DNA of 64,000 nt, taken from Rhytidiadelphus loreus. Taxonomy: Eukaryota > Streptophyta > Bryopsida > Hypnales > Hylocomiaceae. The stretch lies in the NCBI GenBank assembly GCA_947034895.1, contig OX344764.1:9300001-9364000 (forward strand), written 5' to 3'. The notes beneath the pieces are model-generated. The model was not told where the DNA came from. It made no database searches and saw only the letters and a list, made by a program, of their open reading frames with translations. This document shows, in pieces, positions 1 to 64,000 of this stretch; within the stretch, counting starts at the first letter, position 1, and each line of letters starts with the position of its first letter. A program made the translations under genes and the position numbers.

Positions 1-451
1 TTGTGATCATGTTTGTGTAAGTGTATATTTTCTTTTTCACAAAACCAAAGGAATTAGACATTTACATATGACAGACAATTACAAGTGCATTTATATTAAA
101 TGTCTCACTCAAAATAATTCAAAAATCATTTGTATTCTTTGTCCTATATTTTTTATCATTAAATAACTTACATCTTTAAATTTACTATAGAATCACTTCA
201 ATGTATCATTGATCCTACATTTTGAAGAATGTTTATTCATTTTTATATTTAATAAAATATAAATTTTACATTCAATAAATTGAATTTAAATCTACAGAAA
301 ATTTAGTATTTCAAAACTTTTTATGAAGATTTTAACAATGAAAGAAGATGGTAAAACTTTTGAATGAAAAGAATAGAATTCTTATCATATCTACGATAAT
401 TTTAATAAAAAATTTCATAAAATATTTAAAATAAGTATAAAGAAAGTTTAC
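1..451. other. Intron sequence of the CCDC39-like gene, running off the left edge
   Basis: AT-rich sequence beyond the donor at 451. The expected next piece of CCDC39 coiled coil is not found here on the minus strand, so the next exon must lie outside the window. No other feature seen. Confidence 0.5.
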
Positions 452-3400
452 ATTTTTTTCTTGTTCATCATAAAGCTTTAGGTCAAGATTGTCTAAGAGT
501 CGTTTTTGTTTTCGTAGATTTTGTTGATTTTCTGCAAATTCCTCAGTAAGTTTGTATATTTCTCCATCACGTTTGTGTACAAGTGCAATGGTAGTTTCCC
601 ATTGTTTGATTACATCTTGCCTCTCTACATGTAGTTGCCTTATAATAATAAAATTTATTTTTAGTAGCTAAACTTAAATACTATGATTAAATATTATTAC
701 TCAATTATTTTTCAATCTATATATTATCTCACTATTTTGGCTATTCAATAATTTAGCATTTTATAGGTTAGCTAAAAAACTCATCTTCCAATTTCAAATA
801 TGATTTTTTTTTTTTAACATGTTATCTCAACTGGATCTTGTGATATCATGGAGTTCCACTTGTGTATATTTGTGTAGATATAATACAAATATGTATATTT
901 TTCATATATTGAAAACATACATATTTGTATTATATCTACACAAATATGCAATTTGAAATCTGAAAATAGATATATTTGTATTATATCCAAACAAAGATTT
1001 AAATTTATACAATACAAATTAGAATTGTTAGAATAATACTGAAATTCCACTGCAGTTTTGTCAAGTGCAACTTGATAGCTTTGGGTTTCTGACATTTCTG
1101 CTTCCAATAAATCTCGAATTTTTGCCAATTCTCCGGATACCATTTGTTCTTCCAACCTCAAAGCCTTAATTCGAGTATCATCATACTTGTGATAGCTTTC
1201 AAGAGCAACATAATCTTCATCTTTTTGGAGCGCAGCTTGCACCCATTGTTCCAATTCTTGCTACAAGGCTCCAACAATCAAAAATTCAATTAATAAGTTC
1301 ATCAATGTAATACCATGTAAGTGAGAAATTTAACACAATGTGTAACATTGAAGAAACAATTACCATGAAAAAATATCCTTTTATAAACTAACTTTTTTTC
1401 CATGTTTTCAAACATCATATTAAAATTCTATTTGGTCTTTTATATTCTTTAAATTAGATGTCTTCCTATATAATTTTCATAAATACAAAGATTATAAAAA
1501 AAATTAATTCAATTTGCTTAAAATCTTGAATTAGACTCAAATAGCAAAGAAAATGATATTTGACATCTAGAACATCCTTTCTAAAATTTGGTAGACAATT
1601 GTACACAACTAGGCCAAAACTACTTGCATCCAAAGTTTGAATCAATAGATGAAATTCCAGATGAAAATTCTATATCCATTTAATTTTAAACTACGAGGCA
1701 TCCATATTTTGGAAGTTTCTGCCTTTGAGATGTCAATATATTACCTCACTCCATTGTTGAACTTGACGAAATTTCTCTAACTTATCATTGCCTTGTAGAA
1801 TAGTTGCACGGTAGTTCCGTAAGCACTCCACCATTTCATGCATCTCAATTTCCATTTTTCCAATCTCCCTCTATACAAAATTCACAATGAAAATGGTACT
1901 TATGATTAAAATGAACAATAATTTGAATACAGAAATTATTATATAATACACTGTTGGAAAAAAAATACAGTTTTGTCTTTTTAAATTATATCCTTTATTT
2001 TTGGATGTTATGTATAATGTGTTGATTAATTCACCTTGAGTCTTGCAGCTTGAAAGGTTGTAATGGTTTTCAAGTGCTCTTCCGTTGCAATTTCTTTCCT
2101 CTTTGCCTCGACCCTTTGTTGGGTTGCCGTAATTTCTTCTTGAACTCGTTTCATGTGATCTTCCATTACAGTAGTTCGATCATCTTGCTCTTGGGTAGCA
2201 TCCTAATATGAAGAAGTGACACCTCTTCTTCAGTGCCAACAAAAAAGTGGGTATAACCTACAACAAGGTAAAAAAAAGTAGAAACAAAACCAATAAAAAA
2301 GGAATGATATACACTCTACCCTCCTTAATCTAATTGTATGGAATACAATCATACTCCGGGTCAAATAGTTTGAATGTGAAACAAGGGTGCTACATATAAG
2401 CAATGATAGAGTGCAAGACATTCCAGAATGTCATTGAAGAGGTGATCAAATGTCATTAAAGAGGTTCAAGTGTACATATAGTTGTAAAAAACGACTTACT
2501 TCGATTTCTCGCAATTCGCGCTCGGCTTCTTGAACCATGATGTTCAGGGCGCGATTCTCGTCGTTAGCGAACTCCGGCAAGAAGCGCGTGCTGATGTCTT
2601 TCATAAGCTCAAACTGCTTGTCTGTGTTAAACGACGACGGCGTGGCATCCGAGCCTCGCAAGCCTCTCTCGTAGTCAGGGTCGGGCATCAAAGTCCTTCC
2701 AGGTTGGACTGCTGGAAGAGGCCCTCCTGGACCCGTGACTCGGTGCCAGGCCTCTCGTTCGTCCCCTCGCACCACTGCATCGCCCCTGGGCAAGTTCACT
2801 GCCCAGTCTCCTGGCAACTCACCACCGTGGGCTTCACGTTGCTGCAAAACAACACCTCTTTAAGTCAGTCTGTACAAACACAAGGCAGATCATCAAAAGG
2901 GATAGATTCAAACACTATTCTATTGAATTTATCACTAGTAGGAAAGAGGGCCTGAATCAATAGTTTTCTGTTGCTTTGTACGGGTTGAATTGGATGTTAA
3001 CAGATTTGTGTTGCTTCGGTCATGTTGTCTCGATCCCTGTTTCTGCTCCCGAAATTTGAGAAACGAGTTTCTAGTCGGTTTCTAAAAGAGGCGTATTACA
3101 TCTGGAATTGCGCAAGGCAGGATTAGGCCAGGTTTGGAACAAGCAAAAAAGTTGCAAGGCTAAACTTAGTGTGAATCGTGACACCCCTAATAAACGAACT
3201 TACAACTAACCCATGTGCGAACTGAATACCATAGGTCAATGAACAAATGACACCTTGAAGCTTGCAATAACAAATTCAAGTTTGCGACAATATATTCTCG
3301 CATCATGACAAGAATTCTTGTATCATTCTTGTAGATTCTTGTATTCTTTTGTTCAAGCAATCGGGATAGAGACCAGCCTGGATTCTGAGGGTGACATCTC

Positions 3401-5528
3401 TGTGATAAGATGATACTAGAGAAAGGCAAAGACAAGGGTGTGACAGAGGAGCTACAGAAAGTTACGAAAGCTGTGCTTGTTGTCAATACAAAACATACTG
3501 AGGATGTTAATCGCAAACCTACCATCTTCAGTTGGTAGTCAATACACATTCACAAATCCTTTTAGTTTAAAAAACCTTCTGTTTCACAAATCATTCTAAA
3601 GTAGAGTCTCCATTAACCTTACAGTACATTAGAGTCTCCATTGACCATACATGTGAATTTTGACTTGAGATAAGTGTGAAAACACTAGACCTCTATTACC
3701 ATGTCCTTTTTTGCAGCTGATTTTTAGATGACGACACAATAAAAGTGCTGTAAATTTTAGATGACAAGCTCTAAATTGTTGCAGGGAAAGCCTCAAAGTT
3801 CACCTGTACAGTGAATGGAACCTCTCCCTTTCTGTATGGGTGAATCGGCATTTCACATTACTTATTCTTGAAAGAGACAAACGCACCATGTTCTGGAGGA
3901 GCTCAAGCTCGTAAGCAGTCATGGGCAGCCTCTCCTGCTGCCTCCTCACCGCCGGCGGCACTGGGGCTCCCGCCCCTCGTCCCGGCGGCACCGTCCTCTC
4001 CTGCGGCCCCCACTCCTCGCCGAGCTCGCCCTCCCACCCGAAATTCTCTGCAAAGGCGCCTTCTTCCCTCGGCCCTTCCCCCAGCACGCCCTCTCCTTCC
4101 GGAACCTGCCGTTGCATCTCCTCAGGATCGAATCCCTGCGCACTCCTCGCCCACTCTTCGTCCTCACCTTCGCCTCGCACCATCTCCAACCGCTCCTGCT
4201 CGCTCCGCGGCATCCCTATGCCTCGGCCTGCTGTGGCTTCGAGAGCTTCTTCGGTGCCCTCGCCCAGGTTGAATGTGGACGCCATGGGGCGGGAAGCAGC
4301 ATTGGGGGAAAGGACGCCTTCAGCTGGAGGGGGCGTTTGTTGACGAGGCTGCACCAATGCAACATGGAGTTCATGGTGGAGTCAAATGGCTACCAGACAT
4401 GAGATTAAACAGAAGTGAAGTCAGATTTCGAAATAGACATTTCACTACATTAGCCGGATTTCGTAAAGAACGTTACCAGATTGCGACATTCCCACTAACT
4501 GCAGTATCTGTATCTGCAAACGGCTACCAAATTCTTGACATGACCATAAGAGGGTCCGTCACGGTCTCCACACGACATTCACTACATTAGCCAGATTTCG
4601 TGAAGAACGTACCAAATTATGACCTTCCTACTAACTGCAGTATCTGTATCTGAAATTGAAGTCTCAGACCTCGTTTCACAAGTTTCAGATACGGATAAAG
4701 TAAACATTTCTAGTAAAAGAGCTCGTTTTACAGAAACGTGATAGATTTCCTAAAAAGAACATTCCAATTCTAACAACTTCTGAGTTCTAATGATAAGTTA
4801 TCGTACAAACCATGGTTTCACAAATGTAGAACATAAGTTATCGCAGACATACACTAGCCACAGGTGGTGATGCTCTACTGACCACAACGAACTCCCATAT
4901 TTTATAATCTAAAATCCCATGTGCAATAATGCCATTCCAGCAACAAGAAAAAACCAAGCAAATACTGAGGTATATAAAACCCACTGACCTGCACCAACCA
5001 CCCCTGCGCATCGTCCGCCCACTCTTCCCCTTCAGGCATGATATCCCCAAACGGATCCCTCCCCACCTTCCTCAACTCCTCCAACCTCTCCACCTCCGAC
5101 CTCGGTCTCCCCAACCCCCTCGTGCTGCTCGGTCCTTCCCCTGCCTCCCCCCACCCATCGTCCGGCGCCCACGCGAACGTCTCCCCGACTTCCCGATCCG
5201 CAATTACAATCGGGGACACCACGCCCTCCGCAGGGGGACGAGGGAGACGCGCTTCGTGGGGGTCGTCTTCGGTGCCGCCCGCCACGCCTTCGTCCCAGCT
5301 GACGAGGGAAGCGCGAGGGGCGCCGGCGCCTCGTAAAGCAGGGGAGGTCGTGGTGGTGGTTGGCCAGGGCTCGTCGTCCTCGTCCCAGGAAGTTGTGGGG
5401 GAGATGGCCGTCTCACGGAGAGCGGGCGCGACGACGCCTTCCACGGTGGGGTTCGAGGGGTCTGGAGCTTCGTTCAAGTCGCCGAGGGTGTCCCAGTCTT
5501 CGTCGGAGTCGGAGCTCTGGCCTGCCAT
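452..5528 (-). CDS. CCDC39: CCDC39/FAP59-like axonemal coiled-coil protein, N-terminal part (gene runs off left edge)
   Basis: Seven exons on the minus strand: 5528-4989, 4348-3887, 2841-2500, 2202-2035, 1870-1745, 1260-1040 and 638-452. All introns begin GT and end AG; most are phase 0 and the last resolved one is phase 2. The last visible donor (GTAAAC at 451) leads into an intron leaving the window. Residues from about 421 (FLPEFANDENRAL, exon 3) match the start of animal and algal CCDC39. Later exons keep its diagnostic stretches: EEHLKTI (exon 4), DDTRIKALRL and LDKTAVEF (exon 6), ERQDVIKQWETT and KRDGEI (exon 7). CCDC39 pairs with CCDC40 to form the 96-nm axonemal ruler that positions inner dynein arms and the nexin-dynein complex. 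This gene is expected to act in sperm flagella. The first 420 residues are an acidic, proline-rich extension not seen in the animal protein. Family identity is strong; assignment of exons 1-2 rests on compatible phases and splice sites. Confidence 0.82.
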
Positions 5529-5895
5529 CTCTTTGGTTGTTGAGTCAATGGGTTTGGGTTATGCAGTGGAATCCGAGTTCTGGTCTGCCGTCTCTTCGCT
5601 ACTCAATTCAATGGGCACTGGAACCCAAGCTCCGGTCTGCCGTCTCATAGCTACTCAACTGTCTTCGCTGGTCAATTCAATGGGTTTGATATATGGTACT
5701 GGAATCCGAGATCTGGGCTGTCATGGTCTTCGCTAATCAATTCAATGGGATACGGGTATAGATTTGGAATGTGAACCCTGGTCTGTCGTCTCTTCGCTAC
5801 TCAAGGCAATGGGTTGCGGTAACGGCACAGGAATCCGAGCTCTGGTCTGCCATCTCTGTGGTACTTAAGTCCACGGGTTACGGTTATGGCACTGC
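5500..5895 (-). repeat. Tandem copies (about five, 70-85 bp) of the CCDC39 start-codon region
   Basis: The bases around the predicted ATG (5528), reading GAGATGGCAGGCCAGAGCTC on the minus strand, recur upstream with drift near 5590, 5640, 5720, 5790 and 5850. Copies share TCTGGTCTGCCGTCTC and TCAATTCAATGGG blocks on the plus strand. The copy near 5852 keeps an ATG followed by GCAGACCAGAGC, so it could be a short upstream ORF. The array lies in the 5' flank or leader. Confidence 0.7.
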
Positions 5896-7056
5896 AACAC
5901 TCCGATGATAATGACAATGGGCTCCAAATGCAATTTGTCCTGTAGCAAATAGAATTCCTATTGTCAAGATTCAAACTGTTGGCACATTAATCAGTTTGCA
6001 GCCACAATGACAGATGCTCATCTTGGAATTTCAAGTAGGTTCTCCCAATTCGTCACGCAAGCTCACGCACACCGTTGCTGATCTGAACCTCTTGTTCTGC
6101 GAGATGACAGTTACTGCAATTTCAACCTCAACGAAACTGGCGAAACTAGGAAAATATCGATTCGTCACCTGCACCCCTGTGTAGGTTTTCTGTATCTTTC
6201 GAAACAGTCATTAGCCTCCAATGGATCCCCATAGAGACTGATGCTGCACGTATACTCCGGTCTCATGCGGTGATGCAAAGCTCCTATAAAAAAACATCCG
6301 ACAGTAATCAATTCCATTCCGAGTGATTGAGCGATGTCAAGGCGTGAGAGTAGGAATAGTTCCAACCCTAAGGGAAGAAAATGAACCATCAGTCAAGATT
6401 CCCGGAAACCCACCTTCAATATGAAAAAGACCAAATTGTAATGTACGTACGTACCAGTAAGTTAGGGACCAGCTCTCATTAGGCTAACAGCATGTCAATT
6501 CGACACTTCCGTTAAGACCTCAGACCTGGGAGTAAGAAAATCGGCAATTGATTGAACGTTGTGACTCAGTGTTGCAAGCTCTCAACTTTCTTGCCCTCCA
6601 TGCACCATGGGTTCAACCAATCGAACAGCATTCATACATCAGGAACTGGAAAACTGACTGGAAGATGAATGGGACGACAATCAACCAGGGTAAACGAATC
6701 CTGTAACTGCCCCTCTGTTCTGTAAGCATTGACCCTGGGTCCATAAAAAGTCACAGATTAACCCTAGAAGGACGCGGGGGATGACGCTGGAAATTGTATA
6801 TTGTGAAACCGTGAGAATCATTGGAATGAAGAAATTCAAAAATACTCATTGATGTTCTACAAAAAATTCCAAAGATGAATAGTTGCTATTCTGTCCTACT
6901 TAAGAGAATTCCTTCTCTATCATTGGACAGTAAGTGTCCGCAGGGTTAAGAGCACAAGCAAATATGCTTTCACACTTGAACGGTATGCATGACCTCATCA
7001 ACTCAAAGCTATTATTGAGGAAAGTAAAAGTATAAATTCAAGAAGCAAAGAGAATT
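5896..7056. other. Intergenic, 5' flank of the CCDC39-like gene
   Basis: No ORF here has recognisable homology and no repeat or clear TATA box stands out. It presumably contains the promoter of the CCDC39-like gene. Confidence 0.4.
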
Positions 7057-7130
7057 TGCTCCCGGGGGGGCTCGAACCCACGACCTTCGGCTCATAAGAC
7101 CGATGCTCTAACCAGCTGAGCTACGGGGGC
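7057..7130 (-). tRNA. tRNA-Ile (anticodon UAU), possibly degenerate
   Basis: The minus strand folds as a 74-nt cloverleaf. It has acceptor GCCCCCG/CGGGAGC, D arm GCTC..GAGC, anticodon stem TCGGT/GCCGA with loop CTTATGA, variable AGGTC, T arm GTGGG/CCCCC with loop TTCGAGC, and discriminator A. Internal promoters are intact (box A TAGCTCAGCTGG, box B GGTTCGAGCC). The anticodon reads TAT, that is Ile for AUA codons. There are two mispairs, 3-70 (C.A) and 50-64 (U.C), so this may be a decaying copy. No CCA is encoded, as expected for a nuclear gene. The nearest T4 run on the transcribed side is about 28 nt downstream. Confidence 0.75.
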
Positions 7131-9131
7131 TACCGTCACTGAACACCGTCGGATGCCCGAGATGATCGTTAAAGTTGAATTCTCCTATAAGTACACTTAA
7201 AACTCGCAACCATGAGGGAACCTAGAGCTTGAGTATAAAGACGAAAACCCTAACCCTAAACCAAAAACTTGCATTCCTCCTCATTGACGTAGAAAACGTT
7301 ACGACACTACTAAACCCTAAACTAAAATAACGAATAAACAGCGGACGTTGAAAAGCATTACCATGTTCCGCAAGGAATTTGCGACAGAATTTCTGTCTCG
7401 GCTGCAATAGAAGAACCTGCAAATTCCACACGGGAAATTCTAATAAGCAAACGAAAGCAAACGAGGAAGTTCGCGCCAGGCAATCCTTGTCCAAGGATGC
7501 AACGGAAGCAATGCCGGTGAAGTTACGGTGTGGAGTACTGCAGAAGGACTATTGTAGCGTACACGAAAGAGAATTCACTGCTACAGTACTGTACACTTGA
7601 GGAGACGTACGTGTGAACTCATTCCTGACCATTGCAATGCGATTTATAGAGCATCAGGTAGAGAATCCTATGAGACTTATTTCGAAAAAAGAGGAGGCCA
7701 AAATCAACCAAGCAAGAATGAAACGAGAGAGGGAAATGAATACCTTGGCCTCGATGAATTGGCGATGGCGGCTTCTGTTTCGGGAAGCTGCAAATTCCAT
7801 GCGGAGTCTGGAAAGGAACGGAGTGAAGAGGTTGCACTGAAAGAACGGAGGCCCTAAGAGAAAGATTTTGAGCTTTTCATTGGCAGAATAAATTATTACC
7901 GTGAGGTCTTCATGTTTGCAAGTTTCTTTTCTTTTCTTTTCTCCCATCCCCACATGCACTCATTCTCAACCTTGGACAGTAATCATGAAGCACCAAGTGA
8001 CCATGCTAGTCACATTGCTTTTTCAAAAGACTTGGATGTACTTTATCCAATTCTTGTAGCTTCAGCAACAAGTCAATTCTTGAAAACATTCATAATTCAT
8101 TCAGTGGATGCCGTCTCTTTCAGGGCAAGCAAGTAAGCAATAGGGGCGTAATGTAGATAGACTATTATTGCAAACAAAGCGTACATGTGATATGTATGAA
8201 GACTAAAGATGCATTCAAATGTGTAGCATTGTCAAAAACAACAGGCTGGCATTTATTTCTTTTGTCATCAATTGCAATGGTATAAAGCATGTTCACCTAT
8301 AATTGTCACTAATTCCTTGTGAACCGATAATTATTATTATTGAATAAAATTATTATTTCTTAGATTTTTTTTGGCAAAAGAAAGAGGACTCCAACACACT
8401 TTGGTATGCACAATACGTATGAATAAGTTACAATTTCCAAAGTACGAGTCTTTAGGTACGGAATCTTCAAAGTACAGAGTACCAAACACCAACAAAAAGT
8501 TCTCATTGACCTTCATATTTTGATTGCATACATCAAGTGGAATCTATATCTAGCAACAAAAGTCATTTTGGGGGGTTCAAATGTTGGTGGCATTTCAAGC
8601 AGTGTTGAATATGGGTGTACATACTACCTTAGTAGTAGTTTTGTGATATCGAATAATATTATCAACTCTACAAATGCTTCCTCCCCGAGTTCCTCCCAAT
8701 CATAGAATTGTGTGTTACCTCCTAAAGAACCAAGTGTCTATTCAATGTATGCATGAAATTTCAAGTAGATTCACACAAAGTCAATTTTAAATAAATGTTT
8801 CCAAAATTTTGAAACAATTTGTATATAAGTACCCCGTTTGTGAAAATTTAAAATAATTCCAATTGGATATCAAGATCAAGAGCTATATTATCCAAAAATA
8901 TCTAGATAGTTTTTGAAATTTGATAATCTTTTTCTAAATTCTTCATCTATTTTTGAAAATTTGACACATATGTAACTAACATAGTATAGCGGGCAATTGA
9001 CACACAAAAAATATTGACTACAAAAGTCTCATTCTAAGAGGATTCAAAACTTTGCTAATTGTATTTGGCTAGTTTCATAAAAAAAACATTTTTTTCTAAC
9101 TACAAATGATATAATTTAACAATCTTTATTC
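7131..9131. other. Intergenic, no supported gene
   Basis: Short ORFs on both strands between 7222 and 8136 overlap one another, carry no recognisable domain and lack a consistent gene structure. The block CTGCAAATTCCA.GCGG occurs twice (near 7415 and 7785). From 8300 on the sequence is AT-rich with poly-A/T runs. Confidence 0.4.
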
Positions 9132-10044
9132 TTAACCCTTGAAGGACAAAGGCCTTTTTTCTGTCAAAAAACACTCAAAATTGCCATTTCTACAACAAAG
9201 AGTAAAAAAATTGAATTTTTCCCACATCTAACAATAGAATCTTACATCTTACTAGTATGAGAATGTGTAGAAAAAATTTCAGTATTTTTCACTGTACAGA
9301 TTGCAAGATATTTGCGTTTAAAGTGAAAAAAACAAGTTTTTTAGAACATTGCGGGACTAGATTATTTGACTTTGAACATTTTTAACTTAAATTTTTTGCA
9401 CTACTAAGTTTTTAGCTTCCAATCATTATAGTGGAGACTTGAGTTAAGAGTCTAGGGGAAAAAAAGGTTTTCAAAAAAACTTAATTTTCATTCTTAAAAA
9501 AATTGTAGAATAGAAGTAGATACAAGATTGAATGAAAATCTATTTTATTAATATATCTAAGATAGAATTAAAATGTACTAATCCCCACGGTGAAATTGTT
9601 CTAGCAAGAAAACTAAAGCATGTGAAAAAAAAATTATTTTAAAATTGTCAAAATTGCATTCAGAATTGAATCCTACAAGTTTTGTTTTTTTCAAGAAGAT
9701 GCTCTAATTGCCCCCAAAAAAAGATTGTCCATAACTTTCTCATAAAAAATCCAAATGAAATGAATCAAAGCTTTCCAGATAGACAAAAATATAACTATAA
9801 GGAAAAAAAATTTAGAAAGAAAATTCAAATTTTTGCAAATATTTTTTGCTACCCGGTCTCCCTTGTTTTGAGCTATATGGGCATAATTTTGTTCTCAGGC
9901 ACCAATTGGAAAAAAATCATATTCCCACAAAGGTAATCAGTTTTTCTATCTTCAAAAAAAATTCAAAAAATCAGAAGAAAAATTCAGCCTGTAGGTACCT
10001 CCCTGAAATCCATTTGTCCTCCGAAGGGACACTTTAGGGGTTAA
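9132..10044. mobile_element. TTAA-bounded non-autonomous element (piggyBac-like termini), full length
   Basis: TTAA at 9132 is followed by CCCTTGAAGGACAAAGGCC; the other end reads GGGACACTTTAGGGG then TTAA (10041-10044). The 0.9-kb AT-rich interior has no transposase and is alignable by eye with the copies near 17741, 28060, 38835, 40934 and 55063. Shared blocks are 'TGCCATTTCTA', 'CAGATTGCAAGATAT', 'TTGTCCATAACTTT' and 'CACCAATTG'. A TTAA target with ends starting CCC is typical of piggyBac; family membership is inferred from termini only. Confidence 0.65.
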
Positions 10045-10099
10045 AGTTCTTAAATTGGGGGTATTCAAAAATTGAAGTTAAAACGAATTGTCTTACTTC

Positions 10100-10850
10100 G
10101 ACTACAACAAAAGAAGTGTTTTATGACTGCAAAATATGACTGCAGTGAGTCATAAAATTGAAAAATATGATTTACGCAGAAATCATAGTAGATGACTTGG
10201 AACATGACTGGATCCAGTCATTACCAACGAGTCGCTTCAAACATCAGTCATATTTTGAGTCATATGGGTTGGGGGGTATAATTAGCTATATTCTGCCAAC
10301 GTGATATATATGTTGACTATCTTTGGGGACTTGATTTTTTCTTGAGCTACCCGAGCAAAAAAAAATCCTACGTGGCATATGACTTCGTTTAGTCATATTT
10401 TTGGTTGACAATGAAATATGACTATGTTGAGTCATGTTTTGGTTGATGTGGAATATGACTGCAAGGAGTCATTTTTTTTATGTGAATTGTGGAATATCAC
10501 TCTTGTGAGTCATATTTTCTGCTATGTGAAAAATAACTCTCATGAGTCAAATTTTTAAAATATGTGGAATATGAACATGATTCTTGTTAATCATATTCTT
10601 TGCTAATGTGAAATATGACTCTTGTGAGTCATATTCTTTATTGACATGGTAGTTAATGTGGATGTTATTAGTAATTTTTAACTAATTGTAATCATATTTT
10701 GGGATGTGTAAGGTTATATTTTGACACACATAAATATGAGCATTATATGACTATAAATAATTATATTTTGGCCAATATATTGTAAAATGTAACTCAAGCA
10801 AGTGATATTTTGAATAATCAAGAGTCATATTTTTAAAATTTGTGTGTAGT
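10100..10850. repeat. Left subterminal repeats of the CACTA-like element
   Basis: At least ten irregularly spaced copies of ATATGACT or its complement AGTCATAT, often paired as short palindromes of the form ATATGACT-(5-8 nt)-AGTCATAT (for example near 10440-10460 and 10610-10635). Such repeats are the usual transposase-binding region of CACTA elements. Confidence 0.6.
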
Positions 10851-11159
10851 TTGTGATTGGGGTGATTGAGGTCCAAAATAGCCTCGAAAATAGCTTTAAT
10901 TACAAACTACAATTACATTTTTCATGCATTTAAAACGGACATGACACATTCCAATTATACATCAAGATTATTTAACAATTGAAAAAAAAACTTCACATAG
11001 TTAAAAACACATACACATGATTTTAGAGATATACATGAGACAATCATATTGGAGAGGGAGAATGCAAGAAGGAATGCAACTCTCTTTATTGACATTTATT
11101 AGCCAACAATATAAAACATATATATCACAATGCATCATTCACAAAATCCAATAGGGCCT

Positions 11160-11605
11160 ATATTTCTTACAATAATGTGAAGATGACTCTATTGTGTAAT
11201 TGCAAGTAGTGTAGATCACCTAGTTGGTCATAAACCTTTTACTTTTTGTGCATGTTTGTAAGACTTTTTGAATGTTTTTGTCATGTTTTTGTGGTGTTTG
11301 TTTACCAATTTGGTATTTTTGTACATATTTTTATCAAATTGGAGTGTGTTTTCTAAAATAATTTTTTTTTGAGTCTGTAGTCCAAATGGAAGTTGAATGA
11401 TGTTGTTAGCCAGTTGGCACTTTACCAAGTTGGAGGGTGAGTAAATGAAGAATGAATAGACCCCTAATTGGATGGGATGTCTTCTGATGTGGTATGAGGT
11501 TTCCAATGGGAAGGAGTAGTTGGTTGGACTGATTCCAAATGGGTGATGAGCTAGTAGCCAAGTTGGATATTATCTGTGGAAGTTAAGACTAAGTTGGAAG
11601 ATAAA
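11160..11605. repeat. Internal CACTA region with dispersed CCAANTTGG motifs (left of the hAT insertion)
   Basis: Quasi-palindromic CCAAGTTGG/CCAATTTGG-like motifs occur roughly every 30-60 bp (e.g. near 11318, 11432, 11559, 11592). The same pattern resumes on the other side of the 14-kb insertion at 25786 and continues to about 27110, as expected if one region was split. Confidence 0.55.
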
Positions 11606-11702
11606 GATTTTTACAGGGTTGTCATACCGGACGGACGTCCGGTTCGCCCGTCCGATAGAGGTCTCACCCGTCCGATGTGGTCAACACTAAAGTTGACTTT
11701 TT

Positions 11703-12415
11703 TTAACCCTTAAAGGACCGTCACTATGTTTTCACCAAAAACTCTCTAAAACTGTCATTTCTAGTACAACTACCAAAATTTTGATAAAAAAAACTTTTTT
11801 TGACATATCTAACCGTAGGATGTTGTATTATATAGTATCAAAAACTTGTGGTAAAAATTTCAGACATTTCCACCAGGTGGATTGCAAGATATAAGCATTC
11901 AAAATTTCAAATTAACTAAAATCATTTTTTTGACCCTGCGAAAAGCAAGGCAGCTGCACTTCACAAGCTCACATTTCTATGAAAAAATGACCTAAATGGT
12001 GGTGCTTCTTTGGATTTGTTTTCCTAGACAAGTTGGCCACATGCTTGAAAAATTTCAGATCATTTGGAATAGTACAACATATAGGAAAAAAATAGTAAGT
12101 AGGTAGTACTAGAGAATGATTAAAAATACTAAATTATTTACAATTTAAATATGGAATTGAAAATTTACAATTCCAATGGTCGAAATGTTGTAATAATGTA
12201 TGAACATCCTATAATTTTATTTTTGTCCAAAAATATTGAAAATTGGATAAGATAAAGGATGTCAAAGTTTATTTTAGAGTAGGAAATCCAAAACTGCCCG
12301 CAAACAGAAAATCCTCATAATCCTCATAATTTTTTACTCATTGATCAAAACTGAATGATTCTAAGCTTTTTGCCTTTTTTTGTATATCAAACTCTAAAAA
12401 ATCAATTTCAAATCT
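11703..12415. mobile_element. TTAA-bounded element, truncated copy
   Basis: It starts TTAA + CCCTTAAAGGACCG and tracks the reverse complement of the copy at 38835-39742 ('CTAGTACAA', 'CACCACGTGGATTGCAAGATAT'-like, 'CTCATTGATCAAAAC') until about 12415. There the similarity stops short of any GGGGTTAA end. It sits 90 bp inside the left end of the giant hAT. Confidence 0.55.
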
Positions 12416-12654
12416 AATTAGTTGTTTGCTACTTTGTTTACTACACATTCACAAATTCACAGAAGTCATACAACTGTCTTGATGGAAGAAAGACCAAATT
12501 GCATATTACAAGATTTTCACCATATGTCCGTATCTTTATGTATGAAATGTGTAGCAACCATGAAATACACATGCTTGATGCTCTTCTAACCAAAAATGTG
12601 TGGTCTGCCTATAAAACTATCACATACTAGAGCTCAAAAAGTAAAAACAATATA

Positions 12655-14235
12655 TTATGTACGATAACAACAGTCGGGCATAGTCCAACAGTGAGGTGCC
12701 TTCCTCAAAGTGTCTAGAACATCAGACACAGATGCCCTCTCGCCTACATCTATTTTCTGGAGGCTCAGTAGTTGAATCCTCAAATGCTGATACTGCTCTG
12801 GGTTTTTGGTCGTAAAATACTTTGGATCCCACTCTTCTTTCCAAATTTGATATGCTATCCATCCAGTTGCATATGCATCAGCAGCCATGGAGTAGAAGTG
12901 TTTTTTCTACATGACTTCAAGTGAGGTCTCTGATCCCTTCTCTCCATACATGTAGAACAACTCAGGGGCTGCATGTTTTCGTTGTTTTTTCTCCCGTTGG
13001 AGCTCCTCCATGGTTCGATAACCATACCTTGATGGCTCCTTCTCTACAACTCGACCAGAAAGCCCCCAATCGCAAATCCCAATGTACACTGTGTTTTCTT
13101 TCCATTCATCAAAATGGAGCAAAACGTTGGATGGAGTAATGTCATTGTGTAAATATTTTGCTTCATGACATTTTCCCACTATGACAAGCAATGATAAAGC
13201 CAAATTCACGCGGTTTCGGCGATAAGTTGCAACCCAACCGAGTTCTTCCTGCGTCAACCCTGCATCATGTTGTCTCGTGATGTCATCCACATCCAACGAT
13301 TCACTCACTTTTGAGTTGTACTTGGCCAAGAAAGAAATCAAAGACCCTCCATTCCACCATAGCGTATAGCCTTCCATTGTTTTTGGATGGATGTACGCAA
13401 GTCTTACGATACCAGGATGTATCACTGGACACCCCCCCACCTCGCTTACAATAGCTTGGCGCTTCTCCTTCTCATTCGAGGTCTTCAAAGTCTTCCCGGC
13501 GAAGCAAATCCAACTGGGAATGCTTTGTAGTCTCGTGAGCACCACCTTCCTCACAGTCCCATATGATCCAGTCATAGTTTGATTCGGCATGGGATTCACT
13601 TTCACGCAACTTTCCAACCACTTGAATGTTCCGCTCACACAATGAGCTCGTATTTGGTCTTCAAGCGTCGCTTTCCATGGTGCTTGTTTCTTTCTACGCG
13701 AGGAAGAAAATTGTTGGGAGAACTTCTGAATTTGGTACAATCTTGAACCAAATTCCTTGTCATGCGTGTCCCAATCACTACCATCATCTTTCTTCTTTGT
13801 GTGATAACACCAATTCGCCACAATATTGGTGGTCAGCTGCGACACTTGTTTATCCAACCACTCAGAGTGCAACCAGTAATCTTGATAGTTGTTGAATCGT
13901 TCGGATGCTCTAAATTTGGTCTCCAACTCTCGCCGCACTTCAGCATTCAACTTGTGGTACCCTTCTTCGTTGAAATTCACGTATTCTCTGCACATCATTC
14001 CCACACTTCGTTGCGTGTAAAAATTGACCGCTATTGCTCTAGCCTCGAGCACATATTCGTGAGGGGGCATGTCAGGATTGGATTGGTTTTTACGCTTCGA
14101 CCTGTTGGATGATGAGGGATTGGATGACCCTGAAGTCCCTGACACGTTCGTGGCTGGAGGCACCACCTCAAAAATTTCATCCAAGTCTTCAAACACCGAG
14201 CGGTGACCCGATGACCCACTCCCATGTCCTGCCAT
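12655..14235 (-). pseudogene. Transposon-borne protein kinase, interrupted by one in-frame TAG
   Basis: From ATG 14235 the frame is open for 442 codons, meets TAG at 12909-12907, then continues in the same frame to TAA at 12655 (about 526 residues). The kinase domain is clear: glycine loop GSYGTV (223-228), lysine in FAGK (248), catalytic loop HND..PSN (363-370), DWG metal site (389-391) and APE (423-425). After the stop comes ADAYATGW, matching the subdomain IX helix. Catalytic Lys, Asp, Asn and Asp are all present, so the ancestor was probably active; DWG instead of DFG is unusual. The first 220 residues (Ser-rich, then helical) match no family I recognise. The TAG removes the C-lobe helices, so the protein is inactive unless read through. 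A TATA box lies about 175 bp upstream in an intergenic region shared with the RING gene. Confidence 0.75.
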
Positions 14236-14407
14236 TGTACAATATTTCGGAACCACCAAAGTTTCGGAGAAAATTAAAAAAAACGGGTGCTATATGTGGG
14301 CCAAGCCCAATCACCCATCAAACTCACTTCCAAAGGTCGCTTGCGCAAACAAAGGTGTGAGGCGTAGGGCGTGGACTTGGCAAAGGAGAAATGAGGGATC
14401 CTTTGGG

Positions 14408-14605
14408 ATTTATAGTCCCCGCCCCTCCCACGTCCGCGCCCTGGCCCGACACGTCCCCGCCCTGGCCCGAGCCGTCCCCGCCCCGCCCGAGACGTCCCCG
14501 CCCTGGTTCGGAAACGTCCCCGCCCTGGCCCCAGACGTTCCCGCCTTGACAGACAAATTTGAGGACTATAAAAGTCCGTCCCCGCCCCATTAGTCCCCGC
14601 CCTGT
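14408..14605. promoter_or_regulatory. Candidate bidirectional promoter with GC-rich GTCCCCGCCC array between kinase and RING genes
   Basis: About ten copies of a (G)ACGTCCCCGCCCTGGCC-like motif lie between two outward-facing TATA boxes. TATAAAT on the minus strand (14414-14408) serves the kinase gene; TATAAAAG on the plus strand (14567-14574) serves the RING gene. GC content is far above the surroundings. The same motif family recurs at 19780-19900, 20955-21090 and 25620-25680 in the same element. Confidence 0.6.
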
Positions 14606-14695
14606 GTATTCCAAATCCTCCACCTCTTCATTGAGCTGGTCGTTGGCATTGTGCAGGGCCTTACAGTATACAGGTTTTTGCCAAAAAAATTCACG

Positions 14696-17061
14696 ATGGC
14701 GACACCACCAAGAACCAACAAAGCTGAACGAGACAGGACTCGACTAAGGTCGGGTAACAAACATCAGAAGAGGTTACATGTACTTTGAAACCCCGAAAAA
14801 CTTGCATTTAGGGGCTGGAATGACATGCGAGAACCGTGGAGTTTTGAAACTTGCATCACTTACATAGAATGGTGCCACATTGACAAGGCCTTCCCTGAGG
14901 AGCGACATAACTACCACCGCCGATTTCATAAAGCAAATTTGAAACACTACATCGATGAGGCCTTTAAACAAAGATGCATCGAAGTATACCAAGTGTTATA
15001 CAAAAAAACCACTGTGAAAAGGAATGACATTCACCTTTTCATTGCACGAGGTGTACATATGGAGGTGAGATTGAACAAGCGGGTGGATTGGTCCACTTTG
15101 AAGGGCACGCCAACCACAGCAGATGGTATCAAGATACCAACACCAGCAAATGGAATGATTCCAAGGGGGGTTATGAGATATCCCGAAGGAGGGCTGGGCA
15201 GGGTCAACACACGTATTGAGCCGCCTAATACATATGAGACGGCGGATTCTACTACTGACGATGACTCTGATGGATCTCATGTTGTGGTGGAATTAACCCC
15301 CAGAGGACAACAACGTGCACAAAGGAGAAGGGTGCAAGATGCACCTCGTGAACAACTTCCAGAACCAAATATTCGTGTAGAGGTCCAGGGCCCCGTTGAA
15401 CCAGTACTTGGAGTTGCTCAAGCGCAATTCCAAGCACCTGATGAACCAACTCTTGGAGTTGTTGATGTCATGGCTGCTGCAGACACCATACAAAGCTTGA
15501 GGGTGCAGTTACAAGACCGAGGTGATGAACTACATTCTCTATTTGAAGATGTGGACAAGTTACGAGAAGAAATCACGCTCAAAGACAGAGTAATTGCTCA
15601 ACAAGCACGTGACATAGAGGAGCTTCGGCAAGCTCTACAAGCAGCACAAATGATGCACAAAGGTCAAGATCCACGAGGACATGCACACGGACCTCCTCGG
15701 GATTCTCAAATTCCGTTTCAAAATGCTCCAGGTGATGCTGCCATGTCTACACAAGAAGATTCATTGGCCTTTCCCGAAGTAATTGCCACCGGCAACGTAC
15801 CAATGCAGACTGAAGTTCGGGGCATGGTTATGGACAACAACCTTGAGCTCAACAACTTGCAAGGCGAAAATCAAACATTACAAAATCATTTGCATGCCTT
15901 GGTGGAGCAGTATTACCAGTGGAAGTCGGCGTGCGTGTTCACCGTTGACAAGACACGACAACTGGTAGTAGAGTTCAAAAATTTGGACCACTACTACAGT
16001 GAGCACAATCAAGAAAGGGTGTTTGGCTTGACTTCATGGGCCCTTGTGGATGATCTTTTCAGTCCCAACATGGCAATCATTGAGCTTGATGGTGGAAAAA
16101 CAATCATTGATTGGTCCAAACACAATTGGGATTTCAAAACCAACTTGCGTCGAAAGTCGACTACAAAGGCAACCCGTTGTTGGAGTGGCCAAATCCTTCA
16201 AGTTTTGTGCACGACGGGACCACATGTCCCATTTGTATGAATCCATTTGGCCCTGAAGGTGGAATGCAGTTGGGCACGTGCAACCATGTATACCACCCAT
16301 TTTGCCTCATCAGTTTCATGATTGTTCGTCGTCGGTGCGCAATGTGCAAGGCTCCCTTCCATGAGCGCTTGTACGAGTTGTTTGGCTTGGTCCCATACAT
16401 GCCACCACATTGGGAATACAATGCCACGAATGCCCCAGATCACCGTAGAATGTGGGGAACAGACTTGGTGTGGAGTTGGAAATTACAAATGACATCGTTG
16501 GACAAGACACAAGTCGCTGTTGAATGTGGTTGGGAGACTGACCCCGATCAAATTGTCCAAGTCTGCCACCATTTGATTCCGATGAAAGACAAGCATAGCC
16601 AAGGACATCGGAATTTTTTCTTTCAATGCTTCAATGGACATTGGGACGAGGTTGAACTCAAGTTTCAATTTGGACCTCACCCTCGGCGATGGTTATGGGG
16701 CGTTGATGGAGTTCGAGTCACCGATGACATTGGAATTCGTATTGGGGAGGACCCTGACATGCCCGACCCCGCGGAGCTTACTCAATTATCGAAATCTGAG
16801 TGGAGGGAAACTTTCAGAAACGAAGGGCTGGATTTTTTGCTTGAACAACATAGCCCGGATACACGCCGAGCTCTGGAGAGTCTCAAGCAATCACAAATCA
16901 TGAGGGCCATTCTAGAAGAAGACGGACCAGCAAGGAGAACTTGGTCTGCAGTTCGTAGAATTCAACTAGGCTCCAACGAAGATTTTCTAATGCAAAGCGG
17001 CGCACACGACGACGAGGTTGGACCTAGTGGCACTGCAAACAGTCCAATGAACATCAACTGA
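14696..17061 (+). pseudogene. Transposon-borne coiled-coil / RING-finger protein, with one stop and one frameshift
   Basis: The likely start is ATG 14696 (MATPPRTNKAERD..). The frame meets TGA at 14786-14788, stays open to 16240, and a one-base frame change near 16125-16165 joins it to a second frame that ends at TGA 17061. A TATA box lies 120 bp upstream. Order of parts: basic N-terminus; a conserved-looking segment (from 14825); a Pro/Glu-rich linker; a heptad coiled coil at about 15480-15650 (IQSLRVQLQDRGDELHSLFE..); and a RING-H2-like finger at 16225-16347 with CPIC, CNHVYHPFC and CAMC. A C-terminal domain of about 230 residues follows (ECGWETDPDQ, FGPHPRRWLWG) that I do not recognise. 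RING fingers of this spacing usually make ubiquitin ligases; ligase activity here is inference. An intron instead of a frameshift is possible, but I see no convincing GT..AG pair. Confidence 0.65.
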
Positions 17062-17740
17062 GTGCATTTTTTAGTGTGCTAAACTAGTAATTACTAATTA
17101 ACAAAGCATGTTTTGCATATACAGTTATAGACTTTGGCACTTATCATTACCGAGGCTTATAGAATTGCTACTTTGGTAGTTCGGTACTACAAACAGTATT
17201 AGACAAAGACTTGTGGATATGCATATTTTATCGTGGAAAAAGTATTGTATACTTTTCAATTTTTGTACTACATGATGCATATGAAATACATATATTCAAT
17301 TGTTGAATTCCTTTGCATGATATGGCATGTGTGATATGTGGATATAATAATGTACTCATGGCCTAAGAATAAGTGCATTTCGGATTTTGAGTGTATGAAG
17401 GTATATATTCATGTAAATATATATGTATTAATATTATTGTATGTGTATAAAAAGATATTAACAATTTAACATTAATGTATATTTTGTTACAAATATATTA
17501 ATGTTAATGTATGAAGGGATACATTAACCTTTGAATGACTTGATCCATCCAAAAATGGTAAAATTTCTTATTTTAGCTTGAATAACAATCAGGTATTTTT
17601 ATTGCTTAAAACTTTGAATTCTATATCATTTACAGAAATTGCAATTTTGTTCGCGAATGTTTCTAATTGTAATCATTTCTAACTTTCTATTGCAGAAAAT
17701 CAGCATATAATCATATATGAGGAAAAAGAGGAAAACAATT
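17062..17740. other. 3' flank of the RING gene inside the giant hAT
   Basis: AT-rich sequence without ORFs, with several TATATGTA/AATGTATATT tracts around 17400-17520. It probably contains the 3' untranslated region of the RING gene. Confidence 0.35.
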
Positions 17741-18514
17741 CAATCACCCCCCTAATGACATTTTTTCTGTCTAAAAACAATAAAAACTGCCATTTCTACT
17801 ACATTGTCCAAGATTAAAAAAAATTCTATTTTTGAAACTGAACCATAGGATCTTGAAATTTACTTGCTTGAAATTATGTGGTTAAAATTTCATGAAGTTA
17901 GACCGTACAGATTGAAAGATATGACTATATGAGCATTCAAAGTTTAAAAAACAAGTTTTCTTCAACACTAAACTGCAATTTTAGATGACTTTTATTGCTA
18001 TTTGTAGAAAAAATGTATACTATGGAATTTGAATTAAAAATTTATTGTGTTGAAGAATTGAGTTGGGAGTCTATGAAAAAAAATTCAAAAAATAACAACT
18101 TCATTTTCATTCTTCAAGAAATTGTCAAGTAGAAGTGTAGAACTATAGAAGCACGTTCAAAATTGAAAGAAAAACTAAACAATTAATAGCTCTTAGATGG
18201 GATTGAAATACAATAATCCCAATGGTGAGATTGTTCTAGCAAACAAACATAACCTTTTAAAAAACCAAAAATCTGAAAATTGCATTCTAAAGATTCAATT
18301 TCTTTTGCTGCCCACCGAATTCAATTCTACGCATCTTGTGGTATAACTTCGGCTTCCAGGCACCGATTGAAATAAAAATTATATTCCCACAAAGTTTATT
18401 ACATTTTCTATCTTCAAAAAAAGTTTTGCAAAATTAGGATAAAATTTCAGCCCATAGAAACCTGCCCGAATTCTAAAGTGTCCCCTAAGGGGACAATGGG
18501 ACTTTAGGGGTTAA
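17741..18514. mobile_element. TTAA-bounded element, 5' end degraded, nested in the giant hAT
   Basis: The right end is GGACTTTAGGGG + TTAA (18511-18514), preceded by a CCCCTAAGGGGACA palindrome. The left end is degenerate (TCACCCCCCTAATGACA). The interior matches other family copies ('CTGCCATTTCTACTAC', 'GACCGTACAGATTGAAAGATAT'). Confidence 0.55.
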
Positions 18515-19550
18515 TTTGAAATTTTGGGGGGAGGTGCAAGTAGTAATGGAGGTGAACCAAAAAAAAATCCAGTTGCTTATTTTATTTTTCACACAAAAGA
18601 AAGCCACATCAAAGTATCAAATAAGTGAAACAACTTGAAGTCGAATTCCATCTTGACGTCCTGAACTTGAAGTTGAAACCAAATGAATCCTTTTACGTAA
18701 TTGATATACAAAATTTATATACATTTTGCTAGTCCTCCGATAATTTTTCTTCTTATTTTTTGTTTTTACAATAATTTAGGAATAAAAGTAAAATTATTCT
18801 GATTTCTTAAAGGTAAAGGTGGAAATAAAATTATATGAATTACAAAATATATATTAGAGTAATCCATAATTTGTGTTGTAAGCCTGTAAAGTGTAAAGTT
18901 TAAATTAAGAATGTAGGGTGGAATTGTTTTGGGAAAGTTGTATTGTTGTAAAAATGTTGAAGCATGTAGTCATGTACTCATTTAGCCAACTTGCCATGAA
19001 GAATGAATTCATAGAATAACCACCATTTTCTGCCTCCACCATTCATCATCCGAAATTCTTATAAGCTAAAATTTGAACAGTCAATATTTGTTATAATTAA
19101 TTACACACATCCTACTATCCTAAATATAGTAGGATATTTTTTAGTATGCTTCTATAAAAAAATTCAAATACATTCCATACTTGCTCAAATTTTCTGAAAT
19201 TGTTATCATTGAATACCCCAAATTTCCATACTTGCTCAAATTCTCTTAAATTTCGTTGAAACATTTCTAAAACCTTTCTTTTTGGAATTCCAAACCCTTT
19301 TAGCTTCTATTTTGGAGAACTATAACATTCATCCTTTAAGTCTTCAACTTGAATTTTCAAAAACGAGTACCTTGTTTACCGTTACAAATCCTAAAACTTC
19401 TAGCATCTTATTATATTTGTTTTCTTGAAAGTGTGCAAGTTAGTTTTAATTCTCTAGAAATCCCATTTTTGGGGTGTGGGGACTATTTCTCAAGTCCTTG
19501 GAGAAGCGAAGAAGACCAAGGGCGATACATGAAATGAGACACATCTTTCC
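18515..19550. other. Non-coding AT-rich interior of the giant hAT
   Basis: No supported gene. The phrase CATACTTGCTCAAATT is repeated (near 19179 and 19228). Confidence 0.35.
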
Positions 19551-20935
19551 ATGAATTCTCTTTCAACTCAAAAAGTAGTTGGACTTCTTAATACAGCCAT
19601 TGACTTCAAGAAATTCCCCGAGCTCAAATTAATGGTTGACTGCATTAATTGGTTTTCCTCTTTCCCTCTCTCCATGGGAAGGAAGAATCCCATGCTAATT
19701 TCAAATCTCAAGGTCAATTCCATTCCCCCCCGTCGTTGGTGCAGAGAGTTCTTGCATCCGAGGGTTAGGGCATGAACGTGTGGACGTCAAGGTGTGGACA
19801 TCCCATCAGGGCGGGGACGTGACGTCAGGACGGGGACGTGAAGTTAGGGCGGGGACGCTAGGGCGCAGACGTCCCGACAGGGCGCGGACGTCTGGGCACG
19901 GATTCCAATTCCAATTCCAATTTTGAACCCAGTCTTGAACTCCCTCCTTGAACTCCCTCCAAGCCAATTTTGAACTCCCTCCAAGGGTTTGCTATCCCCA
20001 TACCCAAAATAATGAGATGAACCGTTGCCCTTGAATTAAAAAATCACTTAACTAGTATTTCATTTCAATACCCACCCCTCCTAAGTCCTAGACTTACTTT
20101 AGAGTTTAGAGCTCTAGGATCCCATTACACAAATTAGAGGGTGGAGTCTAATGATTGAATATTTGAAATCATAAACAATTTTGCTTCATTTCATTCCCAA
20201 AGATCCAAACCGCTTTGCTATCCCCATACCCAAAATAATGAAATGAACCGGTGCCCTTGAATTAAAAAATCACTTAACTAGTATTTCATTTCAAAACCCA
20301 CCCCTCCTATTTTACCCATTACAAGAAATTTTGGTTAAAGTCTTTAAGCCCTAAATCCTTGTACCCTTTTTTCACGGAAAAAACCCTTTCAAGCATATTC
20401 TAAAGCATTATGATTTGTATTTGATTTAAATCCAAAACCTTGTAGCTTTGTATTTAAAAAATGAAGACTTAAACCAAAAGCTTGAGAAGTATACGTTGGT
20501 AATAGTTTGATTTGTAAACTTCAAATCCAAAATCACAAACACCTTTTCTTAATAAGAATGAAATATAAACTTTGAACTTGAATTTAAACAATTATGTACC
20601 TTGACTTTCATTAGGACTCGAAATCCTTTGGGATTTTAGTTACACAAATTTAGTCTTTCTTGTTTGGAAGTTCAATTTCATTTTCTATTTTTATTTTGGG
20701 TTCCAACTTTACATGGGTCCTACTTCTCAAGTGCTTGATGAAGGCAAGAACTTAAAGTTTGGCCTCAAGAAGGGAGTGACATGCTTTAATACGTTGTCAT
20801 TGAACTCAAAAAGTAGTTGGACCTCTTAATGCAACCATTGACTTGAAGATATTTCCCGTGCTCAAATTAAGAGCTAACTACATTAGTTGATTCTCCTCTC
20901 TCTATGGGAAGGAAGAATCCCACAACTGAATACAT
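19551..20935. repeat. Duplicated upstream region of the transposase gene inside the giant hAT
   Basis: A block of about 135 bp at 19565-19700 (CTCAAAAAGTAGTTGGAC .. GGGAAGGAAGAATCCCA) recurs at 20805-20930. Each copy is followed by a GC-rich motif array (19780-19900 and 20955-21090). Between them a second block of about 100 bp (GCTATCCCCATACCCAAAAT ..) is repeated at 19988-20080 and 20217-20310. The promoter-proximal region therefore appears to have been copied in tandem. Confidence 0.6.
19780..19900. promoter_or_regulatory. GC-rich motif array (GGGCGGGGACGT type), upstream copy
   Basis: Six or more copies of GGGCG(G/C)GGACGT-like units in the orientation opposite to the 14408-14605 array. 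No TATA box directly follows it, unlike the arrays at the three genes. Probably the older half of the duplicated upstream region. Confidence 0.5.
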
Positions 20936-20954
20936 ACCTAAGTCTATGATAGGA

Positions 20955-21105
20955 CCTCCGCGCCCTGCCGTCCAGGAACGCGTCGCACCAGGGCGTGGAC
21001 GCATCGCTCGGGGCGTGGACGCGTCAGAATTGTGTGACGTCCACGCCCCTGACGTCCCTGCCCCTGCAAAAGAGGTCCGCGCCTCTGCACTCCCAGGCTA
21101 TAAAG
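20955..21105 (+). promoter_or_regulatory. Candidate transposase promoter: GC-rich array plus TATA box
   Basis: GGGCGTGGACGC and GACGTCCCTGCCCCTG units in both orientations run to about 21090 and are followed by TATAAAG at 21099-21105, 250 bp before the transposase ATG. The layout (array, then TATA) matches that of the kinase/RING promoter. Confidence 0.55.
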
Positions 21106-21354
21106 CCAAGCTTGTCGGATTGACTTCTTTACATTAATCATCTTGGCCTCATCATCTTGGACTTCAATTCACTTTGAGCTCCTTGGGAGTCTACTTGGGT
21201 GACAAATGGCCCTAGTTAGCTGTTGAGGTGATGTAAAAGTCAATTCAAGCAGTTGATTGGCGCTAACTACTATTTTGTCCTTTTCATTTGGTGTAATAGC
21301 CTCTTCTACAGTTCTACCTCCTCCAAGAAAACGTTTGCATTGGTCGTGAACGCA

Positions 21355-24300
21355 ATGGGAAGTCAACGAAAGCAAACAAAAGAATGGGAACCGTGGTATA
21401 ATTTCTCTGAGAACGGGGGTAAAGTGAGTTGTGTATTTTGCAATGCAACATTCAGCTATAAACGCGAGCACGCTTTTGCTCACTTTGGATATGGCGCGAA
21501 GTCCGAGAGGTCAATTTGTCGTAATGCAACGCGAGCCGTGCGCCACCGATTTGCAAATTGTACAAACTTTGTTCCTCAACGGTTGAGCCCCGAGGACATG
21601 TATGAAGGAGAATCAATTCCCACTAGTCCATCAAGAGCAACTCCAGTTGCAAGTTCAAGCCAATCCTTTCAAAACGAAGTGACTGGAGGGGGTTCAGGTG
21701 ACGCCCAAGCTAAAGGGGTTACTCTCCCTGAAGGGAATGATGCAATATAGAGGTCCCAAAGTCTCGCTGCATCAAATTCCACAAGATTTGGGTCATTACT
21801 TCAGCAACGTATGAAGGATGCTTTTAATGTTGCGAAGAGGAAGGAGTTGGATGACAAGTGGGCATCATTTTTTTACGAGGCGAACGTGCCATTTAATGAA
21901 GCAAGAAATCCAGCCTTTATTGAGGCAGTGAGGGCAACCTCAATGGCAAGGTTTGAATACAGTCCACCTTCTTACCATCAGTTCAGGACAAAATTGATTG
22001 AACCGAAGAGGTTGCAGATCGAGAAGCAAATTGAAACCAAAGTTGGTTTTGCAGTGAAACATTATGGGGTGACAATATGCACTGATGGCTGGGATGACGT
22101 GAACCGGAGGCCTCTAATGAATGTAATGATGTCGTGCCCTACCGGTGAGGTATTTTTGGGGGCCATTGACACCACCGGGCAAAACAAGTCCATGCGCTAC
22201 ATAGCGGACCAAATGAAGGTATTCATTGAGGAAGTGCGTTCAAAGTACGTGACACAGGTTTGTACGGATAATGCAGCGAATATGCTTGGAGCATTGGATG
22301 ATATTGTTCGCACGTATCCACACATTTTCAAGCAGGGGTGCATGGCACATGCTTTGGATCTCATGTTGGAAGATTGGGCCAAAATACCAGAATTCAAAGA
22401 TTTAATTTAGAGGGCAAGAAGATTGTGCCAGTATATTCGGAACCATCACACGACCATGTCGGTATTCCGGGAGTTGAGTCCAACCCTTCAGTTAGTAGTG
22501 CCCAGCGAAACCCGCTTTGCTTGTAATTTTCTCATGTTGCACCGATTGGAGAAACTTCGCGGAGTATTGCTGCGGTTAAAAGACCATGCGCGCGTTCAAA
22601 ATTACTTTGATGGTCTGCGAGACAGACAAAATGCGAAGCAAGCAGCTACAGCTTCACGTAATGTGGTGTCAACTATCCAAGACGTGGGCTTCTGGCAACG
22701 ATGTGCAAATTACGTGCACATGACTGAAGACGTGTTGAAGGCATTGCGCATATTTGATGGCCGAGAACTAGCTATGGGTCGGGCGTGGCTCGTAATGCAC
22801 AATTTGAGAGCCCATGTGTTTTCTTGAAGAGGGCCCCCCTTCAACCTACGAGATGACATAGCCACCACCATGGAGGAGTCTTTCACATCCAGGTGGGACA
22901 TGGTGTTCACGGATGTTCACTATGCTGGGGCCCTTCTAAATCCGTATCTCTTGGATAACGTGGCACTTAGGGCTGATGGAGTTGCCCTTCGTGCATTGTA
23001 TTGAGTCATCCGCAAAATGGAAAATGTAGTAGGTGTGGAGTTTAACAACGTGTTGGCGGAATTAACAGAATTTGAGGAGGGCACAGGGCCATACAGTGCA
23101 GCAGAGACACCTGACATCCGAGCGACACAGATGCTTCCTCACCAATAGTGGCATAGGGTTGGAGATTGAGTACTATCTAAGATTGCCGTTCGTATCTTGT
23201 CATTGACGTGTTCAGCATGTTCATGTGAAAGGAATTGGAGTATGTATTCATTCGTCCACAACAAGGTCCCGAATCGGTTAGCCCCCGAGAAGGCTGAGTC
23301 ACTGGTATATATTTATACCAATAGCCGTGTACTTCAGCAAAGACCAGGGGCCGATCTTGTTCGTTGGTATGATGCTAATATCCTCTCGGAGGACTCTGAT
23401 CCAGATGCCCTTGGCCCTGTTCCAGTGGCTGAACGCAATCGTGAATTTGACGCGATGGTAGCTGAGGAAGAGGAAGAGGCTGATGTGGAAGCTAACCGAG
23501 CACCCCGAGAATACCGACCAAATCTAGAGTTGTGGAGGGCGGGGGCTGATCACCTTGCAGAAGCTAGAAATTACTACGGAGATGGTCATGAAGTGGAAGA
23601 GGAAGTCCTCCCTAGTCGTTGGGGCCCTTGGGGAGCTGATCCTCGCCGAAGTCCTACACCCATTGGCGATGAAAATATAGTTGTTTCTGAAGTGCAACCT
23701 TTGTCATTGTCTTCTGAGAGTGATCACCCGGCCGCAGTGGACGTCAATGATGATAATGTTATCTCGAACAATGACGACAACCTCCCTTTGGAAAACGAAG
23801 GGGAAAATGGAAATGGCAGTGAGAATCTGAGGAACAATGCAACTCAGAATACTGAAGGATCTGTTTGCGATCGTGATGGCATTAGGGGGCCCAGAGGAGT
23901 GGAGGGCCGCGATAGCAACAGAGTTGTTGGAGGACGCCATGGCCAGAACATTGGAAATACAAGGATGGCACGACCGATCACAAGACATGTTGTGGAGGTT
24001 AATGTAGTGGGAAGAACGCGTTTTGACCTTGAACATTTAGATCACAATGATGTTTTTGCGTTTACTGACCCGCTTGAAGACGAAGCCCATATACCACCAC
24101 CAGTTGCAGTGCATACTATTATTTCTAACCCTTCATCTTCCGCAACTTCGAGTGCTCCTTGTCGACCTTCCGAAGAAGTGCTAGGCTCAGTGGAAAATGT
24201 TGCAATGATGCCTCAAAGCATTTCAAATGTTACAACGGGTGGTAGACACCGTACCGCCCTTCAACCCGCAATTCACCACACTATGGGTGAATATCAACAA

Positions 24301-24837
24301 GGACGTGGAAGGAGTTTCGTCTGTGGAAGAGCAAGAGGTCGTGCAACGATTGGAGGCCGTGATATTAGAGGTGGACGAAACAATAACGAAGCGTCGTCAT
24401 CGAGGCCCCCTAAACGCCCTCTTCTAGGAATTGGGGTCCAAGACCCGAACGTGGTGATAGAGCCATTTTTTAATACATATGTCCCAGGACCAACTTTGTC
24501 CACTCTAGCGTATGTCGTTCCTCGAGTATAAGGAGTCCCCATTATAAATTCTGACGCGGAGGACCCTAGAGCTCAACGGCACAAGAGGTTTAAATGTAAT
24601 CGTAGGCATGGTCAACCAGCTGTGGAGCTTCGAAATGAGAACTCGGAAGTGGAAAACCAGTGGACCACAAACGGTGACGATGGAGAAGATGAACGTGGAA
24701 CTAGTGAAGTTGGTGATGATGAAGACGACCCTGATTGTGATGAGGCACCAGCAGATGATGATGTGGTCATTCGAGATGTTGCATTACCAGATCCGGATAC
24801 ACAAGAAGTTCGCAGATCAAGTCGTTTCAACAATTGA
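21355..24837 (+). pseudogene. hAT transposase (BED finger, DUF659, hAT dimerisation) with long C-terminal extension, seven in-frame stops
   Basis: A single frame from ATG 21355 to TGA 24837 spans 1160 codons. It is broken only by stops at 21748 (TAG), 22408 (TAG), 22825 (TGA), 23002 (TGA), 23146 (TAG), 23167 (TGA) and 24529 (TAA); no frameshift is needed. Domains: BED-type zinc finger (CVFC at 26-29, His 43, Cys 55); DUF659/RNase-H-like core with CTDGWDD (Asp 244), CTDNAAN (Asp 305) and CMAHALD; and a hAT C-terminal dimerisation motif CERNWS (Glu 625) followed by NKVPNRLAPEKAESL. The two Asp and the Glu fit the DDE triad of hAT transposases, which cut and paste DNA at 8-bp targets. Residues from about 660 to 1160 are an acidic, then Arg/Gly-rich (GRGRSF, GRARGRA) tail beyond the usual end of the family. 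This copy cannot make full-length protein without readthrough. Confidence 0.85.
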
Positions 24838-25619
24838 GGGGCACCTGACAGCATCTGTGTTCTATAGACCTTCATTCATCATGAGTTCAAGACAGTTGCA
24901 CTAATTGAAACATGAAGTAATGAAGATCTACAAGAAGAAGAAGGAGAATCTTAGATAACCAGTAGAAGAGGAGGTGTATCTTGAGAGCAGTATATTCATT
25001 GTGTTGTGAACTTGTTATTGTACTGAACAACGCTTGAAATATAAAAATGTTTTTGGTTATCTAAAATAAAAAAGTTTCCAATTGTGTTTGTAGAATTATC
25101 ACATTTGCCATGCATGAAGATGACATTCATGAGTGTAGTTATATTGTATAGTTTGAATGTTGTAAGTAAGGTGTACTTAATTTATTACTATCCTTGCATT
25201 CACGTAGAAAAAAACATTCACTACTATCATCTTTGATGCCTTCCGAAGGGCTGAAAAATTGTTATTTAAACATGAAATTCTTTTCACAAAATGATCTCTT
25301 TGCTAATAACATGTGTGCTAAATTTCAAGGCCAGAAGATTTACACATAAAAAGATATTCACAATGTAGCAACATGTGTACTTGTGTGGTTCAGAGAAACA
25401 ATTTCAATGCTACTAAGTACCAACTCCCAGAAATTGAGAAATCAAAATTCGGCCATGAATTTTTTTGGCATGAGATCATGTCTATGTTGATAACATGTGG
25501 GTCAAATTTGAAGTTCAAAGGATTTGCCTATAAAAAGATACTGGAAATGTTTTTCACCCTATGAAAGCAAGAATTCGTAAATGAAGTACAAAAATTCTAC
25601 AAAAATTCGGATTAAACTG

Positions 25620-25770
25620 ATGCGTCCCCGCCCTGTCCAAGACATCCCCGCCGTGACGGAAACGTCCGCGCCCTGATTTCAATGTTGGAAAATTTCAAAA
25701 ATGAAAGGTGTCCGGAGCGTCCGGAGCGTCCATCCGTCCCGTCCGATCACTCCGACCCGTCCGGTATGAC
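25620..25770. repeat. Right subterminal motif array of the giant hAT
   Basis: GCGTCCCCGCCCTG, ACATCCCCGCCGTG and ACGTCCGCGCCCTG units at 25620-25680 repeat the promoter-array motif. They are followed by GTCCGGAGC and CCGTCCGATC units leading into the terminal inverted repeat. Likely transposase-binding sequence. Confidence 0.55.
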
Positions 25771-25785
25771 AACCCTGGATTTTTA

Positions 25786-27110
25786 ATCCTAATTGGAAGG
25801 CTGAGTGATGGTGAGGCCATGTAGTTCCAATGTGGTAGATTAATTTTGCAGTTATTCTAAGTGGGGTAGTTAGCTTTGCGGTTTGAATCTGGCAGTTTGG
25901 GAACTGCCGCCTAGCTCCTATTAGATTGTCTTTCCCGATTTGGTTTGGACCCATTGTTGCAAGAAGCCAGTGTGAGTCCTAGCCAAGTTGTGCTGTGTAT
26001 TTGGTTTATTTGTGTGTGTCAAGCAGTTGCTTGAATGTGTGTTTTATGTTGATTGTGTCCAAGTTTGTTGTGTTAAATGATGAACTGTGGAATTTTTAGA
26101 ATTCCAAGTTGGAGAATTTGTTTAATACCAAAGCTTACAGGCTCATTAGGCGGGTATTAGTGAAGGAAATGGAAGTGATTGATTCCAAATTGGAAAGCTG
26201 AGTAGTCAACTTGTCTGTTTGGAGTGGTGTGTGTCCTAGTTGGAGGACCGGAAGATGGAAGGATGGTTTTATGTCCCAATTGGGAAGTGTGTCAGTGAAG
26301 GAATTAATCCCTAATTGGAGGAGTTGCACATTGTTGAAAATACTGTAGAGTGTAGAGGAGATTTCTGAAATCAGATTGAGTGAAGTTTATAAGCTAGAAA
26401 TTTCGTAATGATTAATGCTAAATGGTGAAAAAATTGAAGTGATAATATCCAATTTGGAGTAATTAGATGATGTAGTTTTGGAGTGTATCCAATTAGTTTA
26501 TGAAAAACATAAAATTGTAAACAGTGATTTAATTGTCAATTCAGTAATATGATATGAGTTCAAACCGAATTGTTGCGTGTCTGTATGAGAATGTATTCCA
26601 AGTCGGGGTGTTTGCTAACTGTGGTTGCGTATGTGTGTCCAATTTGGGTCTGTGATGTTACTTGCACGTGTATGTGGAATGCATAGTATCTTGAGGCCTT
26701 TTCCAAATTGGTTTGGTAAAGTTTGAATGTTGTCTGATTCGGATTCCTAGTTGGTCTGTAAAGCAGTGATTGAGCTTAAATGGAGTCAGAATATATTAAA
26801 TGAAGTAAACCCAAGTTGGACTGTAAGATGTGTCTATTCTGCAAAAGGGAGAATTTAGCAAAAATATGTGAAGTGAGAGAAGTTAGATCCAAGTTGGTGG
26901 CAGAAGATTCTCTGGTGGTTGGGAAGGCTAATAAGACCAAAGTTGGTAGCTAAAGCTATGAGAACCAATTCGGGAAGATTAAAGGCCAAGAAGACTACGA
27001 TGTTGGTGAACCCAATTTGGAAAAGAATTGAAGATTGAAGAATCCAACTTGGGAGATAACTTACCTTTGTGGTTCTTAAGAGTGGAGAGAACCAAATTGA
27101 TTAATTAGAT
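25786..27110. repeat. Internal CACTA region with dispersed CCAANTTGG motifs (right of the hAT insertion)
   Basis: More than fifteen CCAAGTTGG, CCAATTTGG or CCTAATTGG-like motifs at intervals of 30-100 bp (e.g. near 25788, 26101, 26187, 26275, 26449, 26811, 26889, 27010). Short minus-strand ORFs here are by-products of the motif. No gene seen. Confidence 0.55.
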
Positions 27111-27339
27111 GAATATTGTGAGGAAAGAATATTTATTTATGGTTTAAAGGAACATATTTTCTTCTTATATTAGGTTGCAATGACTCATTTGTCATAGTGA
27201 TAGACTTATTAGAGACAACCCTATTATAAAAGACCTCCCTAGGAACAAACTTTATTATTGCCTTGGTTTTGATAAATATGTCCAAAGCTAATCTACAAGT
27301 AGCTTCCAACAATTTTGTTTTAACTTTTGGTGCATGCAT

Positions 27340-27810
27340 ATACAATTAAAGAAATGAGAGGTCAATTTTTGTGAATGAACAACAAAGCTCAACCTTCTAA
27401 GGTTTACAACAACACAAAATATGTAGCACAAGTTTAGAGTAGGAAGAAAAAAAATGGTGATGAAGGAAAGAAGCAGAAAAAAATGGCAAGTACTAAAAGA
27501 TAACAACAAACAAGACTTCAATGCAATAAGAAATAACAACTAAGAAGCAATAAAAAACAAGTTTTAAGAGGCAACAAAAAAAAACAAGAACTAAGAACTA
27601 AAAAGCAATAAGAGAAAACAAAAAGTAAGAACTAAAAAGGAGAAAGAGTTAAAATGCAAGAAGAAGAAACAAGATTTATAAACTTAAAAGCAACAAGAAG
27701 CAAGAACTAAAATGCAACAAAATAACCAACAACTAAGAAGCAAAAACAACAAATAACAACAAGTAAGAGCTAAGAGACAACAAAAGGCGAGGAAGAAGAG
27801 CTAAGAGAAG
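27340..27810. repeat. Purine-rich low-complexity tract
   Basis: A degenerate AAGAACTAARAAGCAACAA pattern with almost no pyrimidine-rich stretches runs up to the left end of the second hAT. It is internal to the CACTA-like element. Confidence 0.55.
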
Positions 27811-27979
27811 CAGGGTTGTTCGCTGCGACAGCGCGACACCGCGACAGACAGACATCGCGCGACGTCTAGTAGAGCCCGCGCGACGTCACGAAAAGTCAAA
27901 TTTACCTTTGACTTTATATAAAATTACCCCCCTCCAGTTGGATGCCATGTGGTATCTACATGGCAAACTCAAGAGGCGC

Positions 27980-28045
27980 ATACGGGTACTAGGCGACTGC
28001 ATGTAGGGGCGACTAGAGGTAGGGGCGACCTCTTGTAGGAGTGAT
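27980..28045. repeat. Left GGCGAC-motif array of the 5.67-kb hAT-like element
   Basis: AGGCGACTGC, GGGGCGACTAG and GGGGCGACCTC in short succession. The array is the inverted counterpart of the GTCGCCCC array at 33118-33290 near the other end. Confidence 0.5.
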
Positions 28046-28059
28046 TTGTAGTGCAATTC

Positions 28060-28934
28060 AAAACTGCCACTTTTGCTGCAGTCATCCAAGAAAATAGAAA
28101 AAATATTTTTTGGAGAATCTAACTGTAAGATCTTGTACTTAAGTTGTCTAAGATCATGTGGTAAAAATTTCATAAAGTTTGGCCATATAGATTGGAAGAT
28201 ATTAGCATTCAAAGTTGGAAAAAAAAATTGAACTTTGGCTTGCAATTTCAGATGACTTTGACCACCATTTGTGGAAAAAAATTGCACTATAAACTCTAAA
28301 TTTTAAAAAATTATGTTGAAAAATTGAATTGAAAGTTTAAACAAAAAATTTCAATAGAAACACACTTGATTTTCATTCTTTAAGAAATTGTTGAATAGAA
28401 GTTGGTCTATGATTGAATGAAAAACTAAATTGTTAATAGCTCTAAGTTGGAATTGAAACACAATAAGCACAATCGTGAGATTGTTCTAGTAGACAAACTT
28501 AACTATATTAAACAATTTTCAAAAAAGTTGTATAAATTGCATTCAAAAATATATCATATAAGATGTTTTTTCAAAAAATTGTTTAGATTGTCTAAAAGAC
28601 AAGATTGTCCATAATTTTTTCATTGCTAGTCCAAATGGAATGAATCAAAGCTTCACATGTAGACAAAAATATAATATTTGAGGGAAAAAAATTTAATATT
28701 AATTGACTTATTGTAATTTTTTTGTTGCTTGCTGACCTCTATTTTTAGCTTAGGGTGGCATAAATTTTGCTTTTGGACACCAATTGAAGAAAAATTTATA
28801 TTCTTACAAAGATGATGTACTCTTCTATCCTCCAAAAAAGTTCAAAACATGAAAATGAAAATTGAGACTATATGCACCTACTTGAACTCTTTAAAGTCCT
28901 TCAAAAGGACTCAAGTTGGTCCTTTAGGGGTTAA
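28060..28934. mobile_element. TTAA-bounded element, left end missing
   Basis: The right end is GGTCCTTTAGGGG + TTAA (28931-28934). The interior matches the family ('CTGCCACTTTTGCTG', 'TAGATTGGAAGATATTAGCATTCAAAG', 'TTGTCCATAATTTTTT'). The left end runs directly into the GGCGAC array. Confidence 0.6.
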
Positions 28935-29610
28935 AACTCAACTTTATTTTTGTACACTTTTACACACATTAGTTTAGAAGCAAATAAATTAAAGTACATT
29001 GTTTGGAAAAAATTACAAAATATTTGCACAAAAGAATTCAAATTCAAGATTCAATACATAGACCTTGGCACCTAGCGTTTTCAATATTTAATATTTTTTC
29101 TAAATGGCACATCATATAAAAAGTGGTTAATATATTTACTTTCCTTTTCAAAATTTAGAAGCATGAAATGTGACCTATGTTTTTATTTGTACTAACATAA
29201 TAACAACATACCCTATTACAAAACATCAATGCGATAAACAACTTCAGGGGCTTTATCAACCATGAGTAGCTTTACCACCTATCTACATATTAGTTGCTTC
29301 TTTGAATCAGGTTCAATGACTATACCCAACTTCCTCACAAAGTACCTCATTACTAATGTGTTTTCAAATATTCCATTGTCATATTTGAGTAGTTGCGTGG
29401 ATGAGTGTCTCTATAGTAGTACCTGAGGCTTTACTATAGGTAATTAAAATCAAAAGAGTCCTTTTATTGTTAACCACATCATCAAATATTTGTTTCTACT
29501 TAGGATCTCTCATTAAAAAGCGTATAATCTCAGTCCTCACTTGTTGGTGACCAACTTTGAATTAGAAGCACATGTCATTATGTCACCATATGCTTAGTGA
29601 TGTCAATTTT
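28935..29610. other. Non-coding interior of the 5.67-kb hAT-like element
   Basis: AT-rich sequence with no supported gene, between a TTAA-bounded copy and the 162-bp satellite. Confidence 0.35.
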
Positions 29611-29611
29611 A

Positions 29612-30591
29612 GTTGCCCCTAGAAACCCCCAAACGGCCCAAATTTGCCAATTTTGGGACAAAAGGAGGGCCATTCTTTCCACCTCCACCCGCAGTTGCCC
29701 CTTACCCGAGGTTGCCCTTAAGAAGTCACCCTGACCCACGTTCTCCTCCATGAGAGGTCACCCAAGACCCGAAGTCGCCCCTAGAAACCCCCAAACGGCC
29801 CAAATTTGCCAATTTTTAGACAAAGGGAGGGCCATTCTTTCCACATCCACCCGCAGTCGCCCCTTACCCGAGGTCGCCTTTAAGCACTCGCCCTGACCCG
29901 CGTTCTCCTCCATGAGAGGTCGCCCAAGACTTGAAGTCGCCCCTAGAAACCCCCAAACGGCCCAAATTTGCCAATTTGGGGACAAAAGGAAGGGCCATTC
30001 TTTCCACCTCCACCCGCAGTCGCCCCTTACCCGAGGTCGCCCTTAAGCACTCGCCCTAATCCGCGTTCTCCTCCATGAGAGGTCGCCCAAGACTCGAAGT
30101 CGCCCCTAGAAACCCCCAAACGGCCCAAATTTGCCAATTTTGGGACAAAAGGAAGGGCCATTCTTTCCACCTCCACCCGTAGTCGCCCCTTACCCGAGGT
30201 CGCCCTTAAGCACTCGCCCTAATCCGCGTTCTCCTCCATGAGAGGTCGCCCAAGACTCGAAGTCGCCCCTAGAAACCCCCAAACGGCCCAAATTTGCCAA
30301 TTTTGGGACAAAAGGAAGGGCCATTCTTTCCACCTCCACCTGCAGTCGCCCCTTACCCGAGGTCGCCCTTAAGCACTCGCCCTAACCCGCATTCTCCTCC
30401 ATGAGAGGTTGCCCAAGACCCGAAGTCGCCCCTAGAAACCCCCAAACAGCCCAAATTTGCCAATTTTGGGACAAAAGGAGGGCCATTCTTTCCACCTCCA
30501 CCCGTGGTCGCCCCTTACCCGAGGTCGCCCTTAAGCACTCGCCCTAACCCGTGTTCTCCTCCATGAGAGGTCGTCCAAGACCCGAAGTTAC
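29612..30591. repeat. Satellite of 162-163-bp units (six copies)
   Basis: The phrase GCCCCTAGAAACCCCCAAAC recurs with starts at 29615, 29777, 29939, 30102, 30265 and 30428. Copies differ at few positions. Each unit holds several GTCGCCC motifs, the same motif as in the subterminal arrays of the host element. Confidence 0.9.
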
Positions 30592-30989
30592 TTGAAAAAC
30601 GCATTGGATTGCAATTTTTGGGTGATGAAAGTAGAAATTGACAACTTCATTATAGTCAATTACTTTTGTTTTAGTTTGCTAGGTACATTAGTGGACGTAC
30701 CTTGTTAGGTGAGCTAAGTAAATGGACCTTGATGAGATCAAATTTCATAGCTTTGACACCTAATCTCATTTATTAGAAATGAAAGCTCTTCTAAAAATCT
30801 AGTTGCTTTGGATTCTCTATAGTACTACTTGTATTTGATAATATCTTGTTTGATCAATTAATTAGCTCTAGTATATAAATTTTATGGCAAGATGTCATCT
30901 TCTATTGAACACTCAAGTTTTGCAAACATGCAATTTTGTTAAATATATATCAATGGATCATTTTCATTTATTCGATTGGGATTACATGA

Positions 30990-32440
30990 TATAAAATAAA
31001 TCAAATAAGAAAGATCATACATATCTCTCCATCTATTTTTTTGTATTTTAGAAATCATTTGATAAATTATACACTTATAGAATGACTATTTGAGATTTGT
31101 TTAAATATGTAGGGGAAATTTTCATTTAAATCTCTTCCCCACTAATTTAGAAGTGAATATGGTAAATAATTCATAAGTACAAAGATGTTTGGAGAATCAA
31201 GAAAATTAAATGGGGAAGGTATTGCAAATATTTTCATGCATTATTTTGTATTTTGAAATACACTTCATAAATTGTAGACCCCTTTAGTAGAATAATTTGT
31301 TGAAATTTGCATAAATTAAATCAAAAGGGGAAGTTTTCATTTAAATTCCTTCCCCAACTAATTTTTTTAATTAAAGATGAAGGTGGTAAATAATTCATAA
31401 GTACAAAGATGTTTGGAGAATCAAGAAAATTAAATGGGGAAGGTATTGCAAATATTTTCATGCATTATTTTGTATTTTGAAATACACTTCATAAATTATA
31501 GACCCCTTTAGTAGGATAATTTGTTGAAATTTGCATAAATTAAATCAAAAGGGGAAGTTTTCATTTAAATTCCTTCCCCACTAATTTTTTTAATTAAAGA
31601 TGAAGGTGGTAAATAATTCATGAGTACAAAGAAGCTTGGAGAATCAAGAAAATTAAATGGGGAAGGTATTGCAAATATCTTCATGCATTATTTTGTATCT
31701 TGAAAAACAATTTATAAATAATACACCCATAGGACAAGTCTTTGAGATTTGCATAAATCAAAAGGGGAAGTTTTAATTCAAATTTCTTCCTTCTAATTTT
31801 TAAGTTAGAGATAAAGGTGGTAAATAATTCATAAGTAGTTGAGTACAAGGATGCTTGGAGAATCAAGAAAAATAAATGGGGAAGGTATTGCAAATATCTT
31901 CATGCATTATTTTGTATTTTGAAAAACAATTTATAAATAATACACCCATAGGATAAGTCTTTGAGATTTGCATAAATTAAAAGGGGAAGTTTTAATTCAA
32001 ATCTCTTCCTTCTAATTTTTAAGTTAGAGATAAAGGTGGTAAATAATTCATAAGTAGTTGAGTACAAGGATGCTTGGAGAATCAAGAAAAATAAACGGGG
32101 AAGGTATTGCAAATATCTCCATTCATTATTTTGTATCTTGAAAAACAGTTGATAAATAATACTCTTATAGGATGATTCTTTGAGATTTGCCTAAATTAAA
32201 TAAAAAAAAGGAAGTCTTAATTCAAATTTCTTCCGTCTAATTTTGAAGTCAAAGATGAAGGTGGTAAATAATTCATAAATAGTTGATTACAAGGATGCTT
32301 AGAGAATCGAGAAAATTAAATGGGGAAGGTATTGCAAATATCTTCATTCATTATTTTGTATTTTGAAATACACTTGATAAATAATACTCCCATAGGATGA
32401 TTATTTGAGATTGCATATATTAAATCAAATGGAATAATTC
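30990..32440. repeat. AT-rich satellite of 219-225-bp units (about six copies)
   Basis: The phrase GGGGAAGGTATTGCAAATAT recurs with starts at 31212, 31436, 31659, 31878, 32097 and 32322; a diverged copy lies on the left. Adjacent units are more alike than distant ones, as expected for tandem expansion. Two near-identical minus-strand ORFs (31681-31893 and 31900-32112) only reflect the repeat. Confidence 0.9.
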
Positions 32441-33110
32441 TTATTTAAATCAAAAAAATTATTTTATTTTCATATGGAAAGCTTTTATTCATTTCATTTG
32501 GATTTATGATATGAAGAGGTTGCCAAGAAGTTGTAGAGCATCTTGTTTTGCAAGCAATTATAATATTGATTTGTAAAATATAGGTATAGGATTTGTTTTT
32601 GAGTTAAATTTTCAGAAAAATTCAGAACAAATAGGTCCACCAAATTAACATTGATTATTAGAACAATCTCACTATTAAAATTCGTGAGTTTTAATTCCAT
32701 CTTAGAGCTATTAATGATTTAGTTTTCCCTCTATGATACCTTCTTCTACTAAATAAATTTTTAAATAATGAAAATTACATTATATTTTAAACTTTTATTT
32801 TTTCTATATTTTCAACTCAATTTTGAATGATGAAAAAAAACTAAATTCAAGATCTACAGTTCAAACTATTTAAATTAAGAAGATTTGAAGTCTTAAACTA
32901 GTTTGCCATTGTGCCAAAAAAACACAATTTCTTCACTTTGAATGCATTTATCTTGCAATCTATGTGGTCAAAATGTCTGAAATTTTTTCCATGCATTCTC
33001 AAACTATTCTATTGCAAGATCCTATGGTAACATATGGAAAAAAAATACCATTCTAAATTTTTTTTCTCTTTGCAATTTGCACAAAAATGGCAGTTTTGAT
33101 TGTTTTTTGA
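32441..33110. mobile_element. TTAA-bounded element, both ends missing
   Basis: In the orientation opposite to the 28060 copy, it carries 'GGAAAGCTTTTATTCATTTCATTTGGATT', 'TTGCAATCTATGTGGTCAAA'- and 'AAATGGCAGTTTTGATTGTTTTTTGAC'-type family blocks, seen here in parts. Both ends fade into neighbouring repeats. Confidence 0.55.
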
Positions 33111-33117
33111 CAATTGC

Positions 33118-33290
33118 AACAAGGAGGTCACCCCCCTGGACCAGCAGTCGCCCCCCTGGACCAGAAGTCGCCCCCTTGGACCAGAGGTCGCCCTAATTTT
33201 AGAACCCATACTCGCCCCATTTGTACTTGCATGCGCCCCCATCCGCGGTCGCCCAAGGCTGAAGTACATGCGCCCCTACCCGCAGTCGCC
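33118..33290. repeat. Right GTCGCCCC-motif array of the 5.67-kb hAT-like element
   Basis: Repeated CCTGGACCAGNAGTCGCCCCC units (about 27 bp) followed by looser GTCGCCCAAG units. Inverted relative to the array at 27980-28045. Confidence 0.65.
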
Positions 33291-33479
33291 CAAGTTGGCT
33301 TTCCACGTCATTTTGTAAACCTTGCCACATAGGCAAAATCTATTTATCGTGGGGTAAATTTTTTTGCCCCTCCGCAACGCGATGTCAAGTAAACTCGATA
33401 CTTGGTGACACGCGACACGCGACGTCAGACGTCATACACGATGCCTAAACCCAAAAATATGTCAGACAAGACAACCCTG

Positions 33480-33605
33480 AAAAGAAGTGACGACTAGGGT
33501 TTCAAAATCCTAAAGAAGTGACGGCTAGGTTTTCAAAACCCTAAAGAAATGACAGCTAGGGTTTCAAAACTCTGAAAAAGTGGTGATTAGGTTTGAAAAT
33601 CCAAA
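33480..33605. repeat. Short tandem repeat, about 37-bp units, four copies
   Basis: Units of the form AAGAAGTGACGGCTAGGGTTTCAAAACCCTA occur at about 33482, 33512, 33543 and 33574. Part of the CACTA-like element; the second hAT inserted at its left edge. Confidence 0.7.
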
Positions 33606-34254
33606 ATAAAAATTGGCAAGGATTTCAAAATTTTAAACAATGACTTCTCCATATTTTTTTTGGATTTCCCATATTTTTTTTGGGCTACCCGAAAATAAAA
33701 AAATGTCACTCCTATGAAAATATGACTAGAAATATGACTCAACGTTCCCCAAACATATTCCCTACATTCTCTATGAAATACATTGGTGTTCCCAATGGTC
33801 ATATAATATACACTTGTGAAGTACAAGGTCCAAAAATGACTAGTAGTCATATTTGCAGTCATATTTTTTCCCAAGGTGTTAGCATCCAAGAATATGACTG
33901 TGAGCAATCGGCAGTCATCCTCAGTCATATTTCTGCAATCATAAAACACTACTATTGTTGTAGTGTTCAATCTCAAACAATGCACCAAAATATAACAATT
34001 TTTGACAATTTTTCGTGAATAATATAAGTGGGCCTTTAGGACTAATGCAATTGTATGCTACAATATTTTTGGATGTTCTATGCTATAAGTATACTAGGAG
34101 TTGTGATTATAGGATACATCTTTGTATTTGCAACATTCTTCTATACCACAAAAACTTATAGAAGTCACAAAAGAAGGAAATGCATTCCCTCGAGTTCTTT
34201 TTTCTCATTGAGTTGAACACTTATGAATTAGAATGCATGTGTCATCAAAACATG

Positions 34255-34478
34255 TACTCCCTCTATCCCAAGATGATCTTCCAATTAATTGGACAAAATG
34301 TTTGGTCCTAAACTTTGAAAATAACATTATTTCAATCCATTTCAAGATATAAGCAGAGTTTGGTGCATTCTTCTTGTCCTAAAACTTTGAGTTTTGGAGC
34401 CCTTTTCAAAATGTGGTATTAAGCTTATTGCGATAAAATTAAAAAGAACCAAGAGATTATTTTGGAATGGAGGGAATA
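34255..34478. mobile_element. Stowaway-like MITE (Tc1/mariner type), about 220 bp
   Basis: The left end is TA + CTCCCTCTATCCCAAGATGA; the right end reversed is TCCCTCCATTCCAAAATAAT before TA. CTCCCTCnnTCCCAAAAT ends with a TA duplication are the hallmark of plant Stowaway MITEs. No coding capacity. Confidence 0.7.
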
Positions 34479-35106
34479 ACTTGCAAGAAATTAATTCTCT
34501 TAAGTTCTATCAATAAGTAGACAAATATCGTCCTATTCATTAGAAAAATATTAAAAGCCACAAAATGTCACCCTTAGTTTGGTCCCTACTTCAGTTTTCA
34601 TTTTTATAGATTTTATTTGAAGCTTTATTCAAACTTTCATTTCATTTCAAATGACAAGAAGGCATGATTGCAAGCAATCTAATGACATTTAGTTGTCTTC
34701 TACTAAATTGAGGTTTAGATCCTTTGAAAAATGAAGAGGTCAAAAGTTTTTTTACATTTTCATATTATTTATATTTTAAAATAGGACATTATTACCGTGG
34801 AATTTGACAATGCAAGTAGGAACACAAAGTTGTAGTAAATTTGTTCATAAACTTAATTATTACATTTACATGAATGACTTTTACTTTATAGGGCACAACT
34901 TTTACATTTGTGAAGAAAATGACTTTTATTTTTTAAATTATATATATTAAGGAGTTATTTTATATTTGCTAGTATTCAAACCTCGATTCAAACTCATTAT
35001 TCTTTACCTAAAAGTCAATTCCTTATTAGCATAATAGACTAGTTGATTAGTAGGAGCCAATTGCAAATAAAAATAAAAACAAATCCTCTTAAATACGCAA
35101 ATTGGA
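34479..35106. other. Upstream region of the quinone oxidoreductase-like gene
   Basis: AT-rich with no gene. TTAAATAC near 35090 lies too close to the ATG to be a convincing TATA box. Confidence 0.3.
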
Positions 35107-35109
35107 GTG

Positions 35110-36210
35110 ATGATGACCATGAAAGCTGCACAATATTCTACGTATTATGATGGACCATTAGCACTTGAGATTGTAGATGCATTGCCAGTGCCAATACCAA
35201 GTGAAGGAGAAATATTGGTGAAGGTTGAATGTAGTAGTGTCAATGCAATGGATTGGAAGATTCAAGGTGGGTTAATGAAGCCTTTCCTACCTCAAATATT
35301 TCCCCATATTCCCGGTACTGACATCACTGGCAAGGTGGTCAGCATTGGACCAGGGGTTGTGGATTTTGTCCCGGGTGACAAAGTGATTAGTTATTTAGAT
35401 TTATCTAAAAGTGGTGCATATGCAGAGTATGCACTAGCACTAGTAGCTTCAACTGTAAAACGACCACATGATATGAGTCCTGAGATAGCTGCATCATTGC
35501 CAATGGCTGGTATGACTGCCCTTCAAAGTGCTATTGAATTAGTTGGGCTCAAGTTTGATGGATCAGGACCTAAACTAAATATTTTAATCACTGCAGCTTC
35601 GGGAGGAGTGGGTATGTTTTGGATACAAATTGCAAAACTTGGAGGTTGTTTTGTGACAGCTACATGTCGTGCTCATAATATAGACGTTTTGAAGGTGCTT
35701 GGAGCTGATGAAGTATTAGATTACAAAACCAATGAGGGGAAGAGTTACAAAAGTCCTTCTGGGAAGAAATATGATGTAGTAGTGCACTTGGCATCATACC
35801 AACCAATGGAAGCTTTCAAATCCCAACTCACAAAATCTGGCATGGTCATTGACATGTTTCCAACTATGAAGACTTGGATTCGAAATTGGTACAATAAGGT
35901 TACATTTTCAAGGCAAAGTTTTGTACCGTTTATGCTAAATTTTGAAAACCTTGATTATTTGCAAACACTAACAGATTTGGTAGAATGTGGCAAATTAAGA
36001 ATTGCTATTGACTCTGTATTTCTTTTAGACAATGCTAGCAATGCTTGGGCAAGAAGCATCAAGGGTCATTGCACTGGGAAAATTGTCTTAAGTATGAAAA
36101 GACCCATGCTAAGTAATGAAGAAGAGAAGATCCACAAGAATAAGAAGTTTTGGGAATCTTTAGAATTACTTCAAATTGGTATACCAACTAGATTGTTAGT
36201 GGAGGAGTGA
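35110..36210 (+). CDS. NADPH:quinone oxidoreductase-like protein (zinc-free MDR family, ceQORH type)
   Basis: One uninterrupted exon of 366 codons from ATG 35110; a GTG lies just before and another in-frame ATG (MKAAQY) is at 35119. The protein starts MKAAQYSTYYDGPLALE and runs through an N-terminal GroES-like fold (NAMDWKIQGG, HIPGTDITG). The Rossmann domain has the zinc-free MDR nucleotide motif AASGGVG, then GADEVLDYK and PSGKKYDVVVH. It closely resembles the plant chloroplast-envelope quinone oxidoreductase homologue, which reduces quinones or enones with NADPH. Zinc ligands are absent, as in this branch. About 25 extra residues at the C-terminus (EEEKIHKNKKFWESL..) go beyond the usual end. 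No transit peptide is visible. All diagnostic motifs are intact, so the copy may be functional. Confidence 0.88.
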   Translation: MMTMKAAQYSTYYDGPLALEIVDALPVPIPSEGEILVKVECSSVNAMDWKIQGGLMKPFLPQIFPHIPGTDITGKVVSIGPGVVDFVPGDKVISYLDLSKSGAYAEYALALVASTVKRPHDMSPEIAASLPMAGMTALQSAIELVGLKFDGSGPKLNILITAASGGVGMFWIQIAKLGGCFVTATCRAHNIDVLKVLGADEVLDYKTNEGKSYKSPSGKKYDVVVHLASYQPMEAFKSQLTKSGMVIDMFPTMKTWIRNWYNKVTFSRQSFVPFMLNFENLDYLQTLTDLVECGKLRIAIDSVFLLDNASNAWARSIKGHCTGKIVLSMKRPMLSNEEEKIHKNKKFWESLELLQIGIPTRLLVEE

Positions 36211-38834
36211 TTTGATATTATATATATATATATGTAAGCGAGGAGGTTGTAAATTCCTTACTAAGTCATTTATAATGATTACATTTTTAAATTGAAAAAA
36301 AATGGTTTAATTACATTAGATGACTTAATTTCTCTTCTATTTTAAAATCTCTCAAAATTTCCAAAATCAATGAATTATTCCAATTGCTTGCTTTGAGTAT
36401 TGCAATCCAAAATAAATAATAATTTATATAATGTATATTTTTATTTCATATGTATATTTAAAACTTTAAAAATACAAATCACAAAATATTTTTTCTCATT
36501 CTAACCTTAATGGGATTTTTTTAATCAAAATCTCATATTACTCATCAAAAAAATATATAACTTTTGCGTATTCAACATTTTGGAGGTTTCTTAGTCAATT
36601 TTATAATGGTTGAATTTTGCCTAGCAATGAAATTTGATTCTTAGATTGTACCTAGGAGTATCAAGCATAAGAAAATAATCACACTTTCTAATCAAAATTT
36701 GGAAGGGCACTTTTAAATTTCAAATCTAGATCTAACAAACTGCAAAACTAAGAAAATACTATCGGTGTTATTTGTGCAATGCGGGGTGCAATGGGAATAT
36801 TGTAAGCATTGCAAAGATTGCACTACTAGTGTTTGTAAATTCAATTCTATTTCTTGGTATAAATATTATAACACTCACAAATTTTACAAAATTTGAACAT
36901 TGTATATCATAGCCATATAGCAAGTTCACCAAGGCAAAGGTGAATAATTATTTAAAGTAAACAGTCTTCCAAAACAATTTTAAAATATTCAACTATAATG
37001 TGTTGTATTCATTATATAGCAACAATAGAATTAATGAATATAAATTTCAAATCCATATACTAGTACACTTCAAAGTTCTCTTTTATTAAACCAATGTCCA
37101 CTTGGTTTGAACTCAATTGTCAAAATAGACTTTCACTATTGGAACACATTGTTGTCATGATACTTGACTATTTTGTAAGAGCTAAGAAATACCTTAATTT
37201 GAGTTAGGTGCTTGCATAGGCATGTAATTAGCATTACTTGAATTATTGCCAAAATTAGTCAGCCTATTAAATTGAATTTTGACAAGATTTTTACTATATT
37301 AAAATTGTTTTTGAACTCTATTTCAATTCTTTTGGCCACTATTAATTTCAAGAGGGAGGATTGACTACTATTTTTAAAATTATTTTATAAAAAAATTGTT
37401 GTTCAACTACAATATACAAATTGACTTTAGATATGATTGACTATGTGTTTATAGAGCAAGTCTCTACCTTGAAGAGATCTCGGAAGAGATAGACCTCTAT
37501 CAGTCTATCTATATAGTGAAGAAGTTAAAAAATTGTCTTAATACACAATAGTCTAAGTTTACATGGTGATCCATTTTCAACAATTCTTTCAAAGTTAGGA
37601 TTTCATATAAATTTTTATAATAGTCTAGTGCCTTGAACTTTATATGATGATATGAAATATCCTTCAATAAAACTTGAGTAAATGGAACAAATGAAATTCA
37701 TCCAATCTGCATTGCAAAATTCTAAGGTCTTTGTCATTTGTAGGACATAAATTCATGCAATGTCCTTTTATGGTGAAGTTTTATTGTCGTAAGATCATGG
37801 TCACCATACTGCAGATCACTAAATGATCTTAGTACATAAGAATCAAGCTAGTGTTCCTCAAAGCTCCATCCAAGCTTGTCTATGCCCAAAAATTGCGCGA
37901 GCTTTCCAAATTCCATATTCTAGAAACCATTTTTTAAGGCACGACCATTTCTTTAGCATGTTCAAGTTTGAGAGATTGAGTGTCATATTCTTGTTGTTTG
38001 TTCTCGAGGAGGTCACTAGCTTAGAGGTTTAGTATATATGTGAGATTGGGAGATATATATTTTATAGGGAGCTATTACCTAATATTTTATAATTTAACAT
38101 ATCCTATTGTTAAAAATAATTTTAAATTATCATTTATTACAACATCCTATATTTATAATACACTTTTGAGTCCAATTTTTTGGCCCCTATATTAGATTTG
38201 AAAATTAGAATTAATAGTTGTTGTATGATTTTTTTTCCTATTATTGTTTTTTATCCTTTCTTCTTTCTTCTTTTGTCCCTTCTCTTTCAAACCATTTTTT
38301 TTAACGATTATTGAAAACTAAAGTACAATGTATTTGGACAAATGTACTATGGCCAAAAAAAATACATTAACAAACTATGGATATTGCACTCTAGTTGTGT
38401 CAAATAACTTACTGCTAATCATCTATGATATATTCTAATAAATACTATGAGTGCAATAAGAGTATATTAAAGCAAAATTCATAATAGATTCTTCAAAGTC
38501 TAAGTGACTTCAAAGGACTTTACAAATAACTCTCAAAGCAACTAAAGCTCTTCATCCAAGATTCATGGATAATTTGGGAATATGCCAACATCTAAATTCT
38601 AGAAGTGCTAGCATGTGAGCATAGAATCTAAGAGCCCATGAGCCTAGCAATCTATATTATAGACACCTTCTATAGTTATAGGTGTTTATGTCATAGGTAC
38701 CTATGTTATAAACTCTTTCTATATTATAGTGTGTACCCATGTTATAAGCATCTTCAAATGGTTGTAGATACATACTTACAACTAGGTTCAAGGCTTGTAG
38801 GCTCATGTCATTGTGTTCACACTAGCATCATTGC
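36211..38834. other. Long AT-rich intergenic stretch, no gene seen
   Basis: No ORF with recognisable similarity. A TATATATATATA run follows the oxidoreductase stop (about 36220). Short ORFs at 37823-38032 and 38638-38838 have no supporting signals. Confidence 0.4.
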
Positions 38835-39742
38835 TTAACCCCTAAAAGACTAGCATGCATTTTTTGGCAATATAGATATTTTTGGTAGAAATGCGTCATT
38901 GAAGATTTGCATATTTTAGGGTTAAATTTCAGCGGATGGTGAGGACAAAAAATATCTTTCATATGCATAAAATTTTGTGAGATTTCAAAATATGAGTAAA
39001 AAGTTACGGCCTAATATGTTACTTTTTTCATAACAAGCAGTTTGGACTGCTCAGAAAAAATCACTTTTTTCAAAAAAGAAATTTGAAATTGATTTTCTAG
39101 AGTTATATATACATAGAAAGCTTTTAATCATTCCGTTTTGATCAATGAGTCAAAAGTTATGAGGAGTTTTAGTTTGTGGATTGTTAATTTTCTATACTAA
39201 AATAAACTTTGAAGTCTTTTATTAAACTCAATTTTCAATATTTTCTAAGAAAAACAAAATCATAGGATGTAGATTGTTCATTACAACATTGCAACCATTG
39301 GGATTGACATTTTTCAATTCCATAACTAAATTCTTAACAATTTAGTATTTTGAATCATTGTCTACTTCTTTCAACTTACTATTTTTTTTCCTATATGTTG
39401 TACAATTCCAAATGATTTGAAAATTTTCAAGCATGTAGCCAACTTTCCTAGAAGAATAAATCCAAAGAAGCACCACTATTTTGGACATTTTTTCTATACA
39501 AATGTGAGCTTGTGAAGTGTCGTAGCCTTGTTTTTTGCAAGGCCAAAAAAAAGGATTTATGTGAATTTGAAAGCTCATATCTTGCAATCCACGTGGTGGA
39601 AATTTCTGCAAAAGTTTCCACGTCTTCTCAAGTCAACATAATCAAGATCCTATAGTTACATGTGTCTAAAAATGTTTTTTTATCCAAAATTCGGTACTTG
39701 TACTAGAAATGAAAACATAATCACGGTCCTTTAGGGGTTAAG
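38835..39742. mobile_element. TTAA-bounded non-autonomous element, full length (908 bp)
   Basis: TTAA + CCCCTAAAAGACTAGCATGC at the left; CACGGTCCTTTAGGGG + TTAA (39739-39742) at the right. It is closest to the truncated copy at 11703. No coding capacity. Confidence 0.7.
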
Positions 39743-40933
39743 TTCCAACTCACAATCTAATGGTTTAGGGTCTAAGAGCACCATACATCAATGGATGCAT
39801 TGTAAACTGAAAATGTGGCATAGCCAAAGAGCCACAATCATGAAAAATAGTCATCGACTTGCAATGACCACGCTCCAATCGGAGAATTGGATGGGTGATT
39901 GGACCTAATCCAAGCAAGGGCACTTTCTAAACATAACATTATTAGCGAACACTTGGAGAGGATTCCTTTTACTCCCCCAAAAGTAGAAGCTTCCTTTCGA
40001 GTTAACCAATGATTCTACAACTTCTTAGTCAATTAATGACACTAACGTTGCAATTATCTTTCCATCCATCCAATGATTCTCTATAGATTAAACTAAATTC
40101 ACTCTCGGGGATTCAAGAAGGGATTATCCCAATCTCTAAGGGACAACAATTTAAGTTGGTTAACAATGTTATGGAATGAGTTGGATGCTTGCTCTTGCAA
40201 GTATGGAAAGTAATATTAATTGGGTGCCTAAGTTTTGTCTCTACGGGATTAAGTTTTGTCTCTACACAATACAAAAAAACAAGGGTATAAATGACTTGTC
40301 TACTATGGTTGCAAGAACAACAATGACTACAAAATGATTGTTTTGTAGTCATTGTGAGCAAGTTATATATATCCTTGTTTTTTCGTAGTGACAAGATTCA
40401 CGATGAAGTGTAGATTTCTCTAAATATTTGTGAAATTTCAAGTGTGGGAGAAGGAAGTTGAGAACTCATAGATTGCAAAAATAGGTCCCAAGTATCTCCA
40501 TTGGAGCAACAATTTTGATTATAAAAAAAACCCATAGGCTCAGTATTTTTACTCTGAAATATTTGATCAAGCACCCCATTGATGATGTTCTAAATCAGTT
40601 CGCTACACTTCCATCTTTGGAGGAGCATGCCTAGTGACAACCACATTGGATATAGCTTGAATTAGGCCAATTGGAAGTGACACGGTGAAGGTTGGAAGTA
40701 TCATAATCCCAACTCAAACCACATCTTTCGAGCCCAACAAGCAACTCTTGTTGTGTCACTTCGTGTGGCGATGCTCTAAGTAGAAGAAAAGTAACTCTAG
40801 TCATATGACTAAAATGAATGAAGAATATATTGGAAATAGTTATACTATCTAAATCATTGTTCTAAGCAAATCCAAAATCAAGCCAAGAAGACATTGAAGA
40901 TGTATTTGTATTTAGGATTAGAGAGTTTAAGCT
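39743..40933. other. Intergenic with a small fold-back element
   Basis: No gene seen. An inverted repeat at 40265-40390 (CACAATACAAAAAAACAAGG .. and, reversed, CACTACGAAAAAACAAGG) with an inner inverted GACTACAAAA.AAT block resembles a 126-bp CACTA-type MITE; I find no matching flanking duplication. Confidence 0.4.
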
Positions 40934-41910
40934 TTAACCACTAAAGTCCCATTGTCCCCTGGGGGGACAATTTGGAATTTGGGCAGGTTCCTATGGGCTC
41001 AAATTTTACCCTAATTTTTTTAAACCTTTTTTGAAAATAGAAAAGCTGATAATCTTCATAGCAATATAATTTTTATTTCAATCAGTGCCTGGAAGCAAAA
41101 GTTTAACTCGGCGGGCAGAAAAATAAATCCACAAAAAACTTGAAACCCTAAACCACAAAAAGTCCAAATTTTAACACAGTGGGCAGAAAAATAAATCCAC
41201 AAAAAACTTGAAATTATATTTTTCAATTTTTTCCTTGTAGATCATATTTTTGTCTTCATGTGAAGCTTTGATTCATTCCATTTTATTTAGTGATGTGAAA
41301 GTTATGAACAATCTTATTTTTTGGGCAATTTAAGCATCTTTTTGAAAAAATAACTTATAGGATTCATTTTAGAATGCAATTTTCAATTTTTTTCAAATCC
41401 TATTTCTTGAAAAGGTTAAATTTGCTTGCTAGAACAATCTCATTGTTGGTATTATTGTATTTCAATTCCATCTAAGAGTTATTAACAATTTAGTTTTTCT
41501 TTCAATCTTGGACCTACTTCTACTTGGCAATTTTTTGAAGTATGGAAATCAAGTTTTTATTTTTTGAAATATTTTTCCTAGACTCCCAACACAATTCTTC
41601 AACACAATAAATTTTTAATTCAAATTCCGTAGTGCAAATTTTTTCCACAAATAGTGATCAAAGTCATCTGAAATTGCAGTCTAGTGTTCAAAAAAACTTG
41701 TTTTTTTCAACTTTGAATGCTCATATCTCTCAATCTGTATGGTCAAACTTCATGAAATTCTTACCACATGATCTCAAGTAAGTAAAGTTCAAGTTCCTAT
41801 CGTTCAATTCCAAAAAAAGTATTTTTTTTTATTTTTTTGGACAAACGCAGTAGAAATGGCAGTTTTTAGTGGATTTTATAGAAAAATGGCCTTGGGCCTT
41901 TGGGGGTTAA
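40934..41910. mobile_element. TTAA-bounded non-autonomous element, full length (977 bp)
   Basis: TTAA + CCACTAAAGTCCCATTGTCC at the left; GGGCCTTTGGGGG + TTAA (41907-41910) at the right. A 75-bp tandem duplication (GTGGGCAGAAAAATAAATCC ..) lies at about 41108-41215. The interior matches the family. Confidence 0.7.
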
Positions 41911-42543
41911 AGGATGCAATCCCCCATAACTAAAGTAGTCACCAAAACTTGCTCTGATTATTGAACCAACAGGTGTATTCTTTGTTTTTCGATAATGAAT
42001 GAACAATGAAGTCATCCGTCATCCACTTTTCAACCTAAGTGTCCTTCAAAAGTTAACTTTGAAAGGACAAGACCTATTACCAAGTTACTTTCCCAAAAAT
42101 GATTTGATTTTTGGACCAGTAGGTGCATTCTTCTACAATGATCTTTAAAAGTTATCCATTGATCATTTTGGGGTTGTTGCATTACATGATTAACTTTGTA
42201 AGGTCACTACGGACCAAAGTGGTTCAATAGATGACAAAGAATCCTCTAATGTATGATAGAAGTGCATATGTTCATCCTTAGAATTTTCTGCAAAAAAAAG
42301 AGGTCTTGCACAATCATTTGACTTCCATTTGTTTTGTTTTTTGAGTAGATGATTCACACTGTACCAAAAAGGATGATTTCTACAATGACCAACCCATCTT
42401 TACAATGTTAACCTTGTCAAAACCGCTATGTACCTAAAAGGTCTAATGAATGGCATCATTAAACAAAGAATGCACCTACTTGATCCAATAATCAAAATAT
42501 TTTGGTGGCTACTTTGGTTATGGGACCATGTCCTTTATGAAGT
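41911..42543. other. Intergenic, no gene seen
   Basis: Unique-looking AT-rich sequence between two TTAA-bounded elements. Confidence 0.35.
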
Positions 42544-43443
42544 TTAACCCCTATATGCCCAAAGCCTATTTGGAGCTTCTTGAAATTTGCTCTAAATTCA
42601 ACAAAAAATCAACATTTTCATAAGTTGTATCAATCTCTTCTAAATTGTAACCATACAAATTCAAACTAGATATGTTAGAGATCACATGGGAAAAGAAAAC
42701 ATAACAAGGTCACTTACAAATTGAAAGATTATAATGTTTGATCATGAGGGTGTTAAAACTATAAAAAAAAAATTAGTTGTCTTTTTGCATGTGAACACTA
42801 AAAAGTCGGTCACTAAAAAAATATAAGGTTATAGGGCCTAGCATGCACAAACCCAATCAATTTATGGTTTTTGAAAATCTATTCTACAATTTTTTTTTTA
42901 ATGAATTTCTAATGCGATTTTTTCTTCAAGATCTAGTGTATTTGAGGCTCATTTCCAAGAGCCCTCAACACTATGGCAGCAATTCCAAAACTGGCTAAAC
43001 TTCACTTAGTTGCTATTCAATTTCTTCATGCCCTCGGTGTAAATTTTAAAAAAATCTTCCAAAAATGAACATTTGGCTAATTAGTGATTCCAAAACTGGC
43101 TAAACTTCACTTAGTTGCTATTCAATTTCTTCATGCCCTCGGTGTAAATTCAAAAAAAAATCTTCCAAAAATGAACATTTGACTAATTAGTGATTCCAAA
43201 ACTAGCTTGAACCCATCCTGGGATCCCTGCACTACAATAAGTTAAGATTACAATGGGTATCCTTCCACAAAATCTTGAATAGAAAAATCATATTCCTTCA
43301 ATTTTAAAATCAGCTTTTTGATCCCTAAAACTAGACTCCAAAAAGAGTTTTCCAAAAATATAAACTACTAAAAATAGCAATTTGGTTGGGTTTTGAAGTT
43401 TTCGAGACATCAGAATCTGGTGCCTCGGGCAATTAGGAGTTAA
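42544..43443. mobile_element. TTAA-bounded element of a second subfamily (900 bp)
   Basis: TTAA + CCCCTATATGCCCAAAGCC at the left; TGCCTCGGGCAATTAGGAG + TTAA (43440-43443) at the right, so the termini pair imperfectly. The interior differs from the main family and contains a direct duplication of about 100 bp (TTCCAAAACTGGCTAAACTT at 42987 and 43087). No coding capacity. Confidence 0.5.
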
Positions 43444-43837
43444 GGCATAACAAAAAGAATCCCAATTGAATTATTCCTGGGGGGATTCCAGTGGAAATTG
43501 AGATTCTACTTTTCAGTCTTGTAACCGGGGATTACAGGAAAACCATTCATCCAAGAGGAAATTTCTGTCGATGCCTTGCATCAAGGAAAACCCTAGTATA
43601 GTGATACTGGCCATTGGCAATTCCCCTATACCGATCTACTGAGACAGTGACTTACAAAATCTCGCAGGCTATAACTTAATCAACCACTCCCGTATCAACC
43701 TCCCTGTGCATGAGCTGAAGAATTCTCACAAGGGCAGGGACAGAACATCGAGTGACAAGAGCCTTCTCAAATCAAAAGCTGCATGGAATGCAAGCCAAAA
43801 AAAAGAAGCACGAGAGCATCCATCCGCATGTTGAAAA

Positions 43838-44235
43838 TCAGTTGACATTATTCTCGACAAAGAGACAAATCGAATAGCAAGCAACTAAGAACAACCTGCC
43901 CAAGGAAGGGAAAGCATGGGAGGGTCAACTTCATAAACATCAGCTTCCACATTAACAAGAGGCAATGACAGCAAGGAAGCGCTGAGGCAACCCAACCTGC
44001 AGACTATTTAATCGGTATAAATTCGCATAGCGGGTAAAAAAATCATTTGACATTATTCTCTACAAATAGTCAAATATTGAAACAAGTCACTACCAACGAC
44101 CTCCCCGAGGCAGGGAAAACAGGGGAAGTTCGCTTCATTTGTTTAGTTTGTCATACACATCAACTTCCATATTAACAAAGACAATGACAGCATGGAAGAG
44201 CTGCGGCAACCCTATCTGCAGATTATTTAATGTAA
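43838..44235. repeat. Tandem duplication (about 205 bp) of the 3' end of the DUF632 gene
   Basis: The stretch from TTGACATTATTCTC to CTGCAGA.TATTTAAT (43845-44010) is repeated at 44047-44230. The right-hand copy contains the last 30 codons and stop of the DUF630/DUF632 gene; the left-hand copy is a decayed duplicate of the tail. Confidence 0.65.
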
Positions 44236-47200
44236 AAGTTCGCGTGTCAGTCGAAGCTTTCCTTACAGCTTCCCGTCCATCTTCCAGTTTCCTTCTGGTG
44301 GCCTCGCATTTCACCCTCTTCTCCGTCACCTCGGTCCCAACCCCAGAGCCCATCCCATTGCCCTGGTTGCTGAGCACCATGTCAAACCTGTGGTCGTCCA
44401 TATCACTACCCGACGTTGTTGTTGGGGACCGAGAGGGAGGTCCAAGACCAGGACCAGGGCCCGCTTCTCGCATAGATTCTCGCATATGAGCAGCATGCAG
44501 CGACTGCTCTCGTCTCTCCAACTCACGCTCACAAGTTTCCACCCTTTTCTTCATACGAAGCTCCTCCATCTGAAACTTCAGCATCTCCCGGACCACGCCG
44601 GCGAAGGCGGCGATGGCTTCAGTCGCCACTTTATCGACTACACGGTCTAACAAGTCCTGCCATTGTTGGCAGAGTTCGTAAATGGGGCTCGGTCCCACGT
44701 TGTAGTAGGGCGACCGTGGGGACCGAGAAGGAGACCTGGACCCACTTCTCCTGTCGTCCATCTCATCATTCCCGAATTGCATCAGACTCAGTCGTAACCA
44801 GGATGTCAAATTCTTTAGGTGTTCTTTTTGGGAATGTACATTTCTGCTCAGCGCTTCTGACCACCTGGAAGACCACAAACACACCGGCAGGGTCAACACT
44901 TGCATCTGTGCTGTGAGATATCCCTAAAAGCGTTGAAATTAGCATTTGAGCATGGTTCCTCTCTTTGTTTTAAATTAGCCTTGCATCTGCACTGCAAGGT
45001 GTCTACCCTCGAAGGCATTGAAATAAGCATTTGAGTGTGATTCATGTTTTGTTTTTTAATTGGTCTTGACGGATATTCAAAGACGACTCCAAGATAAGGA
45101 AGGAATTTGTAGGGGTTGCTTTTGGGCAAGGATTTGAATTAGGAGAAGCTACCCTAGTACCCTTGACTACATTCAACCCTCTCGGATGACACATTCCGTA
45201 ATTGCTCATTTCTTGTATATTCTCAGAATTTGTCATGTTGTGTACATAGCTGATTGGACAACGTCCACATTTCAATCTGGGAACATAGGCAAAGGAGCCC
45301 CCGAGGCAATGTCATTAAAGAAGGGTGAGTACCTGAAGAGATCTGTAGTGTGCCACTTTGCTACGTATCTTCTGTTTAATAAATAAATTTCAGCTCATTA
45401 ACCTTTCACCCCTGATGTTCATGCTAAAGATAGAAATTATACTAGCAATTATGGTAACATTCAAAATGTATTTGTATTGGTCAAAAGAGTAGGGTATGAT
45501 TTCTTTATTCTATTTTTCCATTTTGTTACTTTCTTTGAAGCCTCCTACATGATATATTTGAACTCCCATAGATATGTAAGTAACTCCTTTGGGCCAATTG
45601 GCCATGAAGGTACTGAAAGGTTAAAGGGATTCAATCATGAACAAACATAGTTTTGTCTGTATTGTAAATGAGTGAGAACATTGAAAAATAGCTGATCACA
45701 AAAGAGAAGGGAAAGTAGAACTGTAGGAGCATACTTGTTGAGAGCAAGTTCCAGTTGGGCTGTGGCCTGGCGATGAAAGCTGGTAGTCGATTCAAAAGCA
45801 GCCGAATTTTCAAGCCTTCCAATAGCTTCCACAGCTTTCAACTGAGCTTTGTGAAACATAGACATCTCCCTCCACATAGCTCCGATTCTGCACAAAATTA
45901 AAACCCAAGGACAAATTCATAAATTGCCTGACACGACGATAAAATCAATCAACATCATCGAATTCAAAAGATAATCCCATATCCGACTCCAAACTAGTTT
46001 CAAAGTCAGAAAGACTAACTCGTAAATGTCACCAAGGCATTCAAATAAAGACAAAAAACAGAGAATGAATATTAATCACATTTCAATGGCCTACACATGA
46101 AAAGGTTCCACGATCTAATCAATGGAGGGGAAGTCAAATATTTTAGTATCCACTACAACACCCAAACAAGACTTTGCAAAAAAACTATAAACAATGAGGT
46201 AAGAATGATTTACAGAAATGAGAAAAAAATGCCCAACACCCAGTAATGTTACTGGAAATTACCCATCAAGTAAGTCCACAAGCTGTGGATACAGTTCCTC
46301 GTCCCTTAGCTTCTGCACCTGCTGATAACCATTGTCTACAGCTTGGATGGCGACCACCATTCGAGTCTGGAGGGCTTTAATAGTGGACCGGGTTTTGTCG
46401 ATGACATTAGGGTCCTCATTCTTTTGATCTTGATTCCTAAGAATGGCAAGCTTCCTCTCTAGATCCACTTTAAGAGCTTCTGCTTGCTGTTTACAGAAAA
46501 CCACCCAAACAATATATACCCTGGTCAGGTCCACAACCAATCACTGCTAGTGGTTGAGAAAAATCAACTCTACAGAGTCTCTAAGGTAAGTGGTTCATAA
46601 ACCAACGGGGTTCCTTGAACTGTCCCTATCTAAAAGTGTTCAATATTTCACCTCCAGACGTTGTCTCCTAATCAGGTCTATGACCAATCACTGGCAGCAA
46701 GTTTAACTCAAAGCACATTCAAAGTAATTCAAATGCATGATATTCTGAAGTATCAAAATACGCACCTTAACTTCTAAATAAAGTTTCTTTTCCCAAGCGA
46801 ACAATCTATCAAGAGACGACGCATGGCTGTTGAGCCCACACTCCTCTGTAAACCGTTGGCTGCTCATGTTGCTTATACTTCTTCGCATGCTCATTATATT
46901 AGGAGAATCATCCGTCAAAACACTTGCGTTACTCAAACTACTCATGTTACTAGAAGTCCTAAAACTAGTTGACCCAGATTTCCCAGATAGCTTCCGGAAG
47001 TTCATCCTCGCAGATTCACCCACCCCTGCAGCACAACCACACACAAAAACTAAGTACATAAACCAATGTAGTCCGAATAGGAATAAAACCAGCATCAAAG
47101 AATGAACTTCCGGAATACAGCACCCCCGAAAGACCAAATAATTCACGATTTCAATATGATCAATTCAGTTAATAATAGAATTCATAAGGGTTAAATTATA

Positions 47201-49752
47201 CATCACTAAAATCAATGAAAAAATTGCATGTGTTATTGATATAAAACCAGCATCACCGTATGACCTTTCAGAATATAACCCCCTAAAGGACCAAGGATTC
47301 AAGGTTTCAAAGTGTCCTGTTCACTTGATCTAATTGTGAAAATGAAAGAATTTCAAAGGGATTAAATAACATATCACTAGAATCAGCGAAGGAATATTGC
47401 ATGTATTTTTGATATAACAAATAAAATTAAGCTAGAGAAAGTTCCCATAATACCTCTCAAACCATCTGAGAAGGAGGAATGGTAGTGAGGCTTCTTAGTC
47501 TCCAAAATACGAGACACGCTCTCTCCACATTGCGCAGCTCTCAAGAAACAATCATCGACCTCTTTCAGCACGTCCAGCAGGTCCCGGCCACCCGGCTCCG
47601 TCACCGCCATCGCCAAATTCCTGTTGGTTTTCGTGAAGGTGGGCTCAGGCTTGGGAGGTTTCCCTGGAGGCGTCTTCGCCGCCTTCGCTACCTTTGGCGG
47701 AGGTGGTGGTGGCGGTTCCACTACCTTTGGTGGTGAAGGGGGTGGAGGGGGTTCCACTACCTTCGGCGGTGAAGGGGGTGGAGGGGGTTCCACTACCTTC
47801 GGCGGTGAAGGAGGTGGAGGGGGTTCCACTACCTTCGGCGGTGAAGGGGGTAGCGTTTTGGGTGGGGTCTCAGGTTTTGGTGCTTGCTTGATTTCCGGTT
47901 CTGGTTGCTGTTGAGGTTGCGGTTGCGGTGGTGGAGGTTCCGATTTCACCTCCACTTTTGGCTCTGGTTTTGGTGCAGGTGCAGGTGCCTTGTTAACAAA
48001 ATCCTGTTTACGTATCATCAAGTGTAGAAGGTCAGGAAGACGGTACTAAACCCGATAGGGAACTGATCCAGTCTCCTATCCTACAAACCATATATTCATA
48101 CACTCAATTGGCCACCAACTAGCAAAGTGATGTAAGCATGACTTCGCTAAATGTTTAAGGGTCCCTTGCGACTTCAACTCAAACCAATTCTTTAAGAAAA
48201 TCAGTTATTTTAAAGTTGTTTGCAAGCAAGCAACAAAACCTGAGACCCCACCCAAAGTTGTTTGCAGCAGGTTCCTTGTGACTTTAAAACAAGGAACCTG
48301 TTGCAAAGGACCACAATCCTATTAGTCACAGACTCTGACTTTGCGTGAACGCAAAAGTGTTTCATAAAATTTGATCCCAAGAGATTGGGCTCTTGTACCT
48401 AAAAGTAATCACTAGACAGCTGAAAATTTAACTCCCAAGAATCACACACTCATAAAAATTGGTCGAAATTCTTTTAAGTGACGCAACGCAAATAGTAGCT
48501 GTAACCTCAAATACTACCATGAGAATTCAATATCTACCAATACAGCAATAACAAGCCAAATTCAAGTCCAGTGCAAACTCAGAGTCCATACCGGTGGAGG
48601 TGGCCCATCGATATCCTCATCAACATCCTCCAACTCCGGAATCTCCTCTTCCTCCAGGTCCGGCACCCCGTGATCCAAAGGCAAGCCCCTGACATCCATA
48701 ATCTTCACAGGCGGGGGCCGATGTTGTGCAGCCATCTCATGCATCCTCTTCTGCTCCATCTCTCTCGCTCTCCTTTCCTGCACCTCCGCCTCCTGTTTCC
48801 TCTTCATCATCATCTCATGCTCATGGCTCTTCCTGCGCTCCATCTCCCTCTCCTCCATGTCCACGCTCCGCCTGTCATCCACATAGTTGTAGCTCACATG
48901 CGCAGGCCGAAACGGGTCCAGAAACAAGTCCTGCCAGCTGCTCCGCGTCACAGGCGGTGGAGGTGGCGGGGGAGCATTATGCCCTCTCATATGCTGAGTA
49001 CTCCTCCTCCCCGAATATCGCCAGTCATCATCCCCTTGAATCGGTTGCATCATCGGCGGCGGATGTGAATCGTCCTCCATTCTATAAGATTTCATATACG
49101 AGTTTGAATCCTCAAACCTGTGGATTTTGGTTGGAATCACAGGCGGTGTATGCTCCATCGCGTTCACTGTAATATGAGGAGGTGGATCATGATGCCCTCT
49201 CACACGGTGAGTACTTCTCCTCCCCCAGGATCGTCGGTTACGATTCCCTTGAATAGGTTGATGTGAATCGTCCTCCATTCTAAACGACTTCATAGACGAG
49301 TTTGAATCCTCAAACTTGTGGATCTTGGTGGGAATCACAGGCGGCGTATGCTCCATGGGGTTCACTGTGATAGGAGGCGGTGGAGGAGGAAGAAAATCCA
49401 GGGTGACGCTCTTGGGCATCCCCGGGTGTAATCGCAGGGCGGACAGGCGGGTTTGAGGGGAGAGCGGTGATGTGGAGAAGCTTGTTGATGCTCCCAGTTT
49501 CGTAGGCGGTGTTCTTGGTGTGTTGGGAGTCTCGGTGGTGGAGTACATGGAGTGGGAATCCCCGTCGCCCCTCACCTCCCCCTCCGCAAATTGGCGAAAC
49601 GCCGAGCCCACGCCTTTGAGAGAGATCATGTACAAAGCGTGGGACGCCGCTAAGCTGTGGCGAGAAGTCACGGTTTGCTTCATCATACGCTTCCGCTGCT
49701 TGCATATTGCTAAGCCCTCCTCGTTGTCCACCTTGGAGTTTGAGCAACCCAT
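44135..49752 (-). CDS. DUF630/DUF632 family protein (NRG2-like), six exons
   Basis: CDS on the minus strand: 49752-48592, 48003-47454, 47025-46766, 46486-46263, 45887-45735, 44864-44135. It totals 3078 bases (1025 residues), with every border GT..AG and phases 0, 1, 0, 2, 2. The N-terminus MGCSNSK fits N-myristoylation and, with KQRKRMMKQTVTSRHSLAASH, is the DUF630 signature. Residues about 525-960 are DUF632: LLDVLKEVDDCFLRA, RLFAWEKKLYLEVK, LRDEELYPQLVDLLDG, IGAMWREM, HSQKEHLKNLTSWL. The end, NNLQIGLPQLFHA, is also typical. Proline-rich linkers include four SPPKVVEPPPPP repeats (exon 2). The family is plant-specific; members such as Arabidopsis NRG2 act in nitrate signalling and others in leaf development. 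The exact role here is unknown. Some members are annotated as bZIP proteins, but I see no basic leucine zipper. Confidence 0.92.
48265..48305. repeat. Perfect inverted repeat in intron 1 of the DUF632 gene
   Basis: AGGTTCCTTGT, a short spacer GACTTTAAA, then ACAAGGAACCT. This is a stem of about 12 bp in the 588-bp intron between 48004 and 48591; possibly the remnant of a fold-back element. Confidence 0.5.
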
Positions 49753-51377
49753 TGTTAACTTTCTATGCGCACAGATGGTCTATCTAAGTAAGAGAAACTC
49801 CACGTTCATGGGATGCAGCAAGCGCAAATGTTGTGTTAATCTTGGTGATCGAAACCCACAAGCTCTGCACATAAGGGCACACAGTGACCGTCTCAGGAAA
49901 AGCTCACAGTACAGGAAAGGATTTCATTTACTCTTAGAGCATGATTCCTAAGCTCCACAAAAAGGGGATGCAGACACTCAATTATTCTCTTATGTCAATG
50001 CTCCAATATAAATTGACGAAATTTCTACTTCCTTGACACCACAGCCTCACAAACCTCAGCAGGTTCAAATTGCGATTCGATTTCGTTGGTCAAAATCCAC
50101 GAGCTCTGCACATACCCGCCCAAGGTGACTATCTCAGACACGGTAATAGATCACACCACTGGAAAGGAACGAAGTAAGAAAATTTGTGAACTCTTCAAAA
50201 GAGAGCCCTAAGCTTCAATTTCCGACTCAAGTAAATGCGAAACCAAGAATTACTACGAAATCGAATCACAAAACTGATCCGTCCAAAATCAAAAGAATCT
50301 CCACCTCTAAGAAAGCAAAGACCTCCCTCATGGAAGAGAAAACCTCACTTCATTCAAGGAAAGACTATTCTTTCTAAATTCCGAGAGATCAATTACAATT
50401 ACAAGGAAGTGGTCAATAAGCAAGCAATCTAAGAGAGAAAGTTCTCGAAAGACCTAAAGCCGTATTATCGCCGGTGCATCCAACCGCCGGCCGGCAAGCG
50501 GGCACCGATCCTTGATCAAGCTTCGGTGCTCTTCCGGCACCGACACGCCCAGCCACTAGAAGCTGCAGCTAGAAACGCACACACTCCACTCTGGAGGCAT
50601 TGACAACCGCCGTGCTGATCACGGCACCAAAATCCTCTTGAAGAAACAGAGTCCAGCCCTCCGGAGTTCATCCAAGCCTCCTCACGATTACCGCAATTCT
50701 CCGGCCATGCTACTCATCCTAATCCCTTCCAAGGCTCTCCCGTACCTTCCAGATCCCCTCGTACATCGCCCGCCACCCCGCATACAATCCCCTTCACTCA
50801 ATCCAAACTCCTCCACTTCACAGGCTCCAGTCTACCGCGAATTGGACTCGTCTCCCAAGCCAACAAAAACTCGGCAAATCAAACATTCCACGGGAAAGAA
50901 AGTCTTTGTTCTCGTCACGTCGCAGAACAAGTGTAGTTGCATTAAGAGGCAACACAAGAAGAAGAAGAAGAAGAAGAAGAACGAGAAGAAAATGGAGGAG
51001 AAGGCGAAGAAGGAGAAGGTGCAAGCCAGGAGAAAGCAAAGTTTAAGGTCGGTGGGAAGCGTGAGAAGAAACGCAGCAACAGCACGAAAGAAGGAGAAGA
51101 TGAAGAAGGTGAGGAAGGACTCATCAAGCCAACGCTCAAAGGAAGGACAACTGCTGGTGCTGCTGCAACAAAACATTGCCATCAGCAAGCAGCGCAGCAC
51201 CACCATGGCTGGTGGAAGTGTGGACCCCAAGCAGGCTTGTACTCAGACAGACAGACACACAAACATATGTATCTGTATGCCGTATATCGTATGGAGTATC
51301 GTATACGGGGATTAGTAGAATCCGAAGGGGCGGCGCGGGAAGGGGAAATGTTTGAGGAAAGAGGCTCAGGCACTTTA
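49753..51377 (-). promoter_or_regulatory. 5' flank and probable leader of the DUF632 gene, pyrimidine-rich
   Basis: On the minus strand, 51150-50940 is rich in CTT/CTTC repeats, a composition common in plant 5' leaders. The lysine-rich ORF on the opposite strand (50638-51315) is an effect of this GAA/CTT microsatellite. A short block (AGCTCTGCACATA) is duplicated near 49860 and 50103. No firm TATA box. Confidence 0.35.
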
Positions 51378-51611
51378 GAGGGACCAGGGTGAATTGACCC
51401 CCTCATTGCCCCCCGGTTTACCCTTGGGGAAAATACTGGAATTTTTTAATAGCAACACATGATGAAATTTTGAAATTCATATTTGCAATTAGAGGCCCCA
51501 ACTAAAATAGAGAGTTTGAAGAAATACAAAAAAACGCAACACAAAATAGGGGCAATTTCTTACATTTATCCTTAGCTAGGGCAATGAGGGGGTCAATCGT
51601 CCCTAGTCCCT
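51378..51611. mobile_element. Tourist/Harbinger-like MITE, 234 bp
   Basis: The ends are inverted copies (GAGGGACCAGGG..ATTGACCCCCTCATTGCCC at the left, its near complement at the right) over about 35 bp. They are flanked by TTA on both sides (51375-51377 and 51612-51614), the 3-bp duplication of PIF/Harbinger elements. No coding capacity. Confidence 0.7.
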
Positions 51612-51889
51612 TTACTGGTGGGGAAGGTGAAATTGATAACGTAGCTTTCTTTGAAAAAAAATTGTTGGTTAGGACTCCCCATTCTCTTCATTGGGCATTG
51701 GGCTTTGGGTCCCTTTTGTATCAAAGAAAGAAAAAAATTACATCGCATTTTCAAAAAACTTGTTGGAAAATGATTCATGAAAAAAATGATGGGGTGTCTT
51801 TAGTAAGAAAAATTGATTTAAACAAGGTTGTTGGTCTCTCAAAGATAAGAATTTGGAATTTGCAAAATTTTCTACCTCTAGTCATTTAC

Positions 51890-52620
51890 TTAACCCCTAA
51901 AAGTCTTCAAGATGTCATTGAAGGAGATATGAGGTACGAATGAATTGACATCCAAATATGTTGACAAAGCAATTTTGTCTCTTCATAGTGACGTGACTAA
52001 TTTGGTCATTGGAGTCCTAATATGGGCTACGGGGATTTGAAAGTCTCCAATATCTTTTAAAAAAGATATGAGATACAAATGAAGAGACATCTAAGTAACT
52101 TAAATTAAAAAATAAAAATAAATTGTTTGTTCTAAAACAATATATACATGGTCATTGAGATCCTTGATATCTACTAGCTACTAATTATAAAAGTCTTCAA
52201 GATCTTATTAAAGGACATATGAGACACGAGATATGAATGATGTGACATCCAAGTATATTGGGAAAAAAAATTGGGTCTATTGTGCAACAATGTGACTAGT
52301 ATAATCATTGAGAGCCCTAACATCCACTAGTAGAATTATAAAAGTCTCCAAGATCTCACTAAAGGAAATACAAGGTACAAATGAAGTGACATCCAAGTAT
52401 ATCAAGTGAAAAAACAATTTTTATTTATCTATTTTGTAGTAATGTGACTAATGTAGTTGCACGAACCTTGTCATCTACTAGCTAGATTATGAAAATCTTC
52501 AAGATCTCATTAAGGGAGCTACAAGATATAAATGAAGCAACATCAAAATATGTTGACTGAAAAAGTAATTTTTGTCAATTCTACAATAATGTGATTAGTG
52601 TGGTCACTCAATAAACCATG
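51890..52620. repeat. Tandem array, about 147-bp units, five copies
   Basis: Units start AAAAGTCTTCAAGATCTCAT at about 51898, 52038, 52190, 52338 and 52490. Each carries GGTACAAATGAAGTGACATC and TGTGACTAGTGTGGTCATTG blocks. Copies are moderately diverged. Confidence 0.75.
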
Positions 52621-53212
52621 ATTCTTATAAGAAGTTCTCAATCAATTCATTCAAGAATTTGAAAGAAAGAAACACTTGCAAAAATGAAGATATGATGTCT
52701 AAATTTTTTTCAAGACATTATTTGTTTTTGGTAAAAAAAAATTTACATCTATAGTCCTTTGGCTATCATGGACTATTATAGGTTAGTATTATCAACCAAT
52801 TTCTGGAATATAAAGAACAGAGACGAGATTTGAATTCATTAATATCTCCCACTTATGTTCTTTATAACAAGGTTGGTTTTTGCAAGCACGTTAGGCCCTA
52901 CCAATGTGACTACCATAGTCTAGTCACTCAATGCTTCACTATTTGTATACAAGGTTCTTAATCAATTCATATAGGGTTGTGAATCAAATCAAGATTTATA
53001 GAAATGAAGGTTATGTCTCTAGATTTGTGATAATTTATTTTATCTGAAAAGATTTACATCTACAATCCATTCTTCTATTAAATACTTTTACATCTTATCC
53101 CCTTACATCCTAGACTTTGTTAGTACACTAGAGATCCTTATTAATTTTCATGATATCACTTTGAGCGTAGTGTCAATTTTTACAAAAGAAATTGAATTCA
53201 CTTTTGGTAGTA

Positions 53213-54795
53213 AAATTCTAATTTAGAAACTAGACTATGTGAGCCCATCAACATCTAGAATATACCCTTTTCAAAATTTGAGTGAACTGTTTTTGTCTTG
53301 TTAGCACCATGTAATCAAGGATCCAAGGAATTGTAAGAATCTAATTCATAAACTAAACTATCTCAACCTATCAACATTTGAAATATACCCTTTTCAAAAT
53401 TTGAGTGGATATATAGGTTTTGTCTTGTTGGCACTATGCGATCAAGGACCCAAGGACCTATAAGAATCTAAATCATAAACTAGTTTATCTAAGCCCATCA
53501 ACATATGAAGTATATCCTTTTCAAAATTTGAATGGCCAGGTTTTGTCTTGTCGGCAACATGCAATCAAAGACTGAAGGACATGTAAACATTTAATTCATA
53601 AACTAGACTATTTGAATCCATCAACATTTGGAATATACCCTTTTCAAAATTTGAGTGGACAGTTTTTGTCTTGTTGGCACTATGCAATCAAGGACCTAAG
53701 GACCTATAAGCATTTAATTCATGAACTAAACTGTTTGAGTCCATAAACATCTAAAGTATATCCTTTTCAAAATGTAAGTGGGTAGTTTTGTCTTCTTGGC
53801 AACATATGACCCAAAGACCTATAAAAATCTAATTCACAAACTAAATTATCTCAACCTATCAACATCTGAAGTATATCTTTTTCAAAATTTGAATGAACAG
53901 GTTTTGTCTTGTTGGCACCATGTGATCAAGGACTCAAGGACCTGTAAGCATCTAATTCACAAACTAGCCTATTTGAGCCCATCAATATCTAGAGTATATC
54001 TTTATTAAAATTTGAGTGGACAGGTTTTGTCTTGTTGGCAACGTGCAATCAAGGACTGAAGGACATGTAAGCATCTAATTCATAAATTAGACTATTTGAA
54101 CCCATCAACATCCGGAATACACCCTTTTCAAAATTTGAGTGGACAGTTTTTATCTTATTGGCACCATGCAATCAAGGACCTAAGGACTTGTAAGCATTTA
54201 ATTCACAAACTAAATTGTTTGAGCCCATCATATGAAGCACTTCCTTTTCAGAATTTGAGTGGATAGTTTTTGTCTCATGGGCACTATGCAATCAAGGACC
54301 TAAGGACCTATAAGCATCTAATTAAAAAAACTAGCCTATTTGAGCCCATCAATTCATAGCCCATCATATGAAGCACTTCCTTTTCAAAATTTGAGTGGGT
54401 GGTTTTTGTCTTATTGGCATCATGTAATTAGATAGGATCCAAGGACCTGTGAAAATTTAATTTACAAACTAGTCAATTTATAGCCCATTGTATGTAGCAC
54501 CCCCTTTTCAAAATTTGAGTGGATAGTTTTCGTCTTATTGGCAGCATGCAATCTAGGACCCAAGGACTTGTAAGAATCTAATTTATAAATTAGTCAATTT
54601 ATAACCCATCAATTCATAGCGCATCCTACAAAGCACTCCATTTTCAAATTGTAAGTGGACAGTTTTTGTCTTGTTGGCAGCATACCCAAGGACCTGTAAG
54701 AATCTAATTTACAAACTAATTAATTTATAGCCCATCATATGAAGCACTCCCTTTTCAAATTTCGAGTGGGTAAGTTTTGTCTCATCGGGCAGTGA
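53213..54795. repeat. Tandem array, about 120-bp units, roughly thirteen copies
   Basis: The phrases TTTTCAAAATTTGAGTGG and TTTTGTCTTGTTGGCACCAT recur about every 120-124 bp, followed by ATCAAGGACC and AAGGACCTGTAAGAATCTAA. Later copies gain an extra AATTCATAGCCCATC piece. No coding capacity. Confidence 0.85.
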
Positions 54796-55062
54796 GGAAT
54801 TAATAGTCAATTCATTTCTTGAACAAACACAATAGAGATAAAGTTTGAATTTAGTATATCTTTATTATACTTTTTATCACATGGTTTACTTCGACAATTG
54901 CGCTAGGGCTTGAAGGAGTTGTAATTGTCTATGAGAATTGACATACCTATACAACTCTAACATATGAGAAAATACATGTTTTGTTCACCTACAACTACAA
55001 ACCTTCCCTTTACAACCAATTGTTTATTCTCATTTATCTCCGTTCTTTCCATCTAACTCTAT

Positions 55063-56246
55063 TTAACCCCTAAAGGACCATTGTACCTTAGAGCATCCCC
55101 ACCAGGGAGTTCTGTATCCCTAAAAATTTAGGGAGAGGACCTCAAATGGGGATGGGGATACAGAAGCTTGCGCGCACCGGTCTCGAAACAAGAGCTCTAC
55201 CCCAAATTTATAGAGAACTCGGTAAAAGTTGGGCCCAATTCCCTATATTGGAGCTCATATAGAGAACTCACGAGGTCTCATCCCTATAAAGTCAAGGTTG
55301 ACTAGATTGAGGTCCCGAGTTTAGGGAAAGAGAACTCCCTGGTGGGGATGCTCTTAGGAGGACAAATGGGATTTCAGACAAGGATTATATATTAAATTTC
55401 TATCATAATATTTTGAAACTTTTTATGAAGATAGAAAAAATGATTAGCTTCATGGGAATATTATTATTTTTTCAATCAATGTACGAGAACAAAAATTATG
55501 ACAAACAAACTCAAAACAAGGGAGAGGAGTCAGCAAAAAGAAATTCAAAATTTGAATTTGAATTTTTTTCATTATAGATTATATTTTTGTCTACATGGAA
55601 AGCTTTTATTCATTCCATTTGGATTTGTTATAAGAAAGTCATGGACAATCTCACTTTTCAGGCAATTAGAGCATCTTATTGAAAAAATAACTTGTAGGAT
55701 TTATTTTTGAATGCAATGTTTACAATTTTCAAAAAAATAAATTCTGCATGGTTTAGTTTGTTTCTTAGAACAATCTGACAATTGAGATTAGTGCATTTTA
55801 ATTTCATTTAAGAGATAATAATAATAATTTAGATTCACATTCTATCTCATATCTACTTCTACTTAATGATGTTTTAAAGAATTAAAATTATTATTTTTAA
55901 ATATTTTTCCCCTCTGAACTCTCAACTCAATTCCCCACAATAAATATTTAAAGCTTAAACTTTGTAGTGCAAAAAAATTGAATTCAAGAAGGTTCAAAGT
56001 CAAATTATCTAGTCTTGCAATGAGCTGAAAACTTATTTTTTCCACTTTTAAACTCAAATATCTTGCGATTTTTGTGGTCAAAATTTCTGAAATTCATTCC
56101 TCACATTCTCACACTAGTTTGGTGTAAGATCCTACTGTTAGATGTCCAAAAGAAAAATAATTTTCAATTTTTTTTACTCTTTGCTATTTCTATAGCATTT
56201 TTGACTTTTTTTGGGCAGAAAAAGACCTTGGTCCTTCAAGAGTTAA
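55063..56246. mobile_element. TTAA-bounded element (about 0.92 kb) split by a nested Harbinger-like MITE
   Basis: TTAA + CCCCTAAAGGACCATTGTACC at the left; CCTTGGTCCTTCAAGAG + TTAA (56243-56246) at the right. Without the 263-bp insertion and one TTA, the left end reads on as ACCTTAGGAGGACAAATGGG, like other copies. Confidence 0.75.
55091..55353. mobile_element. Harbinger-like MITE, 263 bp, nested
   Basis: A 23-bp perfect terminal inverted repeat (GAGCATCCCCACCAGGGAG.. at the left, its complement at the right), flanked by TTA at 55088-55090 and 55354-55356. Confidence 0.85.
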
Positions 56247-56920
56247 ATCTAAAATTTTATTTTTATTTTTCTAAACTTAATTTTCACACCCAACTATCAC
56301 AGAAATCATTTCATTCCAAATAATTAATTAAAGTTTAAAAAAAGTGTTTCAACAATCACTTTTAGAATTAATAAAAAAAAATATTTATTTTCTTTCTTTC
56401 TTTTCAAGAATTTAACACCTTAATTACAGAAACATTAAAGAAAGTGTCCACCCTCTTATTTTTGAGATTTTCATGTGACATCTCAAATGCAAGGAACCCG
56501 TTAATCAACAAACCTTCCTCTTTCTTGTCCAATTGTCAATGTTTATAGGCTTTGATTCTCCTTTACCATCAATTTTATCAACCCCTCCTCATGTCTTTTT
56601 TTTTTTTTCCTACTATAACATTCTATCAATAGCATGTCCCTCAACTTCATGTTTGTCATATTTTTATCATAAGCTTTGATTTCAACATATGAATGTGACC
56701 CATTTGCTAATAGTTTACCATCTACAACATTAATTTGTTTGTTTTCCATCTCCTTCTCAAACTAAACTTTTTTTTTCCTCACTTTAAAAAAAAAAAGTTG
56801 ACTTGTTATATTAGACCTACCCTCAAAGTCGGATCTTTGGGGACATTGAAGAAATTATATTCAAAGCCTACAATTTTGTTCTTTTTTGAATAAGGGGTGG
56901 ACCCTACTCCCCCTCCCCCT
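56247..56920. other. Intergenic, AT-rich, no gene seen
   Basis: Several poly-T/poly-A runs (56598, 56786). The short minus-strand ORF 56543-56749 has no supporting signals. Confidence 0.35.
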
Positions 56921-57185
56921 CAAGAGTTGCTGGTTGGTAGAGTTCGTAGCCCCTGTGATTGGGTGAACAGTTCCTTTTCGTAGGCCGGTTGTTCGAGACG
57001 GCCCCTCATTGGTGGGGCCTAGCTAGGGGCATGTCCCTATGTACCAACGGACCAACCATCTGAACTTACCGGTAGGTCCGTCAGTCAGTCCAACTCAACT
57101 GGCTGGAGGTACCCCACCAGTCCAACACCAGTCCAACCAATGGCTTTGACGGGAAATAACTTAGTAACTTACCAGTTGGAGTGTG
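56921..57185 (+). mobile_element. Possible tRNA-derived SINE
   Basis: The block TTGCTGGTTGGTAGAG (56928-56943) resembles a pol III box A with D arm. About 50 bp on, GGCCGGTTGTTCGAGACGGCC resembles a T arm with box B (GTTCGAGAC). The block is GC-rich in an AT-rich setting and ends in a CCAGTCCAAC-repeat segment. No clear 3' tail or flanking duplication found. Confidence 0.35.
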
Positions 57186-60084
57186 GGTTCTTCCTTTCTT
57201 CTCCGTGGATTGTGTGATTTATATCTGTATGCAATCATACTCCTGCACTGATTTATCAAAGTCGCGCTATTTTGAATATGTGTAGGTTGAAAATTTTGTT
57301 GGGTTGAAAATCGGTTTCCAAAAAGAAAAAAAAGAAAAAAAAGAAAGAAAGAAGTGGTGATACTGATTTTTTAGATGACGCTAGTTTCTTCCTTTGATTC
57401 GGAAAGACAATGCATATAACTTACTACCACTAAAAAAGAAGGCTCCATTTACTGATTTTGATTGGTTGATCGTTGAGCAAGCAATGTGGAATTTTTGGAT
57501 TTGATTGATTGAGTGGGACTTTGATTTGCTTTCCAATCACTTGCACAACAAAGCTGGAAAAAATCAATAAAATGGAGTGGTTTAGTAGTTCACACACTTT
57601 GTTAGATTAGGACAGTGGAGTGGATGATGTTGAGCTTTGATTAAGGTTGTTTGATTAAGGTTGGTAGGTGCATGCTCTTACAGCATCATAGTATGCTTAC
57701 TCACACACTCTGTTAGATTCGAATAGTGGAATGGATGATGTTGAACTTTAACTAAGGTAGGTCGGTGTGTGCTCTTGTAGCATCCTAGTATGCTTACTCT
57801 TACAGGAGATGAATTCACTTTACTGGCATAATTATTGGGAAGTGAAAGAGGATGCCAATGTGCATTAATTAGCATGCATTGCTTCTTTGGCCACCATGTA
57901 AATGAGTTATCAAGTTCCAAAGTTGATTGTTTGTAGGTGCAAAAGAAATCAATACTAAGATCTTCACGAGGGTCTCTCTCCCTCTTATGTACTAATTGTG
58001 TGCATTTGGTATCAACAATATCTAGGTTTTAGTGGAGTTTTTTGGGGTTCAAATGGAGTAGGTGTCCCATTTGGAGTAGTCATGATTATGGGTGCACATA
58101 ACCTTACTTGTGAGTGAACAAACGAGGAGGTAAGGACACCTAAAACATACATAAATGTAAGTGAGGTTGAATGAAGGCTAAATGGAGATTGGATGCAAAA
58201 AAGATGATATTCACATTATTTGAGATAGCATGAAAATAGTGTAGACCAAACTACAATACTCTAACACCTTAAATACTTGCAAACTCCCATTTTAATTAGA
58301 GCACAAAAAGAGATTTGGATATTTTTCAAATTCCTGCAAGGTAGTATCAATTTATCATTTGTTGCATCACTCACTACTCTATCCATTCCACTAAAGAAAT
58401 CTCCCAATCAAAAATAGTGCATGCATGACTAAAAAGGCTCCATTTATTGATTATGGTCGTTGATCACTAAACAAGCAACATGGAAATTTTTGGGATTGAT
58501 TGAGCGTGAATTTGATTTGAATTCCACATCACTTGCTCAACAATCAAAAAAATCAATACATAAAGCAGTTTAGTGGTACACGCACGCTATCCGATTCAGA
58601 AGCTTTTTTTGTAGAACCAAGGGAGTATTTAACCCCTTGAAGGTGATCATTTTGTTCCCGCCATGGCAGACCAAAGAATCTTGCATGAAACTTTAGGACA
58701 TGGGATCACGAGTACTTGAGTAATGTCAACAAATGCTATCAACATGACCTAATAAAGGCAAGGAAACAACAAGAGTTTTTGCTCAAATACTCTCCAGTGC
58801 TACTCTCTCTCTCCAATGGACAGGTAGGTAGTGTCTCTAGGCTTCACATAACCCAACCTTTCAATCAAACAATCTCCCTTGTGCAAATCAAGAAATGTGT
58901 TGCACTTGTGATCCTTATTATGCAAGTACAATTACAACAAGCCCCCCCGCCCCGCCCAATCGAGGAACCATTTGACAATTTTGATTATACCAACGCAAGA
59001 AATACCCCGCATACACTAGGCCTTGGGAAATGTTAGTAATTGAATTAACTCGGAATATAAAGTTCCCAAGTTCAACAACAAACCTGAGTGACGTGTGTTT
59101 GCTATTCGCAGCAGAAAATATCCGCTACAGTTGCACGCTGCCGACAGGAGTGCCTGTTGCGCAATTCTCTTCCAACTCACTGGTCTGCACGATACAGTAT
59201 CGTAAAATCAAAGTACGTAACGACTGATGATTCCGTCCTCAATTTGTGCTGCAACCCGCTGTTTTCAAGTTTCCACGTACCCAACTGAAAAAAGAAACGG
59301 AAGAACTGTGAAGAATGGTTTCTTTGGAATCACTCCGTCCCTAAAAAAATGAATAACAAATGGAAAAAGAACCCTAATTAATAAATGAAGCTGTTTCAGG
59401 CAGGCAGGCAGGCATCGATCATGCTCACTGTCTACAGTAGTGAGTACTACCGTACTCTACACTCTACAGTCCCCCGTCCACGACAGAACTCCATCCTCAG
59501 TCTTATTAAACGCGGTGAACAAAACTTAACTTATGTATTAAGTTAAGTGAAGAAGTTACGGGTAACTTCTAGAAGTGAAACTGTTGTGACACTCACTCAT
59601 CGAGACTGAGTGATGACTTCATCCGTCCGTCAGAACTGAAGTTACGGTGACTTCTAGAAGTGAAACTGTTGTGACATGTGAATGCCACTACTCACTCGCT
59701 TGGCTGACAGGCGGCAGGACGACCCAGTCGTCCACCAATTCTTCCATTAAAATAGTTGACAAAATCTAGAATTTTCATCCCTTGAGTGGCTCTGACTTGA
59801 CGTTCACTGAAAGCTTTATTAATTCCATGATGCTGATGACTGAGTGTCTGAGTGATCGATCGATCCCGCCTTTCTTTGGGTTTCTAGCTAGCTAGCAAGC
59901 TGCTAGTGTAGGCATAGAGCTCTAGGCCTCCCTGGCTATGCTTTGGCCGAGTCAAATTGACGGAGCTCTCGATCGATCTCATGACATTGATGAACTGAAA
60001 ACTGATAAGATAAGTTCGATTCCCAGTCCGTCCTCTTGGAGAATTCATGAGTGTTCCCAATAATAAACTAAACTATTCGTAATA
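57186..60084. other. Intergenic, no gene supported
   Basis: It contains AAAGAAA tracts (57318-57350) and two related passages (CTCCATTTACTGATT.TG.TTG at 57440 and 58440, both followed by AAGCAA..TGGAA). It also has a GGCA microsatellite (59398-59414) and a direct repeat GTAACTTCTAGAAGTGAAAC (59559) / GTGACTTCTAGAAGTGAAAC (59647) that is itself partly palindromic. A TTAACCCCTTGAAGG scrap at 58629 may be a terminal fragment of the TTAA family. Confidence 0.35.
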
Positions 60085-60512
60085 GGGGTAGTCACACCTT
60101 CTTCACTTTGCACTTGGAGAATGGAGAATGGAAAGGTGGCGGTTTGGGGTTGGCTTCATGTTGGTAGAATATACTTAAGTGCTTATATCTTCCACACTCC
60201 TAGTCTTCACCTCTTGAGGTGAAGGTTGGGAGTGCGGAAGATTTAAGCACTTAAGAAGATTCTTTTGTGCTCTACACTTTTACCTTTCATTGCCGCTTTA
60301 CCTTTGTTGTTGCCGATTTTCCTCCAACTTTATGTCTAATCTTAGGTTTAGGTAAGTTGCTTCTCCACTTTTTTCATTCTCCACTCTCAACACATCTTTT
60401 AGGGGTGTCACACCTCCTTCACTCACCACGGCTTGCTATTGGCTCCTCGAAACCCTCACCAACTCTCATTCTCCATTCTCCAAGTGCAAAGTGAAGAAGG
60501 TGTGACTACCCC
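60085..60512. mobile_element. Fold-back/MITE-like element, 428 bp, with an internal 80-bp hairpin
   Basis: GGGGTAGTCACACCTTCTTC.. at the left is matched by the inverted ..GAAGAAGGTGTGACTACCCC at the right over about 45 bp, flanked by TA on each side. Inside, 60174-60216 and 60217-60255 form a nearly perfect hairpin (CTTAAGTGCTTA..TAAGCACTTAAG) with almost no loop. No coding capacity. Confidence 0.65.
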
Positions 60513-60711
60513 TAATGTGGTGGTGGTGCAATTCTATTGTTTTTTTCCGATCGATGAACGGGATCAGTTGCATGTAAAAGTAGTTGGCAGTAGTGATGAG
60601 ACAGACGGAGCCCCGACTGACTGCAGTCCGTCCGTAGGAACTGAATACTACGGCATCATGTTCATCCGTTGGTGTAGCTGACAGTGTGAGCCTGGCGCGA
60701 CGTCTGCAGCG

Positions 60712-60790
60712 AAAAGGACAATTACTGTGGATAACAATGGAAAGGACAATTACTGTGGATAACAATGGAAAAGGACAATTACTGTGGGTT
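60712..60790. repeat. Minisatellite, 28-29-bp unit, about 2.7 copies
   Basis: AAAGGACAATTACTGTGGAT, followed by AACAATGG, repeated in succession. Confidence 0.85.
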
Positions 60791-63256
60791 GCTGGGCTAC
60801 ACCCCAAATGGAGAGATAAGGTGGGTACCCCCTGAACCGCCACTTTTTGCAACTGTGCCTAGTTTCTGTTTTATTGTACTGGGAGTCACATTTTCATGAT
60901 TTCTTGTGGGCAAGTGGAAGGAGGTTCCAACGCACCAAAGAACGCGACGTTTGGATACTGTATGCAAAAGTTATGGAGGGTTTAATCCTTGAAAGGCTCT
61001 TGGGGTTCCTTGGTACAACCCGTATTTAGCCTTATAACTCTTCGATTGTGATTTAAAAAGTGGCAGTTTTTCACAATTTGTGCCCCAAATGCGCCTTGGT
61101 CCTTTAGGGGTTCAACAAATGATTCACATGTCAACGTTCTTCTAATCAAATACCACCAAATTCGTAATATACTATATGGCCACAAAGGGCTTTTAAAATT
61201 GTTTCTTCAACGTATGTACATATTGGTTTTGGAGATGTACATTGAGTGATGATGGTAGTTTTAGGCAAAGTGTGATTTTGGGAGTACCCAATTTATGATC
61301 TTTTTATGTACACAATTTCATCTAGCAACATATTAGCACCTTCTTTTTGTTTTGTATAGGGGGGCATATTGATTACAATGAGATGATTAAATTTAGCAAA
61401 TTTGAGGATAAATTACTATATAGAGTTAAATATTCAAAAGTTGTCAACCATGAAATAGGCGGCACATTTTTTACCATTATTGAACAAGGTGAAAATTTTG
61501 GATCTAGGCATGCCCTTGCAATAAATGTTGGTGTGCAAATTTATGGAGTTTTTTTTGGTGTTTTCTAAGTGTGAAGGGTTTGCCAACTTTACCTTGTATA
61601 CAAGGTAATGCATTGATTTAAATTAACAATCGATTATATTATATTATCTAGTAATGTTTCTATCAATGAGAAGTGATTAATCCTTAAAATTCTTTTGTGT
61701 TTTGATTCTCCAAACCATAGAAAAATGATCACTTTTTGGTCAAGATTTTTGAATGGATAAAATCGTGAAAATATTTAAACATACTCATAGGTATGTAATC
61801 CTATCTTCATTTTGAAAAATTGAAACATGAATCCACACCATGAAAGAATAATGAACCTTGCATTGTCACCCCCCATTGTAGACATAATACACTCCTTAAT
61901 ATCAAGTTCCTTACCCCAAGAATGTAAATTTCTTTCTTTTCAATCTAAACAATGGATTGCGGGAGTACTCACAGGAGCATAATATAGAAAAGTTTATTCT
62001 AAATTGTTCTTTTTAAAAACTTCACTTCATGAAATTTGTGCAACATGGCTCTGATACCCATATATAAGAGAAGTACAATTTTGGCTTAAAATGTGAATAT
62101 GAAATAATTCATAGAAAATGCATTCAAACTAAAAATTGTGTGTAACATGTATTTATTGATTCACAATGAAAAATATCATTCATGAAAACATTGTGTACAA
62201 AAAAGACAAAAAGTCAACTTACAAAACTTGACCAAAAATCTTTAAAATGCAATGTGATTGTTCAAAACTTAACGGGTTAGTAATGTTGTCTAATGATTGG
62301 AAATTTCAAATCTCAAGCAACAAAACGAAAATGAAACACAATTTTAAATGCATTAGACAAATGCAAGTTAGGTCCCATCAATCAAACAAACTATAACTCT
62401 TATAGTTAGTAGAATTATCAACATGGAATTTAAGGAATTGTGCCATGGAAGTCAATAATTTTCAAGGTCCAACAAAAACAAGCCAAAAAAGTTTAAAAGA
62501 TCAATAATAAATCAATAGTTAAAACTCATCATTCTCAATGAATTGAATTTCTTACATCAATGAAATTGCAATGTGTTATTATAAAAATTTATTGCATCAT
62601 GAGACTATTGCATAGGGCTTAAAAAAAATTCAAGCAATAATAATTCCATACAAGATTTTACTAAAGATCGTGTAAAAACGACATAGAAAATTGAAAATTT
62701 GAGGATAGAATAGATATAACTACATTAGTATATACTTATCAAAGTAATGTTGTTAAAGTATGTTATAATAAAAGCATAATGTAATCCTCTTGAAAATAAA
62801 TACTATATATACTAAATTATTAATTATTTCATGTACAATATATGGTTGTAAGAGAGAGATGATGAGAGAAATGGCCCAAAAGTTGTAATTATAGATTGTG
62901 ATCCTTAGTATACATATAAAGTATAAATAACTAAATACAAGTATTCTATAAACACTCCCTCTTTATTGAAGCTTCATATAATACAAAAAAATAAAATATA
63001 TAATGATAAACTCTCTCAATGTAGAAAACTAATTTAAATGCTTTAGCACAAACTTGAAATTTGGGTTGAGTTAGAGCTTTAGTGGCAATACCAATCTACA
63101 TTGTTTGAATTGATGTGCATGTTATTTGGATTTGATAGATTCAACTTTTCACATAAAAATGATATTTGATTTCTATTTACCTATTCAAAATCTTGGATTT
63201 TTATAGAGTTTTATATATGATTAATTATATCAAAAAATAATTGTGCAAGTTCACAT
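60791..63256. other. Intergenic, no gene supported
   Basis: TGGTCCTTTAGGGGTTCAAC at about 61097-61116 is a detached terminus of the TTAA family. The plus-strand ORF 61347-61568 (HIDYNEMIKFSKFEDKLLY..) is free of stops for 73 codons but matches nothing I recognise. The rest is AT-rich. Confidence 0.35.
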
Positions 63257-63710
63257 AGAGGATATTCATCCTCGAGGACTTGTTGTAGTCATTCAGATCT
63301 TTTGTTGGCTATTGAAAATATAACCAAATGTCCTGTCAAATGTAGAGCATTTAGATTCTTGATTATGAGTAGGTCGATAAAGAGGATATCCAAGACTTTT
63401 CCTAGTTGTTGAGATTCTTTTATGGCGACTTTAAATATAACCATATGTAGAAAGTTTAGATCCTTGATCTTGTATAGGTCTATAAGGAGGATATCCAATA
63501 TCCTCAAGGATCTATTATAGTCCTTACAATTTTTTGGTAGCAACTAAAAATAGAATCGGATGTGACCGTTTGTATTTTTGATCATGAGTAGGTGTACAAG
63601 GAGGATATCCAATATCCTTAAGGACCTGTCATAGTCTTTGAGATTCTTTGGTGGTGACTAAAAATAGAAATAGATGTGATTGTTAGTATTCTTGATTATG
63701 ATTAAGGTAG
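63257..63710. repeat. Tandem array, about 115-bp units, four copies
   Basis: GAGGATATCCAATATCCTCAAGGA-type starts recur at about 63259, 63379, 63486 and 63601 and are followed by GAGATTCTTTGGT, ACTAAAAATAGAA and TTGATTATGAGTAGGT blocks. Minus-strand ORF 63289-63543 is a by-product. Confidence 0.75.
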
Positions 63711-64000
63711 TATGCTCTAAAAGCGACCATTTAAGAGCTGGTCCGCCTTTTTCATAGGGTTACATGGACAGCGTTATTTTTAGATCATTTTTCAGAGAAA
63801 GAAAAATGGATGTGAAAACTAACACAAGTGGTTTTGTATTTTTCCAAGCTTTTTTGAATTACTTATAAATTTTCAAAGATTCAGGGCATAGGCACCTATT
63901 TGTGACCATAGGTCTCCCAAAATCTGTCCACTTGCAATTTGTTAACGGATGTGCAGAAATCAAGAGTAATGATTGGCTCTTGCAATAGAAAAATAATTTT
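63711..64000. other. Intergenic end of window
   Basis: No gene or repeat recognised. Confidence 0.3.

Follow-up and report, generated by a model that had tools for sequence, protein, structure and literature searches.

A 14.2-kb hAT element of Rhytidiadelphus loreus as a dead copy of a multi-gene family with probably resident kinase and RING genes

Elements of the hAT superfamily are usually portrayed as lean, with a single gene. In the 64,000-nt stretch of Rhytidiadelphus loreus DNA analysed here (contig OX344764.1, positions 9,300,001 to 9,364,000; hereafter the window), one pair of hAT-type ends encloses, in addition to a transposase gene, genes for a protein kinase and a RING protein. We therefore ask whether the whole segment is one mobile unit and, if so, whether the two further genes belong to it or were merely carried along. 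Our answer, to which we assign a probability of about 0.8, is that the window holds a dead copy of a multi-gene hAT family and that the kinase and RING genes are resident helper genes of an old lineage of large hAT elements. The features of the element (in window positions) are as follows.

11606 to 11613, no strand: left target-site duplication GATTTTTA, from the sequence and from empty sites in paralogous repeats
11614 to 25777: hAT element, family I copy, 14.2 kb, defined by its ends, duplications and three genes
11614 to 11634, plus strand: 5' terminal inverted repeat CAGGGTTGTCATACCGGACGG, 21 bp, starting with CAGGG, 100% complementary to the 3' arm
12655 to 14235, minus strand: protein kinase gene (Pfam PF00069); where natural copies are undamaged, it has 526 codons counted from the first ATG
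14414 to 14602, no strand: cluster of the motif CGTCC[C/G]CGCCC in the stretch that separates the divergently oriented kinase and RING genes, with 8 of the 20 sites in the element at ≤1 mismatch
14696 to 17061, plus strand: RING gene with N-terminal 'WCHIxKxFP' region, coiled coil, RING-H2 finger and C-terminal region
16225 to 16347, plus strand: RING-H2 finger C-x2-C-x14-C-x-H-x2-H-x2-C-x10-C-x2-C, from sequence, Pfam and a profile match
19809 to 21063, no strand: motif clusters upstream of the transposase gene, in both orientations, 10 of the 20 sites
21355 to 24837, plus strand: hAT transposase gene (DUF659 and hAT dimerisation region, by Pfam), with seven in-frame stops in this copy
25623 to 25673, no strand: subterminal motif copies at the 3' end, 2 of the 20 sites
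25757 to 25777, minus strand: 3' terminal inverted repeat, 21 nt, perfect complement of the 5' arm
25778 to 25785, no strand: right target-site duplication GATTTTTA, an exact repeat of the left one, also from the empty-site comparison

A preliminary description of this DNA had reported perfect 21-bp CAGGG ends, identical 8-bp flanks, and a transposase, a kinase and a RING protein between the same ends. All of this holds, i.e., the arms are complementary over their full length, the flanks are the same and the three proteins are each detected by Pfam. The element thus carries the short (C/T)AGGG-type inverted ends, the 8-bp target-site duplication (seen in the window, in most copies and in one family II copy) and the transposase with C-terminal dimerisation region that are hallmarks of hAT elements.

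The description had also proposed to look for further elements of the same build and for empty sites, and both were found. The first 187 bases of the element match the genome at 97-100% in 40/40 scored matches (the window's own included). Both ends were examined in 23 copies; 20 of these were drawn from 30 kinase loci, picked for a transposase match downstream at a plausible distance. The 8-bp duplication is exact in 18/23 copies and shows one mismatch in 2/23. One copy (L041/L042) has both ends without a matching duplication, and in two copies, both among the 20 kinase loci checked, the 3' end was not at the predicted place. As empty sites, we identified six paralogous loci in which the sequence runs unbroken over the junction at 88-93%. 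In the same comparison, the locus in the window splits in two, and the parts overlap by 8 nt. Since copies throughout the genome share ends and gene order, and given the six empty sites, chance is excluded: positions 11614-25777 are a genuine transposed hAT unit. DUF630/DUF632 proteins are plant proteins, and genes of this kind are found as neighbours.

Next, we consider how regularly the three genes occur together, with this one genome as the scope. From 102 listed kinase matches we obtained 82 loci by merging the second pieces of split copies and omitting C5:41154259 and C2:83085342 (49-70%). The 127 listed RING matches also gave 82 loci (41 family II matches, two diverged ones at 51 and 59%, and two second pieces were omitted), and 150 transposase matches gave 80 (about 70 at 49-53% were omitted). 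A RING gene in the right orientation lies within 12 kb of 73/82 kinase loci, compared to a random mean of 0.15 and maximum of 2. For 50/82 kinase loci, RING and then transposase follow downstream within 12 kb in the expected orientation. Median spacing is 3.2 kb from kinase to RING and 9.0 kb from kinase to transposase, and family I elements are about 14-15 kb in size. At 22 further kinase loci, RING and transposase are 12-60 kb off and none is within 12 kb. The ends, duplications and empty sites show that the whole unit has moved, and its genes are linked in many copies.

The genome holds at least 102 kinase matches among those listed, from a search in which 92 of 1,148 candidates were scored. 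The preliminary description had named copies of the termini lacking the two genes, or host loci for these genes, as the observations that would make them passengers. Neither was seen among the scored matches (for the kinase, the 92/1,148 candidates), and the listed matches include no separate host locus for kinase or RING and no recent host source in the same genome of the kind that a gene-capturing (Pack-type) element would have.

Relative to other natural copies, kinase, RING gene and transposase of the window copy are all damaged, i.e., this copy is dead. Its kinase carries one in-frame stop (12909), while the frame is intact in copy L011. Pfam PF00069 is still found above its cut-off (E 1.3e-8). 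We aligned 28 kinase sequences (27 of 48 relatives plus the window's), with relatives showing 26-74% identity to the first sequence and keeping the catalytic residues. The K, the E, the H and N of HND, and a later N are invariant, and both catalytic D's are at least 90% conserved. These correspond to the eukaryotic kinase motifs (ATP-binding Lys, helix-C Glu, HxD...N, DxG) in the variants HND and DWG, which the window's sequence retains. The AlphaFold model shows a kinase fold (mean pLDDT 80.6). We thus have a predicted protein kinase with conserved catalytic residues. Across 30 copies of family I, its omega is close to 1 (about 0.96 when singletons are counted, 1.05 when the changes are shared), i.e., purifying selection is not seen after insertion; a value near 1 is what is expected since dead copies drift.

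The RING gene is interrupted by a stop (14786) and has lost 1 nt near 16136; in other copies its frame spans 809 codons from stop to stop. Among the matches listed, none of the 8 copies with a stop-free 544-codon kinase frame has a full-length stop-free RING frame. The N-terminal 'WCHIxKxFP' region is conserved, and all C3H2C3 zinc ligands of RING-H2 E3 ligases are present at 16225-16347. Pfam reports zf-RING_11 (4.5e-6) and zf-RING_2 (1.4e-5), both slightly below the curated cut-offs, and the best solved-structure match of the RING profile is RING finger protein 24. The protein is predicted to be ubiquitin-ligase-like. For the N-terminal region that the RING and RING-less proteins have in common, the structure model was of low quality (mean pLDDT 50.8) and was discarded. 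We also set aside the solved-structure matches of the respective N-terminal alignment: they fall mainly at profile positions >430, where only one row carries the RING, and are therefore uninformative on the N-terminal region.

The transposase of the window has seven in-frame stops, and its frames match DUF659 (PF04937, 1e-33) and Dimer_Tnp_hAT (PF05699, 5.9e-6) above the cut-offs. Copy L044 retains a full-length frame of 1,194 residues with both domains above cut-offs. In 19 aligned transposases, the aspartates near 'DGW' and 'CTDNAA' and the Glu of 'CERNW' are either invariant or conserved to 90% or more; we take these three to be the putative hAT catalytic triad (D, D, E).

The genome contains a second family. 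The copy of family II that was read spans 22.8 kb, has the exact duplication GATGCACC on both sides and encodes five genes: RING, kinase, two RING-less paralogues of the RING gene and a diverged transposase (47% identical to that of family I over 202 residues). The gene order differs from family I. In 39/39 further copies, the 5' region starts at the same CAGGGTTGT end, give or take at most 10 nt. Based on the matches as listed (41 RING-II, 129 kinase, 90 transposase), 42/90 scored family II transposase loci have a kinase gene at most 12 kb upstream, on the other strand (random mean 0.18). Kinase II is stop-free and full-length in 75/129 scored copies, which are recent copies. In copy L070, similarity to L080 stops after about L070:7956; since L070 appears to be cut off there, the whole element was taken from another copy. 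A DUF7869 gene beside the RING-II copy L071 was considered as a second transposase sharing the RING gene and rejected as a mere neighbour, since its 59 genome matches are not near other RING-II loci listed. Finally, the compact family L083, which has a related transposase, shows no kinase or RING gene on its upstream side; these genes may therefore not be required by every relative.

Both families also share a layout of iterated motifs. At ≤1 mismatch, the family I motif has 20 sites within the element and not a single one in the remaining 49.8 kb of the window. At ≤2 mismatches, the rest of the window has 9 sites, close to the mean of 4.17 for element shuffles, such that only the ≤1-mismatch counts were used. 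The cluster at 14414-14602 is a tandem repeat with period 21. The family II motif was found at 70 sites in three loci and at none in L071. The GC-rich motif is family-specific, and in each family its arrays precede genes and lie near the 3' end.

How might such genes serve an element? The motif arrays might be bound by a single DNA-binding protein that the element itself encodes, with the transposase as the simplest candidate, and such binding would couple gene expression to element activity. The kinase would phosphorylate and the RING protein would then ubiquitylate. Such a two-step modification system could either remove a host silencing factor or set level and activity of the transposase, i.e., the targets would be host silencing factors or the transposase itself. 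We slightly prefer host counter-silencing. In its full form, the proposal is that an old lineage of giant multi-gene hAT elements encodes a phosphorylation-ubiquitylation system against host silencing, with genes that form a regulon switched by an array of the element's own motif, read by its DNA-binding protein, and with a motif that evolves per family. We put this full form forward tentatively, as a possibility with clearly less than even odds.

Alternatively, the targets of kinase and RING protein may lie in the element itself, in its transposase or transposition complex (by way of activation, nuclear entry or dosage limitation), and not in host silencing, which we consider a serious contender at a little under even chances. 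Both genes accompany the transposase in two families and have its motif arrays in common, which suggests a shared timing. Against this, the compact relative appears without kinase or RING upstream, such that a hAT transposase of this clade may work without them.

It is improbable that two host genes were taken up by one ancestral element and have since multiplied with it unused. Such cargo capture is common in plant transposons, and the neutral drift of family I copies would fit. However, two families with transposases as diverged as these carry the same gene kinds in another order, the kinase keeps its catalytic residues across distant relatives, arrays are placed before both the kinase and the RING gene, and the listed matches include no separate host locus. 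It is the second family with its diverged transposase that makes the genes look resident, and the best reading is that kinase and RING are co-regulated resident genes and not chance passengers. The term cargo in the preliminary description is too weak given that second family. Relatives of all three proteins also occur in metagenomes (28 RING, 48 kinase and 22 transposase proteins at E≤0.001), and the kinase profile gave three short weak matches in bacterial genome contigs (29-37%). A direct link to a transposase was not observed in other organisms; for kinase P0063 and transposase P0097, the longest contig is 6,480 bases in both cases, which may be one contig or chance.

A large viral or virophage-like integrated element using hAT-type ends is very unlikely. 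Several genes on 14-23 kb, among them a kinase and a RING protein, would suit such an origin, but no capsid, polymerase or packaging gene is among the frames searched with Pfam, and a search of viral contigs with the kinase profile gave no relative. Independent insertions nested or adjacent between one pair of hAT ends can practically be dismissed: nesting does occur in this genome, as at the 22 loci with distant RING and transposase, but constant order and spacing in many copies refute it here, and both duplications and empty sites concern the whole unit.

If the resident-gene reading holds, a support system of several genes (kinase, RING, RING-less paralogues and shared cis-motifs) can travel with a cut-and-paste transposon, and the two families in the same genome suggest that these hAT elements bring their own protein-regulating kit. 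The kinase and the RING protein, whose substrates can be identified, would offer a handle on the ways in which host silencing is escaped or tuned by DNA transposons, and families I and II can be surveyed in other plant genomes.

In the open-access literature searched, we found no hAT element with this gene set. Among plant DNA transposons, MuDR (mudrA/mudrB) and the CACTA element En/Spm (TnpA/TnpD) likewise combine a transposase with an accessory gene, and TnpA binds iterated subterminal motifs; they belong to other superfamilies and are not known to carry a kinase or RING gene. VANDAL21, a Mutator-like element, has VANC anti-silencing proteins that counteract host silencing, and short family-specific motif arrays in its non-coding parts. 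Arrays and accessory gene are comparable to those found here, but VANC is not known as a kinase or a RING protein and the likeness is one of analogy only. Giant eukaryotic transposons are described as large mobile units with genes beyond the needs of transposition, including a mention of a RING zinc finger in a planarian Gypsy-like retrotransposon (PMC6431247). As whole words, 'hAT' and 'kinase' are absent from that review (PMC6431247). Ac/Ds of maize share with our families the 8-bp duplication, short inverted ends, a hAT transposase and an iterated subterminal motif, which in Ac is AAACGG and is bound by the Ac transposase (PMC3260210). In contrast to maize Ac, with 4.6 kb and a single transcript (PMC3260210), the elements found here span 14-23 kb with three to five genes, i.e., three in family I and five in the family II copy do not fit the single-gene Ac/Ds type. 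A further difference is the place of the motif, which here is found in front of the genes in addition to the region near the 3' end.

The element at window positions 11614-25777 is a hAT transposon by its duplication, its ends and its transposase. Its 21-nt ends (11614-11634 vs. 25757-25777) show perfect complementarity, and GATTTTTA borders it on the left and on the right. Pfam identifies a protein kinase as well as DUF659 and hAT dimerisation regions, while the RING finger match scores slightly below the curated cut-offs. The finger is of the RING-H2 type, with RING finger protein 24 as nearest solved structure. Ends, flanks and Pfam matches thus agree with the preliminary description, i.e., a hAT with 21-bp perfect inverted ends, 8-bp flanks, and kinase, RING and transposase genes. 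Relative to other natural copies, all three genes are damaged here: the kinase by one stop, the RING gene by one stop plus a 1-nt deletion, and the transposase by seven in-frame stops. Outside of it, the window holds the following features:

7057-7130, minus strand: tRNA-Ile, anticodon TAT (ARAGORN prediction, bacterial settings)
35077-36210, plus strand: zinc-binding dehydrogenase (host-type gene)
44135-49779, minus strand: DUF630/DUF632 pieces (host-type gene)

The two host-type entries are the reason for regarding the genome as plant-like. We also observe a GC-rich stretch (3800-5736), where either strand holds long open frames. Two adjacent minus-strand frames share a repeated segment ('(P)RSE.ERLE' to 'EEWA..AQG'); the single frame searched against Pfam gave no match.

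First, we studied mobility within the genome that holds the window, which comprises 407 Mb in five large contigs. The first 187 bases of the element yield 40 scored matches (its own included) at 97-100% identity, out of 1,609 candidates. To its relatives of about 14-15 kb we refer as family I. For 20 further copies, picked for a downstream transposase from the 30 kinase loci fetched, the 3' repeat is at the predicted place in 18 and not there in 2; among these 18, the 8-bp duplication is exact in 16 and has one mismatch in 2. Two more copies were read at full length, one with the exact duplication ATATTTTC, the other with both ends and no matching duplication. Including the window copy (n=23), this amounts to 18 exact and 2 near duplications, 1 copy without duplication and 2 without a 3' end found, such that further elements with the same ends and 8-bp duplications, as asked for in the preliminary description, do exist.

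Empty sites, also called for at the outset, were identified by joining both flanks through a single GATTTTTA. The right flank (25786-26250) belongs to a dispersed repeat of low copy number, of which six other copies match at 88-92%. At these six paralogous loci, the joined query runs unbroken across the junction (88-93% identity), i.e., they are empty sites, while the window's own locus matches in two pieces that overlap by exactly 8 nt. The element is a mobile unit.

Next, we evaluated gene linkage in family I, based on 82 kinase, 82 RING and 80 transposase loci from the matches. A divergent RING gene is found within 12 kb at 73/82 kinase loci (median 3.2 kb), compared to 0.15 (maximum 2 of 82) for random placement. 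All three genes recur together in other copies, a point that the preliminary description had asked to check: RING gene and then transposase follow within 12 kb at 50/82 kinase loci and within 60 kb at 72/82. Among the matches listed, stop-free frames comprise eight full-length kinases (544 codons), seven full-length RING genes (809 codons) and five transposases of at least 1,201 codons. None of the eight intact-frame kinase copies has a full-length stop-free RING frame beside it among these matches, so the existence of an autonomous family-I copy in the assembly cannot be claimed. Across 30 kinase copies, whose pairwise identity averages 97.95%, both singleton changes (134 non-synonymous, 66 synonymous, 12 stops; omega about 0.96) and shared changes (61, 31 and 7, respectively; omega about 1.05) look neutral, which is the pattern expected of dead copies left by a burst.

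The RING search also provided 41 further matches at 44-45% identity among those listed, many with frames near 843 codons. They define a second, larger hAT family (family II), for which 39/39 further copies start no more than 10 nt from the CAGGGTTGT end and flanks differ among the six loci cut out. The copy read (C5:18407972-18430730; 22,759 bp) is flanked on either side by GATGCACC and shows, after its 5' end, the order RING gene, RING-less paralogue, kinase, second RING-less paralogue and hAT transposase. The first paralogue, akin to the RING protein's N-terminal region, and the kinase are on the opposite strand; the kinase is broken over two frames and the transposase has in-frame stops. 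Identity to family I is 37.6% over the kinase domain and 47% over 202 transposase residues. Own loci included, at least 90 transposase and at least 129 kinase matches reach 95-100%, and 75/129 scored kinase matches hold a stop-free frame of 534-536 codons. At least 42/90 transposase loci have an opposite-strand kinase upstream within 12 kb (random mean 0.18, maximum 2); at least 21/41 RING loci have one downstream (random mean 0.09). A transposase is within 25 kb of at least 14/41 RING loci, and both partners occur at at least 9/41; all these counts are among the matches listed, where a missing partner is not evidence of its absence. Kinase and RING genes are unlikely to be chance passengers, since both families, though distant and differently arranged, have retained these kinds of genes.

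Among the matches listed for the family-I transposase, about 70 more show identities near 50%, with frames that reach 1,155 codons. One of them, with a frame of 1,074, represents an additional hAT family whose transposase is related (L083:6972 and downstream; C1:26157000-26164900). Its CAGGGTTGT end (also given as CAGGGTTGTCTATCCGG) is about 0.7 kb ahead of the transposase; no kinase or RING gene was found in the 7.9 kb fetched upstream. Two diverged kinase copies (G000:C5:41154259-41155533, 49%; C2:83085342-83086877, 52-70%) are perhaps remains of further kinase-bearing families. A DUF7869 gene family (L071:2189-4507, minus strand), many of whose 59 scored genome matches have frames of 960-990 codons, seems to be one more uncharacterised family of mobile elements.

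Database searches (metagenome and genome proteins, E≤0.001) gave 48 relatives for the kinase (25-73% identity), 28 for the RING protein (42-75%) and 22 for the transposase (29-58%). An alignment of 28 kinases (27 of the 48 relatives and the window's) shows no variation at the ATP-binding Lys, the helix-C Glu, H and N of HND or the N that follows, while each of the two catalytic aspartates is retained in at least 90% of sequences. Most of the closest kinase relatives are nearer family I, while P0044, P0049 and P0050 are nearer family II (45-48% vs. 34-38%, over different lengths), as is the RING relative P0007 (73% vs. 44%). Since some relatives are nearer one family and some the other, sequence identities suggest that both lineages predate this genome. 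For both metagenomic relatives P0063 (kinase) and P0097 (transposase), the longest contig listed has 6,480 bases; this may be a single contig that carries the two genes, or a coincidence. The kinase's structure model (mean pLDDT 80.6) shows helices ahead of residue 225 and a kinase fold past it. Foldseek returned many kinases but none close (13-20% identity, 50 shown), and sequence profiles reached only distant kinases, e.g., CaMKII and VRK1.

Both families carry motif arrays. CGTCC[C/G]CGCCC (at most 1 mismatch) has 20 sites in the window's element (8 between kinase and RING gene, 10 ahead of the transposase, 2 close to the 3' end) and none in the window's other 49.8 kb; block-shuffled versions of the element average 0.33 sites (maximum 3), and both other copies read show similar clusters. 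Family II instead has GGGCGAC[T/C]GCGGGT, with 70 sites (at most 1 mismatch) across the loci L070, L080 and L081; their clusters precede every one of the five genes and also lie close to the 3' end. L071 has no site, and neither do shuffled versions of L080 and L081 (100 for each). This motif is absent from the window's element, as is the exact family-I motif from L070, L080 and L081. In maize Ac, the transposase binds to an iterated subterminal hexamer (PMC3260210). Here, a DNA-binding protein encoded by the element, in the simplest case its transposase, could read the arrays and thereby switch the element's genes in concert. A VANC-like anti-silencing protein would be an alternative reader.

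We conclude that the element is a resident multi-gene hAT unit, whose kinase and RING protein probably serve as helpers. If co-expressed, they would most simply form a mark-and-degrade pair. Such a pair could either counter host silencing or control the transposase; the two are about equally likely, counter-silencing being slightly favoured. No hAT with this gene set was found in the open-access literature searched. To our knowledge, the element differs from other hATs by its resident kinase and RING genes and by its size.
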